Shown: one piece after another, positions 1 through 64,000 of the stretch | How the letters are laid out: each line of letters starts with the position of its first letter | How positions within the stretch are numbered: the stretch's first letter is position 1 | NCBI RefSeq assembly: GCF_003865135.1 | Contig: NZ_BHZC01000001.1 | Location: 4,402,001-4,466,000 of the forward strand | Origin: Streptomyces chrestomyceticus JCM 4735 | Lineage (GTDB): Bacteria > Actinomycetota > Actinomycetes > Streptomycetales > Streptomycetaceae | Direction: 5' to 3' | DNA: 64,000 nucleotides | The notes under the pieces: model-generated | Told to the model about the DNA's origin: nothing | The model's database searches: none | The model's input: the letters and a program-made list of their open reading frames with translations, nothing else | Made by a program: the position numbers and the translations under genes

Positions 1-583
1 CCGCCGCGAAGAACCAGGTGTCGTAGCGGCGGGGTTCGAACTCCGGGGTGATCCAGCGGGCCCACGCCCCCAGGAGGTCGCTGCGCAGGACCAGGCCGCG
101 GCGGTCCAGGAAGTCCGCGAAGGACAGTTCGTGGGCGACCAGCGCCGCGCGGTCCGCGTCCCAGTCGTCGCCGGTGGTGTCGGCGACCACGGTCCCGGCG
201 GAGGTGCCGGCGAGCAGTACGCCCGCCTCCTCGAAGGTCTCCCGGACGGCCGCGCAGACCACGGCCTGCGCCGCGGCCTCCTCGCCCGCCCCGAAGCCGA
301 GCCGCCCGGCCCACTCGGTGAGCGAGGGCCCGGCCCAGGCCACCGGCCGCTCGTCGCGCGGGTCGACGGACCCGCCCGGGTAGGCGTACGCGCCGCCGGC
401 GAAGGCCATGGAGGTACGTCTGCGCAGCATGTGGACGGCGGGACCGCCCGCGTCGGTGTCCCGCAGCAGCAGAACGGTCGCGGCCCGGCGGGGCGCCGCC
501 GGGGTCAGCTCGCCGTGCGCGAGGGCCCGGATTCGGGCCGGCCATTCCGGCGGGTACCACTGGCCATTGGGGGTCGACGACAT
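1..583 (-). CDS. NUDIX hydrolase, 3' end outside window
   Basis: The reading frame starts at the ATG at 583-581 (MSSTPNGQWYPPEWPARIR) and stays open for 194 codons to the window edge, so the C-terminus is missing. Residues around 50-75 hold the GGAYAYPGGSVDPRD segment that precedes a Nudix box. Further on, VRETFEEAGVLL matches the REUXEEXGU core that binds the metal and diphosphate. The family hydrolyses nucleoside diphosphates linked to another moiety; the substrate cannot be told from sequence. The spacing between the glycine-rich loop and REUXEEXGU is longer than the classic box, as in the CoA-pyrophosphatase-like branch. It is read in the same direction as the RidA and DUF4177 genes upstream. 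Confidence 0.85.
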   Translation of the reverse strand, partial: MSSTPNGQWYPPEWPARIRALAHGELTPAAPRRAATVLLLRDTDAGGPAVHMLRRRTSMAFAGGAYAYPGGSVDPRDERPVAWAGPSLTEWAGRLGFGAGEEAAAQAVVCAAVRETFEEAGVLLAGTSAGTVVADTTGDDWDADRAALVAHELSFADFLDRRGLVLRSDLLGAWARWITPEFEPRRYDTWFFAA

Positions 584-812
584 GGCCGGATGTTATGCGC
601 TGGCGCGCGGATGTTCGAGGGGGCGCTTCTTCGGCCACTGTGCGCGGGGGCCGGGTGCGGGGTCGTCCTACGGGGCCGCGGATACGGAGCCGCGGGCACG
701 GAAACGGGGCGGGCCCGGTTCCCCGGCCCCGCCCCGTTCGTATCCGGTCACACCCGGTCGTACGCGACCCGTACGAAGTCATGCGCGGTCATACGCAGCC
801 CTGCGCGGAACG

Positions 813-1277
813 TCAGTCCGCGACCTCGACCTGCATCTCGACCTCGACCGGCGCGTCGATCGGCAGCACGGCCACACCGACCGCGGAACGGGCGTGCACG
901 CCCTTGTCGCCCAGCACCTCACCCAGCAGCTCGCTGGCGCCGTTGACGACGCCCGGCTGGCCGGTGAAGTCGGGGGCCGAGGCGACGAAGCCGACGACCT
1001 TGACGACCCGCACGATCTTGTCGAGGTCGCCGACGACGGACTTCACGGCGGCCAGCGCGTTGAGCGCGCAGGTCGCGGCCAGTTCCTTGGCCTGCTCGGG
1101 GCTGACCTCGGCGCCCACCTTGCCGGTGACCGGCAGCGCGCCGTCCACCATCGGCAACTGGCCGGAGGTGTGGACGTACGCGCCCGAGCGCACCGCGGGC
1201 TGGTACGCCGCCAGCGGCGGCACGACCTGCGGCAGCTTCAGGCCGAGCTCGGCGAGCCTGTCCTCCACCGCGCTCAT
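813..1277 (-). CDS. RidA family (YjgF/YER057c/UK114) protein
   Basis: This 154-residue protein (MSAVEDRLAELGLKLPQ...) belongs to the RidA superfamily, small trimeric proteins. Canonical members hydrolyse reactive enamine/imine intermediates from PLP enzymes. The body contains the usual VHTSGQLPMVDG and NALAAVKSVVGDLDKIVRVVKVVGFVAS segments. The start at 1277 was chosen because it overlaps the DUF4177 stop codon by four bases (ATGA), which implies translational coupling. I did not verify the catalytic arginine, so this may be a RidA subfamily without imine deaminase activity. The same ORF extends far upstream only because no stop intervenes; that extension is antisense to the ArsA genes and not real. 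Confidence 0.88.
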   Translation of the reverse strand: MSAVEDRLAELGLKLPQVVPPLAAYQPAVRSGAYVHTSGQLPMVDGALPVTGKVGAEVSPEQAKELAATCALNALAAVKSVVGDLDKIVRVVKVVGFVASAPDFTGQPGVVNGASELLGEVLGDKGVHARSAVGVAVLPIDAPVEVEMQVEVAD

Positions 1278-1435
1278 GCCTGCTTCTCCCGCTTCAGGTA
1301 GGCCACCAACTGCTCGGGGTTGTTGGGCCCCGGCACGACCTGGACCAGCTCCCAGCCGTCCTCGCCCCAGGTGTCCAGGATCTGCTTGGTCGCGTGCACG
1401 AGCAGCGGCACGGTCACGTATTCCCACTTGGTCAT
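1274..1435 (-). CDS. DUF4177 family small protein
   Basis: A 53-residue protein beginning MTKWEYVTVPLLVHATKQ and ending LVAYLKREKQA. The W-E-Y-x-x-x-P-L-L start and the GWELVQVV motif are the hallmarks of the DUF4177 family in Streptomyces; its function is unknown. Its stop codon overlaps the RidA start by four bases, so the two form one transcription unit. It is divergent from the ArsA-like gene that begins at 1587, leaving about 150 bases for two promoters. Confidence 0.85.
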   Translation of the reverse strand: MTKWEYVTVPLLVHATKQILDTWGEDGWELVQVVPGPNNPEQLVAYLKREKQA

Positions 1436-1586
1436 GGGGCCGAGCGTAATGCCTGTACCGGTGGCGCGCGGACGCGGCGGGGCGCCCCGGGCGCGCGGCC
1501 GGTACGCGCCGGTCGCGCGCCCCCGGCGCACAACCCGACGCCGGTCCCGTGCGTAGCCCGCCACCGGACTGGTTAGGCTCCTTGGC

Positions 1587-2581
1587 GTGAGCAGGCTCCA
1601 TGTCGTCAGCGGCAAGGGCGGTACCGGCAAGACCACGGTCGCCGCTGCCCTCGCCCTCGCCCTGGCCACCGAGGGACGCCGTACCCTCCTGGTCGAGGTC
1701 GAGGGCCGGCAGGGCATTGCCCAGGTGTTCGAGACCGAGGCGCTCCCGTACGAGGAGCGCAAGATCGCGGTGGCCCCCGGGCCCGACGGAGGAGGTGTGT
1801 ACGCCCTCGCCATCGACGCCGAGCGGGCGCTCCTGGACTACCTCCAGATGTTCTACAAACTCGGCGGCGCGGGCCGCGCCCTGAAGAAGCTCGGCGCGAT
1901 CGACTTCGCCACGACCATCGCGCCCGGACTGCGGGACGTCCTGCTGACCGGCAAGGCGTGCGAGGCGGTGCGCCGCAAGGACAAGCGCGGCCGGTTCGTC
2001 TACGACGCCGTCGTGATGGACGCCCCGCCCACCGGCCGCATCACCCGCTTCCTGAACGTCAACGACGAGGTCGCGGGCCTGGCCAAGATAGGACCGATCC
2101 ACAACCAGGCCCAGGCCGTGATGCGGGTCCTGAAGTCTCCCGAGACGGCGGTCCACCTGGTGACCCTGCTGGAGGAGATGCCCGTCCAGGAGACCGTGGA
2201 CGGCATCGCGGAGCTGCGCGCCGCCGGACTGCCGGTGGGCGGCATCGTGATCAACATGACCCGGCCCGAGGTGCTGGACACCGGCGAGGTCGACATCGCC
2301 GCCAACGGGGCGCGCAGGGGCATCGCCGAGGCGCTGGCCGAAGCGGGGCTGCACGGCGGCCGCCGCGGCGCGGCCGGTGTGAAGTGGGCCGACGGGCTCA
2401 TCGCCCCCTCCTGGAAGAAGCCCGCGAGCACGCGCAGCGCGTCGACCTGGAGCGGGCCGAGCACGCCGAGCTGGCCGGTCTCGACCTGCCGACCTACGAG
2501 TTGGAGCTGCTCCCCGAGGGAGTGGACCTCGCCGGGCTGTACCGGCTCGCGCGAGACCTGCGGAAACAGGGGCCCATATGA
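1587..2581 (+). CDS. ArsA-like anion-transporting ATPase, first of pair (frame broken by a missing C)
   Basis: Starts at GTG 1587 (MSRLHVVSGKGGTGKTT, Walker A at residues 9-17) and continues to about residue 274 in frame. The frame then breaks: from 2409 the true C-terminus (LLEEAREHAQRVDLERAEHA...RKQGPI) is in the +1 frame and ends at 2579-2581. Adding one C to the five-C run at 2404-2408 gives ...LIAPLLEEAREHA and an uninterrupted protein of about 331 residues. The restored stop overlaps the next gene by ATGA, which supports the repair. The family is a deviant P-loop ATPase related to ArsA/Get3. In Streptomyces such pairs sit beside wblA and their substrate is unknown. I think the break is a sequence error. 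Confidence 0.85.
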
Positions 2582-3996
2582 CCGCGGACGCAAGCCTCCC
2601 GGACGACGGCACCGCCGGCGACGCCGCGCCGTCCCGGAACACCGCACCGCCCGCCTCCGGGCACGGCGCGCTGCACTCCCCCGCCGCCCTCCTGGAGGTC
2701 GACCCGCTGCTCGACGACCCGGGCACCCGCATCGTCGTGTGCTGCGGCTCCGGCGGCGTCGGCAAGACCACGACCGCCGCGGCCCTCGGCGTACGCGCCG
2801 CCGAACGCGGCCGCAAGGCCGTCGTGCTGACCATCGACCCGGCCCGCCGGCTCGCGCAGTCGATGGGCATCTCGGAACTGGACAACGTCCCCCGCCGGGT
2901 CAAGGGCATCGACGACAGCGCGGGCGGCGAGCTGCACGCCATGATGCTGGACATGAAGCGCACCTTCGACGAGATCGTCGAGGCGCACGCGGACGCCGAG
3001 CGGGCCCGCGCCATCCTGGAGAACCCCTTCTACCAGTCCCTGTCGGCCGGTTTCGCGGGCACGCAGGAGTACATGGCCATGGAGAAACTGGGCCAGCTCC
3101 GCTCCCGTGACGCCTGGGACCTGATCATCGTGGACACCCCGCCCAGCCGGTCCGCGCTGGACTTCCTGGACGCGCCCAAGCGGCTCGGGTCCTTCCTGGA
3201 CGGCAAGTTCATCCGGGTGCTGATGGCGCCCGCGAAGGCCGGCGGGCGGGCCGGGATGAAGTTCCTCAATGTCGGCATGTCGATGATGACCGGCACCCTC
3301 AGCAAGATCATGGGTGGTCAACTGCTGCGTGACGTACAGACGTTCGCCGCCGCCATGGACACCATGTTCGGCGGCTTCCGTACCCGCGCGGACGCGACGT
3401 ACCGGCTGCTCCAGGCGCCCGGCACCGCGTTCCTCGTCGTGGCGGCGCCGGAGCGGGACGCGCTGCGCGAGGCCGCGTACTTCGTCGAGCGGCTGGCCGC
3501 CGAGCAGATGCCGCTGGCCGGGCTGGTCCTGAACCGGGTGCACGGCAGCGGCGCCGCCCAGCTCGGCGCGGAACGGGCGCTGGCCGCCGCCGAGGCCCTC
3601 ACGGACCGGGACCGGGCCGCCGCCGAGGAACCGTCCGGCGACCGGTCCGAAAATCTTGACGGCGACGGCATTGTGGATCTAGCGGACGGGAAGGCTGACT
3701 CTCGTACCGCCGACGGCCACTCCCCCGCCGCGGCGGACCCACGGACAACGGACGACACCCCGTCGGCAGCACGCCTCGCTGCCGGGCTGCTGCGGCTGCA
3801 CGCGGAGCGGATGCACGTACTCGCCCGCGAGCGGCGGACGCGCGACCGCTTCACCGCGCTGCATCCCGAGGTCCCGGTGGCGGAGATCGCCGCGCTGGCC
3901 GGTGATGTGCACGACCTGGCGGGGCTGCGCGCGATCGGCGACCGCCTCGCCAGCCAGGAACGGACGGACGACGACACCCGGCACGCCGAGGACTGA
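2578..3996 (+). CDS. ArsA-like anion-transporting ATPase, second of pair
   Basis: A 472-residue partner of the preceding ATPase. It has a disordered N-terminal 45 residues, a Walker A GSGGVGKTT at residues 57-65, LTIDPARRLAQSMG (switch region typical of ArsA) near residue 85, and IIVDTPPSRSALDFLDAP (switch II) near residue 185. The ATG overlaps the upstream stop by ATGA. About 70 residues near position 340-400 are a low-complexity acidic and serine-rich linker (DRDRAAAEEPSGDRSENLDGD...), longer than usual for this family. No cysteine triad typical of arsenite-binding ArsA is seen, so arsenic transport should not be assumed. The pair probably acts as a heterodimer. Confidence 0.9.
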   Translation: MTADASLPDDGTAGDAAPSRNTAPPASGHGALHSPAALLEVDPLLDDPGTRIVVCCGSGGVGKTTTAAALGVRAAERGRKAVVLTIDPARRLAQSMGISELDNVPRRVKGIDDSAGGELHAMMLDMKRTFDEIVEAHADAERARAILENPFYQSLSAGFAGTQEYMAMEKLGQLRSRDAWDLIIVDTPPSRSALDFLDAPKRLGSFLDGKFIRVLMAPAKAGGRAGMKFLNVGMSMMTGTLSKIMGGQLLRDVQTFAAAMDTMFGGFRTRADATYRLLQAPGTAFLVVAAPERDALREAAYFVERLAAEQMPLAGLVLNRVHGSGAAQLGAERALAAAEALTDRDRAAAEEPSGDRSENLDGDGIVDLADGKADSRTADGHSPAAADPRTTDDTPSAARLAAGLLRLHAERMHVLARERRTRDRFTALHPEVPVAEIAALAGDVHDLAGLRAIGDRLASQERTDDDTRHAED

Positions 3997-4544
3997 CCAG
4001 AGGACCGGCCGAGGGCCGTCCGGGCAGGACCCAGGTCACGAAACGGCCCCGCCGAGACCCGGAAACAGCCCCGACGCGGCTCTGTACGGGGCCCAAGAGG
4101 CCGCAGGGGCAAGGGACCAAGGGGCAACCACCCCGGGGGCAGCAGAAGCGGCGGAAACAGCGGTCCACGGCGAACAGAGACAGACTGAGCAACGAGCCCG
4201 GCACCTTCAGGGCCGCCGGTCCGGCTTCCTGCACGCGCGGCACATCCGTACGGACTCGGCTTGTGCGGCCGTGAGTCGCACGAACTCGTCCCGTACGGAC
4301 AGGGGTCCCGTACGGACAGGGCCCAGCCCGGACCAAAGCGCGCCGACACCGAACATGCCCACTGGCCACGTCCCTGCACCGCGCCGACCACGCCCGTGCA
4401 CAGAGAACGTCCAACGCCGATCACGACCGTGCGTGAAGCACGACGATCACGACCGCACAGCGGTCACGACCGTACGCCGACCGTTCCGGCCCGTGCCGAA
4501 TACGCCCGTGGACCATCCGGCCCACGGCAGACGGCTGGTGACGT
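3997..4544. other. Intergenic region between convergent ArsA pair and wblA
   Basis: No convincing gene was found in these 548 bases; the ORFs here have compositions typical of shadow frames. The stretch contains a direct repeat of CCCGTACGGACAGGG (about 4289-4322) and three copies of TCACGACCG-like units around 4422-4475. The convergent neighbours would need terminators here, but I saw no strong hairpin with a U-tract. Confidence 0.5.
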
Positions 4545-4937
4545 CTAACCGACTGCGGCGTAGTCGTCGTACGTACCGTCGTAGCGGTTGCCGTACGCGT
4601 TGTCGTAGGTGTTCTCGTACGTCTCGTCGTCCTCACAGTCCACGGGCAGGATGCCGGTGCTGCGCTCGTATTCCGTACGCGCCGTCTCCAGCAGCCGGCG
4701 CCACGAGGTGACGGTCGGGCGGCGGCGCAGCAGCGCCCTCCGCTCGCGCTCGGTCATGCCGCCCCAGACTCCGAACTCCACGCGGTTGTCCAGGGCGTCG
4801 GCCAGGCACTCCGTCCGCACCGGGCATCCGGTGCAGACCGCCTTGGCCCGGTTCTGGGCCGCGCCCTGAACGAACAGCTCGTCCGGATCGGTGGTGCGGC
4901 AGGCTGCCTGTGTACTCCAGTCGGTTACCCAGCTCAT
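4545..4937 (-). CDS. wblA: WhiB-like regulator WblA
   Basis: A 130-residue protein starting MSWVTDWSTQAACRTTDPDELFVQG. The four iron-sulfur cysteines follow the WhiB pattern: QAAC, then CTGCPVRTEC. The GVWGG turn and the basic RERRALLRRR stretch for DNA binding follow. The first 95 residues match WblA, a pleiotropic Streptomyces regulator that promotes sporulation and represses antibiotic production. The gene context (ArsA pair on one side, penicillin-binding protein on the other) agrees. The start at 4937 is preceded by GGGAGAGGA. The tail is unusual: after the conserved domain comes a Y/N/D-rich repeat (YENTYDNAYGNRYDGTYDDY) instead of a short acidic end. Confidence 0.93.
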   Translation of the reverse strand: MSWVTDWSTQAACRTTDPDELFVQGAAQNRAKAVCTGCPVRTECLADALDNRVEFGVWGGMTERERRALLRRRPTVTSWRRLLETARTEYERSTGILPVDCEDDETYENTYDNAYGNRYDGTYDDYAAVG

Positions 4938-5486
4938 GCTGGCGCCGTCCTCTCCCGAATCGAGGCTCCCCCACGGCGGCAAGCGGCATATTCACCGTTG
5001 CCAGTTGAGGACGTTACGGAAGGCGAGCAGGGCGCAACACCCCCTTCGGGCCCAATCTTGAATGGCCCGAACGGACTATGCGTACGCGGCAGATCACCCA
5101 ACGGAGTGAGCCGGTGGCATACGCCACGTTCCCGGCGGCTCGGGACAGTTCGCCACTGCCACAACGGGTGTACGGCGACGGATGCGGACGTACGGGGCGC
5201 CTCGCACACGCGGAGGCGGGGTTGACGGACCGGCGTGATCCCTCTGCGACACCGGACGGGATCAGGTTAAACGAACAGATGCGCCCCTGTCCGGCGATTG
5301 AGAACGGAGCCACCTCGTGAAGTCGCACCGACCGGTCGTCACCTGCGTCACTGCCGTCACAACCGCTGCCGTCGCCCCCGGCTCGTACGCGGGACCGGCC
5401 GGGCCCCGGCGGCGCCCCGGTACGCGGATGTCCCGACCCAGCCCCGCTCCCTCGGGCCGCCGCACACGAGGGCTTAGGCTGCCCTC
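4938..5486. promoter_or_regulatory. Long divergent promoter region wblA / penicillin-binding protein
   Basis: This 549-base gap separates divergent genes and holds no supported ORF. It contains a perfect 8-bp inverted repeat, TTCGGGCC at 5045-5052 and GGCCCGAA at 5064-5071, separated by 11 bases. That is a plausible operator about 110-135 bases upstream of the wblA start. Long upstream regions are usual for wblA, which is under developmental control. I could not identify -10/-35 elements with confidence. Confidence 0.45.
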
Positions 5487-7694
5487 ATGGGTAAGAAGCG
5501 CGACGGCGGGGGTCTGACCAAGACCCAGCAGGCCGCTAAATTCCTGGGTGTCAGCGTCCTGGCCGGAGCGGTGCTGGCGGGCCTGGCCCTTCCGGCCGCC
5601 GGCGCGCTGGGCCTCGCGGCGAAGGGATCGGTCGAAGGTTTCGACGAGATCCCCGCCAATCTGAAGACTCCACCGCTGAGCCAGCGGACCACCATCCTCG
5701 ACGCGAACGGCGGCGAGATCGCCAAGGTCTACTCGCGCGACCGCACCGTGGTCGACCTCAAGGAGATGTCGCCGTACGTCCAGAAGGCGATCGTCGCCAT
5801 CGAGGACGCGCGCTTCTACCAGCACGGCGCGATCGACCTCAAGGGCATCCTGCGGGCGGTCAACAAGAACGCGCGGTCCGGCGGCGTCTCCGAGGGCGCC
5901 TCGACGCTGACGCAGCAGTACGTGAAGAACGTCTTCATCGAGGAGGCCGGCGACGACCCCGACAAGGTCGCCCAGGCCACCCAGCAGACCATCGGCCGCA
6001 AGGTCAAGGAGCTGAAGTACGCGATCCAGGTCGAGGAGGAACTGGGCAAGCAGAAGATCCTGCAGAACTACCTGAACATCACCTTCTTCGGGCAGCAGGC
6101 GTACGGCGTCGAGGCCGCGTCCCAGCGGTATTTCAGCAAGCACGCCAAGGACCTGACGCTGGACGAGTCCGCGCTGCTGGCGGGCATCGTGCAGTCGCCG
6201 AGCCGGTACGACCCGGTCAACGACCCGAAGGAGGCGCAGCGCCGCCGTAACACCGTGCTGCAGCGGATGGCCGACACGAAGGCCGTCACCCAGGCCGAGG
6301 CGGACGCCGCCGCCAAGAAGCCGATCAAGCTGGACGTCAGCCGCCCCAAGAACGGCTGCATCACGGCCGGTTCGGGCGCCGGGTTCTTCTGCGACTACGT
6401 ACGCGAGGTGCTGCTGAACGATCAGGCGTTCGGCAAGACCCGCAAGGAACGCAGCAAGCGCTGGAACCAGGGCGGCCTGACGATCCGTACGACGCTCGAC
6501 CCGCAGACCCAGAAGTCGATCCAGTCGGCCGTCACCGGCCAGGTCTACGCCAACGACCCGGTCGCCACCGCGGCGACGATCGTCCAGCCCGGCACCGGAA
6601 AGATCCTGGGCATGGGCCAGTCACGTCCGTACGGCTTCGGTCAGAACCAGACCCAGATGAATCTGTCCGTCGACCAGAAGATGGGCGGCGGCGCGGGTTA
6701 CCAGCCCGGCTCGACGTTCAAGCCGGTGATCGCGGCGGCGGCCCTGGAGGCCGGCAAGGGCCCGGACCAGTCGTACTCGTCGCCGTACAAGATGCAGTAC
6801 CCGAGCCCGGTCCCGACCTGCACCGGACAGTGGACGGGCAACTTCCCGGTCTCGAACGAGAACACCTCCGAGGTCGGCCCGTACAGCATGAAGGAGGCGA
6901 CCGCCAAGTCGGTCAACACCTACTTCGTGCAGTTGATCAGCGACATCGGGATCTGCCCGGTGACCAATATGGCCGACAAGATGGGCATCAAACGCTCCAA
7001 CGGCAAGCCGGTGGAGCAGAGCCCCGCCATCGCGCTGGGCTCCCCCGAGGTCTCCCCGCTGACCATGGCCAACGCCTACGCGACCTTCGCCAACGAGGGC
7101 ATCCACTGCACCCCGGTGGCCATCGAGTCGATCACCGACACGACCGGCAAGGCGCTGACCGTACCGAAGACCAGTTGTCACCGCGCGATGTCCCAGCAGA
7201 CCGCCAAGACCATCAACGCGCTGCTCAAGGGCGTCGTCGAGGACGGCACCGGCAAGCAAGCCGGTCTCCAGGGCCGGGACAGCGCGGGTAAGACCGGCAC
7301 CACCGACAGCCGGTACGCGGCCTGGTTCACCGGTTACACCCCGAACATGGCCGGCGCGGTCTGGGTGGGTGACCCGGCTCACAAGCGGCGGATGTTCGAC
7401 ATCACCATCGGCGGCACCTTCCACGACAAGGTGTACGGGGCGGACACCCCGGGCCCGATCTGGCGCGAGGCGATGTCGGGCGCCCTGTCCGGCCGGCCCG
7501 CGCCGTCCCTGCCCACCGTCCCGCTCGGCGACTCCGACAAGGGCGACGGCAAGGGCGGCGGTGGCGGCGGCCGCCACGACCGGCCCGGCGGCGGAGGCGG
7601 GAACGGCGGCGGCCACGGCCGCGGTGACGGCAAGCCGGGTGGCGGCTGGCACATTCCCGGGTTCCCCGAGCTGTTCGGGGGGACCGGGGGCTGA
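5487..7694 (+). CDS. Class A penicillin-binding protein (transglycosylase/transpeptidase)
   Basis: A 735-residue bifunctional peptidoglycan synthase. A short basic cytoplasmic tail is followed by one membrane segment at about residues 20-46. The GT51 transglycosylase domain has EDARFYQHGAIDLKG (catalytic Glu at 106) and the ASTLTQQYVKN motif. The transpeptidase domain has STFK at 409-412 (acylated serine), SVN at 475-477 and KTGT at 602-605, so all three penicillin-binding motifs are intact. The C-terminal ~60 residues are a glycine/histidine/arginine-rich low-complexity tail (about 685-735). It assembles cell wall on the outer face of the membrane. The position next to wblA is conserved in Streptomyces. 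Confidence 0.95.
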   Translation: MGKKRDGGGLTKTQQAAKFLGVSVLAGAVLAGLALPAAGALGLAAKGSVEGFDEIPANLKTPPLSQRTTILDANGGEIAKVYSRDRTVVDLKEMSPYVQKAIVAIEDARFYQHGAIDLKGILRAVNKNARSGGVSEGASTLTQQYVKNVFIEEAGDDPDKVAQATQQTIGRKVKELKYAIQVEEELGKQKILQNYLNITFFGQQAYGVEAASQRYFSKHAKDLTLDESALLAGIVQSPSRYDPVNDPKEAQRRRNTVLQRMADTKAVTQAEADAAAKKPIKLDVSRPKNGCITAGSGAGFFCDYVREVLLNDQAFGKTRKERSKRWNQGGLTIRTTLDPQTQKSIQSAVTGQVYANDPVATAATIVQPGTGKILGMGQSRPYGFGQNQTQMNLSVDQKMGGGAGYQPGSTFKPVIAAAALEAGKGPDQSYSSPYKMQYPSPVPTCTGQWTGNFPVSNENTSEVGPYSMKEATAKSVNTYFVQLISDIGICPVTNMADKMGIKRSNGKPVEQSPAIALGSPEVSPLTMANAYATFANEGIHCTPVAIESITDTTGKALTVPKTSCHRAMSQQTAKTINALLKGVVEDGTGKQAGLQGRDSAGKTGTTDSRYAAWFTGYTPNMAGAVWVGDPAHKRRMFDITIGGTFHDKVYGADTPGPIWREAMSGALSGRPAPSLPTVPLGDSDKGDGKGGGGGGRHDRPGGGGGNGGGHGRGDGKPGGGWHIPGFPELFGGTGG

Positions 7695-7718
7695 GGCCGC
7701 GGTCAGGCAGGACGTACG

Positions 7719-7754
7719 AAGGGGCGCCCCCACCGGGTGGTGGGGGCGCCCCTT
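7719..7754 (+). terminator. Strong hairpin terminator after the penicillin-binding protein
   Basis: A perfect 16-bp stem (7719-7734 with 7739-7754) with the four-base loop GGGT, ending in TTTT. It lies 25 bases after the penicillin-binding protein stop and about 110 bases before the end of the convergent GatB/YqeY gene. The symmetry means it can serve both strands. Confidence 0.9.
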
Positions 7755-7864
7755 TTCGTAGAGCGGGCGACGGAGAGCAGTGACCTTGCGGCCGGCACCG
7801 TCCGGACGGCCTGCGCGACCTTTACCGCCTGGGCGGCCTCGACCGCCTGGACCGCCCGCCTTCC

Positions 7865-8329
7865 TCAGCCCGCGAGCAGCTTCTTGACCACCGCGGCCAC
7901 CCGGCCGCCCTCGGCCCGGCCCGCGATCTTCGGGTTCACGATCTTCATGACGGCGCCCATGGCCCGCGGCCCCTCGGCGCCGCCGCCCTTCGCCTCCGCC
8001 ACGGCCTCGGCGACGATGTTCTCCAGCTCCTCGTCCGAGAGCGGCTTCGGCAGGTACTCGGCGAGCACCTCGCCCTCCGCGCGCTCCCGCTCCGCCGACT
8101 CGGCGCGGCCGCCCTTGTCGAACGCCTCGGCGGCCTCCCGGCGCTTCTTCGCCTCCCGCGCGACGATCTTCTCGACCTCGGCGTCCGACAGCTCGCGCGC
8201 CTCGGTGCCCGCGACCTCCTCCTTCTGGACGGCGGTCAGGGTGAGACGGAGGGTGGAAGAGCGCAGCTCGTCACGGGCCTTGATGGCCGTGGTGAGGTCG
8301 TCCTGCAGCTTCGACTTGAGCGTGGTCAT
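7865..8329 (-). CDS. GatB/YqeY domain protein
   Basis: A 154-residue protein starting MTTLKSKLQDDLTTAIKARDELRSSTL. Its helical N-terminus is followed by the EYLPKPLSDEELENIV...MGAVMKIVNPKIAGRA pattern of the YqeY family, the stand-alone tail domain related to the tRNA-binding C-terminus of GatB. The biochemical role of free-standing YqeY is not established. The start at 8329 is chosen because homology begins there; 51 upstream codons in the same frame fall in a GTACCG-rich promoter region and are not protein-like. Confidence 0.9.
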   Translation of the reverse strand: MTTLKSKLQDDLTTAIKARDELRSSTLRLTLTAVQKEEVAGTEARELSDAEVEKIVAREAKKRREAAEAFDKGGRAESAERERAEGEVLAEYLPKPLSDEELENIVAEAVAEAKGGGAEGPRAMGAVMKIVNPKIAGRAEGGRVAAVVKKLLAG

Positions 8330-8394
8330 GACGTCGAGTATGCCCGTACGCGGCGCCCCGCGCCCCACCATTACGTTCCGGTGTGCGGACGTCA

Positions 8395-8488
8395 CGTACC
8401 GGTGGGCGGGCGTACGGCTGTGCCGTGCCGTACCGGAGGACGGGTGATACGTACCGAAGTACGGCCGACACGTACCGGACAACGGGTG
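8395..8488. repeat. Three spaced CGTACCGG...CGGGTG repeats in a divergent promoter
   Basis: Between the divergent GatB/YqeY and metallophosphoesterase genes, an 18-base unit of the form CGTACCGGnnnnCGGGTG occurs at 8395-8412, 8429-8446 and 8471-8488. A degenerate fourth CGTACCGAAGTACGG begins at 8450. Direct repeats at this position suggest operator sites, although GTAC-rich words are common in this genome. Confidence 0.4.
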
Positions 8489-8559
8489 TGCCGCGCCGGC
8501 GAGCGGGGCAGGACGTACCGATGGGCGATTCCCCCGCTCGCTCTGCCACGATGGGAATC

Positions 8560-9498
8560 ATGCGCGCCCGTTACGGAGTCCCCATGTCCATCGCCGCGGC
8601 CGGTGCCGCGGGCCTGGTCTACGCCGCCGGAATCGAAGTCCGCTCCTTCAGACTGCGCCGGGTCACCGTGCCCGTACTGCCGCCCGGGATGCGGCCGTTG
8701 CGCGTCCTCCAGGTCTCCGACATCCACATGGTCAGCGGCCAGCGCAAGAAACAGCGCTGGCTCCAGTCGCTGGCCGGGCTGCGCCCCGACTTCGTGATCA
8801 ACACCGGCGACAACCTCTCCGACACCGAGGGCGTCCCGGAGGTACTGGACGCGCTCGGTCCGCTCATGGAGTTCCCGGGCGCGTACGTCTTCGGCTCCAA
8901 CGACTACTACGGCCCAAAACCGCGCAACCCTGCCCGCTACCTGGTCGAAAAAGTCCAGAAGCGGCACGGCCTGAACGGCAACCCGCCCGTCGTCGGCGCC
9001 ATCCACAACCCCTGGGAAGACCTGCGCGACGCCTTCGACACGGCCGGCTGGGTCAACCTCACCAACACCCGCGGCCGCCTGAAGCTCGACGGCTCGGCCG
9101 GCGGCTTCGAGATCGCCCTGACCGGCCTGGACGACCCGCACATCAAGCGGGACCGCTACGCCCAGGTCGCCGGCGGCCCGGAGCCGGACGCCGACCTCTC
9201 CCTGGCCGTCGTCCACGCCCCCTACCTGCGCACCCTGGACGCCTTCACCGCCGACGGCTACCCGCTGATCCTGGCCGGCCACACCCACGGCGGCCAGCTC
9301 TGCATCCCCTTCTACGGGGCCCTGGTCACCAACTGCGACATCGACACCGAGCGGGTCAAGGGCCTGTCCACCCACACCACGGCCGGCCGCACCTCCTTCC
9401 TCCACGTCTCCGCAGGCTGCGGCACCAACCGCTACACCCCGGTCCGCTTCGCCTGCCCTCCGGAGGCGACACTGCTGACGCTGACGGCCCGGGACTAG
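8560..9498 (+). CDS. Metallophosphoesterase
   Basis: A 312-residue calcineurin-like phosphoesterase. An N-terminal hydrophobic segment (about residues 7-25) anchors it to the membrane. The metal-binding motifs are in order: VSDIHM near 52, NTGDN near 80, SNDY near 108 (replacing the usual GNHD histidine with Asn-Asp), and AGHTHGGQ near 245. Two ATG codons are possible (8551 and 8560); I chose 8560 because MRARYG matches the usual start in this family. The natural substrate is unknown. A GC-rich 150-base gap follows before the next gene. Confidence 0.9.
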   Translation: MRARYGVPMSIAAAGAAGLVYAAGIEVRSFRLRRVTVPVLPPGMRPLRVLQVSDIHMVSGQRKKQRWLQSLAGLRPDFVINTGDNLSDTEGVPEVLDALGPLMEFPGAYVFGSNDYYGPKPRNPARYLVEKVQKRHGLNGNPPVVGAIHNPWEDLRDAFDTAGWVNLTNTRGRLKLDGSAGGFEIALTGLDDPHIKRDRYAQVAGGPEPDADLSLAVVHAPYLRTLDAFTADGYPLILAGHTHGGQLCIPFYGALVTNCDIDTERVKGLSTHTTAGRTSFLHVSAGCGTNRYTPVRFACPPEATLLTLTARD

Positions 9499-9651
9499 AA
9501 CCGGGGGGGGCGGGCGGGGCCGGGCCCGGAACGGACAGGAGCGGCCTGTGAGCCCCACCCGCTCCTCCTCCCCCTCCTCCCCTCCCCCTCTCCTCCCTCG
9601 AATTCGCACACACTCTCCGCATCACCCCCCACTCCCGTCTAGCGTGGGGGG

Positions 9652-10466
9652 ATGATCGACCCCACCAGCGCACGCGTCCCGAGCTCCCGTCCGCCCCAGG
9701 CCACCTCGCACGCCTCCACCCGGTACGCCCGGGGAGCGGCGGCCGCCTCGGCCCACACCCCGGCCTCCGCCGTCGTCCCCCGGTCCGGCGCCCGCTGGCC
9801 GCCGCCTTCCGCCTGCTGATCGCCCTGGCCGCGCTGGCCGGCATCGCCCTGGACATCGCGATCACCCCGGACCTGGGCCGCCTCTTCAGCTACTTCACGG
9901 TGCAGACCAACATCGCGGTGGCCGTCTTCTTCGCCTGGTCCGCCTACCGCGCCTGGGCCGCCCGTCCCCCGATCTCCACACGCATCAGCGGCGGCGTCCT
10001 CCTCTTCATAGCCATCACCGGCCTCGTCTACCACTTCGTTCTCACCAACGACTCCAGTGGCTTCTCGATGACCGGCACCCCGGAACACGACACCGTCCGC
10101 ACCGTCTCCACCCACCTCCTGCACACCGTCACCCCCATCGGTGCCGCCCTCGACTGGCTCCTGCTCACCACCCCCCGCGGCTTCCGCTGGCGCTACGCCG
10201 CACAGTGGCTGGCCTACCCCTTCCTCTACCTCCCCTTCGCCCTCGTCCGCGGCGCCCTCCTCGACCCGGGCACCGAGGGCCGCTACCCGTACCCCTTCCT
10301 CGACGTCGACCTCCACGGCTACGCGGGCATCGCCCTGAACACCCTCATCTTCGGTTCCGCCTTCTACGCCCTCGCCCTGATCCTCATCGCGATCGACCAG
10401 GTCAGGCCCCACCCCCGTCGCCCGGAGAACCGGATTTCACCTTCGGGGATCGGTCCGCTAAAGTAG
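9652..10466 (+). CDS. Pr6Pr family membrane protein (frame broken by a missing C)
   Basis: The ATG at 9652 opens a frame ([16 protein letters not shown]...) that stops after about 55 codons. The clear coding sequence ([20 protein letters not shown]...) lies in another frame and ends at 10466. Inserting one C in the five-C run at 9777-9781 joins them into a protein of about 271 residues. The restored protein has six predicted membrane helices, with [10 protein letters not shown] and [13 protein letters not shown] segments typical of the Pr6Pr (FAR-17a/AIG1-like) family. Without the repair the first helix is lost and the only start would be the GTG at 9900. Function is unknown; the membrane topology is well supported. 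Confidence 0.8.
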
Positions 10467-10478
10467 AGCTCGTTGCTT

Positions 10479-10552
10479 CGGGGTGTGGCGCAGCTTGGCA
10501 GCGCGCTTCGTTCGGGACGAAGAGGTCGTGGGTTCAAATCCCGCCACCCCGA
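10479..10552 (+). tRNA. tRNA-Pro (anticodon CGG), integration site of the AICE
   Basis: The acceptor stem CGGGGTG (10479-10485) pairs with CACCCCG (10545-10551), followed by discriminator A. The anticodon stem CTTCG/CGAAG closes the seven-base loop TTCGGGA with anticodon CGG. The T arm contains GGTTCAAATCC. CCA is not encoded. The 3' part from 10509 onward is duplicated at 24559, so the element supplies the 3' half of the functional gene. Confidence 0.96.
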
Positions 10553-10570
10553 CTGAGAAGTAGCAGGTCA
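10509..10570 (+). repeat. attL, left 62-bp att copy overlapping tRNA-Pro
   Basis: Identical for 62 bases to 24559-24620. It covers the tRNA anticodon loop, variable and T arms, the acceptor 3' strand and 18 bases beyond (GACTGAGAAGTAGCAGGTCA includes the edge). The left neighbour base differs (T here, G at the right), which fixes the boundary. Confidence 0.95.
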
Positions 10571-10606
10571 GGGGCCTGATCCGTGAGAGCGGATCAGGCC
10601 CCTGAC
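10567..10606 (+). terminator. tRNA-Pro terminator carried by the element
   Basis: A perfect 16-bp stem (10567-10582 with 10591-10606) with loop GTGAGAGC, followed by TCGTT. It lies directly after attL and is therefore element-derived. It replaces the original terminator of the tRNA gene, which was displaced to 24621-24652. Confidence 0.85.
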
Positions 10607-10610
10607 TCGT

Positions 10611-10632
10611 TGGGGGGCCAAACAGGGGGCCA
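10611..10632. repeat. Left arm-type repeat (candidate integrase/excisionase site)
   Basis: A 22-base sequence made of TGGGGGGCCA followed by AACAGGGGGCCA. It recurs identically at 24433-24454, inside the opposite end of the element. Paired direct repeats just inside both att sites are what tyrosine integrases use as arm-binding sites. Confidence 0.6.
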
Positions 10633-10643
10633 CGCAAAGTGAA

Positions 10644-11864
10644 TCAGGCCACAGCGCCGCCCTCTTCCTGCGCCTCCTCCCCTTCCTGGTCGCCGGCGAA
10701 GATGTGATCCATCGCTTCGGCACCCTTCGTGATCACGGGCCGGAGCTGCTTACGGTAGACCACCTCTGTGGTGGTTTGGCTGCTGTGCCCGACCAACAGC
10801 GCGATGGTCTCCAGCGGAACGCCGTGGTCGGAGAGCAGGGAAACGAAGCTGGTCCTCGTCTCCCGAGTCGTCCACTCATGCGGCTTCAGCTCGATACCCG
10901 GCAACTTGGCAGCCTTGGCGACGATGGCACGGAAGTCACGCCGGACGTTGGCCGCGTCGAGTGGTTCACCGCTCCGAGTCGTGAACACGAGCCCGTTCGG
11001 ACTCCACTTCTTCCCCTGCGCGGCCCGCTCTTGCTTCTGCCACCGCATGTGCTCTTCGAGCACTTCGACCACCATCTTCGGCAGGGCGATGGTCCGGCGG
11101 CTCTTCCTGGTCTTGGTCTCTCCGTGCTTGCGGACCGAGCGCCACACTGCGACATGCGGCGGGATGCCGTCTCTCGTCTCCAGGAAGACGTGGTCCCAGG
11201 TGAGGGGGCGGGCCTCCTCTGTGCGTACGCCGCCGAGGAAAGAGAGCACGAGGTAGGCGTACAGCCGCGACGGGCGCGCGGCTGTGAGCACGGCTTTCGC
11301 CTGCTCCAGGTTCAGCGCCTTGCTCGGCCGTCCAGGGCGCCCTTCCGGTGCGGTAACAAGCCGAGCGACGTTTCGCACGGCCTTGTCCCTGCGCTGAGCG
11401 TGTTCGATGGAACGGCGCAGGATGGCAAGCAAGTCGCGCAGGCTCCGTGTGGCGAGGAATTCGGCCCTGCCGTCCAACCAGTCATCAACATCGTCCGCAC
11501 TGAGATCCTTCAGCTTGGCTTTGCCGATGAACGGGATCAGGTGCTTGTTCGCCACCGAGCGGTTCTTGCCGATGGTGCCCTGCTCGTCGCGTCCCTTGAG
11601 TCCGCGCTCCAGCCAGTCGTTCACCGCGTCGGCCACGGTGTAGTTGGCCGGCGCCTTGACGCCCGACTGAACCTCTTTCTTCAGGTCCCGGATCTTCTGG
11701 CGAACCTCGGTCTTCGTCTTGCCGTACACCTTCGGCCGACGGCGCTTACCGTTCGGGGCATACCCAAGGGATACGGCACCCACATAGCGATTCTTCGCCG
11801 CGTCCCAGTAGATCGTGTCTTCACCGTGGCCAGCTCTACGAGCAGGCTTCGGGGCGTCGGTCAT
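10644..11864 (-). CDS. int: Tyrosine site-specific integrase
   Basis: A 406-residue recombinase. An N-terminal arm-binding region (about 20-65, GAVSLGYAPNGKRRRPKVYG) is followed by a SAM-like core-binding domain (about 75-165) and a catalytic domain. Catalytic residues are Arg214 (GGVRTEEARPL), Lys255 area (KTRKSRRTIALP), the R-E-T-R box at 334-337 in which Arg replaces the usual box II His, His360 (LLVGHSS) and the nucleophile Tyr370 (VVYRKQ). This layout matches pSAM2-type integrases. It lies 74 bases inside attL and reads toward the att site. The excisionase-like gene lies directly upstream, 67 bases away. Confidence 0.95.
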   Translation of the reverse strand: MTDAPKPARRAGHGEDTIYWDAAKNRYVGAVSLGYAPNGKRRRPKVYGKTKTEVRQKIRDLKKEVQSGVKAPANYTVADAVNDWLERGLKGRDEQGTIGKNRSVANKHLIPFIGKAKLKDLSADDVDDWLDGRAEFLATRSLRDLLAILRRSIEHAQRRDKAVRNVARLVTAPEGRPGRPSKALNLEQAKAVLTAARPSRLYAYLVLSFLGGVRTEEARPLTWDHVFLETRDGIPPHVAVWRSVRKHGETKTRKSRRTIALPKMVVEVLEEHMRWQKQERAAQGKKWSPNGLVFTTRSGEPLDAANVRRDFRAIVAKAAKLPGIELKPHEWTTRETRTSFVSLLSDHGVPLETIALLVGHSSQTTTEVVYRKQLRPVITKGAEAMDHIFAGDQEGEEAQEEGGAVA

Positions 11865-11931
11865 GCGGTGATCTCCAAATCAGCGGGCCGCGCCCGAAAG
11901 CGCGGCCCGGTAGATGCGAACGAGAGGGAGG

Positions 11932-12144
11932 TCAAGCGGCAGCTTCTGTCTCGCCCTTCAGCAGTTCGACGTACTGCGCGATGTACTCAGGCGGGATGAG
12001 TCGGCGGCGGCCGATGCGAACTGTCCGAAGACGCCCAAGGCGGATCTCCTCGTAGACCAGCGAGCGGCCGATGCCCAAGGCCATCGCTGCCTCTTCCGGT
12101 CGGTACAGAACCCGCTCAGCGGGAGCGGCGATCGTAATGCTCAT
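11932..12144 (-). CDS. xis: Excisionase-like helix-turn-helix protein
   Basis: A 70-residue MerR/excisionase-type winged helix protein (RPEEAAMALGIGRSLVYEEIRLGRLRTVRIGRRRLIPPEYI). The start at 12144 has the ribosome site AGGAGACACCCGG immediately upstream; the longer frame upstream runs into the repeat-rich non-coding region and is rejected. Beside an AICE integrase such proteins bend attL/attR and direct excision. Whether this one is excisionase or a small regulator cannot be separated from sequence alone. Confidence 0.85.
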   Translation of the reverse strand: MSITIAAPAERVLYRPEEAAMALGIGRSLVYEEIRLGRLRTVRIGRRRLIPPEYIAQYVELLKGETEAAA

Positions 12145-12586
12145 CCGGGTGTCTCCTAAGCGGGGAGTGCGGGAGCCCGTGTCTGTCCGAGGTGCGGATT
12201 TCTGCGTCACCTGCGTCATCTGCGTCATCCGTGGCTCTGACCAGCCGTTTCGGGGTGACGCAGGACTCTGATAGCGCGTCACCGGTGACGAAGAGCTTCG
12301 TCACCGGTGACGCAGATGACGCGGGGTGACGCAGAGATCGGCCGTCTGCGTCACCGCTGTTCCGGCTGGTCACGTGCCGTTTGCGGGGTGTGGGTGACGC
12401 AGGTGACGCAGCGTCTTTCTACTTCGGACAGAGGGGTGCTGTCTGTTGTGGTGCGCGGCTCAGAGCGTGAAGAAGGAGCCGCTTCGCGGCGCGCCCTGCG
12501 CAGGGCGGCGGAGCCGCCGAACAGCAAGAGGAGCACGCGCGGACGGGTGCTCCTCTTGCTTGTCCCCGCGCCGTGGTGCCGCGCGG
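12145..12586. promoter_or_regulatory. Iteron and palindrome region, candidate replication origin of the AICE
   Basis: No gene is supported in these 442 bases. The heptamer TGACGCA (or its complement TGCGTCA) occurs eight times: 12203, 12212, 12221, 12256, 12327, 12347, 12395 and 12404. At its centre lies a 36-base perfect inverted repeat: 17 bases (12277-12293) mirrored at 12296-12312 across a two-base centre. Each arm itself contains the palindrome GTCACCGGTGAC. The location between excisionase and the replication genes fits an origin or a master operator region. Confidence 0.65.
12523..12560 (-). terminator. Hairpin terminator at the end of the AICE operon
   Basis: A perfect 14-bp stem (12523-12536 with 12547-12560) with a ten-base loop, 26 bases downstream of the minus-strand stop of the replication ATPase gene. 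It probably ends the long minus-strand transcript. Confidence 0.8.
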
Positions 12587-14065
12587 TCAGAAGGCCGCCT
12601 CCTGCTCGGGCGGGGGCGGTGCGGCGGACGGCCGCGCCATCTCGATATAGCGGGACGTCTTGGTGCGTCCCCAGTCGATGAGGACGCCCCGGGCCGCGAG
12701 GGTGGGCTGAAGGCGCTTGAGACGGTCCGAGAGCACCTTGCCGGTGGTCGGCCATCCTTTAGGCAGGGGGCGGAAGTCCTCGCCGCTGTAGAGGCCCGTG
12801 AGGCAGTGCAGCCATTCGGCGGACGTCATCCGCTGCTCGGTGCCCGGCTCGATGCCGGCGGCGTGCTTGAGGACGGTCTGCGCCAACAGGTCGCCCTCGA
12901 TAACGTCGTCGTTGAGGTCGTCCAGGCTGGCCCGGTAGGCGGCGAGCGCCCCGAGCCCGGTGGCCGCGTCGAGCTGCGCGCACAGATGCGCGAAGTCGGC
13001 CATGCGCAGGTCGGTCGGGATGTCCGCCTCCGCCGCCCGCACCTGCACCGTGAGGTCCAGCAGCGAGCCGAGAATGACAGGCAGCACCTCCGCGAAGTCC
13101 GACCACAACTCCGCCTCCGTGCGCCGCACCCGGGGACGCTCCAGCCGCAGAGGTAGGAGCCGTTCGGCAAGGTCGGGCCGGATCACTCCCACATCAATGC
13201 CGGTCAGCAGCAGGGGCCGGCGGTAGCCGACGCGGAACACGTCCCCGTCGGTGAACAAGGCCCTCTTCACGTTCTCCGCGCCGGTCACGATGCAGCACAT
13301 GGCGTCCGACAGTTCCGGGGTCATGTGGGAGAGGTTGTCCAGGGCGGTGACCCATCCGGCCGCCACCGCCGTGATCAGGTTCTCCTCATCCTTCGGCGCC
13401 CGGCGCAGGTCTCCGCTCATGCCCTCGATGATCCGTACGAGCATCCGCCCGCCGGTGGACTTGCCCGCGCCTTGCGGGCCGGTGAGGAACGGGGCGGGGA
13501 CGGGCACGGCCGGGCCCAGGCAGCCGATCAGCCACGCGATGGCCAGGCATTCGGTCTCGGCGTTGGCGAAGTTGCACAGCCGCATCAGCAGGTCGATGCC
13601 CTTGCCGTCGGTGTCCTTGACCGGCAAGGGCAGTTCCCCGGTGAGCTGGGTGCGGCGCCAGGAGACTTCCTGCGGGTCCGGGGTGCGGATGTCCCAGCCG
13701 GTGGGGTGGATACGTACGGACTGCCCGTCGGCGCGGCCCAGGTCCAGCCACGTGGCCCCGTCGAAGCCGGGGGCGACGCGGATGTGCACCGGTTGCACGG
13801 CCTCGGTCAGCGCGAGTGCTTCGATCAGGTCGAGCGCCTCTTTCATGGCGGTGCCGTTGAACACACCTGCCCCGTCCCGGAAGAGACCGACCATGAGTTC
13901 TTGGCGGTGGCTGCCGGTGGTGCCCTGGGAGCGGATCGGGCGTGCCACGGGGTGGCCGTTCCTCTGCGCGTACACGGTCCCGTCGGCGGTGCGGAAGTAC
14001 CGGAAGTGGGATTGGGCGTAGTCGGTGATGATCTCGCGGGCCGGAGTCTTGTCGTCCTCGGACAC
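12587..14065 (-). CDS. AICE replication ATPase/helicase-like protein
   Basis: A 492-residue protein starting GTG at 14065 (VSEDDKTPAREIITDYAQSHF). It has a Walker A FLTGPQGAGKST at about residue 205, a Walker B-like VTALDNLS near 250 and GIDVGVIRPDLAERLLPLRLERP as a sensor/arginine segment, resembling D5/SF3-type phage and plasmid helicases. It starts two bases after the stop of the primase-polymerase gene, so the two are translationally coupled and together would start replication of the excised circle. The ATG-led longer frame upstream lies inside the previous gene and is rejected. Confidence 0.85.
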   Translation of the reverse strand: MSEDDKTPAREIITDYAQSHFRYFRTADGTVYAQRNGHPVARPIRSQGTTGSHRQELMVGLFRDGAGVFNGTAMKEALDLIEALALTEAVQPVHIRVAPGFDGATWLDLGRADGQSVRIHPTGWDIRTPDPQEVSWRRTQLTGELPLPVKDTDGKGIDLLMRLCNFANAETECLAIAWLIGCLGPAVPVPAPFLTGPQGAGKSTGGRMLVRIIEGMSGDLRRAPKDEENLITAVAAGWVTALDNLSHMTPELSDAMCCIVTGAENVKRALFTDGDVFRVGYRRPLLLTGIDVGVIRPDLAERLLPLRLERPRVRRTEAELWSDFAEVLPVILGSLLDLTVQVRAAEADIPTDLRMADFAHLCAQLDAATGLGALAAYRASLDDLNDDVIEGDLLAQTVLKHAAGIEPGTEQRMTSAEWLHCLTGLYSGEDFRPLPKGWPTTGKVLSDRLKRLQPTLAARGVLIDWGRTKTSRYIEMARPSAAPPPPEQEAAF

Positions 14066-14067
14066 CG

Positions 14068-14973
14068 CTACACCCCCAGGGCGGTGCGGGCGTTGGCCCA
14101 CGCATCAGCGCAGTGCCGCGGGGACTCGCCCTTGGCCTGCGCGGCGGCGAACAGCCTGGCGACGTGGCCGTCGGAGAGACAGCCGCACCGGCCGTGCACC
14201 GACAGCACCGCCAGAAACGTGCGGTACACGGTGGTGTGGACCGCACAGGTGGCCTCGGTGATGCGCTGCTCGGCCATGGTGATGCCGCGTTCCAGGTAGG
14301 CGGGAGTGCGGTGCGGGCACGCTCCGCCGCCGGCGGGTGCGGGCACGGTGACCACCGGCCCCACCGGGGCGGGTTTTTTCGCGGTCAGCGCGCGCACGGC
14401 GTCGGGCAGATCGGTCAGGGTGCCGGTGCCGGGGCCGAGCCACCGTGCGTAAGACATGCGCGACTTGAGGTCGACGCCGGGCCGCACAGCGTTCGCGGAC
14501 TGCATCGCACCCCGGTAAATCCAGTGCTCACCGCGCGTCGTCGGCACGGTCCGGGTGGCCGGCAGGGTCCGGCGGGCCCATGCGACGGCCGCCGCGTCGT
14601 CCAGGTCGACCACCGTCAGCCCCGCCCCGCCGGGGTGGTAGCCGACGCAGACGGCCTGCCGCCATACCGCCGTCCAGGCCGCGGAGGCGATGACGCACGG
14701 GTCGGTGGTGGCGGCGGCCCAGGCGTGGCAGATGCCGGGGCACTGGCAGGGGCCCGCGGTCTTCATGTTCGGCCGGCCGCCGCAGGCGTTCTTGGCGCAG
14801 GTGCGGCAGTTGCCGAACGGCACCTTGCCCGCCCGCAGCGGCAGCACGGGCACTCCGGCCGCCGCGAGGCCCAGCGCGGCACGCAGTAGGTCATGCGTGC
14901 TCATGCCGCCCTCCCCGGCGCCCGGAAAACGCGGCCGGGATACGGCTCGCCGGAACGAGGTGGGTTGCGTCAT
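14068..14973 (-). CDS. Bifunctional DNA primase/polymerase (Prim-Pol) replication protein
   Basis: A 301-residue protein. LRAALGLAAAGVPVLPLRAGKVP opens the Prim-Pol domain, followed by a cysteine-rich insert with CRTCAKNACGG and GPCQCPGICHAW. Then come the catalytic acidic motif VVDLDD and the basic/histidine motif TTRGEHWIYRG. The C-terminal third (CAVHTTVYRTFLAVLSVHGRCG...) is helical and typical of actinobacterial Prim-Pol initiators. Two starts are possible, ATG 14973 (with GGAGACCTCCAGC) or ATG 14904 (with GGGGAGGGCGGC); homology to Prim-Pol begins after the second. It is paired with the ATPase gene, the arrangement of AICEs that do not use a RepSA-type initiator. Confidence 0.87.
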   Translation of the reverse strand: MTQPTSFRRAVSRPRFPGAGEGGMSTHDLLRAALGLAAAGVPVLPLRAGKVPFGNCRTCAKNACGGRPNMKTAGPCQCPGICHAWAAATTDPCVIASAAWTAVWRQAVCVGYHPGGAGLTVVDLDDAAAVAWARRTLPATRTVPTTRGEHWIYRGAMQSANAVRPGVDLKSRMSYARWLGPGTGTLTDLPDAVRALTAKKPAPVGPVVTVPAPAGGGACPHRTPAYLERGITMAEQRITEATCAVHTTVYRTFLAVLSVHGRCGCLSDGHVARLFAAAQAKGESPRHCADAWANARTALGV

Positions 14974-15012
14974 GCTGGAGGTCTCCTGTTTCTGTCGAAG
15001 GGACGGAGAACC

Positions 15013-15049
15013 GGGGCGGTCGCGGTCTTTGGCGAGAGGCGACCGCCCC
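15013..15049 (-). other. Conserved intercistronic hairpin, copy A
   Basis: On the minus strand GGGGCGGTCGC and GCGACCGCCCC form an 11-bp perfect stem around the loop CTCTCGCCAAAGACC. It stands about 40 bases upstream of the Prim-Pol start. The same stem and almost the same loop recur at 20090-20130 and 21482-21520, and a diverged form at 17889-17928. Confidence 0.8.
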
Positions 15050-15057
15050 AGCCACGT

Positions 15058-15522
15058 CTAGCCGTGGAAGTGGTTGCGCTTGATGACGGCCTTGCGGATG
15101 TTGACCGTGGTTCCGCCGCTGTGGCCGCTCGCGCGGAAGACCTGCGTGGCGACCCAGCCACCGAAGATGACGGCGGCGAGGATGATGAGCTTCGCCACCA
15201 GCGCGGTCAGGGCGGCGATGAACGTGGTGAGCAGCAGCAGACCGCCGCACACGGCCAGGAACCCGACGCCCCCGAGGGCGACGTTCACCGCCGCGCGCGA
15301 GACGACGGGCTTGGCCGCGACCGGTTCGGGCTGGGCCGGGGCGATGGCGTAGCCGGTGACGATCCGGCCGTCCGGCAGGACCACGCTCGACACCGCCGGG
15401 ACGGTGCCCGGCTGGACGTGTACGAGCGGTGCCGGTGTCACGGCGGCGGGGGTGATGGGGGTGGGCCGGTGGACCTTCACGGCCCGCTCGTCGGCCCCGT
15501 GGCGAACGGGATCGGGGTACAT
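15058..15522 (-). CDS. AICE membrane protein, Spd-like
   Basis: A 154-residue protein of unknown function starting at ATG 15522 (MYPDPVRHGADERAVKVHRPTP), which has GAAGGGATTCC as ribosome site. The N-terminal 80 residues are proline-rich and cytoplasmic. Two adjacent hydrophobic segments follow at about 85-135 (NVALGGVGFLAVCGGLLLL and LVAKLIILAAVIFGGWV), ending with a basic tail. The position directly downstream of traB and the topology resemble the spread (Spd) proteins that help distribute an element within the recipient mycelium. That role is inference from location. Confidence 0.7.
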   Translation of the reverse strand: MYPDPVRHGADERAVKVHRPTPITPAAVTPAPLVHVQPGTVPAVSSVVLPDGRIVTGYAIAPAQPEPVAAKPVVSRAAVNVALGGVGFLAVCGGLLLLTTFIAALTALVAKLIILAAVIFGGWVATQVFRASGHSGGTTVNIRKAVIKRNHFHG

Positions 15523-15545
15523 GCGGAATCCCTTCACGGAAGCGA

Positions 15546-15725
15546 CGGGGAGGCAGAGACACCCCCTGCGGGGGCGTCTGTGGAGGGGTTTTCTGGGGTG
15601 CTGACCTGCGTGCCTCCCCGCCTCCCCGAAGCGGTGTTTTCGCTGATCAGCGTGGGGGAGGCGGTTCGGGGAGGCGGTTGGGGAGTTCTCCCCGCCTCCC
15701 CGGACCGAAGCGCGCTGCCTCCCCG
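15546..15725. repeat. Cluster of GCCTCCCCG repeats next to traB, candidate clt transfer locus
   Basis: Six exact copies of the nonamer GCCTCCCCG in either orientation lie at 15546-15554, 15612-15620, 15620-15628, 15667-15675, 15694-15702 and 15717-15725, plus two near-copies (15654-15662 and 15679-15692). The cluster ends three bases before the traB stop codon. In Streptomyces conjugative elements the TraB translocase recognises short direct repeats (TRS) in a clt locus near traB, so this is the best candidate here. Confidence 0.6.
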
Positions 15726-15727
15726 GA

Positions 15728-17842
15728 TCAGGAGGCGGAAACGGAATCGGTATCCGCGCGGTCGGCGAGCGCGGCGCGAACGGCGTCGCGGCGCACGACC
15801 ATGCGGCCGTGCGACTTGTACGGCTCCACCCCGTCCGCCTCCAACACGCGCTTGAGGTCGGCGAAGGTCCACGAGCCGTAGGCGTCCGCGTTCAGCAGCG
15901 ACAGCCGCTTGAGGATGTCGGCGGTCAGCGGGCGCTCGACATCGCCGATGGCGTCGGCGATGTCGGCCAGCGCATCACGCTCCTCGCCGCGCTCAACGGC
16001 GTGCAGCGTGGTCACGCCATCGCGCAGGGCCTTGGCGCGGTCGGTGATGGCCACGGCCGCCTCATCATCGATGTAGTGCGTGCGTACGGTGATGGACGAC
16101 TGCCCGGCGGGGATGGTGATGCCGTCGGAGGCGACGACCAGGGTTCCCCGGTCCAGGCCCGGACGCAGCAGGTTGGGGGCGGCGCCGCCGTCGACGGCCT
16201 TGTCCCCCAGCGCCATGCGCGCCTGCGACTCCGTCCCCAGCGCGAGGGAGGCGCGGGTGTGGGCCCCCTCGCGGACCAGCTTGGGCAGGTTCTCGTTGGT
16301 CGGGTCCTGCGTGCCCTGCCACATCAGCACGTTCACCGCCCGCCCCTGATTGTGAATCTTGCGGACGGCCATGAAGTACCGGGAGTTGGCCTTGGCGCCG
16401 CCGTAGGGGCGCTTGTCCTCGTCCTTGGCCGGGCACATGAACGCCACCTGCGCCTCGTCCACCAGCACGATCAGCGGCGGGAAGACGGTGCCGGGCGGCG
16501 CCTGGATACGGCGGTTCATCTCATCCACCGCGCCCTCGACCATCTCGGTCACCTGGATGACGTGCTCGTCGGTCGGGCCCTGGATCAGGGTGGTGGCGAG
16601 CCCGTCGAACATGGCCCAGTCGCCCACGCCCTTCAGGTCGCCCATGAGGAACTGCACCGACCGGTCGAGCGCCAGCCACAGCGCCAGCGAACGCAGGGCC
16701 ACGGTCTTGCCCTGGTTCGACAGGCCCGTGATGAGCAGATGGCGCTGGTACAGGCTCAGGGCGGCGGCATCCCCACGCAGGTCCTGACCCCACGGCGCAC
16801 GTCCCGTGGCGTAGTCGGCGGTCAGCGTCTCGTCGGTGACCAGCGGGGACGGGCCGATCGGCTCGTCCAGGGCGCCGGAGTCGGCGATCCACAGCCGCAC
16901 CGTGCGGGCCGCCTGCGGGATGGTGATGAACACCTCGTGCTCGTGCCGGGTCAGGTTCTCCGCCAGCTTCCGGCGGCGCCCCTGCACCTCCACCGTCGAC
17001 ACCCCCGACGGCAAGGTGACATCCACCTCGACGCCGCATCCGGCGATGGTGATCGGCCCGAGCATGGAGGCGCCGGCGTCGCCCATCTCCTTGATGGCGT
17101 TGCGCAGCGCCGGAACCCCCAGGTCTCGCAGCGCCTTGACCACGATGGACGGGGTGATCGGCTCGCCCTCACCGGAGCGGGCGTTGGCGGGAAGGGCCCA
17201 CTGGGGTGCGGCCTGCTGCTTGCGGCCGACCGACCACAGCGCCAGCAGGGCCAGCAGCGGACCGACCGTCAGCGCCGGGCCCCACACGATGCGCACGATG
17301 CGGATCAGCAGGGCGATGAAGTCGACCGTCGCGGACAGCGGCGTGATCACATCTCCGACGTGCTTGGTGTTCAGCGCCATGACGACGCCAAGCGCGACCA
17401 GCACGCCGATGCTCATGCCGGCGCCGACGGCGACGCCCTTGACGGCATCGACCGGGGAGTGCAGCAGATCCATGCGGCGGTGGTGGCGGGCGGCGCGGAA
17501 GCGCTGCAACCGCTCCTCCCACTCCTCGGCTGCCTCCAGGTTGCCCGCGGCTTCGGCGGCGCGGAGCATCCGCTCGTAACGGGCGCCGGTGCGGCCGTCC
17601 CAGGTGCGGCGGGCCACGATCCGCCCGCCGTTGACCGTGTAGAGGCCGTGCCGGGCCGCCGCCCGGACCGCCGCCCGCGTCCTGTCGTGGGTGACGGCCG
17701 TCTTGATCGCGTGCCCGGAGCGCACCCACAGCGGCACCGGCGGTGCCGGCGCAGCGTCCGGTACGACGGTCAGGGTGGTCACCGGCGCGTTCTCGTCGGG
17801 CAGAGGGGCGGGCTTGTGGAGCTGGACGACGTTCTCAGACAT
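15728..17842 (-). CDS. traB: FtsK/SpoIIIE-type DNA translocase, TraB-like transfer protein
   Basis: A 704-residue protein starting at ATG 17842 (MSENVVQLHKPAPLPDENAP). Membrane segments lie at about 135-160 and 170-205. The motor domain has Walker A GLSNQGKT at 373-380 and Walker B LIVLVDEAQ at 457-465. The last ~60 residues (FADLKRVLEADGV...GRMVVRRDAVRAAL) form a winged-helix domain like FtsK gamma, expected to read the clt repeats. It would pump double-stranded element DNA between hyphae at mating. It is preceded by a GGAGAGCTCCAGC ribosome site and followed at once by the GCCTCCCCG repeat cluster. It is the only conjugation motor in the element. Confidence 0.92.
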   Translation of the reverse strand: MSENVVQLHKPAPLPDENAPVTTLTVVPDAAPAPPVPLWVRSGHAIKTAVTHDRTRAAVRAAARHGLYTVNGGRIVARRTWDGRTGARYERMLRAAEAAGNLEAAEEWEERLQRFRAARHHRRMDLLHSPVDAVKGVAVGAGMSIGVLVALGVVMALNTKHVGDVITPLSATVDFIALLIRIVRIVWGPALTVGPLLALLALWSVGRKQQAAPQWALPANARSGEGEPITPSIVVKALRDLGVPALRNAIKEMGDAGASMLGPITIAGCGVEVDVTLPSGVSTVEVQGRRRKLAENLTRHEHEVFITIPQAARTVRLWIADSGALDEPIGPSPLVTDETLTADYATGRAPWGQDLRGDAAALSLYQRHLLITGLSNQGKTVALRSLALWLALDRSVQFLMGDLKGVGDWAMFDGLATTLIQGPTDEHVIQVTEMVEGAVDEMNRRIQAPPGTVFPPLIVLVDEAQVAFMCPAKDEDKRPYGGAKANSRYFMAVRKIHNQGRAVNVLMWQGTQDPTNENLPKLVREGAHTRASLALGTESQARMALGDKAVDGGAAPNLLRPGLDRGTLVVASDGITIPAGQSSITVRTHYIDDEAAVAITDRAKALRDGVTTLHAVERGEERDALADIADAIGDVERPLTADILKRLSLLNADAYGSWTFADLKRVLEADGVEPYKSHGRMVVRRDAVRAALADRADTDSVSAS

Positions 17843-17888
17843 GCTGGAGCTCTCCTGACTGCCCCTGCGGGGCGGGCGTAAGGGAGAG

Positions 17889-17928
17889 CCGGGGTGGCCG
17901 TGTCCGTGGAAAGAGGCGGCCACCCCGG
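17889..17928 (-). other. Conserved intercistronic hairpin, diverged copy B
   Basis: CCGGGGTGGCCG (17889-17900) and CGGCCACCCCGG (17917-17928) form a 12-bp perfect stem 47 bases upstream of the traB start. The sequence differs from copies A, C and D but the stem length, loop size and place relative to the next gene are the same. Confidence 0.7.
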
Positions 17929-17949
17929 CCAGTGAGCGAAGGGGGCCGG

Positions 17950-18267
17950 TCACCACCAGCCGGAGGACTTCTTGGCGGCCTTGGCGCGGGCCGCCTCGGT
18001 GATCAGGCGTTGACGCTCGCCGTGCAGGGCGGTCAGCTCCGCGGTCAGTCGCATCTCGGCGGCGGAGCCGGCCGCGTCCATCTGCTCCTCGGCGCCGCTG
18101 GTGTCACGGCCGCGGGCGTAGCGGTAGGACCCGGCGGCCAGCGCGCGGGCCATGGCCCGGCGCTCACGGCCGTTCAGCGGCCACCGCTCCCCCCGGCGGA
18201 GGGCTTCGAGCTTCTTCGTCGTCTCCCGGATCTCACGGTCCAGGCGGCGGATGTCGGGGTTGCCCAT
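17950..18267 (-). CDS. AICE hypothetical protein, charged and helical
   Basis: A 105-residue protein starting MGNPDIRRLDREIRETTKKLEALRRGERW with ribosome site GGGAG ten bases upstream. It is predicted to be almost wholly helical, with two heptad-like stretches (residues 5-25 and 70-95), and ends KKSSGWW. It is not a family I can name; similar small coiled proteins occur upstream of traB in AICEs. It starts two bases after the RRQ-type zinc protein gene, so the genes are coupled. Confidence 0.7.
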   Translation of the reverse strand: MGNPDIRRLDREIRETTKKLEALRRGERWPLNGRERRAMARALAAGSYRYARGRDTSGAEEQMDAAGSAAEMRLTAELTALHGERQRLITEAARAKAAKKSSGWW

Positions 18268-18268
18268 C

Positions 18269-18616
18269 TCAAGTGCTCCCATCGGACCCGTGCGGGTCGG
18301 GGTCGGCGCACGGCACGCAGGTGCCGAGCGAGGTGGGGATGACGTAGCCGGCATCCCGCCGGCAGCCGGGGCAGGTGCGGCGGGCGCGCATCGCGGCGTC
18401 CAGCGCCGCCCGCCGGGCCGGTGTCATCGGCCTCACCGGTCGGGCGAGGTCGATGCGGTAGAGGTAGGCGACCAGCGGGCCCCGGCGGCGACGCGGCCGT
18501 TCGAGCTGCGCGGCCACCGGCTGACCGCCGGGCCGCAAGCCACGGGCGCGGAGTTGGCGGCGGGTGGCGTAGCCGTCCGGGGCCAGGCGCCACCGGAAGA
18601 CCGGCAGCGCCGCCAT
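18269..18616 (-). CDS. RRQRL-motif zinc-binding-like AICE protein
   Basis: A 115-residue basic protein. ATRRQLRARGLRPGGQPVAAQL is the RRQ(R)L-type motif seen in a family of actinobacterial mobile-element proteins. Near the C-terminus CPGCRRD and CVPCADPD supply four cysteines for a zinc ribbon. Between them lies a TPARRAALDAAMRARRTCPGC segment. Function is unknown; nucleic-acid binding is likely. It overlaps the stop of the upstream membrane protein by one base. Confidence 0.75.
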   Translation of the reverse strand: MAALPVFRWRLAPDGYATRRQLRARGLRPGGQPVAAQLERPRRRRGPLVAYLYRIDLARPVRPMTPARRAALDAAMRARRTCPGCRRDAGYVIPTSLGTCVPCADPDPHGSDGST

Positions 18617-19479
18617 CAGGCGACCACGCGCTTCCAGGCGGCCCGCAGGCGGACCTCGGAGGCGGAGTGGCCGGCGGCGCGGAAGCGGGCGGCCAACTCG
18701 CGGTAGGACAGGGCCGGGACTTCGCTGTGACGGATCTGGTCGACCAGTGCGTCAAGCGCCTCGTCGGTGAGCGCGGGCGCCGCCCCCGGTGTGAGCGCCG
18801 GTACCGGTTCGGTGGGGCCCCACACCGGCAGGTCCCAGCGGGGCGTGACACCGGGCGTGACGGGGGTCGTCACGCAGGTCAGCGCCCGTGCGGTGTCCTC
18901 CCCGTCGCGGGCCGTCTCCAGCGTCGACCAGGCCCGCGAGAGGGTCTGTGCGGTCTTGGCCTGGACGCGTGCGACGCGGGCCCCGGCCTGCGTCACGGCC
19001 GTCAGCCGGGTCTCCTCGGTGACCGCTTCCGCCCGCAGCCGGGCGCGGGCCACGGCCGCCTCGTCGCGAGCTTCCTGCTGGATGCCGCGGATCGCTCCCA
19101 GCGCGCCCGGGGTGAGCGCGGTGCGCTCCCACAGGCCGTGCACCAGCCACAGCGCCTTGGCCGCGACCGGCAGCCACGCCACCGCCAGCCACGCCCCGGC
19201 GGACTCCTTCGCGGTGAGCGCGTGCGCCACCAGGACACCGGTCGCGATCAGGCCGAAGCACCAGCCGACGGCGGTCACCACGCGGTTGTGGTCACCCTGC
19301 GCGGCAAGGCGGCGTTCGTAGGCGAGGGTGGCCAGCCATCCGCCGTCGATGCCCACACCGACGACCAGGGCGACGGGCCACGGCACGGCCGTGCCCAGCC
19401 ACATCACGACCACGGCCAGGGTCAGGACCATGGACACCGCCGTCATCGCCACAGCGGGAAGCACGGTCTTGGCCTTCAT
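18616..19479 (-). CDS. AICE membrane protein with DUF2637/Spd-like N-terminus
   Basis: A 287-residue protein starting MKAKTVLPAVAMTAVSMVLT. Four hydrophobic segments fill the first ~115 residues, including GVGIDGGWLATLAYERRLAAQGDHN, which resembles DUF2637 transfer-associated membrane proteins. The central region (130-200) is a helical Ala/Arg/Glu stretch, and the last 60 residues (LTDEALDALVDQIRHSEVPALSYRELAARFRAAGHSASEVRLR) look like a helix-turn-helix. A membrane anchor with a DNA-binding tail fits a role in plasmid spreading or transfer. The start overlaps the upstream stop by four bases. Confidence 0.75.
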   Translation of the reverse strand: MKAKTVLPAVAMTAVSMVLTLAVVVMWLGTAVPWPVALVVGVGIDGGWLATLAYERRLAAQGDHNRVVTAVGWCFGLIATGVLVAHALTAKESAGAWLAVAWLPVAAKALWLVHGLWERTALTPGALGAIRGIQQEARDEAAVARARLRAEAVTEETRLTAVTQAGARVARVQAKTAQTLSRAWSTLETARDGEDTARALTCVTTPVTPGVTPRWDLPVWGPTEPVPALTPGAAPALTDEALDALVDQIRHSEVPALSYRELAARFRAAGHSASEVRLRAAWKRVVA

Positions 19480-19754
19480 GCCGGCACCCCCGCTCGTGTC
19501 CGCACGGTGACGGCCGCGATCAGCAGGACCGGCGCGCTGTCGTCGTCGGGGTCGGCGCTGTCCTCGGCCCACGCCCACTCAGCACCGGGCCGCACCTCGT
19601 ACCCGAGAGCGGCCAGCACCTCCCGCCGCTCGGCCACGGTCGGCACCGCACCCGCCTCAATCGCAGCGGTCGGCCAGTCCGAAGACCCCGGCACCACGAC
19701 GTAGAGACGCCACGGTCCGCCGTCGCTCGACATCTGCGCCGTCAGCCCGCTCAT
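19476..19754 (-). CDS. DUF6303-like small AICE protein
   Basis: A 92-residue protein starting MSGLTAQMSSDGGPWRLYVVVPG. The WxLYV and VPTVAERREVLAALGYEV segments match the DUF6303 type of small proteins that accompany Streptomyces mobile elements. It is acidic, without membrane segment, and of unknown function. It overlaps both neighbours by ATGA-type junctions, so it belongs to a tightly coupled cassette of four genes. Confidence 0.75.
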   Translation of the reverse strand: MSGLTAQMSSDGGPWRLYVVVPGSSDWPTAAIEAGAVPTVAERREVLAALGYEVRPGAEWAWAEDSADPDDDSAPVLLIAAVTVRTRAGVPA

Positions 19755-20062
19755 GCCGCCTCCCCCGCTTCCGACTGGTCGGTGCGGGCGGCACGCAGGA
19801 ACGGCACCGTACGGGTCAGCGCGTCGGCGTACAGGGCGTCCCAGGCGGCGATCTCGTCGCCGTCCTCGCCCATCGCCCGCAGGTCCGCGGCGATGTCGCG
19901 GGCCGCGTCCTCACGGGCGCGGCGCTCGTCGGCCGTCTCCGGCCGCAGCGGGCCGCGGAACAGCTCGACGTCCAGGCCGGTCGGCCGCTCGTCGAAGCCG
20001 AACGCCAGCTCTTCGAACTCGGTCTGGTTCACGAGCTGGTGATGGCCGATGTAGCTACGCAT
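19751..20062 (-). CDS. AICE hypothetical acidic protein
   Basis: A 103-residue acidic protein starting MRSYIGHHQLVNQTEFEELAFGF with a good ribosome site (AGGAGTTCTGCC). The remainder is helical (ADERRAREDAARDIAADLRAMG...WDALYADALTRTVPFLRA). I do not recognise the family. It is the first gene after hairpin copy C and starts the four-gene overlapping cassette. Confidence 0.7.
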   Translation of the reverse strand: MRSYIGHHQLVNQTEFEELAFGFDERPTGLDVELFRGPLRPETADERRAREDAARDIAADLRAMGEDGDEIAAWDALYADALTRTVPFLRAARTDQSEAGEAA

Positions 20063-20089
20063 GGCAGAACTCCTGACATCGAAGGGATG

Positions 20090-20130
20090 CCGGGGCGGTC
20101 GCGGTCCTTGGCGAGAGGCGACCACCCCGG
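20090..20130 (-). other. Conserved intercistronic hairpin, copy C
   Basis: CCGGGGCGGTCGC (20090-20102) pairs with GCGACCACCCCGG (20118-20130) with one G-T mismatch; the loop on the minus strand is CTCTCGCCAAGGACC. It lies 28 bases upstream of the next start codon (20062). Confidence 0.8.
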
Positions 20131-20172
20131 AAGGAAGAGACCCGGCCGCAGGACGGGCCGGGGGAGACGCGG

Positions 20173-20622
20173 CTAGGCCGCGGCGATGATGAGGGCGGCG
20201 ACCAGCAGCCACAGGTGGTGGAAGGACTGGTCAAGCGCGTACGCGCCGGTGCCGATGTGCGGGTTGTCGTCGCGGCCGGCACGCGGGGCGCCGAGCCGGT
20301 AGAAGTCGGCTATGCCGATCACGCGGGCCAACCACGCGAGCGTGGTGCGCCGGTCCGCCCACCAGTGCGAGGCCGCATCCACAGCGAGCCCGGCGACCAG
20401 GCCGGGCACGGACAGGCGCAGGTCCAGCAGCCAGGCGACCGGCAGCAGGACGGCCGCCTTGGTGGCGGTCAGGGTGGCAACGTGCCGGGCGTCCGCGAGG
20501 CGGCCGGCCCAGCCGGGGCGGCCCTTGTGCGCGGACTGGCGAGAGGTCTGTACCCAGTGATCCCCCACGCTGTGGGCGACGTACAGGGCGGCGAACACAG
20601 CGGCGAAGACGGCCGCAGCCAT
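20173..20622 (-). CDS. AICE integral membrane protein, DUF3307-like
   Basis: A 149-residue protein with four hydrophobic segments. VAHSVGDHWVQTSRQSAHKG near the N-terminus and DAASHWWADRR in the middle carry the conserved His, Asp and Gln residues of DUF3307 proteins. The ribosome site AGGAGTCGCCCG precedes the ATG. The function of the family is unknown; membrane location is clear. It lies between the DUF4097 gene and hairpin copy C. Confidence 0.75.
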   Translation of the reverse strand: MAAAVFAAVFAALYVAHSVGDHWVQTSRQSAHKGRPGWAGRLADARHVATLTATKAAVLLPVAWLLDLRLSVPGLVAGLAVDAASHWWADRRTTLAWLARVIGIADFYRLGAPRAGRDDNPHIGTGAYALDQSFHHLWLLVAALIIAAA

Positions 20623-20662
20623 CGGGCGACTCCTAGGCGAGAGAGAAGGATCGGACGATGGC

Positions 20663-21436
20663 TCAGTGGTTGCGGACGCGGCCGGAGACGGTGTTGGCGG
20701 ACACGCTCAGGTGACCGGCGCCGGAGATGCGCACGTCGCCGGAGACGCTGTGGGCGCTGACGTGTCCGGCGGCGCCGTTGGTGGCCTGCACCGTGATGTC
20801 CCCGGAGGTGGTGTCCAGGCTCGCGCCACGGCCGTCGTACGAGCCCACCTGGATGTCGCCGGAGACCGACTGTGCGGTGATCTGTTCGGTGACGCGGCCG
20901 GCGCGGATGTCACCGGAGGTGGTGTTGGCGCGCAGGTCCCGCGCGCCATCGGCGTACAGGTCGCCGGAGATGGACCGGAACTCGATCCGCTCAACGTCAC
21001 CGTAGACCGCCGCGTCGGCGGCCTGCGAGACGACCGCGAGGGAGGAGCGCGGGGGCACGCAGACCGTTGCCTCGATCGGGCTGACGGTCTGCATGGTGTC
21101 CATGCCGCCGGAGATGACGCGGCCGTTGACAACGGTCATGCCGGTCACCGACCCGTAGACCGTGCCGAAGTTCTGCACGATCCGGTTGCCGCGTCGGCTC
21201 TGCGTCATCACGTTGCCGGGCATCTCCGGCACCTCGATGCCGAACGCCTGCCCGTTCTGCCGGCTACGGGCGCCGTTGACGGCATCGGCCGCCGGGCCCG
21301 TGGTGTCGTCGGTGCGCAGGACCACGCGGGCGGTGGTCAGGTTGTCGATGACCTGGATGCGGACGCTGCCGACCGGGAGCGAGATCCCCAGCACGATCGG
21401 ACCGGAGGTCTCGGAGAGGAAGACACGCTCGGTCAT
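20663..21436 (-). CDS. DUF4097-like beta-solenoid protein in the AICE
   Basis: A 257-residue protein. The C-terminal half consists of the repeated pattern xSGDIxxxxxxxxxxxxxTxSGDI, seen at SISGDLYADG, TTSGDIRAG, SVSGDIQVG, TTSGDITVQ and SVSGDVRIS. This is the DUF4097 right-handed beta-solenoid. There is no signal peptide, so it is probably cytoplasmic or membrane-peripheral. Such proteins recur in Streptomyces mobile elements without a known role. It starts at ATG 21436, about 45 bases after hairpin copy D. Confidence 0.82.
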   Translation of the reverse strand: MTERVFLSETSGPIVLGISLPVGSVRIQVIDNLTTARVVLRTDDTTGPAADAVNGARSRQNGQAFGIEVPEMPGNVMTQSRRGNRIVQNFGTVYGSVTGMTVVNGRVISGGMDTMQTVSPIEATVCVPPRSSLAVVSQAADAAVYGDVERIEFRSISGDLYADGARDLRANTTSGDIRAGRVTEQITAQSVSGDIQVGSYDGRGASLDTTSGDITVQATNGAAGHVSAHSVSGDVRISGAGHLSVSANTVSGRVRNH

Positions 21437-21481
21437 GAAGAACTCCAGGTGGTCGAAGAGACGTTGAGGTGAGCGAAGCGC

Positions 21482-21520
21482 CGGGGCGGTCGCGGTCCTT
21501 GGCGAGAGGCGACCGCCCCG
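21482..21520 (-). other. Conserved intercistronic hairpin, copy D
   Basis: CGGGGCGGTCGC (21482-21493) pairs perfectly with GCGACCGCCCCG (21509-21520); the minus-strand loop is CTCTCGCCAAGGACC, identical to copy C. A second short hairpin (GCTGCTCGT/ACGAGCAGC, 21588-21610) lies further upstream in the same gap. Confidence 0.8.
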
Positions 21521-21682
21521 AAGAGCACCCGTCCGCGAGGGCGGCGGGCGGTGGAGCGCTATGAATGCGTGCGCGGCTCCCCTCAGCGCTGCTCGTACGA
21601 GACGAGCAGCGGAGGCAACCGGCCGCAGCGGGAGAGCTGCGACAAGGTCAGGTGGCGCTGTAGCGACGGGTGCGGGGCACGC

Positions 21683-21871
21683 TCAGGCGTTGAAGGTGAT
21701 GCCGTGGCTGCCGCCGGTGATGTGCACGCCGGTCGCACCGTCCTCGCGGACGTTGGTGTTGTCGTAGGTGGTGCCGGTGCTGGTGTTCTCGTACGTGTCA
21801 CCGTCGCCGGTGTGCACGGTGCCGGTGCCGCCGTTGATGAAGGTGTTGTTGTCCTCATTGCGCTTGCCCAT
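21683..21871 (-). CDS. Small Gly/Thr/Asn-rich repeat peptide
   Basis: A 62-residue peptide starting MGKRNEDNNTFINGGTGTVH with an excellent ribosome site (AGGAGCTGTC). After a short basic start, all of it is Gly/Thr/Asn/Asp-rich with a repeated TGxxYxNT pattern, like one or two turns of a beta-solenoid. No family known to me. It lies between the HIT-protein gene and the DUF4097 solenoid gene, so the two beta-rich proteins may interact. Confidence 0.7.
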   Translation of the reverse strand: MGKRNEDNNTFINGGTGTVHTGDGDTYENTSTGTTYDNTNVREDGATGVHITGGSHGITFNA

Positions 21872-21961
21872 GACAGCTCCTGTTGTTGTCCCGGCCGGAC
21901 CGGACCGTCCGGCCACCGCGCCCCGCACGCACACGGCGTGTGGAGCACGGCGGCCGGAGGG

Positions 21962-22324
21962 TCAGGCGGCGGACTGCTGCGGCGTCCAGGGCAGCGGCAG
22001 CGCATCATCGACGATGCGCGGCACCACGTGAATGTGCAGGTGGAACACGGTCTGCGTGGCCTCAGCGCCCTTGGAGGTGATGAGGTTCAGCGAGCCGCCG
22101 ATGCTGGCGGCGTACTCGGCGGCGCGGGTCATGGTCGCGCCGGTCACCGCGGGGTTCTCGGTCGCGTCGGCGACATGTACGGCCGGAATGACCAGGACGT
22201 GGCCGTCGGTGACCGGGCCCAGCGGCACGATCGCAATCGCGTCGTCCCAGCGGGCCACCACCGTGGCCGGCGCCTTACCGGCGACGATGCGGCAGAAGAT
22301 GCAGTTCGTGGAGCACTTCGACAT
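21962..22324 (-). CDS. HIT family nucleotide hydrolase/transferase
   Basis: A 120-residue histidine-triad protein. CSTNCIFCRIVAGKAPATVV opens the fold with a CxxC pair; HVLVIPAVHVADATE and the catalytic triad HLHIHVVP follow near residue 95. HIT proteins hydrolyse adenosine phosphoramidates and dinucleotides. As AICE cargo it might act on a nucleotide signal or modified nucleotide. The HAD hydrolase at the right end gives the element a second phosphate-cleaving enzyme. Confidence 0.9.
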   Translation of the reverse strand: MSKCSTNCIFCRIVAGKAPATVVARWDDAIAIVPLGPVTDGHVLVIPAVHVADATENPAVTGATMTRAAEYAASIGGSLNLITSKGAEATQTVFHLHIHVVPRIVDDALPLPWTPQQSAA

Positions 22325-22447
22325 GACGGAATCTCCTGTGGAGTCGGAAAGGGCAAGTCAGATGAGGTGGCACGAGCAGTCGCGGCACCCCGCCGCCCGG
22401 CGTCGCCTGTGTGGCGGCCGGACGGAAGGGACCGTGAGCACTGGTGC

Positions 22448-22546
22448 TCAACCGCGCGGGAAGTTGGGGTGCGCGGTGGTGACGCGGCGGGCATGGCCTG
22501 CGCCGTGCCGGTCCAGCACGGGCGGCGCCCAGAACGTTCGTCGCAT
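22448..22546 (-). CDS. Possible 32-residue leader peptide of the AICE operon
   Basis: ATG at 22546 with a near-perfect ribosome site GGAGGTTCCG, encoding MRRTFWAPPVLDRHGAGHARR and 11 more residues before a stop at 22448. It would be the first gene of the minus-strand operon, behind the operator array. It has no recognised homology, so only the ribosome site and position support it. Confidence 0.4.
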   Translation of the reverse strand: MRRTFWAPPVLDRHGAGHARRVTTAHPNFPRG

Positions 22547-22737
22547 CGGAACCTCCGAGGTAGGAGGGGCAGTTGCGGGTGTCTCCTTCGGGAACACGAG
22601 CTCCCGTTTCAGGCGTATGGAGACGTGACCTTTCGGTCTAAGCCCTCCGGATGACAAGGCCCCGGGCGCCTCCCCCCGTCCACCGCGGGGCTCCTGGTCG
22701 TGCGGTTGTGCAGGTGAACCCGCCCCGGCCTGACCAA

Positions 22738-22813
22738 CTTGGCTAGCCCGGCGGGCACGAGAACAACGTAGCCAGCCTGGCTAGTCATGTCAACACCTGG
22801 CTAGCCTGGCTGC
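22738..22813. promoter_or_regulatory. Operator array for the divergent GntR regulator
   Basis: Units of (C)TGGCTAG are repeated between the GntR gene and the main operon. There is a palindrome GGCTAGCC at 22741-22748, a perfect inverted repeat TAGCCAG-C-CTGGCTA at 22769-22783, another GGCTAGCC at 22799-22806, and CTGGCTG at 22806-22812. All lie within 110 bases of the regulator start codon. Such an array in a divergent promoter fits autoregulation and repression of transfer genes, like KorSA-type control in pSAM2. Confidence 0.7.
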
Positions 22814-22846
22814 TCTGATCGCGGTGAAAGGACGTAGCATCGAGGC

Positions 22847-23713
22847 ATGACCTTCACGCCCGAACCCCTGGACCCGGACGACGACCGGCCGCCGTTTGAG
22901 CAGGTGGCGAGCAGCCTTGGCGCCGCCATTCGGACGAAGAAGCTAGGCCCCGGCGACAAACTCCCCTCGCACAAGACACTGACCGAGCTGTACGGATTCG
23001 CTCGCGCCACGATCCAGCGGGCCCTCCGCGACCTGGAGGACGAAGGTCTCGTTGTGTCCCGTAAGGGCAGCGGCGTGTACGTCCGCAACCGAACTGAACG
23101 GCCGGCCGGTCTCCGCCCGTATGTCGAGCAGGCGTTTGCCAGTACCAACGTCTCGATCGACTTCGCCGGCTTTTCGAGCGAGACCCTGCACAGCGCCCTT
23201 CAAGAGCCCATCGACAAGATTCGCGTTGGCCGCCTAACCCCTTCGAGCATCACCATCCGAATCCTGGTGCCGGACATGTCGGTGCCACACGCCGCGCCTG
23301 TGCGGCGCGAAGACGGGACGGACGACCCGCGCCTACGCCGCCGGATGCACGACATGATGGTCGGCTTCACGCGCAGCATCACCAACTCAATCCATGAGCT
23401 GAGCGTTCTCGGCCTGGTACCGGAAACCAAGGTGAGCGTGCGGGTCCACACGGGAACGCAGTTCTTCAAGCTGTACGTGATCAACAAGGAAGACGCGTTT
23501 TTCGGGTACTACCCCATCCGCCCCAACAAGGTGGTCGCGGAGGGCGAGGCCATTGAGATCTACGATCTCGTAGGGACCGATGCCACGCTTTTCCACTACT
23601 CGGTGAACGAAGGCGAGTCATCGAGCGGAGCGCAGCAGGTCGAGCAGGCGCGCATGTGGTTCGACAGCGTTTGGGACACCATCGGAAGGGACCTCGGCCC
23701 TGATGGAAAGTGA
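22847..23713 (+). CDS. GntR family transcriptional regulator of the AICE
   Basis: A 288-residue protein. Residues 13-80 form the GntR winged helix (PPFEQVASSLGAAIRTKKLGPGDKLPSHKTLTELYGFARATIQRALRDLEDEGLVVSRKGSGVYV). The ~200-residue C-terminal domain (ITIRILVPDMSVPH...FYPIRPNKVVAEGEAIEIYDL-type) is not a clear UTRA or FCD domain and may sense a small molecule. It is divergent from the replication/transfer operon, with its probable operators in between. Its gene overlaps the HAD hydrolase gene by 11 bases. The base composition is lower in GC than the surrounding chromosome. Confidence 0.9.
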   Translation: MTFTPEPLDPDDDRPPFEQVASSLGAAIRTKKLGPGDKLPSHKTLTELYGFARATIQRALRDLEDEGLVVSRKGSGVYVRNRTERPAGLRPYVEQAFASTNVSIDFAGFSSETLHSALQEPIDKIRVGRLTPSSITIRILVPDMSVPHAAPVRREDGTDDPRLRRRMHDMMVGFTRSITNSIHELSVLGLVPETKVSVRVHTGTQFFKLYVINKEDAFFGYYPIRPNKVVAEGEAIEIYDLVGTDATLFHYSVNEGESSSGAQQVEQARMWFDSVWDTIGRDLGPDGK

Positions 23714-24398
23714 CAAGCTCACCACGGTCATCAGGGAGTCCAGCGGGATTCTCTTCGACTTCGACGGGCCGATCTGCGACGTGTTCGCGGGTCTGCCCGC
23801 TCCCGGCGTCGCCCAGGACCTCACGGAAGTCGTGGCTGGACACGATGTGCCCCTTGGCGGCAAGGCGCGCGGCCTTGAAGACCCGATGGAGATTCTGCGC
23901 CTCGCAGTACAAGGCGGCGAACCGGTCATCCGAGCAGTCGAGGAAGCACTGACTAAAGCCGAAGTGTCGGCCGTGAAGGTAGCGGGCCCGCCGATTCCCG
24001 GCGCGGTCGCCTCCCTCGAAGCGGCGCACTCATCCGGGCGAAAGACTGCCGTGGTCAGCAACAATTCCGCAGTCTGTGTACGAGCGTTTCTGAAGCAACA
24101 CAATCTTCATCACCTAGTGCACGAGGTGATCGGACGCGCCGCCTATCGACCGGACCTGATGAAGCCCGACCCTCACTCGCTATTGATCGCCGCCGAACGG
24201 CTGGACGTTCCTCCGAAACGCTGCACGCTCATTGGGGACTCGGTGACAGACATCGAAGCTGCCCGTACTGCCGGAGCGATGTCGATCGGCTTCGCCAACA
24301 AGCCTCACAAGACCCTCGCCCTGACTGAAGCCAGGGCCGATGCAGTGATCACCGACATGGCCGAAGTGGCTGGCGCTCTCGCATCGAGCCCCTGGTAG
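23703..24398 (+). CDS. HAD superfamily hydrolase
   Basis: A 231-residue phosphatase-like protein. Motif I is LFDFDGPICD (nucleophile Asp at about 19 and Asp 21), motif II is TAVVSNN, motif III includes MKPDPHSLL and motif IV is LIGDSVTDIEAA, so all four HAD motifs are intact. It overlaps the GntR gene and is the last gene before attR. Because it is co-transcribed with the regulator, its product or substrate could be the GntR ligand. pSAM2 has a Nudix hydrolase (Pif) in a comparable place, which acts in transfer immunity; equivalence here is speculation. Confidence 0.88.
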   Translation: MESDKLTTVIRESSGILFDFDGPICDVFAGLPAPGVAQDLTEVVAGHDVPLGGKARGLEDPMEILRLAVQGGEPVIRAVEEALTKAEVSAVKVAGPPIPGAVASLEAAHSSGRKTAVVSNNSAVCVRAFLKQHNLHHLVHEVIGRAAYRPDLMKPDPHSLLIAAERLDVPPKRCTLIGDSVTDIEAARTAGAMSIGFANKPHKTLALTEARADAVITDMAEVAGALASSPW

Positions 24399-24432
24399 CG
24401 ACCTTCCGGGCGGCCAAGAGACAGGGGGCCGA

Positions 24433-24454
24433 TGGGGGGCCAAACAGGGGGCCA
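24433..24454. repeat. Right arm-type repeat
   Basis: Identical to 10611-10632. A further partial unit (CAGGGGGCC) lies just to its left at 24422-24430, giving three unit copies at this end against two at the left. Confidence 0.6.
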
Positions 24455-24558
24455 AACGCCTCGGCATCAGCCGGACACTGCCGGACGACAACGGACAGTC
24501 GCGCCGCACAACTTCCCGTTCGTCAGCCACCTCACCAGGTCAAGGATCACGAGAATGG

Positions 24559-24620
24559 CGTTCGGGACGAAGAGGTCGTGGGTTCAAATCCCGCCACCCC
24601 GACTGAGAAGTAGCAGGTCA
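24559..24620 (+). repeat. attR, right 62-bp att copy (3' half of tRNA-Pro)
   Basis: Exact copy of 10509-10570 without the 5' half of the tRNA. It marks the chromosomal boundary of the element. Confidence 0.95.
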
Positions 24621-24652
24621 AGGGCCACCGACTCGTGAGAGTCGGTGGCCCT
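24621..24652 (+). terminator. Original chromosomal terminator of tRNA-Pro, displaced
   Basis: AGGGCCACCGACTC (24621-24634) pairs perfectly with GAGTCGGTGGCCCT (24639-24652) around loop GTGA, followed by GACTCGTT. It stands in the same place relative to att as the element hairpin at 10567-10606. The flanking words match but the stem differs with base pairing maintained. Confidence 0.8.
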
Positions 24653-24838
24653 GACTCGTTCCTGGCGGCGTTGGGGAGGTCCGGGCCAGTGCACCCGGAT
24701 CAGCCGCTGGTGATGTACGACACAGCGCCGGCCCGCACTTGCCGCGGCGGACGACTCCGCATCCGGTCATCGAACCTCACGTATCCCGCGTACCGGTCTC
24801 CTAAGCTGGCTCACCGCAGCGACCGGGGAGGGCAGCGG

Positions 24839-27800
24839 GTGGTGCAGGACGGGGTCAGGAATGCGATCAGTGGGGGGAATTTCGAGGCGCCGGTCATCCA
24901 GGCCGCCTCGGTGACCGTCCAGGCTGCCATTGAGCCCACGCCGCCGAAGGAGCCGTGGGTCAGGGCCGTACTGGAGTCGGGTGTCTGGGCGCATGCGGCC
25001 CAGCGTGACGCCGAGCCCTGCCGGCAGCATGCGGCCCGGCTGGCGGGGCGGCTGGCTGCTGTCCGGGATGCCGCCGAGCAGCGGATCGCGGGGGACCCGT
25101 GGGCCGACCCCGGGTTCGCTACGCGGTTCGCTGACCGCGTCGAGTGGCTGCTCGGGGAGCCCGACGGCGCGCTCGATCTCTACCCGGCCGAAGCCGGGAT
25201 GCTCGTTCTGCTGCCCTACCTCTACCAGGCCCATCAGCTTCTTCTGGTGGCTTCCCGTGTGGAGGTCGTCCCGGCCGACCTGCGGTCCCGGCCGCAAGCG
25301 ACCGGGTGGCGGGCCGGTTATCAGTCCTTCCTGGCCGGTCACGGCCTCTTGGTGAACCGGGCGGAGCTGCGGCCGGAGTCCTCTTCGGTGATCGGGTGGT
25401 GGCTGTACCGCCGTTGGCTCGCGCAGGAGGACAAGGGGGCGGGTCGGCTCGTCGACCTGGCTGCTGAGCTGGTGGACGAGCATGGTCCGCTGACGGAGGC
25501 GCTGAGTCCGCGACGGCTGGCGAGGATTCTGGCGGGGCTGCGGCTCGGGGCCGAGGTCTGTAATGCCGAGCATCTAGGTCAGTTGGAGGCGGACGACGTC
25601 TTACCCGGGCCCGGCCACCAACGCATCAGGGAGCGACGGGCGAGTCTGCTGCTGGCCGTCGCGTACGGCTCCGCGATCGAACTCGCGGTGCTGCCGGACA
25701 CGGTGGTCGAGCACACCGGCATCCCGAACCCCGTCGACCTGGACGGCGTACGGCGGACCTTGGCCGGGTCGGCATGGAGCGGACCGCCGGCGCTGCCGGT
25801 CCTGAAGGCGGTCTGCGAGCACGAGGCCGTGGTGGAAGCGCTGCGCGAGCATACCGAGCGGCTGGACGGGCTGCTGCTGGCGGTCGGCCGCACCGTACCC
25901 GACCGGATCACCCAGCCGATGCCGGCGTTACCCGCGCGGGTCTCCGCGGACGGTGTGGTCCCGGCGGAAGGAACGTTCAGCAGCAGTGCGCGCTTTCGGC
26001 TGGACGACCGACGGGTGCGCGGTCTGCTGACCGGCACCCAGCTCTACAAGGACCACGGTCTTGCCGTGCGGGAGCTGTACCAGAACGCTCTCGACGCGTG
26101 TCGCTACCGGCGTGCCAGGACGCAGTACCTGGAGCGGTCCGGCCGTCCCTTCCATCCGTACGAGGGTCGGATCGATTTCCGGCAGGGGGTCGACGAAGAC
26201 GGCCGTCCGTATTTGGAGTGCTCGGACGACGGGATCGGTATGGGCGAGGCGGAGTTGCGCGGGGTGTTCTCGCACGCCGGTGCCCGCTTCGCCGAGCAGC
26301 CCGACTTCCTGCTGGAGCAGGCGGAGTGGGAGCGGGTGGAGCCACCGGTACGGCTCTACCCCAACAGCCGGTTCGGCATCGGTGTCCTGTCGTACTTCAT
26401 GCTCGCGGACGAGATCCGGGTGACGTCCTGCCGGATGGGGCTGGACGGTGTGGGCGGGCCGGTGGTGGAGGCGCACATTCTTGGGCCGAATCACCTGTTC
26501 CGGATCGTGGAGAAGGCAGGGCAGGCGGACCGGAAGCCCGGCACCCGGGTACGGCTCTACCTGCGGAACGAGCATCGTTCCTGGTCGGGGCTGCACGCGT
26601 TGGGCGAAGTGCTGCACATCGCCGAGTTCCGCACGACTGTGGAGCACGGTACCCGGCGAAGAGTGTGGGACGCCGGGGTGTTCCAACCGGAATACCCCAG
26701 GGTGTACCACCAGTCGGTCGAATGGCAGGACAGCCCGCCGGGCACACAAGTGATCTGGTGCAAGGAGGGAGGCATGCTGCTGGTGGACGGGCTCCGGATT
26801 GAACCGGGGCGGAAGGTCGGCGTGCTGTCGGGGCCTCGTGGTGTCGTGGTGAATTTGAGCGGAGAGCACGCTCCCCGGAACCTCAGTACCGACCGTCTCA
26901 CGGTGTTGGACGATGTGTCGGCTCAGGTCGAACAGTTGCTGACGGCAGCGGCGCCTGCCCTGGTGACGGACGCGACGGGTTTCCTCACGCTGGGATGGAT
27001 GCATGGAGTCGCCCAAAGTAGCCCGCGCACTGCGGACCTGGTGGCGGCGGCCGCTTTCGATGCGAGGGTCGGGTTCCGTGTACGCGCGGATACGCCAGTC
27101 CTCGCAGCGGCCGGATGCTTCCCTATCGACCTAGAGCTCATTGCCCCCTGTTGGCGCCGGACCACCGCACGGCCCATATAGCGGGCGGCTTCCATTACTC
27201 CATACCGGACCACCTCTTGCTCTGGCGTACGCTCGCCCACGAAGGCAGCCATCTCGCACTTGAGCTGACGCAGCTCGTGCCGGAGCTGGGCGAGCCACGC
27301 CAAGTGGTCCTGGCCAGGCCCTCGGATGTGGAGTTGCTCGGCGGGAAGCCCTTCGGGTTGGGATACCCCGCCCCGTCGGACGTCTTCGGCATCAGCCGAC
27401 GACTCGGCTGCGAACCATCTGGCCCAGCAGCCCGGCGGCGTCTCTTCGGTGCCCCTGAGCTGGTTATTCCCGACTCGTCCAGCTTGCAGGAGTCGGGCCT
27501 CTCAGACATGGATTGGCTAGACACGCCGCATCGTCACGGCCGCTCGTACGCGGTGATCGGTGATCTGCTGGGGGTCGGCCAGAAGCTCGGGATTAGCGCG
27601 GCGGAAGCTGCGGTCAGGCTCCGCCACTACGGCATCAGTGTCGTGCCGGAGGAACTGCCGGAGGGCGCACCCGATGAGGTGGACCTCCAGCTTCTGCATG
27701 GGGACGGCGACACCGTCCAGGGGAGAATCATCTGGCACGACAGCCCCGTACCACCGGGCCACGTGGCACAGGCCGCCCTGCGGACAGGGCTGGACCCGAG

Positions 27801-28703
27801 GGAGGTGCAGTATCGGATTGAACAGTACGGCTTGAAAGTGCAGCCGTTCGACTTCCCGGACTGGCCGGACCAGACGTACGTCAACTGGCTCAGTGAAGGC
27901 CACGACGGGCAATGGCCGTGGCTGGACGCCGACCGGCCTCTCACTCCCTGGCAGATCCTCGCCGCACAGATACGGATGGGCTGGTCGGCGGACGACGCAC
28001 GGGCAGCGTACGGATGCCTGGGCTTCGAGCTGCCACCGCGGCCGACCTGCCGGTCTTCACCCGACGACCTGCAGCTTCTCGCAGGCCGCGGGGAAGCCTT
28101 CTGGGCGCCCTTTCGGACCGATCGCGCACCGGAGTTCCACCAACTTATCGACGTCAGCGCGCACTTGGGCCTGAGTATTCGCACGCTGCTCAACCGGCTG
28201 GCTGCTTACTGGGTTAAGACGGAAATGGTTCTGCCGCAGCGGGCGACCGAACTGGACCGTGAGCTGTTCAGCCGGGATGACCTGTCGCGCCTCAGTTCGC
28301 TCGAACCGCTGCACGAAGGGACCCCCCTTGGTGGTACCGGCTCACCCCCGATGACGAGATCCCCTTCTTCCGCCTCGTCATTGCCGCCCGAGACCTGGGT
28401 CGGCGCCCCAAGGAATTGGCCACCAGACTCCGCTCCTACGGACTCCGGGTCTCCCACGACGACGTACCGCCGGGCCTCACCCACCGCGCCGCACTCCGTC
28501 TCCTGACGGCCGACGATCGGCGGAAGCCACTGCCGAAGGACCCTCCGATGTCGCTCGCCCAGCTCATCTGGACCGCCCGGTACGCAGACATGCCAGTGGC
28601 GGTCACCGCCCAATACCTGCGGGGTATGGGCATGCACGTAGCGGACCTGGCCGAAACCGTAAGGGCAGCCCTGGCACGAGTGCCGACCGAACAACCGGAG
28701 TGA
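24839..28703 (+). CDS. HSP90-like GHKL ATPase with tandem HTH-like repeats (two frame breaks)
   Basis: Start GTG 24839, six bases after GGGGAGGG. The early NAISGGNFEAPVIQAASVTV resembles the N-terminal tag of actinobacterial conflict proteins. After ~330 uncharacterised helical residues comes a GHKL ATPase: ELYQNALDA (Glu412, Asn416, Asp419), DGIGM (464-468) and RFGIGVLSYF, as in HSP90. The second half has about seven ~65-residue repeats of pattern hxxAxxLGhs...RLxxYGhxV. The frame breaks at C-runs 27144-27148 and 28322-28327; adding one C to each restores ~1288 residues (LIAPLLAPDHRTAH and EGTPPWWYRLTPDDE). UUA codons at 25601 and 25928 imply bldA dependence. Exact role unknown; defence or NTP-dependent signalling is my inference. 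Confidence 0.78.
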
Positions 28704-28719
28704 CCACCCGTACACGCAC

Positions 28720-29684
28720 TCACTCCGCACGCCTGGCCAGCAGCGCCCCCAGTTCCGTCCGCCGATGCAACACCGCCCTCCCAGCCCGCGCCGTGGTCAA
28801 CAACCCCGCCCCCGCAGTGCAGCCGTATGCGCAGAGGCAGTGGCGTTACTGACCCGGAGGCGGCGCGCCAGGTCGGAGGTGCTGTGGGGTTCAGCCAAGA
28901 GGCCGAGGATGGCCGCGCGGGTCCGGCCGAGGACGGCGGCCAGGGCGTCGGCGGGGGCTGTCGCACCGGAGGGTGTGAGCGGGAGGCCGGGGCCTGCCGG
29001 GTAGGTGACGGTCACCGGCTGGTCGGGATGGTCGCCGACCAGGGGATGGCCGGTCCAGTGGAAGGTGGGCAGGAGGAGGACGCCTCGGCCGTTGAGGGTG
29101 ATGTCCCGGGAGGCAGGTGCGGGCAGCTCCCAGAGGGTGCCGTCCAGGTGGGACGCGCCGACGAGCCGGGTCAGGGCGGTGGCTGTGCCGTGTTCTGCGA
29201 CGGTCAGGGCGTGGCGGGTGAATTCGTCGCGGTGGAGGTCCTGTACCAGGGGCCATACGGGGCGCAGAGTCGTTTCGAAGGCCGCCTGCTGGGCCCGGCG
29301 CAGGAGGGACCAGGCATCGCTGTCGCCGCGGTAGAGGGCGCGGACCCATGGGGGCGGCGGGCTGCCGCTGCTCCCGTACACCCGTCGCATCTCGGAGCGG
29401 ACCAGGTCCTGCGGGGTGGTCCGTACGGAGTCGAGGCCCTCCACCAGGGAGTCGCTGAATACGTCGAGGAAGGTGGGTGCTTGGCCTGCGGGGACCAGGT
29501 CGCGCAGGGGCAGGGCGGTGCGCGGCAGGGAACGGAGCAGGCGTCGTCTCCAGTGGCCGAAAAGCAGCGGGTCGTCGCCGCACGCCACCTTCAGGAAAGC
29601 CGTGTTCATCTCCTGCAAGGGCGCCGGCCGGGGCGCGAACCGGACCCGCGCGAAGTCGGCAGCGGTGAAATGGATACGGATCAC
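28720..29684 (-). CDS. ArsR-like winged-helix regulator (frame broken near its end)
   Basis: Starts at GTG 29684 (VIRIHFTAADFARVRFAPRP) after GGGGGACTCA. About 230 residues of an uncharacterised N-terminal domain are followed by a C-terminal winged helix (AAILGLLAEPHSTSDLARRLRVSNATASAHTAAL). The given frame then stops at LRGRGC. Adding one C to the five-C run at 28809-28813 restores LRGAGLLTTARAGRAVLHRR and the stop at 28720-28722, about 321 residues. This two-part layout is common in Streptomyces and often divergent from a hydrolase or transporter, as here. The effector is unknown. Confidence 0.82.
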
Positions 29685-29813
29685 TGAGTCCCCCGGTGGT
29701 CTCGTACTCCCCCTGGTGCTGTTGCGCCATCGTTTCGGGCAGGGCCTCAACCATCGGCCGCGTCCCCCGCCCCCGGCCAGTATTCACGCGATCGGTTGAT
29801 GGGAGGAGAGGCG

Positions 29814-30974
29814 ATGGTGGACATGGTCACGTGCACGGGCGTCAGGCGAGGGGGCCTTCGGCTGCGGCTGCCGGTGCCCGGCGGGGAGTACCCGGTCGGG
29901 GCTGCCTCGCTGTATCTCGTTGATGGGGCGAGGAGGGATCCGTGGGCGCCGGCGATCGCCGTGCGCGAGGTGATGGTCACGGTGTTCTATCCGGCTCGTA
30001 CGGTTCAAGGGGCGGCGGAAACGCGGCACATGACGCCGGATGTCGCGGACGTGTTCTCGGTGGTTGCGCCGCAGGTGCACCCGGAGCTGCCGTCTACGGG
30101 TGTGGACTGGGCGGCCACCACGACCGGCGCGTACGTGGACGCTCCCGCGCAGTGCGAGCGACGGTGGCCCGTGTTGCTCTACAGCCCTGGTGGGGGCGAC
30201 CCGCGCGCTCTCGGAGCCTCGGTGGCCGTGGACTTGGCGAGTCACGGGTCCGTGGTGGTGACCGTCGATCATCCGGGGGACGCCCTCGCCGTCGAGTTCC
30301 CGGTGGCGCGGGAAGGGCGGGGGCGGGTGCGTACGACCGTGTTCCGGGGTGATCCCCGGGCGGATGCGGAGCAGTTCCGGACGATGATCACTGCGCGCGT
30401 CGCCGACCTGCGGTCCGTCCTGTGCCGGTTGACGGAGCTGGTGGCCGGGCGGGATGCGGACGCGGCGGGGCGGCCGGTGCCCGAAGGGCTGGGGCGGGCG
30501 CTGGACCTGCGGCGGGTGGGTGTGTACGGGCACTCCGCGGGCGGCACGGCGGCCGCCCAGGCGCTGTACGAGGACTTCCGTATCGGCGCCGCGGTCGGCT
30601 GGGAGGGCTTCCTCGACCAAGCGCCGGACGCCTCCGGGCGCCCCGGGGAACTGCTTCCGGTGGCCCGGGACGGGGTGGACCGGCCGCTGCTCCTGGTGGG
30701 GACGGACGGCTTCGCCGGCCGGGCGGAGATGGAACGTTCCTGGAAGGCCGCGCTCTCCCACCCGGGAGGGCACACGCGACGGGACCGGCTCGACGGTACG
30801 TCGCACTGGGTGTTCACGGACTATGCGGCCGTCGCACCGCAGTTGCAGGCGGCGGGGCTGATGACGGCCGAGGGCCGGGCCAGGCTGGTGGGTGCGGCCG
30901 ATCCGGCGTGGTCGGTGCCCGCCGTACGCCGTCAGGTGCGGTCGTTCTTCGCCCGCGACCTGCCGAAGTGCTGA
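29814..30974 (+). CDS. Alpha/beta hydrolase (PAF-acetylhydrolase-like)
   Basis: A 386-residue serine hydrolase. VMVTVFYPART near residue 60 and VLLYSPGGG near 125 form the first strands and oxyanion region. The nucleophile elbow is GVYGHSAGG near 238, and LLLVGTDG with a late DGTSHWVFTD give the acid and histidine. The layout resembles platelet-activating-factor acetylhydrolase II and Streptomyces lipases. The start at 29814 is set by the ideal GGGAGGAGAGGCG site; two earlier start codons (29796, 29799) lie before it. No signal peptide is evident. Divergent from the ArsR-like gene, which may control it. Confidence 0.87.
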   Translation: MVDMVTCTGVRRGGLRLRLPVPGGEYPVGAASLYLVDGARRDPWAPAIAVREVMVTVFYPARTVQGAAETRHMTPDVADVFSVVAPQVHPELPSTGVDWAATTTGAYVDAPAQCERRWPVLLYSPGGGDPRALGASVAVDLASHGSVVVTVDHPGDALAVEFPVAREGRGRVRTTVFRGDPRADAEQFRTMITARVADLRSVLCRLTELVAGRDADAAGRPVPEGLGRALDLRRVGVYGHSAGGTAAAQALYEDFRIGAAVGWEGFLDQAPDASGRPGELLPVARDGVDRPLLLVGTDGFAGRAEMERSWKAALSHPGGHTRRDRLDGTSHWVFTDYAAVAPQLQAAGLMTAEGRARLVGAADPAWSVPAVRRQVRSFFARDLPKC

Positions 30975-31075
30975 CGGACGTACGGACGTCCGGCCAGGAG
31001 TCAGGGGCCGGTGGGGCGGGGCCGTGGGACGCTAGGGTCGTCACGCAGGCCAGAGCGACGAGGGGGCGGCCGCCG

Positions 31076-31327
31076 ATGATGCCGGACGAGGCGGTGCTCG
31101 GCTGTGCCGGAGAGCTGGTGCTGGGGACCCGTGGTGCTGCCGGGCCCGGTGAGGTCCTGGTGCGGGTCAGGGGCGGGACGGAAACGTTCCTCGCCTGGTC
31201 CGAGGACCCCCTGCCGCGCGGGGCGGCCGTGCTCGTGGTCGCGTCCCGGGGTGGTCGCCAGGTCGACGTGATCAGATGGGCCGATCCATTGGACGCGTTG
31301 GCCGGTGACGCCGGCGACGCCGGTTGA
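31076..31327 (+). CDS. Small NfeD-like OB-fold protein
   Basis: An 83-residue protein starting MMPDEAVLGCAGELVLGTRG. The pattern GxxGxxxxxxxPxGEVLVRVxGGxxxFxAWSEDPLPRGAxVxVV matches the short OB-fold domain of NfeD proteins, which pair with flotillins. The stop codon is 15 bases before the flotillin ATG. It has no membrane segment, unlike full NfeD. Assignment rests on the pattern plus the neighbour. Confidence 0.65.
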   Translation: MMPDEAVLGCAGELVLGTRGAAGPGEVLVRVRGGTETFLAWSEDPLPRGAAVLVVASRGGRQVDVIRWADPLDALAGDAGDAG

Positions 31328-31341
31328 GGAGACGACGAGAG

Positions 31342-32484
31342 ATGTTCGGTTACCGCGTTCCCGCCCCCGACGAGGCGATGCTGATCTCGGGTGGCCGGCG
31401 TGGCCTCGGAGGCGCGCCGTTCCGTGTGGTGACCGGCCACGGCAAGTTCGTCCTGCCCGTCTTCCGCAAGACCCGCTTCCTGACCCTGGCCATGTGCGAG
31501 TCGGAGGTCGTCGAGACCTGTGTGACCCGGCAGGGCATCGCGCTGACGGTACGGGCCGTGATCGCCTTCAAGGTCGGCAACGACACCGAGAGCATCGTCA
31601 ACGCGGGCCAGCGGTTCCTCTCCGACCAGGACCAGATGTCGGTGCTGACCGGCCGGATCTTCGCCGGTCACCTGCGTTCCATCATCGGCTCGATGACGGT
31701 GGAGGAGATCGTCACCGAGCGGCAGAAGCTGGCCACCGAGGTGCTGGACACCTCGAAGTCGGAGATGGCCAAGATCGGGCTGCACGTGGACTCGTTGCAG
31801 ATCCAGTCGATCGACGACGGTGACACCGGCTACATCGACGCCATGTCCGCCCCGCACAAGGCGGCGATCCAGCGACAGGCGCAGATCGCCCAGGCACAGG
31901 CGACGCAGGCCGCGGCGGAGGCGGAGCAGGAGGCGGCGCGCAAGCAGGCGGAGTACGCGCGGCAGACCGCCGTCGTCAAGGCCGAGTACTCGGCCGAGGT
32001 GGACCGCGCCCAGGCCCAGGCCGCGCAGGCCGGGCCGCTGGCGGAGGCCCATGCGCAGCAGGAGGTGCTGGACGCGCAGACCGAACTGGCGGAGCGGGCC
32101 GCCCAACTGCGCCAGCAGCAGTTGGTGGCCGAGGTGGTCAAGCCTGCCGAGGCGGATGCCGAGCGCATCCGGGTGCTGGCCATGGCCGAGGCCGAGCGGA
32201 TGAAGATCCAGGCGGAGGCCGCCGCGTCGTACGACCGGGTAGCACTGGACCGGATGCTGATCGACCAGCTCCCGCAGATCGTCAAGGAGGCCGCCGCCGG
32301 TCTCTCCGGCGCCAACGTCAACGTGCTCAACGGTGCTGACGGGCTGGGAGAGATCGCGGCCGGGCTGGTGGGGCAGGGCCTGACGATCCTGGATTCCGTA
32401 CGCCGCAACCTGGGCGCGCCGCAGGAGAGCACGGCTGACGGGCGGGTGCCGGAGCAGGGTGGCGGGCGGGTGGAGATCGAGTAG
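31342..32484 (+). CDS. Flotillin/SPFH-domain protein
   Basis: A 380-residue protein. The SPFH domain fills residues 1-170 (MFGYRVPAPDEAMLISGG...VVTGHGKFVLPVF...QSIDDGDTGYIDAMSAPHKAAIQRQAQIAQAQ). It is followed by a long Ala/Glu/Gln coiled coil (about 175-300) with EA repeats typical of flotillin, then a C-terminal domain (MLIDQLPQIVKEAAAGLSGANVNVLNG). There is no N-terminal transmembrane helix; it probably associates with the membrane peripherally and organises microdomains. I chose ATG 31342 over an upstream TTG (31324) because the SPFH homology starts there. Confidence 0.88.
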   Translation: MFGYRVPAPDEAMLISGGRRGLGGAPFRVVTGHGKFVLPVFRKTRFLTLAMCESEVVETCVTRQGIALTVRAVIAFKVGNDTESIVNAGQRFLSDQDQMSVLTGRIFAGHLRSIIGSMTVEEIVTERQKLATEVLDTSKSEMAKIGLHVDSLQIQSIDDGDTGYIDAMSAPHKAAIQRQAQIAQAQATQAAAEAEQEAARKQAEYARQTAVVKAEYSAEVDRAQAQAAQAGPLAEAHAQQEVLDAQTELAERAAQLRQQQLVAEVVKPAEADAERIRVLAMAEAERMKIQAEAAASYDRVALDRMLIDQLPQIVKEAAAGLSGANVNVLNGADGLGEIAAGLVGQGLTILDSVRRNLGAPQESTADGRVPEQGGGRVEIE

Positions 32485-32517
32485 GCGGTACGAGGGGCAG
32501 TATCGGCGGTACGGGTG

Positions 32518-33069
32518 TCAGTGGCGGCGGGTCGCCTGGGCGCGGGTGCCGGCGAGGGCCAGGGACGCGGCGGAGATGCCTACGGCGGTCATGGTCGCGG
32601 TGACGGCGCTCTGGTGGGTCAGGCTGTCCGCCGTCAGCAGGACGGTGGCGGCGATCACCGAGGCGACGATGTTGCCGGGCAAAAGGTAGAGCAGGAACGT
32701 GAGTTGGGCACGGGCCGGGTTGCGGGGCGGCGCCGGGGCACCCTTGCCGCCCTGGTGCAGGGTGGACCAGCGCTGTGACTCCTCGTGCTGTTCGCGGGCG
32801 CGCTGCACGCGGGACACGGCCAGCAGTGCCGCGGCCGTGAGCAGCCCGGCGGCCGCTACGGCGCCGAGCGCGGGCCAGGGGGCCGGGGTCAGCAGGAGTA
32901 CGGCGACCAGCGCGGGCGTGCACCAGAAGGTGACGCAGGACGCGGCGGCGATGCGGTGCGAGTACGGCCGGTCGGCGCCGGCGCGCAGGGCCGCGGCCGC
33001 GGGGAGGTACCAGACGCAGCCGGCGGCGAAGAGCGCGGTGGCGCCGAGGGCGAGGGTGGGGTGGGACAT
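32518..33069 (-). CDS. Integral membrane protein of unknown function
   Basis: A 183-residue protein starting MSHPTLALGATALFAAGCVWYLPAAAALRAGADRPYSHR with ribosome site GGGAGGAACCCACG. Four hydrophobic segments at about 5-25, 45-62, 68-88 and 120-165, with a charged cytoplasmic loop (QRAREQHEESQRWSTLHQG) between the third and fourth. Not a family I can name. It lies downstream of the cytochrome oxidase gene but a terminator separates them. Confidence 0.75.
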   Translation of the reverse strand: MSHPTLALGATALFAAGCVWYLPAAAALRAGADRPYSHRIAAASCVTFWCTPALVAVLLLTPAPWPALGAVAAAGLLTAAALLAVSRVQRAREQHEESQRWSTLHQGGKGAPAPPRNPARAQLTFLLYLLPGNIVASVIAATVLLTADSLTHQSAVTATMTAVGISAASLALAGTRAQATRRH

Positions 33070-33136
33070 CGTGGGTTCCTCCCTCGGGGAGGGGTGGTGG
33101 GGAGGGGGACGACGGGTGTGGCCCTGTCGGGCCGGA

Positions 33137-33176
33137 CCACGGCTGCGGAAGCGTCGGCGGGCTTCCGCAGCCGTGG
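33137..33176 (-). terminator. Hairpin terminator after ctaD
   Basis: A perfect 16-bp stem, 33137-33152 with 33161-33176, loop of eight bases, ten bases after the minus-strand stop of the oxidase gene. Confidence 0.88.
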
Positions 33177-33185
33177 GCCGGGGAT

Positions 33186-34931
33186 TCAGGTGCGGCTCGA
33201 TTCCAAGGCGGCGATCTCCGGGTGGTGCAGATCGAAGGCCGGGGATTCGCTGCGGATGCGCGGCAGCGAGGTGAAATTGTGGCGGGGCGGCGGGCAGGAG
33301 GTGGCCCATTCCAGGGAGCGGCTGTAGCCCCACGGGTCGTCGACGGTGACCTTCTTGCCGTACTTGGCGGTCTTCCAGACGTTGTAGAAGAAGGGCAGGA
33401 AGGACAGGCCGAGCAGGAAGGAGCCGATGGTGGAGAGAGTGTTGAGGGTGGTGAATCCGTCGGCGGCGAGATAGTCCGCGTACCGCCTGGGCATGCCCGC
33501 CGCGCCAAGCCAGTGCTGGACGAGGAAGGTGAGGTTGAATCCGACGGTGAGGGTCCAGAAGGTGATTTTGCCGATCCGTTCGTCCAGCATCTTGCCGGTG
33601 AACTTCGGCCACCAGAAGTGGAATCCGGCGAACATCGCGTACACCACCGTACCGAAGAGCGTGTAGTGGAAGTGCGCGACGACGAAGTAGGTGTCGGAGA
33701 CGTGGAAGTCCATGGGCGGCGAGGCCAGGATGACGCCGGTCAGACCGCCGAAGACGAAGGTGATGAGGAAGCCGGTGGCCCAGAGCATCGGTGCCTCGAA
33801 GGACAGTGAGCCCTTCCACATCGTGCCGATCCAGTTGAAGAACTTCACTCCGGTCGGCACGGCGATCAGGAAGGTCATGAAGGCGAAGAAGGGCAGCAGT
33901 ACGCCGCCGGTGACGTACATGTGGTGGGCCCACACGGTGATGGACAGGCCCGCGATGGAAATCGTCGCGGCGATCAGCCCGATGTAGCCGAACATCGGTT
34001 TGCGGGAGAAGACCGGGATGACCTCGGAGATGATGCCGAAGAACGGCAGGGCGAGGACATAGACCTCGGGGTGGCCGAAGAACCAGAACAGGTGCTGCCA
34101 CAGCAGTGCGCCGCCGTTGGCCGCGTCGAAGATGTGCGAACCGAATTTACGGTCCATTTCGAGGGCGAAGAGGGCGGCGGCCAGTACGGGGAAGACCATC
34201 AGGATCAGCAGCGCGGTCAGCAGCACGTTCCACGTGAAGATCGGCATCCGGAACATCGTCATGCCGGGGGCGCGCATACAGATGATGGTGGTGATGAAGT
34301 TGACCGCGCCCAGGATGGACCCGAACCCGGAGAACGCCACGCCCATGATCCACATGTCGGCGCCCACACCGGGCGAGTGCACCGCGTCCGAGAGCGGCGC
34401 GTACGCGAACCAGCCGAAGTCGGCCGCGCCCTGCGGGGTCAGGAAGCCGGCCGCCGCGATCAGCGAACCGAACAGGAAGAACCAGTAGGCGAGCATGTTC
34501 AGCCGCGGGAAGGCGACGTCGGGCGCGCCGATCTGGAGCGGCATCAGCCAGTTGGCGAAGCCGGTGAACAGCGGCATCGCGAACAGCAGCAGCATCACCG
34601 AGCCGTGCATCGTGAACGCCTGGTTGAACTGCTCGTTCGACATGATCTGCGTGCCGGGGCGGGCGAGTTCGGCGCGCATCAGGAGGGCCATCAGGCCGCC
34701 CACGAGGAAGAACACGAAGGCGGTGACGAGGTAGAGCGTCCCGATCTTCTTGTGGTCGGTGGTGGTCAGCCACTCCACCGGGATACGGCGGCGGACCGGG
34801 CGGGGGCCGAGTGCGGCGCGCGGCGGGTCGTCCCGGTGGTGGGTGTCCGGCCCGGTGGCGGGGCCCGCCGTAGCGTCAGGACCTCCCTGCGCTTCGGGGT
34901 CTGGCTGCGTACGAGTATCCGATCCGTCCAC
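33186..34931 (-). CDS. ctaD: Cytochrome c oxidase subunit I (orphan copy)
   Basis: A 581-residue heme-copper oxidase subunit with twelve membrane helices. Ligands are visible: low-spin heme His in [12 protein letters not shown], the [10 protein letters not shown] motif (CuB His and the cross-linked Tyr), HHMYVTGG (two CuB histidines) and [15 protein letters not shown] (high-spin and low-spin heme histidines). The K- and D-channel residues look normal. The start is taken at GTG 34931. No ctaC, ctaE or qcr genes are adjacent, so it is a second, stand-alone subunit I like the CtaD2 of other streptomycetes. A NarL-type regulator lies upstream in the same direction, and its own strong hairpin precedes it. 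Confidence 0.93.
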
Positions 34932-34982
34932 CGGGGTGTGTCCTTCACCTCTGGCGCACCGCTGGCGCCTGACTCCGACTCT

Positions 34983-35029
34983 GGCCGGGAAGAGCCTCAG
35001 CACGGGGGAGAGACCGGCTCTTCCCGGCC
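34983..35029 (-). terminator. Hairpin between response regulator and ctaD
   Basis: GGCCGGGAAGAGCC (34983-34996) and GGCTCTTCCCGGCC (35016-35029) form a perfect 14-bp stem with a 19-base loop. It lies in the 284-base gap between the regulator stop and the ctaD start. It can end the regulator transcript or act as a 5' leader structure of ctaD. Confidence 0.75.
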
Positions 35030-35215
35030 TCTTCAGGGTCCGTCGCGGCGCATCCGCCGCCATAGGGCCGGGCGGGCCGGGGCGGTTGCCGACGGTCCCT
35101 GAAGTGAGAGGCCGTCAGGCCCGGTGCGAGGTCCGGGTGACGGGGCCGGGTGACGAGATCGGACGGTGGGGAGGGGTGGCGGGGAGAGGTGGCCGGGCCG
35201 GACGACGAGGCCGGG

Positions 35216-35974
35216 CTACCACCCCCCGCGCTGCTCCCCCTGCCGCTCCTGCTGCCCCCGTATCCGCCCGGCGATCACGGCGGCCTGCACCCGCCGGCCC
35301 ACCCCCAGCTTGGACAGGATCGTGGAGATGCGGTTCTTCACCGTCTTCTCCGCGAGGAACAGCCGGTCCGCGATCTCCCGGTTGGTCAGGCCCTCGCCGA
35401 TCAGCTCCAGGATCTCGCGCTCACGGGGTGCCAGCCGGTCCAGTTCGGACTGCGGGGACGACTCGGCCTGCTGCGGCGCGCGCAGCCGGGCCATGACGCG
35501 GGAGGCGGTACGCGGGTCCAGCATCGACTTGCCCGCCGCCACCGTCCGTACGGCGTTCACCAGGTCGGAGCCGTTGATCTGCTTGAGGACGTACCCGGCC
35601 GCGCCCGCCATGATGGCGTCGAACAGGGCCTCGTCGTCGTCGAAGGACGTGAGCATCAGGCAGGCCAGGTCGGGCATACGGGCGCGCAGTTCGCGGCAGA
35701 CCACGATGCCCTCGTGGTCGCCGCCGGACGGTTCGCCCCGTTCGCCCAGCCGTACGTCGAGCACGGCCACCTGCGGGCGCACGGCGGGCACCCGGGCCAG
35801 CGCCTCGGGTCCGCTGGACGCCTCCCCCACGACCTCGATGCCGTCCTCCGCGTCGAGGAGGTCGCGGACACCCCGGCGGACCACTTCGTGGTCGTCGAGG
35901 ATGAAGACGCGCAGGGGCTGCGCGTCCGGTGCGGCGGGGCCGGTGGTTCCGATGGGTCCGGTGTGCTGGTTCAT
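35216..35974 (-). CDS. NarL/FixJ-type response regulator
   Basis: A 252-residue regulator. The receiver domain (residues 20-145) has ILDDHEVV (acidic pocket), AVLDVRLG (phospho-acceptor Asp) and YVLKQING (switch Lys). An insertion [15 protein letters not shown] follows the acceptor. The LuxR-type helix-turn-helix ([45 protein letters not shown]) fills the C-terminus. It resembles DevR/OsdR-type regulators of oxygen and nitric oxide stress. No histidine kinase is adjacent, so it is an orphan here. It lies between the orphan oxidase and the globin gene, which suggests these as targets. Confidence 0.9.
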
Positions 35975-36290
35975 GCGGCTCTCGATCTGTCGGCCGGGCG
36001 TGCGGGGTACCGGTCCATGGTGCGGCGGTCCGGCGGGGCGGGCCGGTCGGCGGCCGCCCGGGCCGGTGGCCCGCCGCCGCCGTAACACCCGCTCCGTACG
36101 CGCGCGTTCGGAGCGGCTTCCGGCGGTAGCCGGGGGAGGTGAACCGCCCGCGCGCAAAGGGGTGCGAGGGCATCACACACCCGTGCGCCCGTACCCGGCG
36201 AGGGCCGAAAGTCCCTGGGGAATAGGGCCGTTTGGGCACCTTTGCCTGGTGCCATACTGACGCGCCCCATCCCCTTCAGGAGGTCCGCTC
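35975..36290. promoter_or_regulatory. Divergent intergenic region, regulator / globin operon
   Basis: 316 bases between divergent genes. No ORF with a ribosome site is seen except the leader starting at 36291. A weak promoter-like pair, TTGGGC and TACTGA with 17-base spacing (about 36233-36261), lies 30 bases before that leader. Confidence 0.35.
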
Positions 36291-36446
36291 ATGCCACGCC
36301 TCGCGTCGTACGCCCTCGCGTCGTACGCCCTCACGGTCAGAGCGCTCCGAGCCGTTCCGGCCCTCCCGGTCTCCCCCCTCGCCCCGGCCCGCCAGGGCTC
36401 CGCGGCCCGCGCGGCCTCCGTCACGAACCCGGGCGAGCGGCCATGA
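36291..36446 (+). CDS. 51-residue small ORF coupled to the globin gene
   Basis: ATG 36291 is preceded by the perfect ribosome site AGGAGGTCCGCTC. It encodes a 51-residue peptide starting MPRLASYALASYALTVRALR; the ALASYALTV part is encoded by a direct repeat (CTCGCGTCGTACGCC, twice). The TGA overlaps the globin-gene ATG as ATGA, so ribosomes can pass directly. The product is Ala/Arg/Pro-rich with an amphipathic N-terminus and no known family. It may be a regulatory leader or a real small protein. The globin gene itself has no strong ribosome site of its own. Confidence 0.65.
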   Translation: MPRLASYALASYALTVRALRAVPALPVSPLAPARQGSAARAASVTNPGERP

Positions 36447-37990
36447 GCGGCGTCAACGACGATTACCACGCCCTGCTCGCCCGGCACGAGGCCATGCGGC
36501 TGCGCCGCCGTATCCTTTCGCCGCGCGAGGACGCGGTCCAGGAGCGCCCGACGTACGGCGGCCAGTCGAACGGCCCGAACGGTCCGTCCGGCAGCCCCCG
36601 CGCGCTCGGCAAGCCCGCGATCCACTCCGGGAACGTCTCCGGGACCACCGGACGGTACCCCGGAGATCCGTACGGCGAGGCCCGCACCGACGCTTCCGGC
36701 GACGCCTACGACGGCGCCGCCGACCAGCGGGTGATCACCGAGTACCTGGAACTCGTGACGCCCTTCGGCGAGCTGATCACCCACCTCTACGACGCGATGT
36801 TCCGGCGGTGGCCCTATCTGCGGTCGCTGTTCCCGGAGTCGATGGAGTTCCAGCGCGCCCATCTGGCCCGCGCGTTCTGGTACTTGATCGAGAACCTGCA
36901 CCGGCCCGACGACATCGCGGAGGTCTTCGGGCGGCTCGGCCGCGACCACCGCAAGCTCGGGGTGCGTCCGGTGCACTTCGAGGCGTTCGAGGCGGCACTG
37001 TGCGAGGCGCTGCGCCGTACGGCGGGCCCGCGCTGGGCCGAGGCCGTGGAGCAGGCGTGGGTGCGGATGCTGCGGTTCGCCGTCGCCGCCATGGTCAGCG
37101 GCGCCGAGGCCGCGCTCGCCGAACCGCCGTACTGGCAGGCCACGGTGACCGCGCACGAGCGGCGCCGCCCGGACCTCGCCGTCCTGCGGGTGCGGCCGCA
37201 CGAGCCGTACCCGTACCGGGCCGGGCAGTACGCGGCGCTGGAGTCGCCCCGGCTGCCGCAGGCGTGGCGGCAGTACTCGATCGCCTGCGCGCCCCGGTCC
37301 GACGCCGAGCTGGAGTTCCACGTACGGCAGACCTGCACGGGCGGGGTGAGCGAGGCGCTGGTGGCGGACACCGCGGTCGGTGACACGCTGCGGGTCGGCC
37401 CGCCGCGCGGGTCGATGACGCTGGACGACGAGCTGGCCAGCGACCTGGTCCTGGTCGCGGCGGACACCGGCTGGGCGCCCGTGAAGGCGCTGCTGGAGGA
37501 GCTGTCGGCGCGCCGCGGCCACCGCAGCGTACGGCTGTTCCTCGGGGCGCACAGCTTCGCCGACCTGTACGACGCGGGAGCGCCGTCGGAGCTGGAGCGG
37601 GGACGGCCCTGGCTGCGGGTGACGCCCGTCATCGGGCGGCGGCCGGAGACCGGCGGCTCGTTCGGGCCGGACGCGTACGGCTACGACGCGCTGGCCGAGA
37701 CGGTGGCCGACGCCGTGACGCGGCACACCGACTGGTCGGGACACCTCGCGTACGTCAGCGGGCCGACCGCGGTGGTCGACACGACCGTGGCCCGGCTGAC
37801 CGCCGCCGGGGTGCCGCCGCAGAACATCCGCCACGATCCGCTCTCCGACATCCTGCGCCCGCCGTCCCGCCCCGGGGAGGCCGCCGGCGATCCGGCGGCG
37901 GGCGGCCCCGCCGTGGTGTCCCGGTCCCGGGGCGCCTCGGCCGGGCGGCGGACGACCGCGAGCACCACGTTCGAAGGAGCCGACTCATGA
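36443..37990 (+). CDS. Globin-reductase (flavohemoglobin-like) protein
   Basis: A 515-residue protein. A disordered 90-residue N-terminal region is followed by a globin domain (about 95-235: VITEYLELVTPFGELITHLYDAMFRRWPYLRSLFP...GRDHRKLGVRPVHFE, in which the His of GRDHRKL is the proximal heme ligand). Next come an FNR-type FAD domain (RAGQYAALE, WRQYSIA) and an NAD-binding domain (LVLVAADTGWAPVKALLEEL, YVSGPTAVVDTTVARL). This is the domain order of flavohemoglobin, which detoxifies nitric oxide using NAD(P)H and oxygen. A C-terminal tail of about 45 residues is disordered. It overlaps the next gene by ATGA. Confidence 0.9.
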   Translation: MSGVNDDYHALLARHEAMRLRRRILSPREDAVQERPTYGGQSNGPNGPSGSPRALGKPAIHSGNVSGTTGRYPGDPYGEARTDASGDAYDGAADQRVITEYLELVTPFGELITHLYDAMFRRWPYLRSLFPESMEFQRAHLARAFWYLIENLHRPDDIAEVFGRLGRDHRKLGVRPVHFEAFEAALCEALRRTAGPRWAEAVEQAWVRMLRFAVAAMVSGAEAALAEPPYWQATVTAHERRRPDLAVLRVRPHEPYPYRAGQYAALESPRLPQAWRQYSIACAPRSDAELEFHVRQTCTGGVSEALVADTAVGDTLRVGPPRGSMTLDDELASDLVLVAADTGWAPVKALLEELSARRGHRSVRLFLGAHSFADLYDAGAPSELERGRPWLRVTPVIGRRPETGGSFGPDAYGYDALAETVADAVTRHTDWSGHLAYVSGPTAVVDTTVARLTAAGVPPQNIRHDPLSDILRPPSRPGEAAGDPAAGGPAVVSRSRGASAGRRTTASTTFEGADS

Positions 37991-39615
37991 GCGTGCCGAC
38001 GACCGTGTCCGCCGTACGTACCGCTACGCGTCCCGGGCCTGACGGGGCGGCAGGTCCCGTGCCCCGGACGGGAGACTCCGCCGCGTCCGGGCGGTCCGAC
38101 GTGTCCGGTCCGACGCTCGCGCGGCACATCGTCGTCATCGGCGGCGGCATCGCCGGGCTCGCCGCCGCCCACCGGCTGACCGGCGCGGGTCTGCGGGTGA
38201 CGCTGCTGGAGTCCACCGGCCGGGTCGGCGGCAAGCTCCGCTCGGGCGAGATCGCCGGAACGCCGGTCGACCTGGGCGCCGAGGCCCTGCGGGTGCCCCG
38301 GCCGGAAGCGGTCGACCTGGCGCGGGCGGTCGGCCTCGGCGACCGGCTGCGTGTCCCGGCCGCGACGGACGCCGCGCTCTGGACGCGGGGTGCGTTGCGG
38401 CCGATCCCGAGCTGCCGCGGACGGGACGTCCTCGGGCGGGCCCGTACGGCCGACACGTACGAGGTGTCCCTGCGGGCCGCCGTGCCGCAGCTCTTCGAGG
38501 CGGCCCGGCAGGACGGCGCGCTGCTCACCGGCGTACGGGCGGTGCGGCGGCGGACGGCCGAGCAGCAGCGGCGCGTCGCCGAGGAACGGCAGGCGGCCGA
38601 GCGGCGGCGGATCGCGGAGGAACGGCGGATCGCCGAGCAGCGGCGCCTCGCCGACCGGCCGGGGGCCGCCGGTCAGCCGGGCCTTTCCGGGCGGGGGCGC
38701 TCCGGGCCGCTCATCCCCCGGCCGCGCTCGGGGTTCACCCGGCCTGGCACCGGCGCGGGCGCGGACGCGGTCTGTGCCGGTCCGGAGTCCGCGGGCGGCT
38801 TCCCCGGCGGGGCCCAGAGCGCTCACACCATCCCGGACCTCTCCCGCGGCGGCCCCGACTACCTCGGGCTGGACGGGGGCGCGGGCACCCTGGCGGGCGC
38901 CGTGGCCGATGCCGTACGCGCCGCCGGCGGCGAGATCCTGCGCAACACCCCGGCCCTGGCGCTGACCCGTGGCCCGTACGGCTGGGAGGTCCGCACCGCC
39001 GCCCGCACCCTGCTCTGCGACGGTCTGGTCCTCGCCACTCCGGCCTGGACGGCGGCCACCCTGCTCGCCGCCGAGGCGCCGCTCGCGGCGGCCGAGCTGT
39101 CCGAGGTCGCCTACGCGTCGATGGCCCTGGTCACGATGGCGTTCCGGCGCTCGCACCTGGAAGGGCTGACGGCGTTCGACGGCCGGTGCGGCTTCCTCGT
39201 GCCGCCGGGCGACGGGCACACCATCAAGGCGTCCACGTTCCTGACCCGTAAGTGGGACTGGCTGTCGGAGCGGGCCAAGGACCTGTTCCTGCTGCGGACG
39301 TCCATCGGCCGGTACGGCCAGGAGGAGGTCCTCTACCTGGACGACGCCGACCTGGTCAGCGCCGCGCTGCGCGACCTGGGCGAGGCCACCGGGCTGACCG
39401 CGCGCCCGGTGGCGACCGACGTGACCCGGTGGATCGGCGGGCTGCCGCACTACGCGGTCGGGCACCCCGCGCGGGTGACGCGGGTACGCAACGGGCTGTC
39501 CGCGCTGCCGGGGCTGCGGCTGTGCGGCGCGGCGTACGACGGTGTGGGCGTCGCCGACTGCGTGGCGAGCGGGCAGCGTGCGGCCGACGAGATCATTGCG
39601 GCGGAGGCGGCCTGA
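37987..39615 (+). CDS. Protoporphyrinogen oxidase-like flavoprotein with abnormal middle
   Basis: A 542-residue protein related to HemY. After a 45-residue leader come the FAD dinucleotide fold (IVVIGGGIAGLAAAHRLTGAG), the GRVGGKLRS motif, and at the end LRLCGAAYDGVGVADCVASGQRAADEI (FAD-binding C-terminus). Compared with the family, the ~75 residues expected after LRPIP and before SLRAAVPQL are absent, and about 100 residues of charged coil (EERRIAEQRRLA repeats) plus Pro/Gly linker are inserted near 185-290. The missing part normally includes the membrane/substrate domain, so activity as a porphyrin oxidase is doubtful. It overlaps the globin-reductase gene by four bases. Confidence 0.82.
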   Translation: MSVPTTVSAVRTATRPGPDGAAGPVPRTGDSAASGRSDVSGPTLARHIVVIGGGIAGLAAAHRLTGAGLRVTLLESTGRVGGKLRSGEIAGTPVDLGAEALRVPRPEAVDLARAVGLGDRLRVPAATDAALWTRGALRPIPSCRGRDVLGRARTADTYEVSLRAAVPQLFEAARQDGALLTGVRAVRRRTAEQQRRVAEERQAAERRRIAEERRIAEQRRLADRPGAAGQPGLSGRGRSGPLIPRPRSGFTRPGTGAGADAVCAGPESAGGFPGGAQSAHTIPDLSRGGPDYLGLDGGAGTLAGAVADAVRAAGGEILRNTPALALTRGPYGWEVRTAARTLLCDGLVLATPAWTAATLLAAEAPLAAAELSEVAYASMALVTMAFRRSHLEGLTAFDGRCGFLVPPGDGHTIKASTFLTRKWDWLSERAKDLFLLRTSIGRYGQEEVLYLDDADLVSAALRDLGEATGLTARPVATDVTRWIGGLPHYAVGHPARVTRVRNGLSALPGLRLCGAAYDGVGVADCVASGQRAADEIIAAEAA

Positions 39616-40006
39616 CGGGGCCGGTACGGGTCCCGTAGGCCCGAGGGCGTTGGGGGCGCGTACGCGCACGCTGAGGCGTGTGGGTACGTGCTCCGGCGCC
39701 TGCGCCACGGAGCACGCTCGTGGATGGCTGGGGCGCGCCGTGGAGCGACGCCTCTGCCGCACCGAGCGCCCCGAACACATTGAGGACATCGTCGTCCCCC
39801 TCGACCGCGCGTTCCACCTCAGCCGCCCCCGCGCCCCGGCGCAGTTGCCAGGGCATCTGCGTCCCTCTCGTACCGGACCGGTCCGGCGGCCATCTGAAGG
39901 CCGCGCGGGAGAGCCTGCGCGAGGTCGAGGGGGAGCTGGTGAAGAGTGGGTACGCGCAGGCGCACGCCCCGGGCCTGCCGTGGCGGCCGACAGGAGGAGG
40001 CGGACG
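39616..40006. other. Gap between the flavoprotein and the next gene
   Basis: 391 bases without a supported gene. The ORFs that cross it have no ribosome site and shadow-like composition. The last 15 bases carry the AGGAGGAGG ribosome site of the next gene. I saw no strong terminator. Confidence 0.5.
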
Positions 40007-40402
40007 ATGCACGTGGGACTGCTGCGTACGGTGGGCGCCACGACGACGCTGTACGGCCTGGCGGTCACCACCTGGCCCGGCCTGCTGGCCAAGCCCTCCG
40101 GCCTCGCGGAAGCAACCGGCCGGACCGCCCCCGCCACCCGTACCTCCCTGCGCCCGCTGGCCTGGCGCGACGCGGCCTGCGGCCTGGCGCTGGTCCTGGC
40201 ACCGGCGGGACCGGCCCTGCGCACCGCCGCCTGTCTGCGGATCGCGGCGGACTTCGGTGACGCGGCGCTGCTCGGCGTGACCCTGCCGGGGCGGGCGCGG
40301 CGGCGGGCCGCGGTGGCCGTCTCCCTGGGGTGGGGCGCGCTGTCGGTCGCGGGGGTGTTGTGGCCGGCGTCCGGCCGGCGCGACCGGGGCGCGCGGGCGT
40401 AA
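40007..40402 (+). CDS. Small membrane protein of unknown function
   Basis: A 131-residue protein starting MHVGLLRTVGATTTLYGLAVTTWPGLLAKPSGL, with a strong ribosome site (AGGAGGAGGCGGACG). Four hydrophobic segments at about 5-25, 45-70, 75-95 and 98-118. It resembles small DUF4267-type membrane proteins in layout, but I cannot fix the family. It lies 69 bases before the photolyase gene in the same direction. Confidence 0.72.
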   Translation: MHVGLLRTVGATTTLYGLAVTTWPGLLAKPSGLAEATGRTAPATRTSLRPLAWRDAACGLALVLAPAGPALRTAACLRIAADFGDAALLGVTLPGRARRRAAVAVSLGWGALSVAGVLWPASGRRDRGARA

Positions 40403-40471
40403 CCGTACGCGCCCTGACCACCCCACCCCCGCTCTCCCTTTCCCTCCCCCACAACGCCCGGAGCGACCCGC

Positions 40472-41857
40472 ATGAGTGCTGCCTCGATCGCCCTGTTCAC
40501 CTCCGATCTGCGGGTCCACGACAATCCCGTCCTGCACGCCGCGGCGAAGGGCACGGGCGGTGCCGTGCCGCTGTTCGTCCTCGACGACGGCGTACGGGCC
40601 GCGGGCTTCGACGTCCCCAACCGGCGCGCCTTCCTGGCCGATTGCCTGGCGGACCTGGACGAGGCGCTGCGCGCCCGCGGGGGCCGGCTCGTCGTCCGTA
40701 CGGGAGACGTGGTCGAGGAGACCGCGCGGGCCGCCGCCGAGACGGACGCGCGCGACGTGCACGTGGCGGGCGGGGTCAGCGGGTACGCGCACCGCCGCGA
40801 GGAGCGGCTGCGGCGCGCCCTGGAGGCCGACGGACGGCGGCTGCACGTGCACGACGCGGTGGTCACCGCCCTCGCGCCCGGCGAGGTCACCCCGGCCGGC
40901 AAGGACCACTTCGCGGTCTTCACGCCGTACTTCCGCCGCTGGCAGGCCGAACGCCACCGTGACGTACTGCGGGCGCCCCGGCGGGTGCGGGTGCCCGAGG
41001 CAGCCCGCTCCGGACCCGTACCGCGACGGCGTGACGTGTCCGGGGTGTCCCCCGGGCTGGCGGCGGGCGGCGAGGCGGAAGGCCGCCGCCGGGCAACGGC
41101 CTGGATGGGCGCTCCCCTGCGCCGCTACGCGCAGGGGCAGGACGACCTCGCCGGGGCTGCGACCTCCCGCCTCTCCCCGCATCTGCACTTCGGCACGCTG
41201 TCCGCCGTCGAACTGGTGCGGCGCGCCCTTGAGGCGGGCGGTGCCGGGGACGGCGCCGAGGCGTTCGTACGGCAGTTGGCCTGGCGGGACTTCCACCATC
41301 AGGTCCTCGCGGCCCGCCCGTCCGCCGCGCATACGGACTACCGGGCGCGGCACGACCTGTGGCGCCGCGACGAGCAGGAGGCCGAGGCGTGGCGCACCGG
41401 CCGCACCGGCTACCCGATCGTGGACGCGGCGATGCGGCAGCTCGCCCACGAGGGCTGGATGCACAACCGCGCGCGGCTGCTGACCGCCAGCTTCCTGACC
41501 AAGACGCTGTATCTGGACTGGCGGCTGGGCGCGGCGCACTTCCTGTCGCTCCTGGTCGACGGCGACCTGGCCAACAACCAGCTCAACTGGCAGTGGGCGG
41601 CGGGCACCGGCACCGACACCCGTCCCAACCGTGTCCTCAACCCCCTGGCGCAGGCGAAGCGCTTCGACGCGGACGGCGCGTACGTACGGCGCTGGGTGCC
41701 GGAACTGGCGGACGTACCGGGGCTGGAGGGCGGCGCGGTGCACCAGCCGTGGAAGCTGAAGCCCGCCGCGGCGCGGGCGAAGGTGGACTATCCGGAACCG
41801 GTGGTCGACCTGGCGGACGGCCTGGCGCGGTTCAAGCAGGCCCGCGGGCTGGAGTAG
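40472..41857 (+). CDS. phr: Deoxyribodipyrimidine photolyase
   Basis: A 461-residue class I CPD photolyase. The N-terminal antenna domain (residues 1-130) starts SIALFTSDLRVHDNPVL. The FAD domain has TSRLSPHLHFGTLS, RQLAWRDFHHQV, GYPIVDAAMRQLAHEGWMHNRARLLTASFLTK and NNQLNWQWAAGTGTDTRP, which include the FAD-binding residues and the electron-transfer tryptophans. It repairs UV-induced cyclobutane dimers with blue light. It closes the redox and heme group that begins with the globin; placing it there may reflect shared light or stress control. Confidence 0.94.
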   Translation: MSAASIALFTSDLRVHDNPVLHAAAKGTGGAVPLFVLDDGVRAAGFDVPNRRAFLADCLADLDEALRARGGRLVVRTGDVVEETARAAAETDARDVHVAGGVSGYAHRREERLRRALEADGRRLHVHDAVVTALAPGEVTPAGKDHFAVFTPYFRRWQAERHRDVLRAPRRVRVPEAARSGPVPRRRDVSGVSPGLAAGGEAEGRRRATAWMGAPLRRYAQGQDDLAGAATSRLSPHLHFGTLSAVELVRRALEAGGAGDGAEAFVRQLAWRDFHHQVLAARPSAAHTDYRARHDLWRRDEQEAEAWRTGRTGYPIVDAAMRQLAHEGWMHNRARLLTASFLTKTLYLDWRLGAAHFLSLLVDGDLANNQLNWQWAAGTGTDTRPNRVLNPLAQAKRFDADGAYVRRWVPELADVPGLEGGAVHQPWKLKPAAARAKVDYPEPVVDLADGLARFKQARGLE

Positions 41858-42038
41858 GGGGACAGGGCGGGCCGGTGGGGCGCCGGTGGACGGCGCCCTC
41901 GCCGGTCCCCCGATGTCGCTCATGGCCGGGTATGACGGGCGGTTCCGGTCAATCGGCCGAGCCGTGTTCTCGGGCGCCGTTCCCGTGGCTAGCCTGTGCG
42001 CCGACCTGCTCCACTCGTACGCACGAAGGAGAGCGATC

Positions 42039-43064
42039 ATGGTCGACATCCCCACCACACCCGGTCTGGCCTGGGACGAGGCCGCGTCCCTGCACGGGCA
42101 GATCGTCGGCAACCCCTCCGTGGCCCCGAACGCCGACGGCCGGCTCCAGGTGTTCGCCCGCGGGAAGAACGAGCAGGCGCTGTGGACCATCTGGCAGAAG
42201 CGTGACGGCGGCTGGAGCGACTGGGAGAACCTGGGCGGTTCGCTGGGCAGCGAGCCCAACGCCATCCGCAGCCGGGACGGCCGTATCTCGGTCTTCTACA
42301 AGGGCTCGGACGGTCACCTGCACCACGTACGGCAGGGCGCGATCAACGTCGGCTTCAGCCCCGACGACATCATCGTGCGCAACATCGGCGGCGACCCGGT
42401 CCCGGCCCTCAACGCCGACGGGCGCCTCGACGTCTTCTTCCGCGGCACCGACACCCAGTTGTGGCACGTGTACCAGCAGAACGTCGACTACGAGAACTGG
42501 GTGGCGCCGTCCAGCCTGGCCGGCGGCGTGCAGGGCAACCCGGCGGTCGCCCGGGCCGGCGACGGCAAGCTGGAGGTCTTCCACCACAGCACCAACGGCA
42601 ACCTCTACGACAACCAGCAGAAGGTCCCCGACTCCAGCGACTCCTGGAGCGGCCACTTCGAGCTGGTACGCAACATCGGCGGCGGCGTCGAGGCCGGTCT
42701 CGACTCGGACCAGCGCATCCAGGTGTTCTTCCGCGGCACGGACACCCAACTGTGGCACATCCAGCAGAAGGCCGGGTACGACTCCTGGACCTCCGCGTCC
42801 AGCCTGGGGGGCGGCGTCCAGGGCACGCCCGCGCTGGCGCGCGCGGCCGACGGGCGGCTGGTGGTCTTCCACCACAGCACCAACGGCCACATGTACGTGG
42901 CCGAGGAATCGAAGATCAACGGCGTGGACTGGAGCGGCCACTTCGAGGTCGTACGCAACGTCGGCGGCGACCCGGTGGTCGGCACCAACCGGGACGGGCG
43001 GCTGGAGCTGTTCTTCCGCGGCACCGACGAGGCGCTGTGGCACCGGCCGCAGAAGTTCGTGTGA
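42039..43064 (+). CDS. PLL-like beta-propeller lectin
   Basis: A 341-residue protein that is entirely repeats of about 48 residues: RLQVFARG...ALWTIWQ, RISVFYKGSDGHLHHVRQ, RLDVFFRGTDTQLWHVYQ, KLEVFHHSTNGNLYDNQQ, RIQVFFRGTDTQLWHIQQ, RLVVFHHSTNGHMYVAEE and RLELFFRGTDEALWHRPQ. This gives seven blades with the xDGRLxVFFRGTDxxLWH signature of the Photorhabdus-type PLL lectins, which bind sugars between blades. No signal peptide is present, so export would be non-classical or it works inside the cell. The ribosome site GAAGGAGAGCGATC is ideal. It is monocistronic. Confidence 0.85.
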   Translation: MVDIPTTPGLAWDEAASLHGQIVGNPSVAPNADGRLQVFARGKNEQALWTIWQKRDGGWSDWENLGGSLGSEPNAIRSRDGRISVFYKGSDGHLHHVRQGAINVGFSPDDIIVRNIGGDPVPALNADGRLDVFFRGTDTQLWHVYQQNVDYENWVAPSSLAGGVQGNPAVARAGDGKLEVFHHSTNGNLYDNQQKVPDSSDSWSGHFELVRNIGGGVEAGLDSDQRIQVFFRGTDTQLWHIQQKAGYDSWTSASSLGGGVQGTPALARAADGRLVVFHHSTNGHMYVAEESKINGVDWSGHFEVVRNVGGDPVVGTNRDGRLELFFRGTDEALWHRPQKFV

Positions 43065-43142
43065 GCGCCGCGTTCGCCTGAGCCCCTTCGTGTGAGTCCA
43101 GCGTCCGTGTGCGTCCCGCGCCCGTGTGAGCCCCGCGTCCGT
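43060..43142. repeat. Degenerate tandem repeat after the propeller gene
   Basis: Imperfect repeats of a 16-20 base unit resembling CGTGTGAGCCCCGCGTCCG occur about four times between the two genes. No stem long enough for a terminator was seen. Confidence 0.4.
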
Positions 43143-43149
43143 CCGGGCC

Positions 43150-44001
43150 TTACGGGCGCGGGCGCGTCGCCTTGAGCGAGTACATGAGCGGGACGCGGGG
43201 GCGGTCGGCGGGCAGCCGGAAGTAGCCGTCGTCCCCGCGTACCAGCGAGCCGAAGCGCTGGAACATCGTCATGTCGTGCTCGTGCAGGAACTCCAGGCGC
43301 AGCCCGGCCGCCGCCAGCGCCGAGACGACGTCGCCGAGGGTGTGCTGCCACTCGACGCGGCGGTTGTGGACCGTGGGGGCCGAGAAGTCCGTGTACGTCC
43401 CCGGGCTCTCGTCCACCCACGCGTCCCGGCTGAAGTAGTCGTACGCGACGCGCGAGGCGCTCTCGTCGTCCAGGACGTCGGTGAGCGGGTGGAACTCCGC
43501 GAGGTAGAGGAAACCTCCGGGGGCGACGAGGGAAGCGGCCGTCTCGGCCCAGCGGCGGATGTCCGGCAGCCAGCAGAGCGCCCCGAGGCCGGTGTAGACG
43601 ACGTCGTACACCGAGGGCGCAGCAGTGGACGCGGCGACGGCCTGGGCGGCGTCGTACACGTCGGCGGTGAGGAAGGTGGCTCGGCCGGGGCCGATACCGA
43701 CCTCGGCGGCCAGCTCGCGGGCGGCCTCGATCGCGGGCTCGGAGAAGTCCAGGCCGACCACGCGGGCAGCGCCGCGGTGGGCCCAGGACAGGGTGTCCTG
43801 GCCGATGTGGCACTGGAGATGCAGCAGCGACTTGCCGGTGACGTCGCCGACCTCCGCCGCCTCGAAGTCACGGATGACGTCCCGGTCCCGGCGGAAACCG
43901 TCCTGGTCGTAGAAGTCGCTCGCCAGGTGGAGGGGAACCCGCTCGTCCCACATGGCACGGTTGGCCGCACGCCAGTCCTCAGGTCCCGTGTGTGTCCGCA
44001 T
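43150..44001 (-). CDS. Class I SAM-dependent methyltransferase
   Basis: A 283-residue protein. Motif I is LLHLQCHIGQDTLSWA near residue 60, motif II is ARVVGLDFSEPAIEAA, with VYDVVYTGLGALCWLP as the post-motif strand. These are typical of small-molecule methyltransferases. The substrate is unknown. It is divergent from the S9 peptidase, with 69 bases between the starts. Confidence 0.9.
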   Translation of the reverse strand: MRTHTGPEDWRAANRAMWDERVPLHLASDFYDQDGFRRDRDVIRDFEAAEVGDVTGKSLLHLQCHIGQDTLSWAHRGAARVVGLDFSEPAIEAARELAAEVGIGPGRATFLTADVYDAAQAVAASTAAPSVYDVVYTGLGALCWLPDIRRWAETAASLVAPGGFLYLAEFHPLTDVLDDESASRVAYDYFSRDAWVDESPGTYTDFSAPTVHNRRVEWQHTLGDVVSALAAAGLRLEFLHEHDMTMFQRFGSLVRGDDGYFRLPADRPRVPLMYSLKATRPRP

Positions 44002-44070
44002 GCGGCGAAGTTATCCACAGGCTGGGGGCCGTGTCAGCGGAATTTTTCCGGGCCTGCGCAGAATGGGGCC

Positions 44071-45975
44071 ATGACTGACGAGACCACCAACGCCAACACC
44101 GGCACTTCCGGGGCGGGCGCCCCGGGGGCGGCCGGCTCCCCCGAGGCCGCGCCGGACTGGGAGAAGCGCTTCCGGGCCCCGCGGGTCGGACTGCCCGAGT
44201 GGGCCGAGGACGCCCCGGACCGCTCGCTGTTCGTCTCCAACGCCACCGGCACCTTCGAGCTGTACGCCTGGGACCGGGCGACCGGCAGCCAGCGGCAGGC
44301 CACCGACCGGCCGAACGGCACGACGGACGGCACGCTGACGCCCGACGGCGAGTGGATCTGGTGGTTCTCGGACACCGACGGGGACGAGTTCGGCATCTGG
44401 AAGCGGCAGCCGTTCGGCGGCGGCCCGGACGAGCCGGCCGCGCCCGGCCTGGAGCCCTCGTACCCGGCGGGCCTGGCGCTCGGCCGGGACGGCACGGCGG
44501 TGATCGGCCGCTCCACGGACGAGGACGGCACCACCCTGCACGTCGTACGGCCCGGAGAAGCGCCCGTGGAGATCTACCGGCACCGCGAGTCGGCGGGCGT
44601 GGGCGCCCTGTCGCACGACGGTTCACTGATCGCGATCGAGCACACCGAGCACGGTGACGCGATGCACTCCGCGATCCGGGTGGTGCGGCCGGACGGCTCG
44701 ACCGTCGCCGAGCTGGACGACACCAAGGGCGGCACCGAGGAGCTGGGCCTGTCGGTGATGGGCTTCGCGCCGGTGGACGGCGACTCCCGGCTGCTCGTCG
44801 GGCACCAGCGGCGCGGCCGCTGGGAGCCGATGATCTGGGACCCGCTGTCGGGCGAGGAGAGCGCCCTGGACATCGACCTGCCGGGCGACGTGGCCGCCGA
44901 CTGGTATCCGGACGGCGCGGCGCTGCTGGTGGAGCACGAGTTCCGGGCGCGCGCCGAACTGTGGCGCTACGAGCCGCTGACCCGGCAGCTCACCCGCGTC
45001 GAGACGCCCGCCGGGACGGTCGCCGGGGCGACGGCGCGGCCGGACGGCTCGGTGGAGTACCTCTGGTCGTCGGCCGCGCAGCCGCCGGAGGTGCGCTCGA
45101 CGACCGGGCGGGTCGTCCTCGACCCGCCCGGGATGAAGGCGCCGGGCTCGGTGCCGGTGACCGACGCGTGGGTGGAGGGCCCGGGCGGCACGGTCCACGC
45201 GCTCGTGCAGCAGCCGGCCGGCGATGGCCCGTTCCCGACGGTCTTCGAGATCCACGGCGGCCCGACGTGGCACGACAGCGACGCATTCGCGTCCGCGCCC
45301 GCGGCGTGGGTGGACCACGGCTTCGCCGTGGTGCGGGTGAACTACCGCGGCTCGACGGGTTACGGCCGCGAGTGGACGGACGCCCTCAAGCACCGCGTCG
45401 GGCTGATCGAGCTGGAGGACATCGCGGCGGTGCGGGAGTGGGCCGTCTCCTCCGGACTGGCCGACCCGGAGCGGCTGGTGCTCTCGGGCGGCTCGTGGGG
45501 CGGCTACCTGACGCTGCTCGGCCTCGGCACCCAGCCGGAGGCGTGGGCGCTGGGCCTGGCGGCGGTCCCGGTGGCGGACTACGTCACGGCGTACCACGAC
45601 GAGATGGAGGCCCTGAAGGCGATGGACCGCACGCTGCTGGGCGGCACGCCGGAGGAGGTGCCGGAGCGCTTCGAGGCGTCGTCGCCGCTGACGTACGTGG
45701 ACGCGGTGCGCGCGCCGGTCTACATCTCCGCCGGGGTCAACGACCCGCGCTGCCCCATCCGCCAGGTGGAGAACTACGTCGACCGCCTGAAGGAGCGCGG
45801 CCACCCGCACGAGGTGTACCGCTACGACGCCGGCCACGGCTCCCTGGTCGTGGAGGAGCGCATCAAGCAGGTGCGTCTGGAGCTGGACTTCACTCGGCGG
45901 TATTTGGGAATGGGCCAGGTCCAGGGCCAGGGACAGGGCCAAGGGGTGGAGGGCAGTGGTGAGCTGAAGCAGTAG
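44071..45975 (+). CDS. S9 family prolyl oligopeptidase-like peptidase
   Basis: A 634-residue serine peptidase. Residues 60-370 form a beta-propeller (SNATGTFELYAWDRATG, LTPDGEWIWWFSD...). The catalytic alpha/beta hydrolase domain (about 380-615) has EIHGGPTWHD as oxyanion segment, the nucleophile LSGGSWGGYLTL, the acid ISAGVNDPRCP and the histidine DAGHGSLV, so the triad is intact. The tail GQVQGQGQGQGVEGSG is a short low-complexity repeat. Lack of a signal peptide indicates a cytoplasmic aminoacyl-peptidase. The start at 44071 (MTDETTNANTG) is chosen over a far upstream in-frame ATG that overlaps the divergent methyltransferase gene. Confidence 0.92.
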   Translation: MTDETTNANTGTSGAGAPGAAGSPEAAPDWEKRFRAPRVGLPEWAEDAPDRSLFVSNATGTFELYAWDRATGSQRQATDRPNGTTDGTLTPDGEWIWWFSDTDGDEFGIWKRQPFGGGPDEPAAPGLEPSYPAGLALGRDGTAVIGRSTDEDGTTLHVVRPGEAPVEIYRHRESAGVGALSHDGSLIAIEHTEHGDAMHSAIRVVRPDGSTVAELDDTKGGTEELGLSVMGFAPVDGDSRLLVGHQRRGRWEPMIWDPLSGEESALDIDLPGDVAADWYPDGAALLVEHEFRARAELWRYEPLTRQLTRVETPAGTVAGATARPDGSVEYLWSSAAQPPEVRSTTGRVVLDPPGMKAPGSVPVTDAWVEGPGGTVHALVQQPAGDGPFPTVFEIHGGPTWHDSDAFASAPAAWVDHGFAVVRVNYRGSTGYGREWTDALKHRVGLIELEDIAAVREWAVSSGLADPERLVLSGGSWGGYLTLLGLGTQPEAWALGLAAVPVADYVTAYHDEMEALKAMDRTLLGGTPEEVPERFEASSPLTYVDAVRAPVYISAGVNDPRCPIRQVENYVDRLKERGHPHEVYRYDAGHGSLVVEERIKQVRLELDFTRRYLGMGQVQGQGQGQGVEGSGELKQ

Positions 45976-46222
45976 CTCGCGAGAGCGGGGGTGGGGGCGG
46001 GGGGGGAGGCCCCCAGAGCGTCGCGTGGACCTCGCCCCGGCCCCCAGGCCAGCCCCGGCCCCCGGCCCCGGAGCCTGCCCCGGCCCCCTCTCACGCCCCC
46101 GTCTCCCCACCACCCCGCCCCATGTCCCCCGCCCCTCTCCCCCGTCCGGGAGAATGGAGGTTCGTACGTGGAACGGAGCGGGGGCGCACTCCCGCTCGTC
46201 TTGTGGCAGGAGAGCACTCACG

Positions 46223-47059
46223 GTGTCCCAGAAGCATGAAGCCCCCTCGGCCGGCGGCGACCGTCTCGACCTGCAGGCCGACTGCGGCAACTGCTTCGGG
46301 CTGTGCTGCGTCGCGCTGCCCTTCGCCGCCTCCGCCGACTTCGCGGTCGACAAGCCCGCCGGCAAGCCGTGCACCAACCTCCGGGCGGACTTCAGTTGCG
46401 GCATCCACGCCCGCCTCCGCGACAAGGGCTTCTCCGGCTGTACGGTCTTCGACTGCTTCGGCGCGGGCCAGAAGGTCTCCCAGGTCACCTTCGGCGGTAC
46501 GGACTGGCGCGCCGCGCCGGGCACCGCGCGGCAGATGTTCGACGTGTTCCCCGTCATGCGCCAGCTCCACGAGCTGCTCCGGTACCTGGCCGAGGCGCTG
46601 GAGCTGCCGGCCGCCCGCCCCGTGCACAAGGACCTCCGCCGCGCTCTGGACGAGACCGACCGGCTCACCCGAGGCAGCGCCGACGCGCTCGCCGAGGTGG
46701 ACGTCGCGGCCGTACGGCAGGACGTCAACGCCCTGCTGCTGCGCGCCAGCGAACTGGTGCGGGCCACCGTTCCCGGCCGTAAGAAGAACCACCGGGGAGC
46801 CGACCTGATCGGCGCCCGGCTCCGGGGAGCCGATCTGCGGGGCGCCAACCTGCGGGGCGCCTACCTCATCGCCGCCGACCTCAAGGGCGCGGATCTGCGG
46901 ACCGCCGACCTGATCGGCGTGGACTTCCGGGACGCGAACCTGAGCGGAGCCGACCTGACCGGCAGCATCTTCCTCACCCAGGCCCAGCTCAACGCGGCCA
47001 AGGGCGACGCCTCGACCAAGCTGCCCGAGGCGCTCAGCCGCCCGGCGCACTGGAAGTAA
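46223..47059 (+). CDS. Pentapeptide-repeat protein with cysteine-rich N-terminus
   Basis: A 278-residue protein starting at GTG 46223 (VSQKHEAPSAGGDRLDLQADCGNCFGLCCVALPF), ribosome site CAGGAG. The N-terminal ~80 residues contain six or more cysteines (CGNCFGLCC, CTNL, CGIHA, CTVFDCFG) in a pattern like iron-sulfur or zinc-cluster YkgJ-type domains. A helical middle follows. Residues ~190-255 are pentapeptide repeats (GADLIGARLRGADLRGANLRG...), a right-handed quadrilateral helix. The role is unknown; the pairing of a cysteine cluster and pentapeptides is well known in Streptomyces. Confidence 0.85.
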   Translation: MSQKHEAPSAGGDRLDLQADCGNCFGLCCVALPFAASADFAVDKPAGKPCTNLRADFSCGIHARLRDKGFSGCTVFDCFGAGQKVSQVTFGGTDWRAAPGTARQMFDVFPVMRQLHELLRYLAEALELPAARPVHKDLRRALDETDRLTRGSADALAEVDVAAVRQDVNALLLRASELVRATVPGRKKNHRGADLIGARLRGADLRGANLRGAYLIAADLKGADLRTADLIGVDFRDANLSGADLTGSIFLTQAQLNAAKGDASTKLPEALSRPAHWK

Positions 47060-47071
47060 GGGGCAGCCCGC

Positions 47072-48016
47072 TCAGGACCGCGTCGCGGAGGGGGTGCCGT
47101 TCGCGCCGGCCGTACCGTTCGTGTCGCCCCCGGAAGGTCCGTCACTCCCGGAGGGCCCGGCGTTCCCGGAGGGCCCGTCGCTCCCGGACGGCCCGGCGTT
47201 CCCCGAGCCCTCGGCCGTCGCTCCCTCCTCCGCCGGGACCAGCCCCAGCGCCACGTCCCTGGCCGCCTCCGCCTCCCGGCGGAAGAGCCGGAACCACATG
47301 AAGATCACGAACCCGGCGAACACGAACCATTCCCCGGTGTACCCCAGGTTCTGGAACGCCTTCAGGTCCAGCCCGCTGCCCTCCGCCGCCGTCGGCGGCA
47401 CGGCGACCAGCGGCGCCTCGGCCTCGGTCACGGTGATCCAGGCGTCGTACACGTCGTACGGGACGATGTTGACCAGCGACGCCGCGCTGATCATGCCGAG
47501 CTGTCCGGCCGGCAGCCCGCCGCCCGCGTGCACCCCGTCGGTGCCCTGGTTCTCCGACGCCTGCAGGGCCCCGGTGACCGTCACCGCACCGCTCGGCGGC
47601 GCGGGCACCTTCGCCCTGGCCTCCGGCGCGTTCGCATCGCCGGGCAGCCAGCCCCGTACGACCGGGAGCGCCTTGCCGCCGTCCGTCCGCAGCAGCGTCA
47701 GTACGTAGAAGCCGTTCCGCTCGTCGAGGCGGCGGTCCGGGACGAGCAACTGGTGCCCGGTGTCGTAGCGGCCGGTGGCGGTGGCCTGGCGGCCCGAGGT
47801 GACCTTGTCCACCGGCAGCAGCTCGTCCAGCGGCCGGGCGGCCGCGGTCTTCGCCTCGGCGGACCGGTCCTCCTGCTGGTGGTGCGTGTCGACGCGGTCC
47901 TCGAAGCGGCTCAACTGCCAGCTTCCCATGAAGATGCAGAAAGGAATCGCCAGTACGGCGAAGACGTTGATTCCCCACCACCGCGGGGTCAGCAGGAATC
48001 GGTACACAAGGCCCAC
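47072..48016 (-). CDS. SURF1 family cytochrome oxidase assembly protein
   Basis: A 314-residue protein with membrane helices at about 13-32 and 232-250, flanking an extracytoplasmic domain, the topology of SURF1. WGINVFAVLAIPFCIFMGSWQLSRFEDR is the conserved first helix and NLGYTGEWFVFAGFVIFMWFRLF the second. The family aids heme insertion into cytochrome oxidase subunit I. The last 45 residues are a repeat of GPSGSDGPSGNA units encoded by 15-base direct repeats at 47135-47215. GTG 48016 is the start; a second GTG four codons later is possible. Confidence 0.9.
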   Translation of the reverse strand: MGLVYRFLLTPRWWGINVFAVLAIPFCIFMGSWQLSRFEDRVDTHHQQEDRSAEAKTAAARPLDELLPVDKVTSGRQATATGRYDTGHQLLVPDRRLDERNGFYVLTLLRTDGGKALPVVRGWLPGDANAPEARAKVPAPPSGAVTVTGALQASENQGTDGVHAGGGLPAGQLGMISAASLVNIVPYDVYDAWITVTEAEAPLVAVPPTAAEGSGLDLKAFQNLGYTGEWFVFAGFVIFMWFRLFRREAEAARDVALGLVPAEEGATAEGSGNAGPSGSDGPSGNAGPSGSDGPSGGDTNGTAGANGTPSATRS

Positions 48017-48115
48017 GGTACGGGGAGCGCCACCCGGACCGGACGGCGGGGCCGTACCACGCCGCCGCGCACGGCCCGGATGAGGACTCGTACGCGGGCA
48101 GGCGGGCCGGGACCG

Positions 48116-49429
48116 CTACTGCGCCGGCAGGGGTTCGGTGCGGTACACCGTCCCGGCGCAGGCGTCCGGAAGCTTGACGTCCGCCGCGGCCGGCTCCCCG
48201 GCCTCCGGCGTGTGGCTGAGCACGATGCCGCCCGGCGGGTTGGAGCCGCCGCCCGGGGTGCCCTCGTTGCCGCCGGCCTGGCTGCCGCCCGTGGTGCTCC
48301 CGCCGCCCTCGCCGGACACCGACGTGGAGGAGTCCGGTGACTTCTCACCGGGCGCCTTGGACGGCACCGGGGTCGGCGACGGGGGCGGCGCGGAGCAGCC
48401 GGTCGTACCGCCGCCCTCCGCCGGGACCCAGGCGAACTTGACCTCGTACGCCTGGCCCGGCTTGAGCACCAGTTGGTCCGGGGTGGTGATCGGGTCGGGC
48501 AGAGCGGGGGCCGCGTCGCCCGCGGTGTGGTCGACGACGCTGACGCGCGAGCTGTCCGTACCGCCCTGCGGGAGCACGCCGATCTCGCCGCCGCCCTCGA
48601 CCGAGCACGCGGTGTCGGAGGTGTTCACCACCCGGAACGAGCCGTAGACGCGGCCATTGGCGTCGGCGGGGCCGACCGAGCTGACACCGTTGCCGAGCTG
48701 CGCGCGCGAACAGGCGGGCGAGGTGACGTCCATCGTCCCGGACGGGTACGGCGTGCCGGTGCCCGCGCTGGGCTTCTTGTCCGCCGCGTCCGGGCTCTTG
48801 CCGGGTTCGGCGGGCTTGCCGCCCGGGTCGGACTTCTTCCCGCCGCGCCCGGCCGGCGGCTTGCCGCTGTGCTCGGTGCCCTCGCCGTGCGTGCCTTTGG
48901 TGCCGCCCGGGGTGCGCTGCGAACTGGCGGCGTTGGCGGGGCGGTCCTCGGGACCGTCGGCGAAGTTGGCCACGTGCACCATCGCGGGGATGGACGTGCC
49001 GCCGAGCAGGAGGGCCGCGGCGGCGCCGACCACGGCGTGGCGGCGGCGCCGGCGCCGGGCCGGGACCGCGCGGCGTAGCTGTTCGAGCGAGTCGGGGGCT
49101 GGCTCCAGGTCGCCGACGGCGGAGTGCAGCAGGCGCCGCAGCTCGTCCTCGCCGACGCCGCGGCCGGTGTCCTGGCCGGACTGGCCCTCCGGCCCGGTCT
49201 CCCGGGGATCCTGCGGCTCGTCCTTCGGGTCAGGCGATTCCTTCGGCGTCTGTGGGCTCTGCGAGTTCTGCGGGTCCTGGGAGCCCTGCGGGGCCCGTGC
49301 GTCGTGCTGGTCCTGTGTGCCGTGCCGGTCCTGCTGGTGCTGCGGGTGCCGCGGCTCCCCGTGGTTACGGGAGTTCCACGGGCCGTGCCGGTCCTGCGGG
49401 TCGTACGGGCCGAACTGCTTGCCACTCAT
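48116..49429 (-). CDS. Membrane-anchored protein downstream of an ECF sigma factor
   Basis: A 437-residue protein of unknown function. The first 85 residues are a hydrophilic Asp/Pro/Gln repeat (PQDRHG, DPQN units). DELRRLLHSAVGDLEPAPDSLEQLRRAVPARRRRRR precedes one membrane helix (about 133-152). The extracytoplasmic part has long Pro/Gly/Lys linkers around a small beta domain with two cysteines (TACSVEGG...TGCSAPP). Its ATG overlaps the sigma-factor stop by four bases. This is the position of an anti-sigma or sensor partner, but no zinc HxxxCxxC motif is present. Confidence 0.75.
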   Translation of the reverse strand: MSGKQFGPYDPQDRHGPWNSRNHGEPRHPQHQQDRHGTQDQHDARAPQGSQDPQNSQSPQTPKESPDPKDEPQDPRETGPEGQSGQDTGRGVGEDELRRLLHSAVGDLEPAPDSLEQLRRAVPARRRRRRHAVVGAAAALLLGGTSIPAMVHVANFADGPEDRPANAASSQRTPGGTKGTHGEGTEHSGKPPAGRGGKKSDPGGKPAEPGKSPDAADKKPSAGTGTPYPSGTMDVTSPACSRAQLGNGVSSVGPADANGRVYGSFRVVNTSDTACSVEGGGEIGVLPQGGTDSSRVSVVDHTAGDAAPALPDPITTPDQLVLKPGQAYEVKFAWVPAEGGGTTGCSAPPPSPTPVPSKAPGEKSPDSSTSVSGEGGGSTTGGSQAGGNEGTPGGGSNPPGGIVLSHTPEAGEPAAADVKLPDACAGTVYRTEPLPAQ

Positions 49430-50088
49430 GCGGGAGCCTCCATGGCGACGCGCAGCGCCGCGATACCCCGTGAGCCGTACGCCTTCACCGAACCGAGCGA
49501 TATCCCCAACGTCTCGGCGACCTGGGCCTCGGTCATGTCCGCGAAGTACCGCAGGACCAGGACCTCGCGCTGACGGCGCTGCAACCCCCGCATCGCCTTG
49601 ATCAATTGGTCGCGCTCCAGGAGGTCGTACGCGCCTTCCTCGGCGCTCGCCATGTCGGGCATCGGCTTGGAGAGCAGCTTCAGCCCGAGGATGCGGCGGC
49701 GCAGCGCCGAACGGGAGAGATTGACGACTGTCTGGCGCAGATAGGCGAGGGTCTTCTCGGGATCGCGCACCCGGCCCCGGGCGGAGTGCACCCGGATGAA
49801 GGCTTCCTGGACGACGTCCTCGCAGGAGGCGGTGTCGTCCAGCAGCAGCGCGGCCAGGCCCAGCAGTGATCGGTAGTGCGCGCGGTAGGTCTCGGTGAGA
49901 TGGTCGACAGTCGTGCCCGCAGCCATCGCGTCGTCAGTGTCCCCACGCTGAGGGGAGAGCTGCGCGGGCTGCGCGGCAGGCCACGGGGCGATCACCGGCA
50001 TGCCCCCGGGCATGCGGGGCCGCAACGGCCGCACTGCTGTGCCGCCGGAGCCCCCTGGGGCGATCGCGATGCCGAATACCTCTGCCAC
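49426..50088 (-). CDS. ECF sigma factor, SigE-like
   Basis: A 220-residue sigma-70 family protein. Region 2 (YRAHYRSLLGLAALLLDDTASCEDVVQEAFIRVHSARGRV) and region 4 (LQRRQREVLVLRYFADMTEAQVAETLGISLGSVKAYGSRGIAAL) are complete. About 55 N-terminal residues before region 2 are Pro/Ala-rich and may be untranslated; GTG 50088 is the outermost start, while MAAGTTVDHLTE (49926) is a compact alternative. It is translationally coupled to the membrane protein downstream. Confidence 0.9.
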   Translation of the reverse strand: MAEVFGIAIAPGGSGGTAVRPLRPRMPGGMPVIAPWPAAQPAQLSPQRGDTDDAMAAGTTVDHLTETYRAHYRSLLGLAALLLDDTASCEDVVQEAFIRVHSARGRVRDPEKTLAYLRQTVVNLSRSALRRRILGLKLLSKPMPDMASAEEGAYDLLERDQLIKAMRGLQRRQREVLVLRYFADMTEAQVAETLGISLGSVKAYGSRGIAALRVAMEAPA

Positions 50089-50557
50089 GCCTGTTGGACA
50101 CGTTTCCCCCCATCAGGGTTGTACGCGCACGACACCGTCTTTGACGGCGGGTCAAATGCCCTCATGCGTACCAGCTCTTCCCCAATACCCCATTTGTCCC
50201 ACAGGTCCATGGACACCCTTGAGGGGCGGCCACAAAGACGCTCCCCGCCCAACTACCGGTTGCAGTAAGGGGGAGCGAATAGTCGAACACGGCGTCGGGC
50301 CAGTTCAAGTGGTTTGGACCAACGAGTCGCTCACAGGACCTTCACACAACTCACAAGGTATCTCCTGAGCGGATCAGTGACAGCACCAATCGGGTCAGTA
50401 GCTGCTCCAAAAAGGCACTCCTCGGCCACGGTCGACGCTTCCCGGCCAACGAGCGTCGCACACCGGGTACGGAGACCGTGCGCCGGGTCCGGACGGCGCG
50501 CGGCCGGCCACCGGCTTACGGGCTCCCGGCTCCGGGACCACGAACGGGGCCCCCGGC
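50089..50557. other. Gap between asd and the sigma-factor gene
   Basis: 469 bases, with no supported ORF. It should hold the asd terminator and the sigma-factor promoter on the minus strand. I found no perfect long stem; the asd-proximal part (50480-50555) is very GC-rich with several short overlapping inverted repeats. Confidence 0.45.
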
Positions 50558-51661
50558 CTACGCCGTCAGCTCCCCCGCGACCACCTCGGCGATCTGCGCG
50601 GTGTTCAGCGCCGCGCCCTTGCGCAGGTTGTCCCCGCACACGAAGAGCTCCAGCGCCCTCGGGTCGTCCAGCGACCGCCGTACCCGGCCGACCCAGGTCG
50701 GGTCCGTGCCGACCACGTCGGCGGGCGTGGGGAACTCGCCGGCCCCCGGGTCGTCACAGACCACGACGCCCGGCGCGGACGCCAGGATCTCGTGCGCCCC
50801 GGCGACCGTGACCTCGTTCTCGAAGCGCGCGTGCACGGTCAGCGAGTGCGTGGTGATCACCGGGACCCGTACGCAGGTCGCGGTGACCCGCAGGCCGGGC
50901 AGGCCCAGGATCTTCCGCGACTCGTTACGGACCTTGAGTTCCTCCGAGGACCAGCCGTCCTCCTGCAACGACCCGGCCCACGGCACGACGTTGAGCGCGA
51001 CCGGCGCCGGGAACGGGCCGAGCGTGTCGCCCATGGCCCGCCGTACGTCGCCGGGGGTGGTGCCCAGGTCCGTACCGGAGACGGCGGCGAGCTGGGAGCG
51101 CAGCGTGTCCACGCCGTCCTTGCCCGCGCCCGAGACGGCCTGGTACGAGGAGACGATCAGCTCGCTCAGCCCGTACTCGGCGTGCAGGGCGCCCAGGGCG
51201 ACGATCATCGACAGGGTGGTGCAGTTCGGGTTGGCGACGATGCCGCGCGGGCGTACCCGTGCCGCGTGCCCGTTGACCTCGGGGACCACCAGCGGCACGT
51301 CCGGGTCCATCCGGAACGCCGCGGAGTTGTCCACGACCACCGCGCCCTTGGCTGCGGCGATCGGCGCCCACTGCGCGGAGACGTCGTCCGGTACGTCGAA
51401 CACCGCGACGTCGATACCGTCGAAGACCTCCTCGGCCAGCGCGAGGACCTCGACCTCCTCGCCCCGTACGGCCAGCTTGCGGCCGGCCGAACGGGCAGAG
51501 GCGACCAGCCGGATCTCGCCCCAGATGTCGGCCCGCTCGGAGAGGATGCCGAGCAGCACCGAGCCGACGGCGCCGGTGGCACCGACGACGGCCAGATGCG
51601 GCTTACGGGCCGCGCGGTCACCCACGCGGCCCGTAGCCGTACCCGAGAAGGGGGTCGTCAT
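50558..51661 (-). CDS. asd: Aspartate-semialdehyde dehydrogenase
   Basis: A 367-residue enzyme that reduces aspartyl phosphate to aspartate semialdehyde with NADPH, in the lysine, methionine, threonine and cell-wall diaminopimelate pathway. Features are the NADP-binding [16 protein letters not shown], the active-site [14 protein letters not shown] (catalytic Cys) and [15 protein letters not shown] with the substrate-binding His. An N-terminal extension of ~22 residues precedes the fold. The start overlaps the lysC stop by ATGA, giving the classic lysC-asd operon. Confidence 0.97.
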
Positions 51662-52929
51662 CGACCGGTGCCGCCGTACACCACGGCCTCGTCGCTCTCG
51701 CTGTCGAGACCGAAGGCGCTGTGCACGGCCTGCACGGCCTCCTTGACGTCGTCCGCGCGGGTGACGACCGAGATGCGGATCTCGGAGGTCGAGATCAGCT
51801 CGATGTTCACGCCCGCGTTGGACAGCGCCTCGAAGAAGGTCGCGGTCACCCCGGGGTTGGTCTTCATACCGGCGCCGACCAGCGAGATCTTGGCGATCTG
51901 GTCGTCGTAGCGGAGCGAGTCGAAGCCGACCGACGCCTTGGTCTTCTCCAGCGCCGTGACGGCCTTGCGGCCCTCGTCCTTCGGCAGCGTGAAGGAGATG
52001 TCGGTCAGACCCGTCGAGGCGGCCGACACGTTCTGCACGACCATGTCGATGTTGACCTCGGAGTCCGCGATGGCGCGGAAGATCGTCGCGGCCTCGCCCG
52101 GCTTGTCCGGGACGCCGACGACCGTGACCTTCGCCTCGGAGGTGTCGTGCGCGACGCCCGAGATGATCGCCTGCTCCATGGGCTGGTCCCCTTGCGGTTC
52201 GTTGCTGACCCAGGTGCCGCGCAGTCCGGAGAAGGACGAGCGGACGTGGATCGGGATGTTGTAACGGCGGGCGTACTCGACGCAGCGGTGCAGCAGCACC
52301 TTGGAACCGGAGCTGGCCAGCTCCAGCATGTCCTCGAACGAGATCCAGTCGATCTTCCGGGCCTTCTTCACGACCCGGGGGTCGGCGGTGAAGACGCCGT
52401 CCACATCGGTGTAGATCTCGCAGACGTCCGCGTCCAGCGCCGCGGCCAGCGCGACGGCGGTGGTGTCCGAGCCGCCCCGCCCCAGCGTGGTGATGTCCTT
52501 CTTGTCCTGGGACACACCCTGGAAGCCGGCGACGATGGCGATGTTGCCCTCGTCCACGGACGTCTTGATGCGGCCCGGCGTGACATCGATGATCCGTGCC
52601 TTGTTGTGCACGGAGTCGGTGATGACACCGGCCTGGCTCCCGGTGAAGGACTGCGCCTCGTGACCGAGGTTTTTGATCGCCATCGCCAGCAAGGCCATGG
52701 AGATCCGCTCTCCGGCGGTCAGCAGCATGTCGAACTCGCGCCCCGACGGGATCGGGGACACTTCCTGCGCGAGATCGATCAGCTCGTCCGTCGTGTCGCC
52801 CATCGCGGAGACCACCACAACCACCTGGTTGCCGTTCTTCTTGGCCTCGACGATTCGCTTGGCAACGCGCTTGATGCCCTCGGCATCCGCAACGGATGAG
52901 CCGCCGTACTTCTGCACGACAAGGCCCAC
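51658..52929 (-). CDS. lysC: Aspartate kinase with overlapping small subunit
   Basis: A 423-residue aspartokinase starting at GTG 52929 ([27 protein letters not shown]), where KYGGSS is the kinase signature. The kinase domain spans about 1-245 ([16 protein letters not shown]). Two ACT domains follow for feedback control by lysine and threonine. At 52179 there is an in-frame ATG with AAGGGGACCAGCC upstream ([15 protein letters not shown]). This is the place where actinobacterial lysC genes start a separate beta subunit, so two products are likely. Upstream of the gene lies a 387-base gap. Confidence 0.97.
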
Positions 52930-53316
52930 GTGCGCTCCTCGCAACTGTCTCTTCGGGAGTTTCCTCCCGGACCCCCGGAAATGGGGGTACTGCGGTCGGC
53001 TCAGTCTAACGAGCAGGCGGAATCCGCCTCGCCAATACCACATGGTGAGACACAGTGCTCACGTCGCGAACGTCCGTGGACCGGCGTGGGCGCGCCGTTG
53101 CGCCCGCTCGGCCAGCACATGCCCGCTTCTCACAAGGGCACACGGAAAGGTAACCCAGGTCACACCGGGTTCGGTGGGTGTTCCGGGCGCCGTGGGGGGC
53201 GAAACCGGCCGGGGGGCGCCTTGCGCGCGCCTACCCGTCCTGGGCTGCCATGGGCCGCCCTGGGGCGCCGTACACGGCTGGGTCTGCTGGGACGCGTACC
53301 CGGCCACCCGGCCCTC
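52930..53316. promoter_or_regulatory. Upstream region of lysC-asd
   Basis: 387 bases between two minus-strand genes, with no supported ORF. It must contain the lysC promoter. CCCGGACCCCCGGAAATGGGGG near 52965-52987 can form only a short hairpin. No lysine riboswitch was recognised, as expected for actinobacteria. Confidence 0.4.
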
Positions 53317-53982
53317 TCACACCCCGCGCAGCCCCAGCGGCCCGGCGATCTCCGCCGCCATGACCTTGCCGGCCTCCTCGGCGAGCCGCTCCTCGTCGCC
53401 GTCCGCCGCGTCGCTGTCCGTGTCCAGGCCGTCCAGCTCGTCCAGCGGCTGGTCCAGCCGTACGTGGGCGACCAGCGACTGCAGCGCGCGGAGCGCCGCG
53501 CTCGCCGTCGGCCCCCAGTTGGACAGGTACGAGAACTGCCACCACCACAGCGCCTCGCTGACCCGCCCCGCCCGGTAGTGCGCCAGGCCGTGCCGCAGGT
53601 CCGTGATGAGGTCCGCGAGGTCGTCGGAGATCCGGCACGCGACGGGCGCGCTGCGCGGTACGTACGGGTCGAAGACCTCGGAGTACACGTCCACCGGGTC
53701 CAGCAGCCGCGCGAACCGCTCCCGCAGCTCGTCGACGTCCGGCTCCGGGCCCACGTCGGGCTCGTACCGCTCGTCCGGCACGATGTCCTCGTGCGCCCCC
53801 AGACGGCCGCCGGTCAGCAGCAACTGGGAGACCTCCAGCAGCAGGAACGGCACGGCGCTGTCCGGCTCGTCACCCTTGGCCACCTCGGTGACCGCGACGA
53901 TGAAGCTCTCGATCGAGTCGGAGATCTGAACGGCGAAATCGTCCGGATCCCGCGTGGCGTCGTGCAGCCTGGCATCAGACAT
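53317..53982 (-). CDS. DUF5063 family protein
   Basis: A 221-residue acidic protein starting [42 protein letters not shown], ribosome site AAGGAGACTTCTCG. The remainder is helical, with [22 protein letters not shown] as its conserved core, as in the DUF5063 proteins that lie between recR and lysC in Streptomyces. Function unknown. It overlaps recR by eight bases, so it is cotranslated with it. Confidence 0.87.
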
Positions 53983-54574
53983 CGAGAAGTCTCCTCCCTT
54001 CGAAGGCCCGCCCGAGCGTGACCTCGTCGGCATACTCCAGATCGCCCCCGACGGGCAGTCCGCTGGCCAGCCGCGTCACCCGCAGGCCCATCGGCTTGAC
54101 CATGCGCGCGAGGTACGTGGCCGTGGCCTCGCCCTCCAGGTTCGGGTCGGTGGCCAGGATCAGCTCGGTGATCGTGCCGTCCGCGAGCCTGGCCAGGAGT
54201 TCCCGTATCCGCAGATCGTCGGGGCCCACGCCCTCGATCGGGCTGATCGCCCCGCCGAGCACGTGGTAGCGGCCGCGGAACTCCCGCGTCCGCTCGATCG
54301 CCACGACGTCCTTGGGCTCCTCCACGACACAGATGACCGCCGGATCGCGGCGCGGGTCGAGGCAGACCCGGCACTGCTCGTCCTGTGCGACGTTGCCGCA
54401 CACGCTGCAGAACCGGACCTTCGCCTTGACCTCCATCAGCGCGTTCGCGAGCCGGCGGACGTCGGTCGGCTCGGCCTGAAGAATGTGGAAGGCGATCCGC
54501 TGCGCGCTCTTGGGACCGACGCCGGGCAGTCTGCCCAGCTCGTCGATCAGATCCTGGACCACGCCTTCATACAC
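53975..54574 (-). CDS. recR: Recombination protein RecR
   Basis: A 199-residue protein with all RecR parts: the helix-hairpin-helix [23 protein letters not shown], the zinc finger [16 protein letters not shown], and the Toprim domain ([16 protein letters not shown]...[18 protein letters not shown]). With RecF and RecO it loads RecA at gaps. It lies downstream of ybaB and dnaX in the usual dnaX-ybaB-recR order. Confidence 0.97.
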
Positions 54575-54787
54575 GGAATGTCTTCTCTCTCTTCTGCCGT
54601 GCTGCGTACGCTAGTTGTCTCCTCCCCGGAAAGGGAGACCCATCTTCCGACGACTTCGGCTCCTGGGAGTCCGGAACGGGGGTTCCGGAGCCGGAGCCGG
54701 AGCCTGCGTCGTTCTCCTGCTTCTTCCCGGCCGGCGGCCGGTGACCGACGGTCTGTGGCCGACAGCCAATGGCCTGCGGCCGACGGC

Positions 54788-55144
54788 TCAGAAGGGGAGG
54801 CCCGGGATGCCGCCGCCGCCCAGCCCCTGGGCGAGCGGGCCGAGCTTCTGCTGCTGGAGCTGCTGGGCGCTGGCGTTGGCGTCCCGCACGGCGGCCAGGA
54901 CGAGATCCGCGAGCGTCTCGGCGTTCTCCTCGGCCGTGCCGGCCTCGGGGTCCACCGCCTTGGGGTCGATGACCAGGCCCTGGAGCTCACCGGAGCCGTT
55001 CACGGTCGCCTTGACCAGGCCGCCTCCCGCCGAGCCCTCCACGGGCGTCTCGGCCAGCTCCTGCTGGGCCGCCGCGAGATCCTGCTGCATCTTCTGGGCC
55101 TGCTGGAGCAGCTGCTGCATGTTGGGCTGACCACCGGGGATCAC
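54788..55144 (-). CDS. YbaB/EbfC nucleoid-associated protein
   Basis: A 118-residue protein starting [30 protein letters not shown]. The coiled N-terminus and the [22 protein letters not shown] central strand are the YbaB/EbfC family, small dimeric DNA-binding proteins. The C-terminus is glycine-rich ([11 protein letters not shown]). It stands between dnaX and recR, with about 210 bases before recR. Confidence 0.93.
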
Positions 55145-55394
55145 TACGTGACTCCTGCCGTACGACAACGATTGGTGCGGTAGCCCGAGCCTACGTGCTC
55201 GAACGGCGTGACGCCCTACGCCGTACGGAGGAGCACGGCCGCACGCCTGGCCGACAGCCGGACGGCAGCCACCGGCAGCCGTCCGACACACGCCGGTACC
55301 CGATCAGCGAGCCCGGTACGGACGCTCGGCACAGCCACGCCGAACAACCGCCACGCCCGCTCCACACTCCTCACCGCCCATCACCCGTTACCGC

Positions 55395-58064
55395 TCAGTA
55401 CTCGTTGTTGAACTCCTCGACCACCGTCGCGCCCAGCTCGCGGACGATCAGGTCGTGTCCGCTCAGCGCGGAGTCGACGAGGTCGGGGTCGTCCTCGGCG
55501 GGCATGTCGTCCTCGATCGACACCGGCGCGGGCTCCGGCTCGCGGTACGCGGACTCGGCAGCGCCACCACCGGCAGGCCCGGAGGCACCGGTCCCGGCCC
55601 CGGCCCCGTAGGAACCGCTGGGTCCGCCGCTGCCGCCGTCACCGCCGCCGTTCCCGTAGCCACCGCCACCGCCACCGGACGCGGCACCCGTCGGAGCCAC
55701 CGCCTGCCGCGCCATCTGCGCGCCCTGGCCGCCGCTCGCGTCGTACCCGGATCCGGAGCTGGATCCGGATCCGGCCGGCGCACCACCGGACGGTCCCCCC
55801 GGCCCGCCGCCCTGCGTCGGCGCCGGAGCACCGGAGGGGCCGCCGAAGCCGCCGCCACCGCCGAAATTGCCGCCGCCGAAGCCGCCGCCCTGCGGCGCGC
55901 CCCCACCGGGCCCGCCGGGCGGATTGGTGCCCCCGGACGGGTCGACGATCGCCTCGACCTTCCACTGCACGTTGAACTTGTCGGCCAGCGCCTGGCGCAG
56001 CACGTCCTCGCTGCCGCCGTTGGCGAAGCTGTCCCGGGCTCCGGCGTTCGGGAAGCCGATCTGCAGCGTCGTGCCGTCGAAGCCGGCGACCTGCGCGTTC
56101 TGGCTGAGCAGGATCCAGGTGAAGCGCCGTCGGCCCTTCACCGCCTCCAGGATCTCCGGCCAGAGCTGCCGCACCTGCGCGGCACCCTGCGCCATGCTCC
56201 CGCCACCCTGAGCGGCCTGCTGAGGCTGCTGCCCGTGCTGTACGGGTACGGACTGACCGGGCTGCCCGGACGTCCCCGCACCGGCCTGCACACCGCCACC
56301 AGGACCACCGGCAGAGCCACCGGCACCCCCGGCGCCTCCCGGGCCGCCGGCCTGCCCAGGCGCCGTCGCCGTGGGCCACCCACCGGGCTGCCGCTGTCCG
56401 GCCGCTCCCCCGGCCGCCTGCTGCCCCGGCCACGCACCCGGCTGCCTCTGCCCGGTTCCCTGGCCGCCCCCCTGACCAGGCCAAGCTCCAGGCTGCGCCG
56501 ACTGCTCATTCCCCGTACCGGCACCCGCTCCTGCTCCAGCCCCGGCGCCGGCTCCGGCATTCGCATTCCCGGCACCCGGCCAAGCCCCCGGCGCGGCAGC
56601 CGCAGCCTCCGCCCCCGCAGACTCCACCGGCCCCCCACCGGAAGGCACTCCAGACACATCCGCCCCAGCCCCAGCACCATTCCCGGCCCCGGCGCCGGCC
56701 CCGGCACCACTCATCCCCCGCACCGCAGCACGCGCGGCAGCCGGACCGGCCGGCCCAGCAGGCGCCCCAGCAGACGCCCCGGCAGCCGATCCAGCCGCCC
56801 CAACCGCCGGCATCCCCGCATGCCCGCCCGGCCCCGGCACGTACTCCACCTCGGGCCCGCCGACCCCCGTCGTCACCGGCCCGCCGACGCTCAGCCCGGC
56901 CGTGCTCGCCCCGCGCTCCAGGCGGTCGAGGCGCGCCTGCACCGAGCGCTCGTCGTCGTACGCCGCGGGCAGCAGCACCCGCGCACAGATCAGCTCCAAC
57001 TGGAGCCGCGGCGAGGTGGCCCCCCGCATCTCCGTCAGCCCCGCATTGACCAGATCGGCGGCCCGCGCCAGCTCCGCTCCCCCGAACACCGACGCCTGGG
57101 CCTGCATCCGCTCCACCACATCGGCGGGCGAATCGATCAAGCCCTTGTCCGCCGCGTCCGGCACCGCCGCCAGGATCACCAGGTCACGCAGCCGCTCCAG
57201 CAGGTCGGCCACGAACCGCCGCGGGTCGTTGCCGCCCTCGATGACCCGGTCCACGACCTCGAAGGCGGCCGCCCCGTCCCCCGCGGCGAACGCTTCCACG
57301 ATCGAGTCCAGCAGCGACCCGTCGGTGTACCCGAGCAGGGACGTGGCCATGGCATATGTCACACCCGCGTCGCCCGCGCCGGCGAGCAACTGGTCCATCA
57401 CCGACATCGAGTCACGCACGGACCCGGCCCCGGCCCGCACCACGAGCGGCAGCACACCCTCCTCGACCGGGATGTCCTCCTGCCCGCACACCTCGCCCAG
57501 GTAGTCGCGCAGGGTCCCCGGCGGCACCAGCCGGAACGGATAGTGATGCGTACGCGACCGGATCGTCCCGATGACCTTCTCGGGCTCGGTCGTCGCGAAG
57601 ATGAATTTCAGGTGCTCCGGCGGCTCCTCGACCACCTTGAGCAGCGCGTTGAAGCCCGCCGACGTGACCATGTGGGCCTCGTCGATGATGTAGATCTTGT
57701 ACCGGCTGCCGGCCGGCCCGAAGAACGCCTTCTCCCGCAGCTCACGGGCATCGTCCACGCCACCGTGCGAAGCCGCGTCGATCTCGATGACGTCGATGCT
57801 CCCCCGCCCGTTGCGCGCGAGATCCACACACGACTGGCACTCCCCGCACGGATCGGGAGTGGGACCCTTCTCACAGTTCAGACAGCGCGCCAGGATGCGC
57901 GCACTGGTCGTCTTGCCGCACCCACGCGGCCCGCTGAACAGATACGCGTGGTTGACCCTGTTGTTCCGCAGGGCCTGCTGGAGCGGATCGGTCACGTGCT
58001 CTTGCCCGATGACCTGAGCGAAGGTCTCGGGACGGTAGCGGCGGTACAGCGCAAGGGACGACAC
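55395..58064 (-). CDS. dnaX: DNA polymerase III subunit gamma/tau
   Basis: An 889-residue clamp loader subunit starting at GTG 58064 (VSSLALYRRYRPETFAQVIGQ). Walker A GPRGCGKT is at 45-52, the zinc module CLNC...CGECQSC follows, then IYIIDEAHMV as Walker B and IRSRTHHYPFRL. The AAA+ and domain III region end near residue 370. Between ~390 and ~610 and again from ~710 to 860 there are very long Gly/Ala/Pro-rich low-complexity linkers, with a short conserved domain (RRFTWILLSQNAQVAGFDGTTLQIGF) between. The protein is longer than average for the genus. It is next to the SRP RNA gene. Confidence 0.96.
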   Translation of the reverse strand: MSSLALYRRYRPETFAQVIGQEHVTDPLQQALRNNRVNHAYLFSGPRGCGKTTSARILARCLNCEKGPTPDPCGECQSCVDLARNGRGSIDVIEIDAASHGGVDDARELREKAFFGPAGSRYKIYIIDEAHMVTSAGFNALLKVVEEPPEHLKFIFATTEPEKVIGTIRSRTHHYPFRLVPPGTLRDYLGEVCGQEDIPVEEGVLPLVVRAGAGSVRDSMSVMDQLLAGAGDAGVTYAMATSLLGYTDGSLLDSIVEAFAAGDGAAAFEVVDRVIEGGNDPRRFVADLLERLRDLVILAAVPDAADKGLIDSPADVVERMQAQASVFGGAELARAADLVNAGLTEMRGATSPRLQLELICARVLLPAAYDDERSVQARLDRLERGASTAGLSVGGPVTTGVGGPEVEYVPGPGGHAGMPAVGAAGSAAGASAGAPAGPAGPAAARAAVRGMSGAGAGAGAGNGAGAGADVSGVPSGGGPVESAGAEAAAAAPGAWPGAGNANAGAGAGAGAGAGAGTGNEQSAQPGAWPGQGGGQGTGQRQPGAWPGQQAAGGAAGQRQPGGWPTATAPGQAGGPGGAGGAGGSAGGPGGGVQAGAGTSGQPGQSVPVQHGQQPQQAAQGGGSMAQGAAQVRQLWPEILEAVKGRRRFTWILLSQNAQVAGFDGTTLQIGFPNAGARDSFANGGSEDVLRQALADKFNVQWKVEAIVDPSGGTNPPGGPGGGAPQGGGFGGGNFGGGGGFGGPSGAPAPTQGGGPGGPSGGAPAGSGSSSGSGYDASGGQGAQMARQAVAPTGAASGGGGGGYGNGGGDGGSGGPSGSYGAGAGTGASGPAGGGAAESAYREPEPAPVSIEDDMPAEDDPDLVDSALSGHDLIVRELGATVVEEFNNEY

Positions 58065-58123
58065 GCATACGACGATATCGGCCCGCACCGACAACCGGGC
58101 CGCCCCCGATCCCAGGAACGCAA

Positions 58124-58218
58124 ACGCCCCCCACGCACCCGCCAGAGCTCACTTACCCTTGCTGCCTTCCGGCCCTGGGGGAGTTCGGTGAGATAGCGCC
58201 ACGTGAGGGGCTGCGCCC
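58124..58218 (-). ncRNA. ffs: Signal recognition particle RNA (bacterial small SRP RNA)
   Basis: On the minus strand the SRP core GGGCCGGAAGGCAGCA (GNRA-type tetraloop and Ffh-binding bulge) is present. It is flanked by long complementary arms: CCCCTCACGTGGCGC on the 5' side and the GCGTGGGGGGC side on the 3'. The location between dnaX and tRNA-Ser is the usual one in Streptomyces. The ends are estimates from base pairing. Confidence 0.92.
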
Positions 58219-58356
58219 AACCCTAGCGGATCCCCCGCCCCACGCACGACCCCACCCCACCCCAAGATCACTCCCACCCCTCTTCGCGATCACTCCCGAC
58301 CCCCTCCGGCGGATCATGTTCGCGAGCACCCCTCAACGTCTTGTATTGTTTGCGGC

Positions 58357-58444
58357 GGAGGATTCGCCTAGTGGCCTAGGGCGCACGCTTGGAAAGCGTG
58401 TTGGGGGCAACCCCTCACGAGTTCGAATCTCGTATCCTCCGCCA
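58357..58444 (+). tRNA. tRNA-Ser (anticodon GGA)
   Basis: GGAGGAT (58357-58363) pairs with ATCCTCC (58434-58440); discriminator G is followed by an encoded CCA. The anticodon loop TTGGAAA gives GGA. The long variable arm (TGTTGGGGGCAACCCCTCAC) is typical of a class II tRNA. It reads opposite to dnaX and the SRP RNA. Confidence 0.96.
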
Positions 58445-58465
58445 GTGCCTCACCGGGCACTACGT

Positions 58466-58499
58466 CGAAGGCCCCTACCGTTCGCGGTGGGGGCCTTCG
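58466..58499 (+). terminator. tRNA-Ser terminator hairpin
   Basis: CGAAGGCCCCTACC (58466-58479) pairs with GGTGGGGGCCTTCG (58486-58499), with one G-T wobble, around loop GTTCGC. A nearly identical hairpin stands at 59487-59520. Confidence 0.88.
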
Positions 58500-58702
58500 T
58501 CGCGTTCCGGCTCGGTTGTCGTCTCGGTCGGTCGGTGGAGCGGTCCCGGTAGCCGCAGCCGGGGGCGGAGGCGCGGTCTTTTCCCTGCTCACCCCCGTAT
58601 TAGCCGGAAGTTAGCGGAGCGGCAGCCGGGCGGTAGTGGCCCCGCCCAGAGTGGTTGTCGTACGGAGGACAGCCCGACACCGACTTCCCCGGGGGACCCG
58701 AA

Positions 58703-59455
58703 ATGAACGCTGGCACCTTTGACCGCACCGCTCGCCGCCGCACCCTGCGCGTCGCCGCCGCTGCCCTGACCGCGGCCGCCGCGCTTTCCCTGACCGCCTG
58801 CTCCGGGTCGGACGCCGCCGCCCCTAAGGCCGGGGGCCAGGCGGGCGCTGCCGCCGAGGCCGGTGGGGCGGGGTCCGCCGGGTCCGGTGGTGCGGGTTCC
58901 GATGGCGGAGCGGCGCAGGGCAGCGACGCACAGCCGGACAGTGCCAAGCCGGGTTCCGGCGAGGGCAGCGCGCCCCGCGCCGGTTCCGGTGGCGGTGCCC
59001 CGTCCCGGGCCGGATCCGGCGGCGGCGCGGCGAAGGGCGGGGGCAAGGGCAAGTTCTGCCGTACGAGCGAGCTGACCATGGAGGCGGTGGACAGCTCGCC
59101 CGACCAGGAGACGGGCGATGTCACCGTTCAGATGACGAACAAGGGTGGGCGGACCTGCTCGGTGACGGGTTTCGCGGGTGTCGACCTGAAGGACGCCGAC
59201 GGCACCTCCGCCCCGGTCCACCGCGGCGGTGAGCAGCCCCGCATCACCGACCTGCGGGCCGGGGACACCGCCACCTTCAGCATCTCGTACTCGGTCGACT
59301 CCAGTGGCGGCAACATGGCCACCCCGACCCACCTCATCGTGACGCCGCCGAACGAGACCCACAGCGTGTCCCTGAAGTGGCCGGCCAATGCGCCGAAGCT
59401 GGCCGGTCCGTACGACGAGAAGATCAAGGCCCACCCGGTCGGTATCGCCAACTGA
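58703..59455 (+). CDS. DUF4232-type secreted lipoprotein
   Basis: A 250-residue lipoprotein. The signal peptide RTLRVAAAALTAAAALSLTAC ends in the lipobox LTAC, so Cys33 is lipid-modified. A Gly/Ser/Ala linker (about 35-115) leads to the DUF4232 domain (CRTSELTMEAVDSS...GDVTVQMTNKGGRTCSVTGFAGVDL...WPANAPKLAG), which has two conserved cysteines. Function unknown; common on the Streptomyces cell surface. It is flanked on both sides by near-identical terminators. Confidence 0.9.
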   Translation: MNAGTFDRTARRRTLRVAAAALTAAAALSLTACSGSDAAAPKAGGQAGAAAEAGGAGSAGSGGAGSDGGAAQGSDAQPDSAKPGSGEGSAPRAGSGGGAPSRAGSGGGAAKGGGKGKFCRTSELTMEAVDSSPDQETGDVTVQMTNKGGRTCSVTGFAGVDLKDADGTSAPVHRGGEQPRITDLRAGDTATFSISYSVDSSGGNMATPTHLIVTPPNETHSVSLKWPANAPKLAGPYDEKIKAHPVGIAN

Positions 59456-59486
59456 TCACCCGCCGGTCGCTCACCGCGCGCCGCAC

Positions 59487-59520
59487 GAAAGGCCCCTACC
59501 GTTCGCGGTCGGGGCCTTCG
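59487..59520 (+). terminator. Terminator after the lipoprotein gene
   Basis: GAAAGGCCCCTACCG... pairs with ...CGGTCGGGGCCTTC around TTCG. It shares the core AGGCCCCTACCGTTCGCGGT with the hairpin at 58466-58499, suggesting duplication. It also faces the convergent GNAT gene. Confidence 0.85.
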
Positions 59521-59536
59521 GCGTGCGCGGGTCGCC

Positions 59537-59932
59537 TCAGAGCTGGATCAGCCCGGCGTCCGTCGGTGTGAAGCCGCAGGCGTCGAAGTAGAAGCGCTTC
59601 AGGTCGTCGTCGAAGTCGACGTGCAGCCACTCGCACTGTGCGGCGCGGGCCTCTTGTACGGCCCGGGCGACGAGGCCCGTACCGACTCCGCTCCTCCGGT
59701 ACCGCCGGTCCACGACGGTGTCCAGGACGAACGCGTGGACGCCGCCGTCCCACGCCACGTTGACGAACCCGACGAGCCGGTCGTCCTCCCGGGCGCAGAC
59801 CCAGCCGAGGCTGTGCCGGCGTAGCTGTGACAGCCAGTCGATCTTCAGGGGCGGGTGGTCGAACCCTGCGGCGTGCAGCGCGTTGACGGCCTCGTTGTCG
59901 AAGTCGCCTCGCCATTCATAGGTGACGGTCAT
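59537..59932 (-). CDS. GNAT family N-acetyltransferase
   Basis: A 131-residue acetyltransferase. LVGFVNVAWDGGVHAFVLDTVVDRRYRRSGVGTGLVARAVQEAR contains the acetyl-CoA motif RxxGVG. The C-terminus FYFDACGFTPTDAGLIQL completes the fold. Substrate unknown. Divergent from the DUF72 gene. Confidence 0.9.
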   Translation of the reverse strand: MTVTYEWRGDFDNEAVNALHAAGFDHPPLKIDWLSQLRRHSLGWVCAREDDRLVGFVNVAWDGGVHAFVLDTVVDRRYRRSGVGTGLVARAVQEARAAQCEWLHVDFDDDLKRFYFDACGFTPTDAGLIQL

Positions 59933-60027
59933 GGCGGGAGGTTAGAAGTCGGAGCGGGAGTTCGGGGCGGGAGGGCACGTCTCGTTGTCGCTCCGGTGGG
60001 GGCGGCGGGACGGGGTAGCCGGGTGGC

Positions 60028-60918
60028 ATGGGTGAGATCTTGGTCGGGACGTGTTCGTGGACGGATCGGGCGCTGGTTTCGAGTGGGTGGTATCCAGCGG
60101 GGCGGCGGGATCCCGAGGGGCGGTTGCGGCATTACGCCGGGCGGTTTCCGGTGGTGGAGGTCGATGCGACGTATTACGCATTGCCGAGTGAGCGCAACAG
60201 CCGACTGTGGGCAGAGCGCACGCCGGAGAGTTTCCGCTTTGACGTGAAGGCGTTTTCGTTGCTCACCGGGCACCCGACGCGGCCTGCTGCGTTGCCCGTG
60301 GATCTGCGGTCCACCTTTGTGCGTCGCAGGGAGGGTTCCGATGCGGAAGACGGTGGGCTGCTGGACGAGGTGTGGCAGCGGTTCAGCGGAGCGTTGGAGC
60401 CGCTGCGGGAGGCGGGGCGGCTCGGTACGTTGCTGTTCCAGTTTCCGCCGTGGTTCGCGCCGGGCGCGCGGGCGGAGGCCTTTCTCCGGCGGTGCCGGGA
60501 GCGGACCGAAGGGTGGCCGGTCGCGGTGGAGTTCCGGCACCCCGAATGGTGGCGGGACGGAAAGCGGCAGGCGTCCACGGCAGCGATGTTGACGGAGCTG
60601 GGCGTGGCTGCCGTCGCGGTGGACATGGTGCAGACGCTGCCGGTGTCGATACCCCCGGTCACCCCGGTGACGGACGACCGGCTCGCGGTGGTGCGCTTTC
60701 ACGGGCGTAATGCCGCGTGGGGCACCGGGAGCAAGGAGGACCGGTTCCGTTACACGTATACGGAGGCGGAGTTGACGGAGTGGGTGCCGCGCCTTCGCGG
60801 GATGGCGGAGCGGACCGAACTGGTGCACGTGCTGTTCAACAACTGCTGTGCGGACGCGGCCGTTCGGGCCGCGGAGTCGATGCGGGAGTTGCTCGGCCTG
60901 CCCGAGGGGGTGCGGTAA
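60028..60918 (+). CDS. DUF72 (YecE-like) protein
   Basis: A 296-residue TIM-barrel protein. ILVGTCSWTDRALV at the start, FPVVEVDATYYALPSE, FDVKAFSLLTGH, WPVAVEFRHPEWW and VVRFHGRNAAWGTG are the conserved strands of the DUF72 family. Function unknown. It uses ATG 60028; no strong ribosome site is visible. Confidence 0.9.
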   Translation: MGEILVGTCSWTDRALVSSGWYPAGRRDPEGRLRHYAGRFPVVEVDATYYALPSERNSRLWAERTPESFRFDVKAFSLLTGHPTRPAALPVDLRSTFVRRREGSDAEDGGLLDEVWQRFSGALEPLREAGRLGTLLFQFPPWFAPGARAEAFLRRCRERTEGWPVAVEFRHPEWWRDGKRQASTAAMLTELGVAAVAVDMVQTLPVSIPPVTPVTDDRLAVVRFHGRNAAWGTGSKEDRFRYTYTEAELTEWVPRLRGMAERTELVHVLFNNCCADAAVRAAESMRELLGLPEGVR

Positions 60919-61294
60919 AGGGCGAGGGGTGAAGTGAGGGTGGGGGCGCACGCGAGTGCCACGGTGGCTCGGGACGGTTGGGGATGACACGCGGGGAATA
61001 TGGGGAATGTATGAGGGAGGCGTGCTGAGGAGGGTGTGGAGAGGGAGTGGCGTTGGGAGAAGGAGCGGGGCTGGGAGTGGGCTAGGCGGGGGTCAGGTTC
61101 GCATTCTGTGATGCCTTGGGCTCGGGTTGTGGGCCTGGATTCCTGGGTTCCCCTTGCCCTGTTGCTGCTTGGCCTTTTGGCCTGGCGGCGCGATGTCCTG
61201 CGTCCTCGCGTTCCGGCGACGCGGCCTTCCGGAGTCCTCGCTCACATCATCGCCATCGCTTCCTTTTGCCCTTCCCACCACCGAGAGGCATCTC
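60919..61294. other. Gap before the lysozyme gene
   Basis: 376 bases rich in GGGA/GAGTGG words, with no supported gene. Upstream in-frame ATGs of the lysozyme frame (61127 and others) would add an implausible Pro/Cys-rich leader. Confidence 0.45.
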
Positions 61295-61852
61295 ATGCTG
61301 CACGGCGTCGACATCTCCGCTCACCAGTCCTCTTACGAAACGGCCGGCCTGGACTTCGTGTTCATCAAGGCCACCGAGGGGCGTTCCTACGCCAGCCCGC
61401 ACCGGGCGGATCAAGCGGCCAAGGCCCGGAAAGCGGGGTGTGTGGTCGGCTTCTACCACTTCCTCTGGCCCGGGAACATCGCTGCCCAGGCCGAGTACTT
61501 CGTCGAGAAATGCGGGGCGAAGGAAGGTGACGTGCTCGCCGCCGACTGGGAAACGACAAGTGCCGGTACGCACGCGAGCGGGGCGCAGAAGGACCAGTTC
61601 CTGCGCGAGGTGCAGAAATTGGCCCCGAGCCATCGCGTACTGCTGTACACCAACGTGTCCTTCTGGAAAGGGCACGACACCTCGTCGTACGCCGCGGACG
61701 GGCTGTGGATCGCCGATTACGTCAGCCCCGGCAAGCCGCGGATCAAGGGGAAGTGGCTCTTCCACCAGCACACCGACCGGCCGCTGGACAAGAACGTCGC
61801 GAGGTTCGAGAACCGTGACGCGCTCAAGAAGTGGGCCACCGTCGGGAAGTAG
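61295..61852 (+). CDS. Glycoside hydrolase family 25 (lysozyme-like) protein
   Basis: A 185-residue GH25 domain. GVDISAHQ holds the catalytic-site Asp, DFVFIKATEG and GFYHFLWP the strands, VLAADWETTS the catalytic acid pair, and LWIADYVSPGKPRIKGKWLFHQHTD the end of the barrel. The family cuts peptidoglycan between MurNAc and GlcNAc. No signal peptide or wall-binding domain is present from ATG 61295, so export is unexplained. The ribosome site is GAGAGG. Confidence 0.88.
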   Translation: MLHGVDISAHQSSYETAGLDFVFIKATEGRSYASPHRADQAAKARKAGCVVGFYHFLWPGNIAAQAEYFVEKCGAKEGDVLAADWETTSAGTHASGAQKDQFLREVQKLAPSHRVLLYTNVSFWKGHDTSSYAADGLWIADYVSPGKPRIKGKWLFHQHTDRPLDKNVARFENRDALKKWATVGK

Positions 61853-61883
61853 CCCGGGAGGGAGTCCGGGAAGGACGGCGGAC

Positions 61884-62192
61884 GGTGAGCCGGTCGGCTT
61901 GCTGCGGGCCGGCCGCGCGCTGGTGCTGAACACGTCCGACACGCCCGCCGAGCGCGAGCGGCGGGAGTTCGGCGACCCGTTGCGGCAGATCTGGGCGGCG
62001 TGCGTGCTGCCGTACGTCGGGGTCACGGACGTCCGGCGGCACGTCTTCCGTACGGTCTCCGACTCGACCGAGGTGGAGCGGTCGGTGTGGCTGCGTGAGG
62101 CGCGGAGGCAGGCGGCCGGGCTGCTGGCCCGATTGCGGGCGGGCGCACGGGAGTACGGCCCATACGGGTTACGGGGATACGTGCGGCCGTGA
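61884..62192 (+). pseudogene. C-terminal remnant of a flavodoxin-fold NAD(P)H oxidoreductase
   Basis: This open frame encodes GLLRAGRALVLNTSDTPAE and then FGDPLRQIWAACVLPYVGVTDVRRHVFRTVSDS, which is the C-terminal half of the NAD(P)H dehydrogenase (quinone) family. The N-terminal half with the flavin-binding loop is absent: upstream in this frame is the antisense-like reading of the lysozyme gene. There is no ribosome site. It looks like a decayed gene cut by the lysozyme insertion or deletion. Confidence 0.7.
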
Positions 62193-62224
62193 ACCGGACG
62201 GTACTGCCGTGGCGATAAAGGGGC

Positions 62225-62866
62225 GTGAGACTGTTCCGCCCCGTGGGGGCAGACCGAGACGACGGTGTCGGCAGCAGCGACAGCGGCAGCAGCGATGACG
62301 ACGCCGTGCTGTTGCGTGCCGTCGCGCGCGGTGACCAGGCCGCGCTGGCCGCATACTACGACCGGCACGCGGGGTGGCTGCACGCGCGGCTGACGCGTCG
62401 CTGCGCGGACCCGGAGACCGTGCGCGAGGTGCTTCAGGACACCTTCGTCACGGTGTGGCGGTCCGCGGACTCGTACCGTCGGCCGCACCGTGGGGGCACG
62501 TCCGGCGGCTGGCTGTGGGTGATCGCCGCGCGCCGTCTGGTGGACGCGCAGCGGGCGCACGCGCGCGCCGAGCGCGTGGTGCACGTCGGGCAGGAGTCGC
62601 CGGCCCCCGCTCCGTCCGCCGAAGAACATGCCCTGGCCGGTCTGGAGTACGGGGATGTGGGCACCGCCCTGCGCCGGATCTCGCCCGAACTGCGTGACGT
62701 ACTGCGCGCCACGGTGGTCGACGGCCTGACCACCCGCGAGACCGCACACCTGCTCGGCATACCGGAGGGCACGGTCAAGACCCGCGCCATGCGCGCCCGG
62801 CGCGAACTGCGCGCCGCGCTGGCTCAGTTGCACGGCAGCGACGTTTCGTTGGGAGGGCTCGCGTGA
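62225..62866 (+). CDS. ECF RNA polymerase sigma factor
   Basis: A 213-residue sigma factor starting at GTG 62225. Region 2 (ALAAYYDRHAGWLHARLTRRCADPETVREVLQDTFVTVWRSADSY) and region 4 (ISPELRDVLRATVVDGLTTRETAHLLGIPEGTVKTRAMRARREL) are complete. The stop overlaps the anti-sigma start (GTGA). Its target genes probably include its own operon with the ABC transporter that follows. Confidence 0.92.
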   Translation: MRLFRPVGADRDDGVGSSDSGSSDDDAVLLRAVARGDQAALAAYYDRHAGWLHARLTRRCADPETVREVLQDTFVTVWRSADSYRRPHRGGTSGGWLWVIAARRLVDAQRAHARAERVVHVGQESPAPAPSAEEHALAGLEYGDVGTALRRISPELRDVLRATVVDGLTTRETAHLLGIPEGTVKTRAMRARRELRAALAQLHGSDVSLGGLA

Positions 62867-63912
62867 AGGGCGGATGGTTCGGAAGGCGGGGGAGGTCGAC
62901 AGGGCCGGGGGGCCCGGAGGGGTCCGTCTCCGCGCGCGCTCCGTGGCACGTGGATGCGGCGGTGGCGGCGCGGTATGCCGAGGCGGCGCTTACGGAGCCC
63001 GAGGCGTGGTCGCTGGAGAAGCATGTGGAGGGCTGCTCCCGGTGCGCGGCCACAGTGTCGGCTGCGGTCCGGGCCACGGTGCCTGCGGGGGCGGTACTGG
63101 AGAACGTACGGGGGTCGGTGCTGGAGAAGGTGCGGGGGACAGTGCTGGACGAGGTACAGGGGACAGTGCTGGATGCGGTGGGAGGGACGCCGCTGGGCGA
63201 GGCACGGGGGATGCTGCTGCCCGGTGGCGCGGAAGGCGCGGGCCCTCGGCCCTCCTCCGCCCCGCTCCCCCATCGTCTCGTGCGGATGCTCTGGTCCGCG
63301 GGGCCTGCTCTCCGCGGCTCCTGGCTGATCGCGTTGCTGGTGGTGTGCGCCGGCGCCGCCGTACTCGGGTACGGGGCCGGATTCGCCGGTGCGCGGCCGC
63401 TGCTGCTGGCGCTCGCGCCCGTACTGCCGGTGGCCGGGGTGGCGTTCTCGTACGGGCCGCGCGCCGACCCGATGTACGAGATCGGCGCCGCGTCACCGTC
63501 CGGCGGGCTGCGGCTGCTCCTGACCAGGAGCGCGGCCGTACTCGGGGTGAGTCTGCCGCTGCTCACGGCGGTGAGCGCGCTCCTGCCGGGTACGCCCGGG
63601 CTCCCGGCCGCTCCGGCCTGGCTGCTGCCCGGACTGGCGCTGACGCTGGGCGCTCTCGCGCTCGGCTCGTACGTCAGGTGCCGTACGGCCGCCGGGGTCG
63701 TCGCGGCGGGCTGGGCGTCCGCCGTCCTGCTGCCGGTGATCGCGGCGCAGCCCGGGGGCGGTGGCGGCGCCGGGACGTTTCCGGTGACGGCGCTCGCGGA
63801 GCAACTGGCCCGCTACCTGTCCGGGGGCGCGGCGCAAAGTGCCTGGGCCGCGGCCGCCGTCCTGGGCGCGGGGCTCGTCCTCGTACGCCGCGACCGGCTG
63901 GAGAAGCTGTGA
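62863..63912 (+). CDS. Zinc-finger anti-sigma factor fused to a polytopic membrane domain
   Basis: A 349-residue protein. Residues 30-70 are a ZAS anti-sigma domain with His54 and Cys58/Cys61 (HVEGCSRCAA), the zinc ligands. Residues 78-117 are five tandem octads (VLENVRGS, VLEKVRGT, VLDEVQGT, VLDAVGGT, PLGEARGM). From ~160 to 345 there are six membrane helices, typical of ABC-2 permease-like accessory proteins. It is coupled by overlap to the sigma factor upstream and to the ABC ATPase downstream, so membrane transport and sigma release are linked. Confidence 0.87.
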   Translation: MKGGWFGRRGRSTGPGGPEGSVSARAPWHVDAAVAARYAEAALTEPEAWSLEKHVEGCSRCAATVSAAVRATVPAGAVLENVRGSVLEKVRGTVLDEVQGTVLDAVGGTPLGEARGMLLPGGAEGAGPRPSSAPLPHRLVRMLWSAGPALRGSWLIALLVVCAGAAVLGYGAGFAGARPLLLALAPVLPVAGVAFSYGPRADPMYEIGAASPSGGLRLLLTRSAAVLGVSLPLLTAVSALLPGTPGLPAAPAWLLPGLALTLGALALGSYVRCRTAAGVVAAGWASAVLLPVIAAQPGGGGGAGTFPVTALAEQLARYLSGGAAQSAWAAAAVLGAGLVLVRRDRLEKL

Positions 63913-64000
63913 ACTCGACACAGAAACAGATACAGCCGCAGGAGAACGCAACGACCGGCACCGTGCACGTCTCCGGGCTCACCGTCCGACACCGCCGGAC
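63909..64000 (+). CDS. ABC transporter ATP-binding protein, 5' end only
   Basis: GTG 63909 overlaps the anti-sigma stop. The 30 visible residues (VNSTQKQIQPQENATTGTVH, VSGLTVRHRR) match the first strand of an ABC ATPase (VxVSGLTVRH). The gene runs off the window before Walker A. Confidence 0.7.
   Translation, partial: MNSTQKQIQPQENATTGTVHVSGLTVRHRR

Follow-up and report, generated by a model that had tools for sequence, protein, structure and literature searches.

NLRs bring their N-termini together by oligomerising, and HSP90 brings its own together by closing on ATP. The bacterial amyloid signalosomes reportedly described by Dyrka et al. in 2020 consist of an NLR plus a Bell protein with BASS motifs. 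The Pfam models for the iHD-CE family reportedly go back to work by Burroughs and Aravind in 2020. In the passages of PMC7889193 that deal with bacterial amyloid signalosomes, the NLR carries the motif at its N-terminus and Bell carries the same motif at its C-terminus, and motifs of this kind also occur with CHAT and TIR domains. No description of the N-terminal tag of iHD-CE/HSP90 proteins as an amyloid-signalling motif was found in the literature searched. Among the matches listed from that literature, we also found no paper on an HSP90 with BASS motifs or in such a role, and none on the replacement of caspase by tag or on the grouping with Bell-like and NLR genes that we report here. The two HSP90 passages in the text of PMC3710099 concern sacsin.

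We analysed a 64,000-nucleotide stretch (the window) of the 9.38-Mb single-contig genome of Streptomyces chrestomyceticus JCM 4735, which carries an iHD-CE/HSP90/wHTH-repeat gene on the forward strand at 24839–28703. A first-pass annotation made from the letters alone had placed the gene at these coordinates, split over three ORFs (24635–27181, 27115–28506 and 28416–28703), and had restored a product of about 1288 residues. The ORF list and a database match agree with all of this: a database protein (P0001), whose longest source contig has 780,502 bases and is therefore not this one, is exactly 1288 aa long and is identical to the three pieces at 769/770, 394/394 and 95/95 residues, the sole mismatch being the start codon. 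Comparison with P0001 locates the two frame changes in the assembly at about 27.1–27.2 kb, where two open frames overlap (27115–27181, forward strand), and at about 28.3–28.4 kb, within the stretch 28300–28506 of the same strand. The further claim that the split frames had hidden the protein is refuted by the 341 database proteins that reach E<=0.001 among 8000 candidates scored, 120 of which are listed. Of those with a named source, the closest is from S. chrestomyceticus (92%). A Pfam scan places iHD-CE (PF24401), HD-CE (PF24391) and wHTH-HSP90_Na-assoc (PF24410) all over their curated cut-offs, so that the gene product resembles the Pfam proteins of this type in having all three domains, and most of the 120 listed relatives have the same set. 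We therefore rejected the idea of a hidden novel protein. The domain family is already known to Pfam and the protein is thus not of a new kind; it is the tag that looks new. The observation itself was confirmed, and the interpretation first placed on it is partly supported.

The iHD-CE domain occupies 24956–25966 (forward strand), scores 327.3 bits against a cut-off of 27 and corresponds to what had been taken for an uncharacterised helical region. Across 43 aligned rows this region has no conserved His-Asp doublet, and its only fully invariant His, Asp or Glu residues are D86, E118, H292, H328 and E329. The HSP90-type ATPase follows at 25997–27103 (forward strand; P0001 residues 387–755) and comprises N-terminal (GHKL) and middle domains, the fold of the latter being present in the predicted model. 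The key positions of Glu412, Asn416, Asp419, DGIGM and RFGIG are invariant in 43/43 aligned rows, and the annotation had been right about the positions it named in calling this ATPase intact. The gene product thus shares with HtpG and HSP90 the N-terminal GHKL domain, the middle domain and the catalytic residues, but it has the iHD-CE domain and the tag added in front, and helical repeats are predicted after the HSP90 module, where HSP90 has its dimer domain. Its NCBIfam scores lie below the cut-offs for both the HSP90 family (56.9 vs 455 bits) and HtpG (36.9 vs 371).

Seven HTH-like repeats (PF24410) span 27364–28695 of the forward strand, across the second and third open frames, much as had been proposed from the letters. 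The Pfam model matches four stretches in the second piece (91 bits against a cut-off of 23). A repeat model that started from the repeats of P0001 and was then retrained solely on P0027–P0120 finds seven repeats in P0001 and six or seven in every member of a set of 22 close homologues that includes P0001; it has matches in 0/22 reversed and 1/22 shuffled sequences. The fold matches of the repeat-region model fall in a score range that may mean merely a common arrangement; HSP90 is absent among those listed, which does not exclude a dimerisation domain. The three pieces have no Pfam match at E<=1 to NB-ARC/STAND or to Peptidase_C14, and at the same threshold they match 0 families of PADLOC-DB 2.0.0.

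The gene lies next to an integrated element. The 3' part of a tRNA-Pro (cgg) gene at 10479–10553 (forward strand) serves as attL, and attR at 24559–24620 (forward strand) is an exact copy of the tRNA 3' end plus the bases after it, such that 10509–10570 and 24559–24620 are identical across 62 bases. Between them lie genes for an integrase (10644–11864), a Prim-Pol (14068–14973) and an FtsK-like protein (15728–17956) on the reverse strand, and for a GntR protein (22847–23713) and a HAD hydrolase (23703–24398) on the forward strand. The 62-base repeat and the integrase, Prim-Pol and FtsK genes that it encloses identify the element (10509–24620) as an AICE. The iHD-CE/HSP90 gene starts 218 bp past attR, which bears out the annotated position directly beyond the element. 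Being outside attR, the gene was rejected as AICE cargo, and the AICE is a neighbour outside the system described here.

Relatives of the gene are patchily distributed. The iHD-CE domain scores over its cut-off in 22/121 Streptomyces genomes, with one copy in the window's own genome, and across the phylum in 3/396 genomes, all of the window's genus (4/396 at E<=0.001). The named relatives, which are the best 80 of 294, reach Kitasatospora, Saccharothrix, Nonomuraea, Amycolatopsis, Actinomadura, Kutzneria, Rhodococcus and others. Tagged forms stand after a glutamate-synthase-like gene in one case (L034) and after an htpG-like gene in another (L035; both names by eye), two more (L036 and L038) share one site, and there are further sites elsewhere; no single syntenic site was seen among the relatives' loci. 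The pattern is not the wide conservation at one housekeeping locus that had been named as contrary to a conflict role. A search for related loci with P0001 alone matched 13 stretches and confirmed 0. In plasmid and phage collections only partial relatives were present, in 3 plasmid records and 1 phage record, all of which cover less than 80% of the query.

The N-terminal tag, a candidate amyloid-signalling motif, lies at 24851–24925 (forward strand; P0001 residues 5–29). By a pattern of our own choosing, 94/120 listed homologues have a short motif at the N-terminus, built around N...G...V-[VI]-Q-A. Our profile of the tag, A1, is an alignment of 30 N-termini of tagged HSP90 proteins that includes the window's own, so its match to the window gene (E 1.3e-9) proves nothing by itself. 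The anatomy that had been given for the protein is correct. Applied to the window's own genome at E<0.1, A1 matches the gene itself plus three other frames. Two of these are long, of 918 aa (at 7133571; E 1.9e-10) and 881 aa (E 0.014), and have the match in their N-terminal part; the third encodes a 152-aa protein immediately upstream of the 918-aa frame and is matched at its C-terminus (E 8.2e-4). The Pfam NB-ARC score is just below cut-off for the 918-aa frame and above it for the 881-aa frame; the 152-aa protein has no Pfam match. A tagged 152-aa protein beside a tagged NB-ARC-like frame is the layout of the signalosomes in the cited passages of PMC7889193. The structure predicted for the tag is of low confidence (pLDDT about 55), and the tag resembles the BASS3 peptide published in PMC8086366 only around the VQ core.

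Five further genomes with tagged HSP90 proteins were searched, and A1 has matches at E<=0.1 in four. In three (G014, G115 and G104) the matches include small proteins that bear the motif close to their C-terminus, and in G124 the sole match besides the HSP90 gene is one NLR-like protein (named by eye); G244 has no A1 match at E<=0.1. At E<=0.001, A1 has matches in 86/295 Streptomyces genomes, and the frames that carry it bunch at about 100–280, 680–1000 and 1290–1350 aa, the last group including a P-loop protein apparently outside this family (L115). A column-permuted A1 matches in 0/122 genomes, against 39/122 for the real profile, in a control without a positive of its own. Small tag-bearing frames (80–280 aa), most of them unread, occur in 57/295 Streptomyces genomes and in 4/5 of the genomes whose HSP90 is clearly tagged (one-sided Fisher test 0.0055, ignoring phylogeny and genome size), or in 4/6 when the weakly tagged G244 is counted (0.014, on the same terms). 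Two other long tag-bearing frames are present in G026 and G175, neither of which is in the E<=1e-20 list that was one of the sources for the tagged-HSP90 genomes. The motif at the N-terminus of the HSP90 proteins is thus common to the C-terminus of small proteins, and, judged from sequence, it looks like the self-templating motif common to bacterial immune sensors and their small, probably cell-killing partners. Some small tag-bearing ORFs (L139 and L140) have the tag at the N-terminus.

We assessed linkage to Bell-like genes at the 80 named loci. A1 marks 27 of these as tagged, a looser pattern marks 10 more and 43 are other; because the pattern-only ten include doubtful loci (L190 and L213), the counts use the 27 profile-based ones. 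At 3/27 tagged loci (L142, L146 and L152) a small Bell-like gene lies no more than 1 kb from the HSP90 gene, and the other 24 have none; in the flanks, the comparison is 3/27 tagged against 0/53 other named loci (probability 0.036). Conflict genes cluster anyway, so this is a linkage without a proper null. Similarity searches found no Bell-like gene in the window, and none at seven first-round tagged loci with six Bell-like queries; six of those seven loci were also covered by the tag search, again with no Bell-like gene.

Two of the three linked loci also carry tagged NLRs. At L146 (Streptomyces sp. NRRL F-6492), the HSP90 gene (9896–13849, forward) is followed by a Bell-like gene with a C-terminal tag (14643–15101, reverse) and by an NB-ARC/TPR gene with an N-terminal tag (15185–17275, forward). 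At L152 (S. olivochromogenes DSM 40451), one Bell-like/NLR pair (3150–6181, forward) and a second (6437–9162, reverse) precede the HSP90 gene (9986–13900, forward). At L142 (Streptomyces sp. NRRL S-244), a tagged Bell-like gene that is itself broken and internally shortened precedes the HSP90 gene by about 0.4 kb in the same orientation. About 5 kb downstream of that HSP90 gene, a NACHT-like protein (named by eye) is encoded that lacks the tag. With A1 alone, the only Bell-like tags found were that at L142 and that in the first L152 pair. The Bell-like proteins of L146 and of the second L152 pair were found by Bell similarity, and their tags were recognised by eye and by a later profile trained on the linked loci themselves. 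All four linked tag-bearing non-NLR proteins near HSP90 genes are Bell-like. The two sets of Bell-like proteins (A and B) do not match one another at E<0.1, trivially short pieces excepted, and the four Bell-like proteins scanned have no Pfam match, so the label Bell is based on their size, their position and the tag. These loci resemble amyloid signalosomes in that a receptor has an N-terminal tag and a small protein has the same tag at its C-terminus, sometimes as gene neighbours. They differ in that the receptor is an HSP90-type ATPase with HTH-like repeats rather than an NB-ARC protein with other repeats, and in that linkage is seen in only 3/27 tagged loci.

Sister proteins in Streptomyces have, by profile, the same core as the window gene product, but carry a Peptidase_C14 domain at the N-terminus where the latter has its tag. 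A Peptidase_C14 match is present in 20/21 long sister N-termini (first-round, >=240 aa; L046, also long enough, and the second L088 piece were omitted), and the His and Cys are kept in 20; the exception is, to judge from its missing His/Cys, L091, an HTH-like form. Two caspase-fused sisters scanned in full (L047 and L052) contain the same iHD-CE and repeat domains. Nine of the short N-termini without a tag have no Pfam match and are labelled HTH-like by eye. From 55 core sequences, those of 37 loci and of 18 chosen proteins, we built a tree by a short search with a midpoint root, on which the N-terminus types (tag, caspase or other) require at least 4 changes, against a shuffled mean of 25.2. 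The tree omitted L088 (split frame) and labelled L076 and L039 as other; L076 retains the caspase His/Cys and L039 has a weak tag. Caspase forms occur to either side of the midpoint root, a hint, short of proof, that the caspase is the older N-terminus. That caspase and tag replace each other on a shared core speaks for a single switch with two outputs.

The HSP90 fold, the intact catalytic residues, the seven repeats, the sharing of the tag, the caspase-fused sisters and the grouping with Bell-like genes seen in three relatives are directly supported by these results. From them we propose, as a reading that falls just on the probable side, that the protein is an immune receptor akin to NLRs, which has an HSP90-type switch in place of NB-ARC and seeds amyloid signalling to a Bell-like death effector. 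The C-terminal repeats would either bind a ligand or hold the protein inactive; once they take up or let go of the ligand, the HSP90 module would be able to close on ATP, and closure would bring the N-terminal tags together. The clustered tags may then form an amyloid seed that templates the same motif at the Bell-like C-terminus, and the Bell-like protein would damage the membrane and so stop or kill the infected hypha, phage being the presumed trigger. The caspase-fused sisters would reach the same end through the protease that they carry themselves. A wider proposition, which we hold tentatively and a little below even chance, is that an HSP90-type ATPase from a caspase-fused ancestor became a receptor switch that ignites the Bell-like effectors of NLRs, with HSP90 and NB-ARC as interchangeable inputs to one amyloid output.

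Several other readings were weighed against the receptor model. That the family is an ordinary housekeeping chaperone would fit its true HSP90 N-terminal and middle domains, but is very improbable and was rejected given the patchy occurrence and varied sites; the NCBIfam HSP90 score far below cut-off and the fusion to tags or caspases also speak against it. A DNA-bound regulator, in which the repeats read DNA, the HSP90 module remodels a partner and the tag is a mere protein–protein contact, is unlikely: the repeat fold matches may reflect a common arrangement alone, and the sharing of the tag with NB-ARC and small proteins, together with the caspase-bearing sisters, fits signalling better than transcription. 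We consider it quite unlikely that the protein is a stand-alone effector with iHD-CE as toxin, the HSP90/repeat part as control and the tag for self-assembly only. The Pfam name of the domain and its retention in the caspase-fused sisters could be cited in favour, but the missing His-Asp doublet is consistent with an inactive HD fold, and sisters that retain iHD-CE beside a caspase indicate that it need not be the effector.

The identity of the effector bears on the receptor model itself. The tag might recruit something other than a Bell-like membrane protein, such as a caspase-like, TIR, CHAT or other effector, given that the sisters carry a caspase in cis, that CHAT and TIR domains are among the partners of such motifs in the PMC7889193 passages and that small proteins with N-terminal tags exist; we regard this as fairly unlikely because every linked tag-bearing non-NLR protein is Bell-like. 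A separate question, compatible with the receptor model, is whether the window copy represents a dead relic or a fault of the assembly, with any function residing in its relatives, and here we see the probabilities as evenly balanced. Two frame changes fall within one gene and the remaining large genes of the window appear intact by eye, so this copy, cut at two sites, may be dead or mis-assembled. Against this, the databases contain an unbroken protein identical in sequence to the three pieces, so that the gene is not demonstrated to have decayed in this lineage, and an assembly error fits at least equally well.

If the receptor model is correct, bacterial amyloid immune signalling would not be confined to NLRs, and HSP90-type ATPases would act as immune switches rather than as chaperones. 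Caspase-type and amyloid-type death signalling would then be joined through one receptor core, on which one has been swapped for the other. The family offers a concrete, testable candidate for a tagged non-NLR receptor, encoded in some strains beside a tag-bearing effector.

Tag-bearing genes, carrying the short candidate amyloid-signalling motif found at the N terminus of the HSP90-type proteins, are present elsewhere in the S. chrestomyceticus genome. A tagged pair encoding a Bell-like protein and an NLR-like NB-ARC protein (G000:C1:7133366-7136000; loci L063 and L072) lies about 2.7 Mb from the HSP90-type gene, and a second tagged NB-ARC protein is encoded at G000:C1:3899612. The tag also occurs outside this layout. 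Loci L139 (6228-8848) and L140 (8411-10622) each contain a short stretch with several small tagged ORFs, in some of which the tag is N-terminal; these are perhaps other tag-based systems. In another Streptomyces genome (G012, locus L115), a 1300-aa frame with a P-loop has the tag close to its N terminus, and this protein apparently falls outside the iHD-CE family.

The AICE also contains two small genes on the minus strand. The ORF at 21683-21934 encodes an 83-aa protein rich in Asn, Thr and Gly, for which a Pfam search returned no match at E<=0.001. A HIT-like protein, recognized by eye, is encoded at 21962-22324, and probably accounts for the ThsC match obtained with PADLOC (E 2.4e-9), the matching gene being inferred.

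Among plasmid records, partial relatives of the HSP90-type protein are found on NC_022001.1, a plasmid of Streptomyces collinus (46%, over 30% of the query), and on NZ_CP059450.1, a large replicon of Azospirillum (35%, over 34% of the query). At locus L035, an htpG-like gene (7479-9395, assigned by eye) immediately precedes the tagged HSP90-type receptor gene (9505-13392) on the same strand.

Tag-less iHD-CE/HSP90 genes occupy another site, a block of asd-like and lysC-like genes, in L041, L042, L043 and L048. Unlike these loci, the corresponding block of the window (50558-54033; genes named by eye), which includes a gene adjoining recR in relatives, is without an iHD-CE/HSP90 gene. The asd/lysC-like block is a possible second hot spot for the iHD-CE/HSP90 family.
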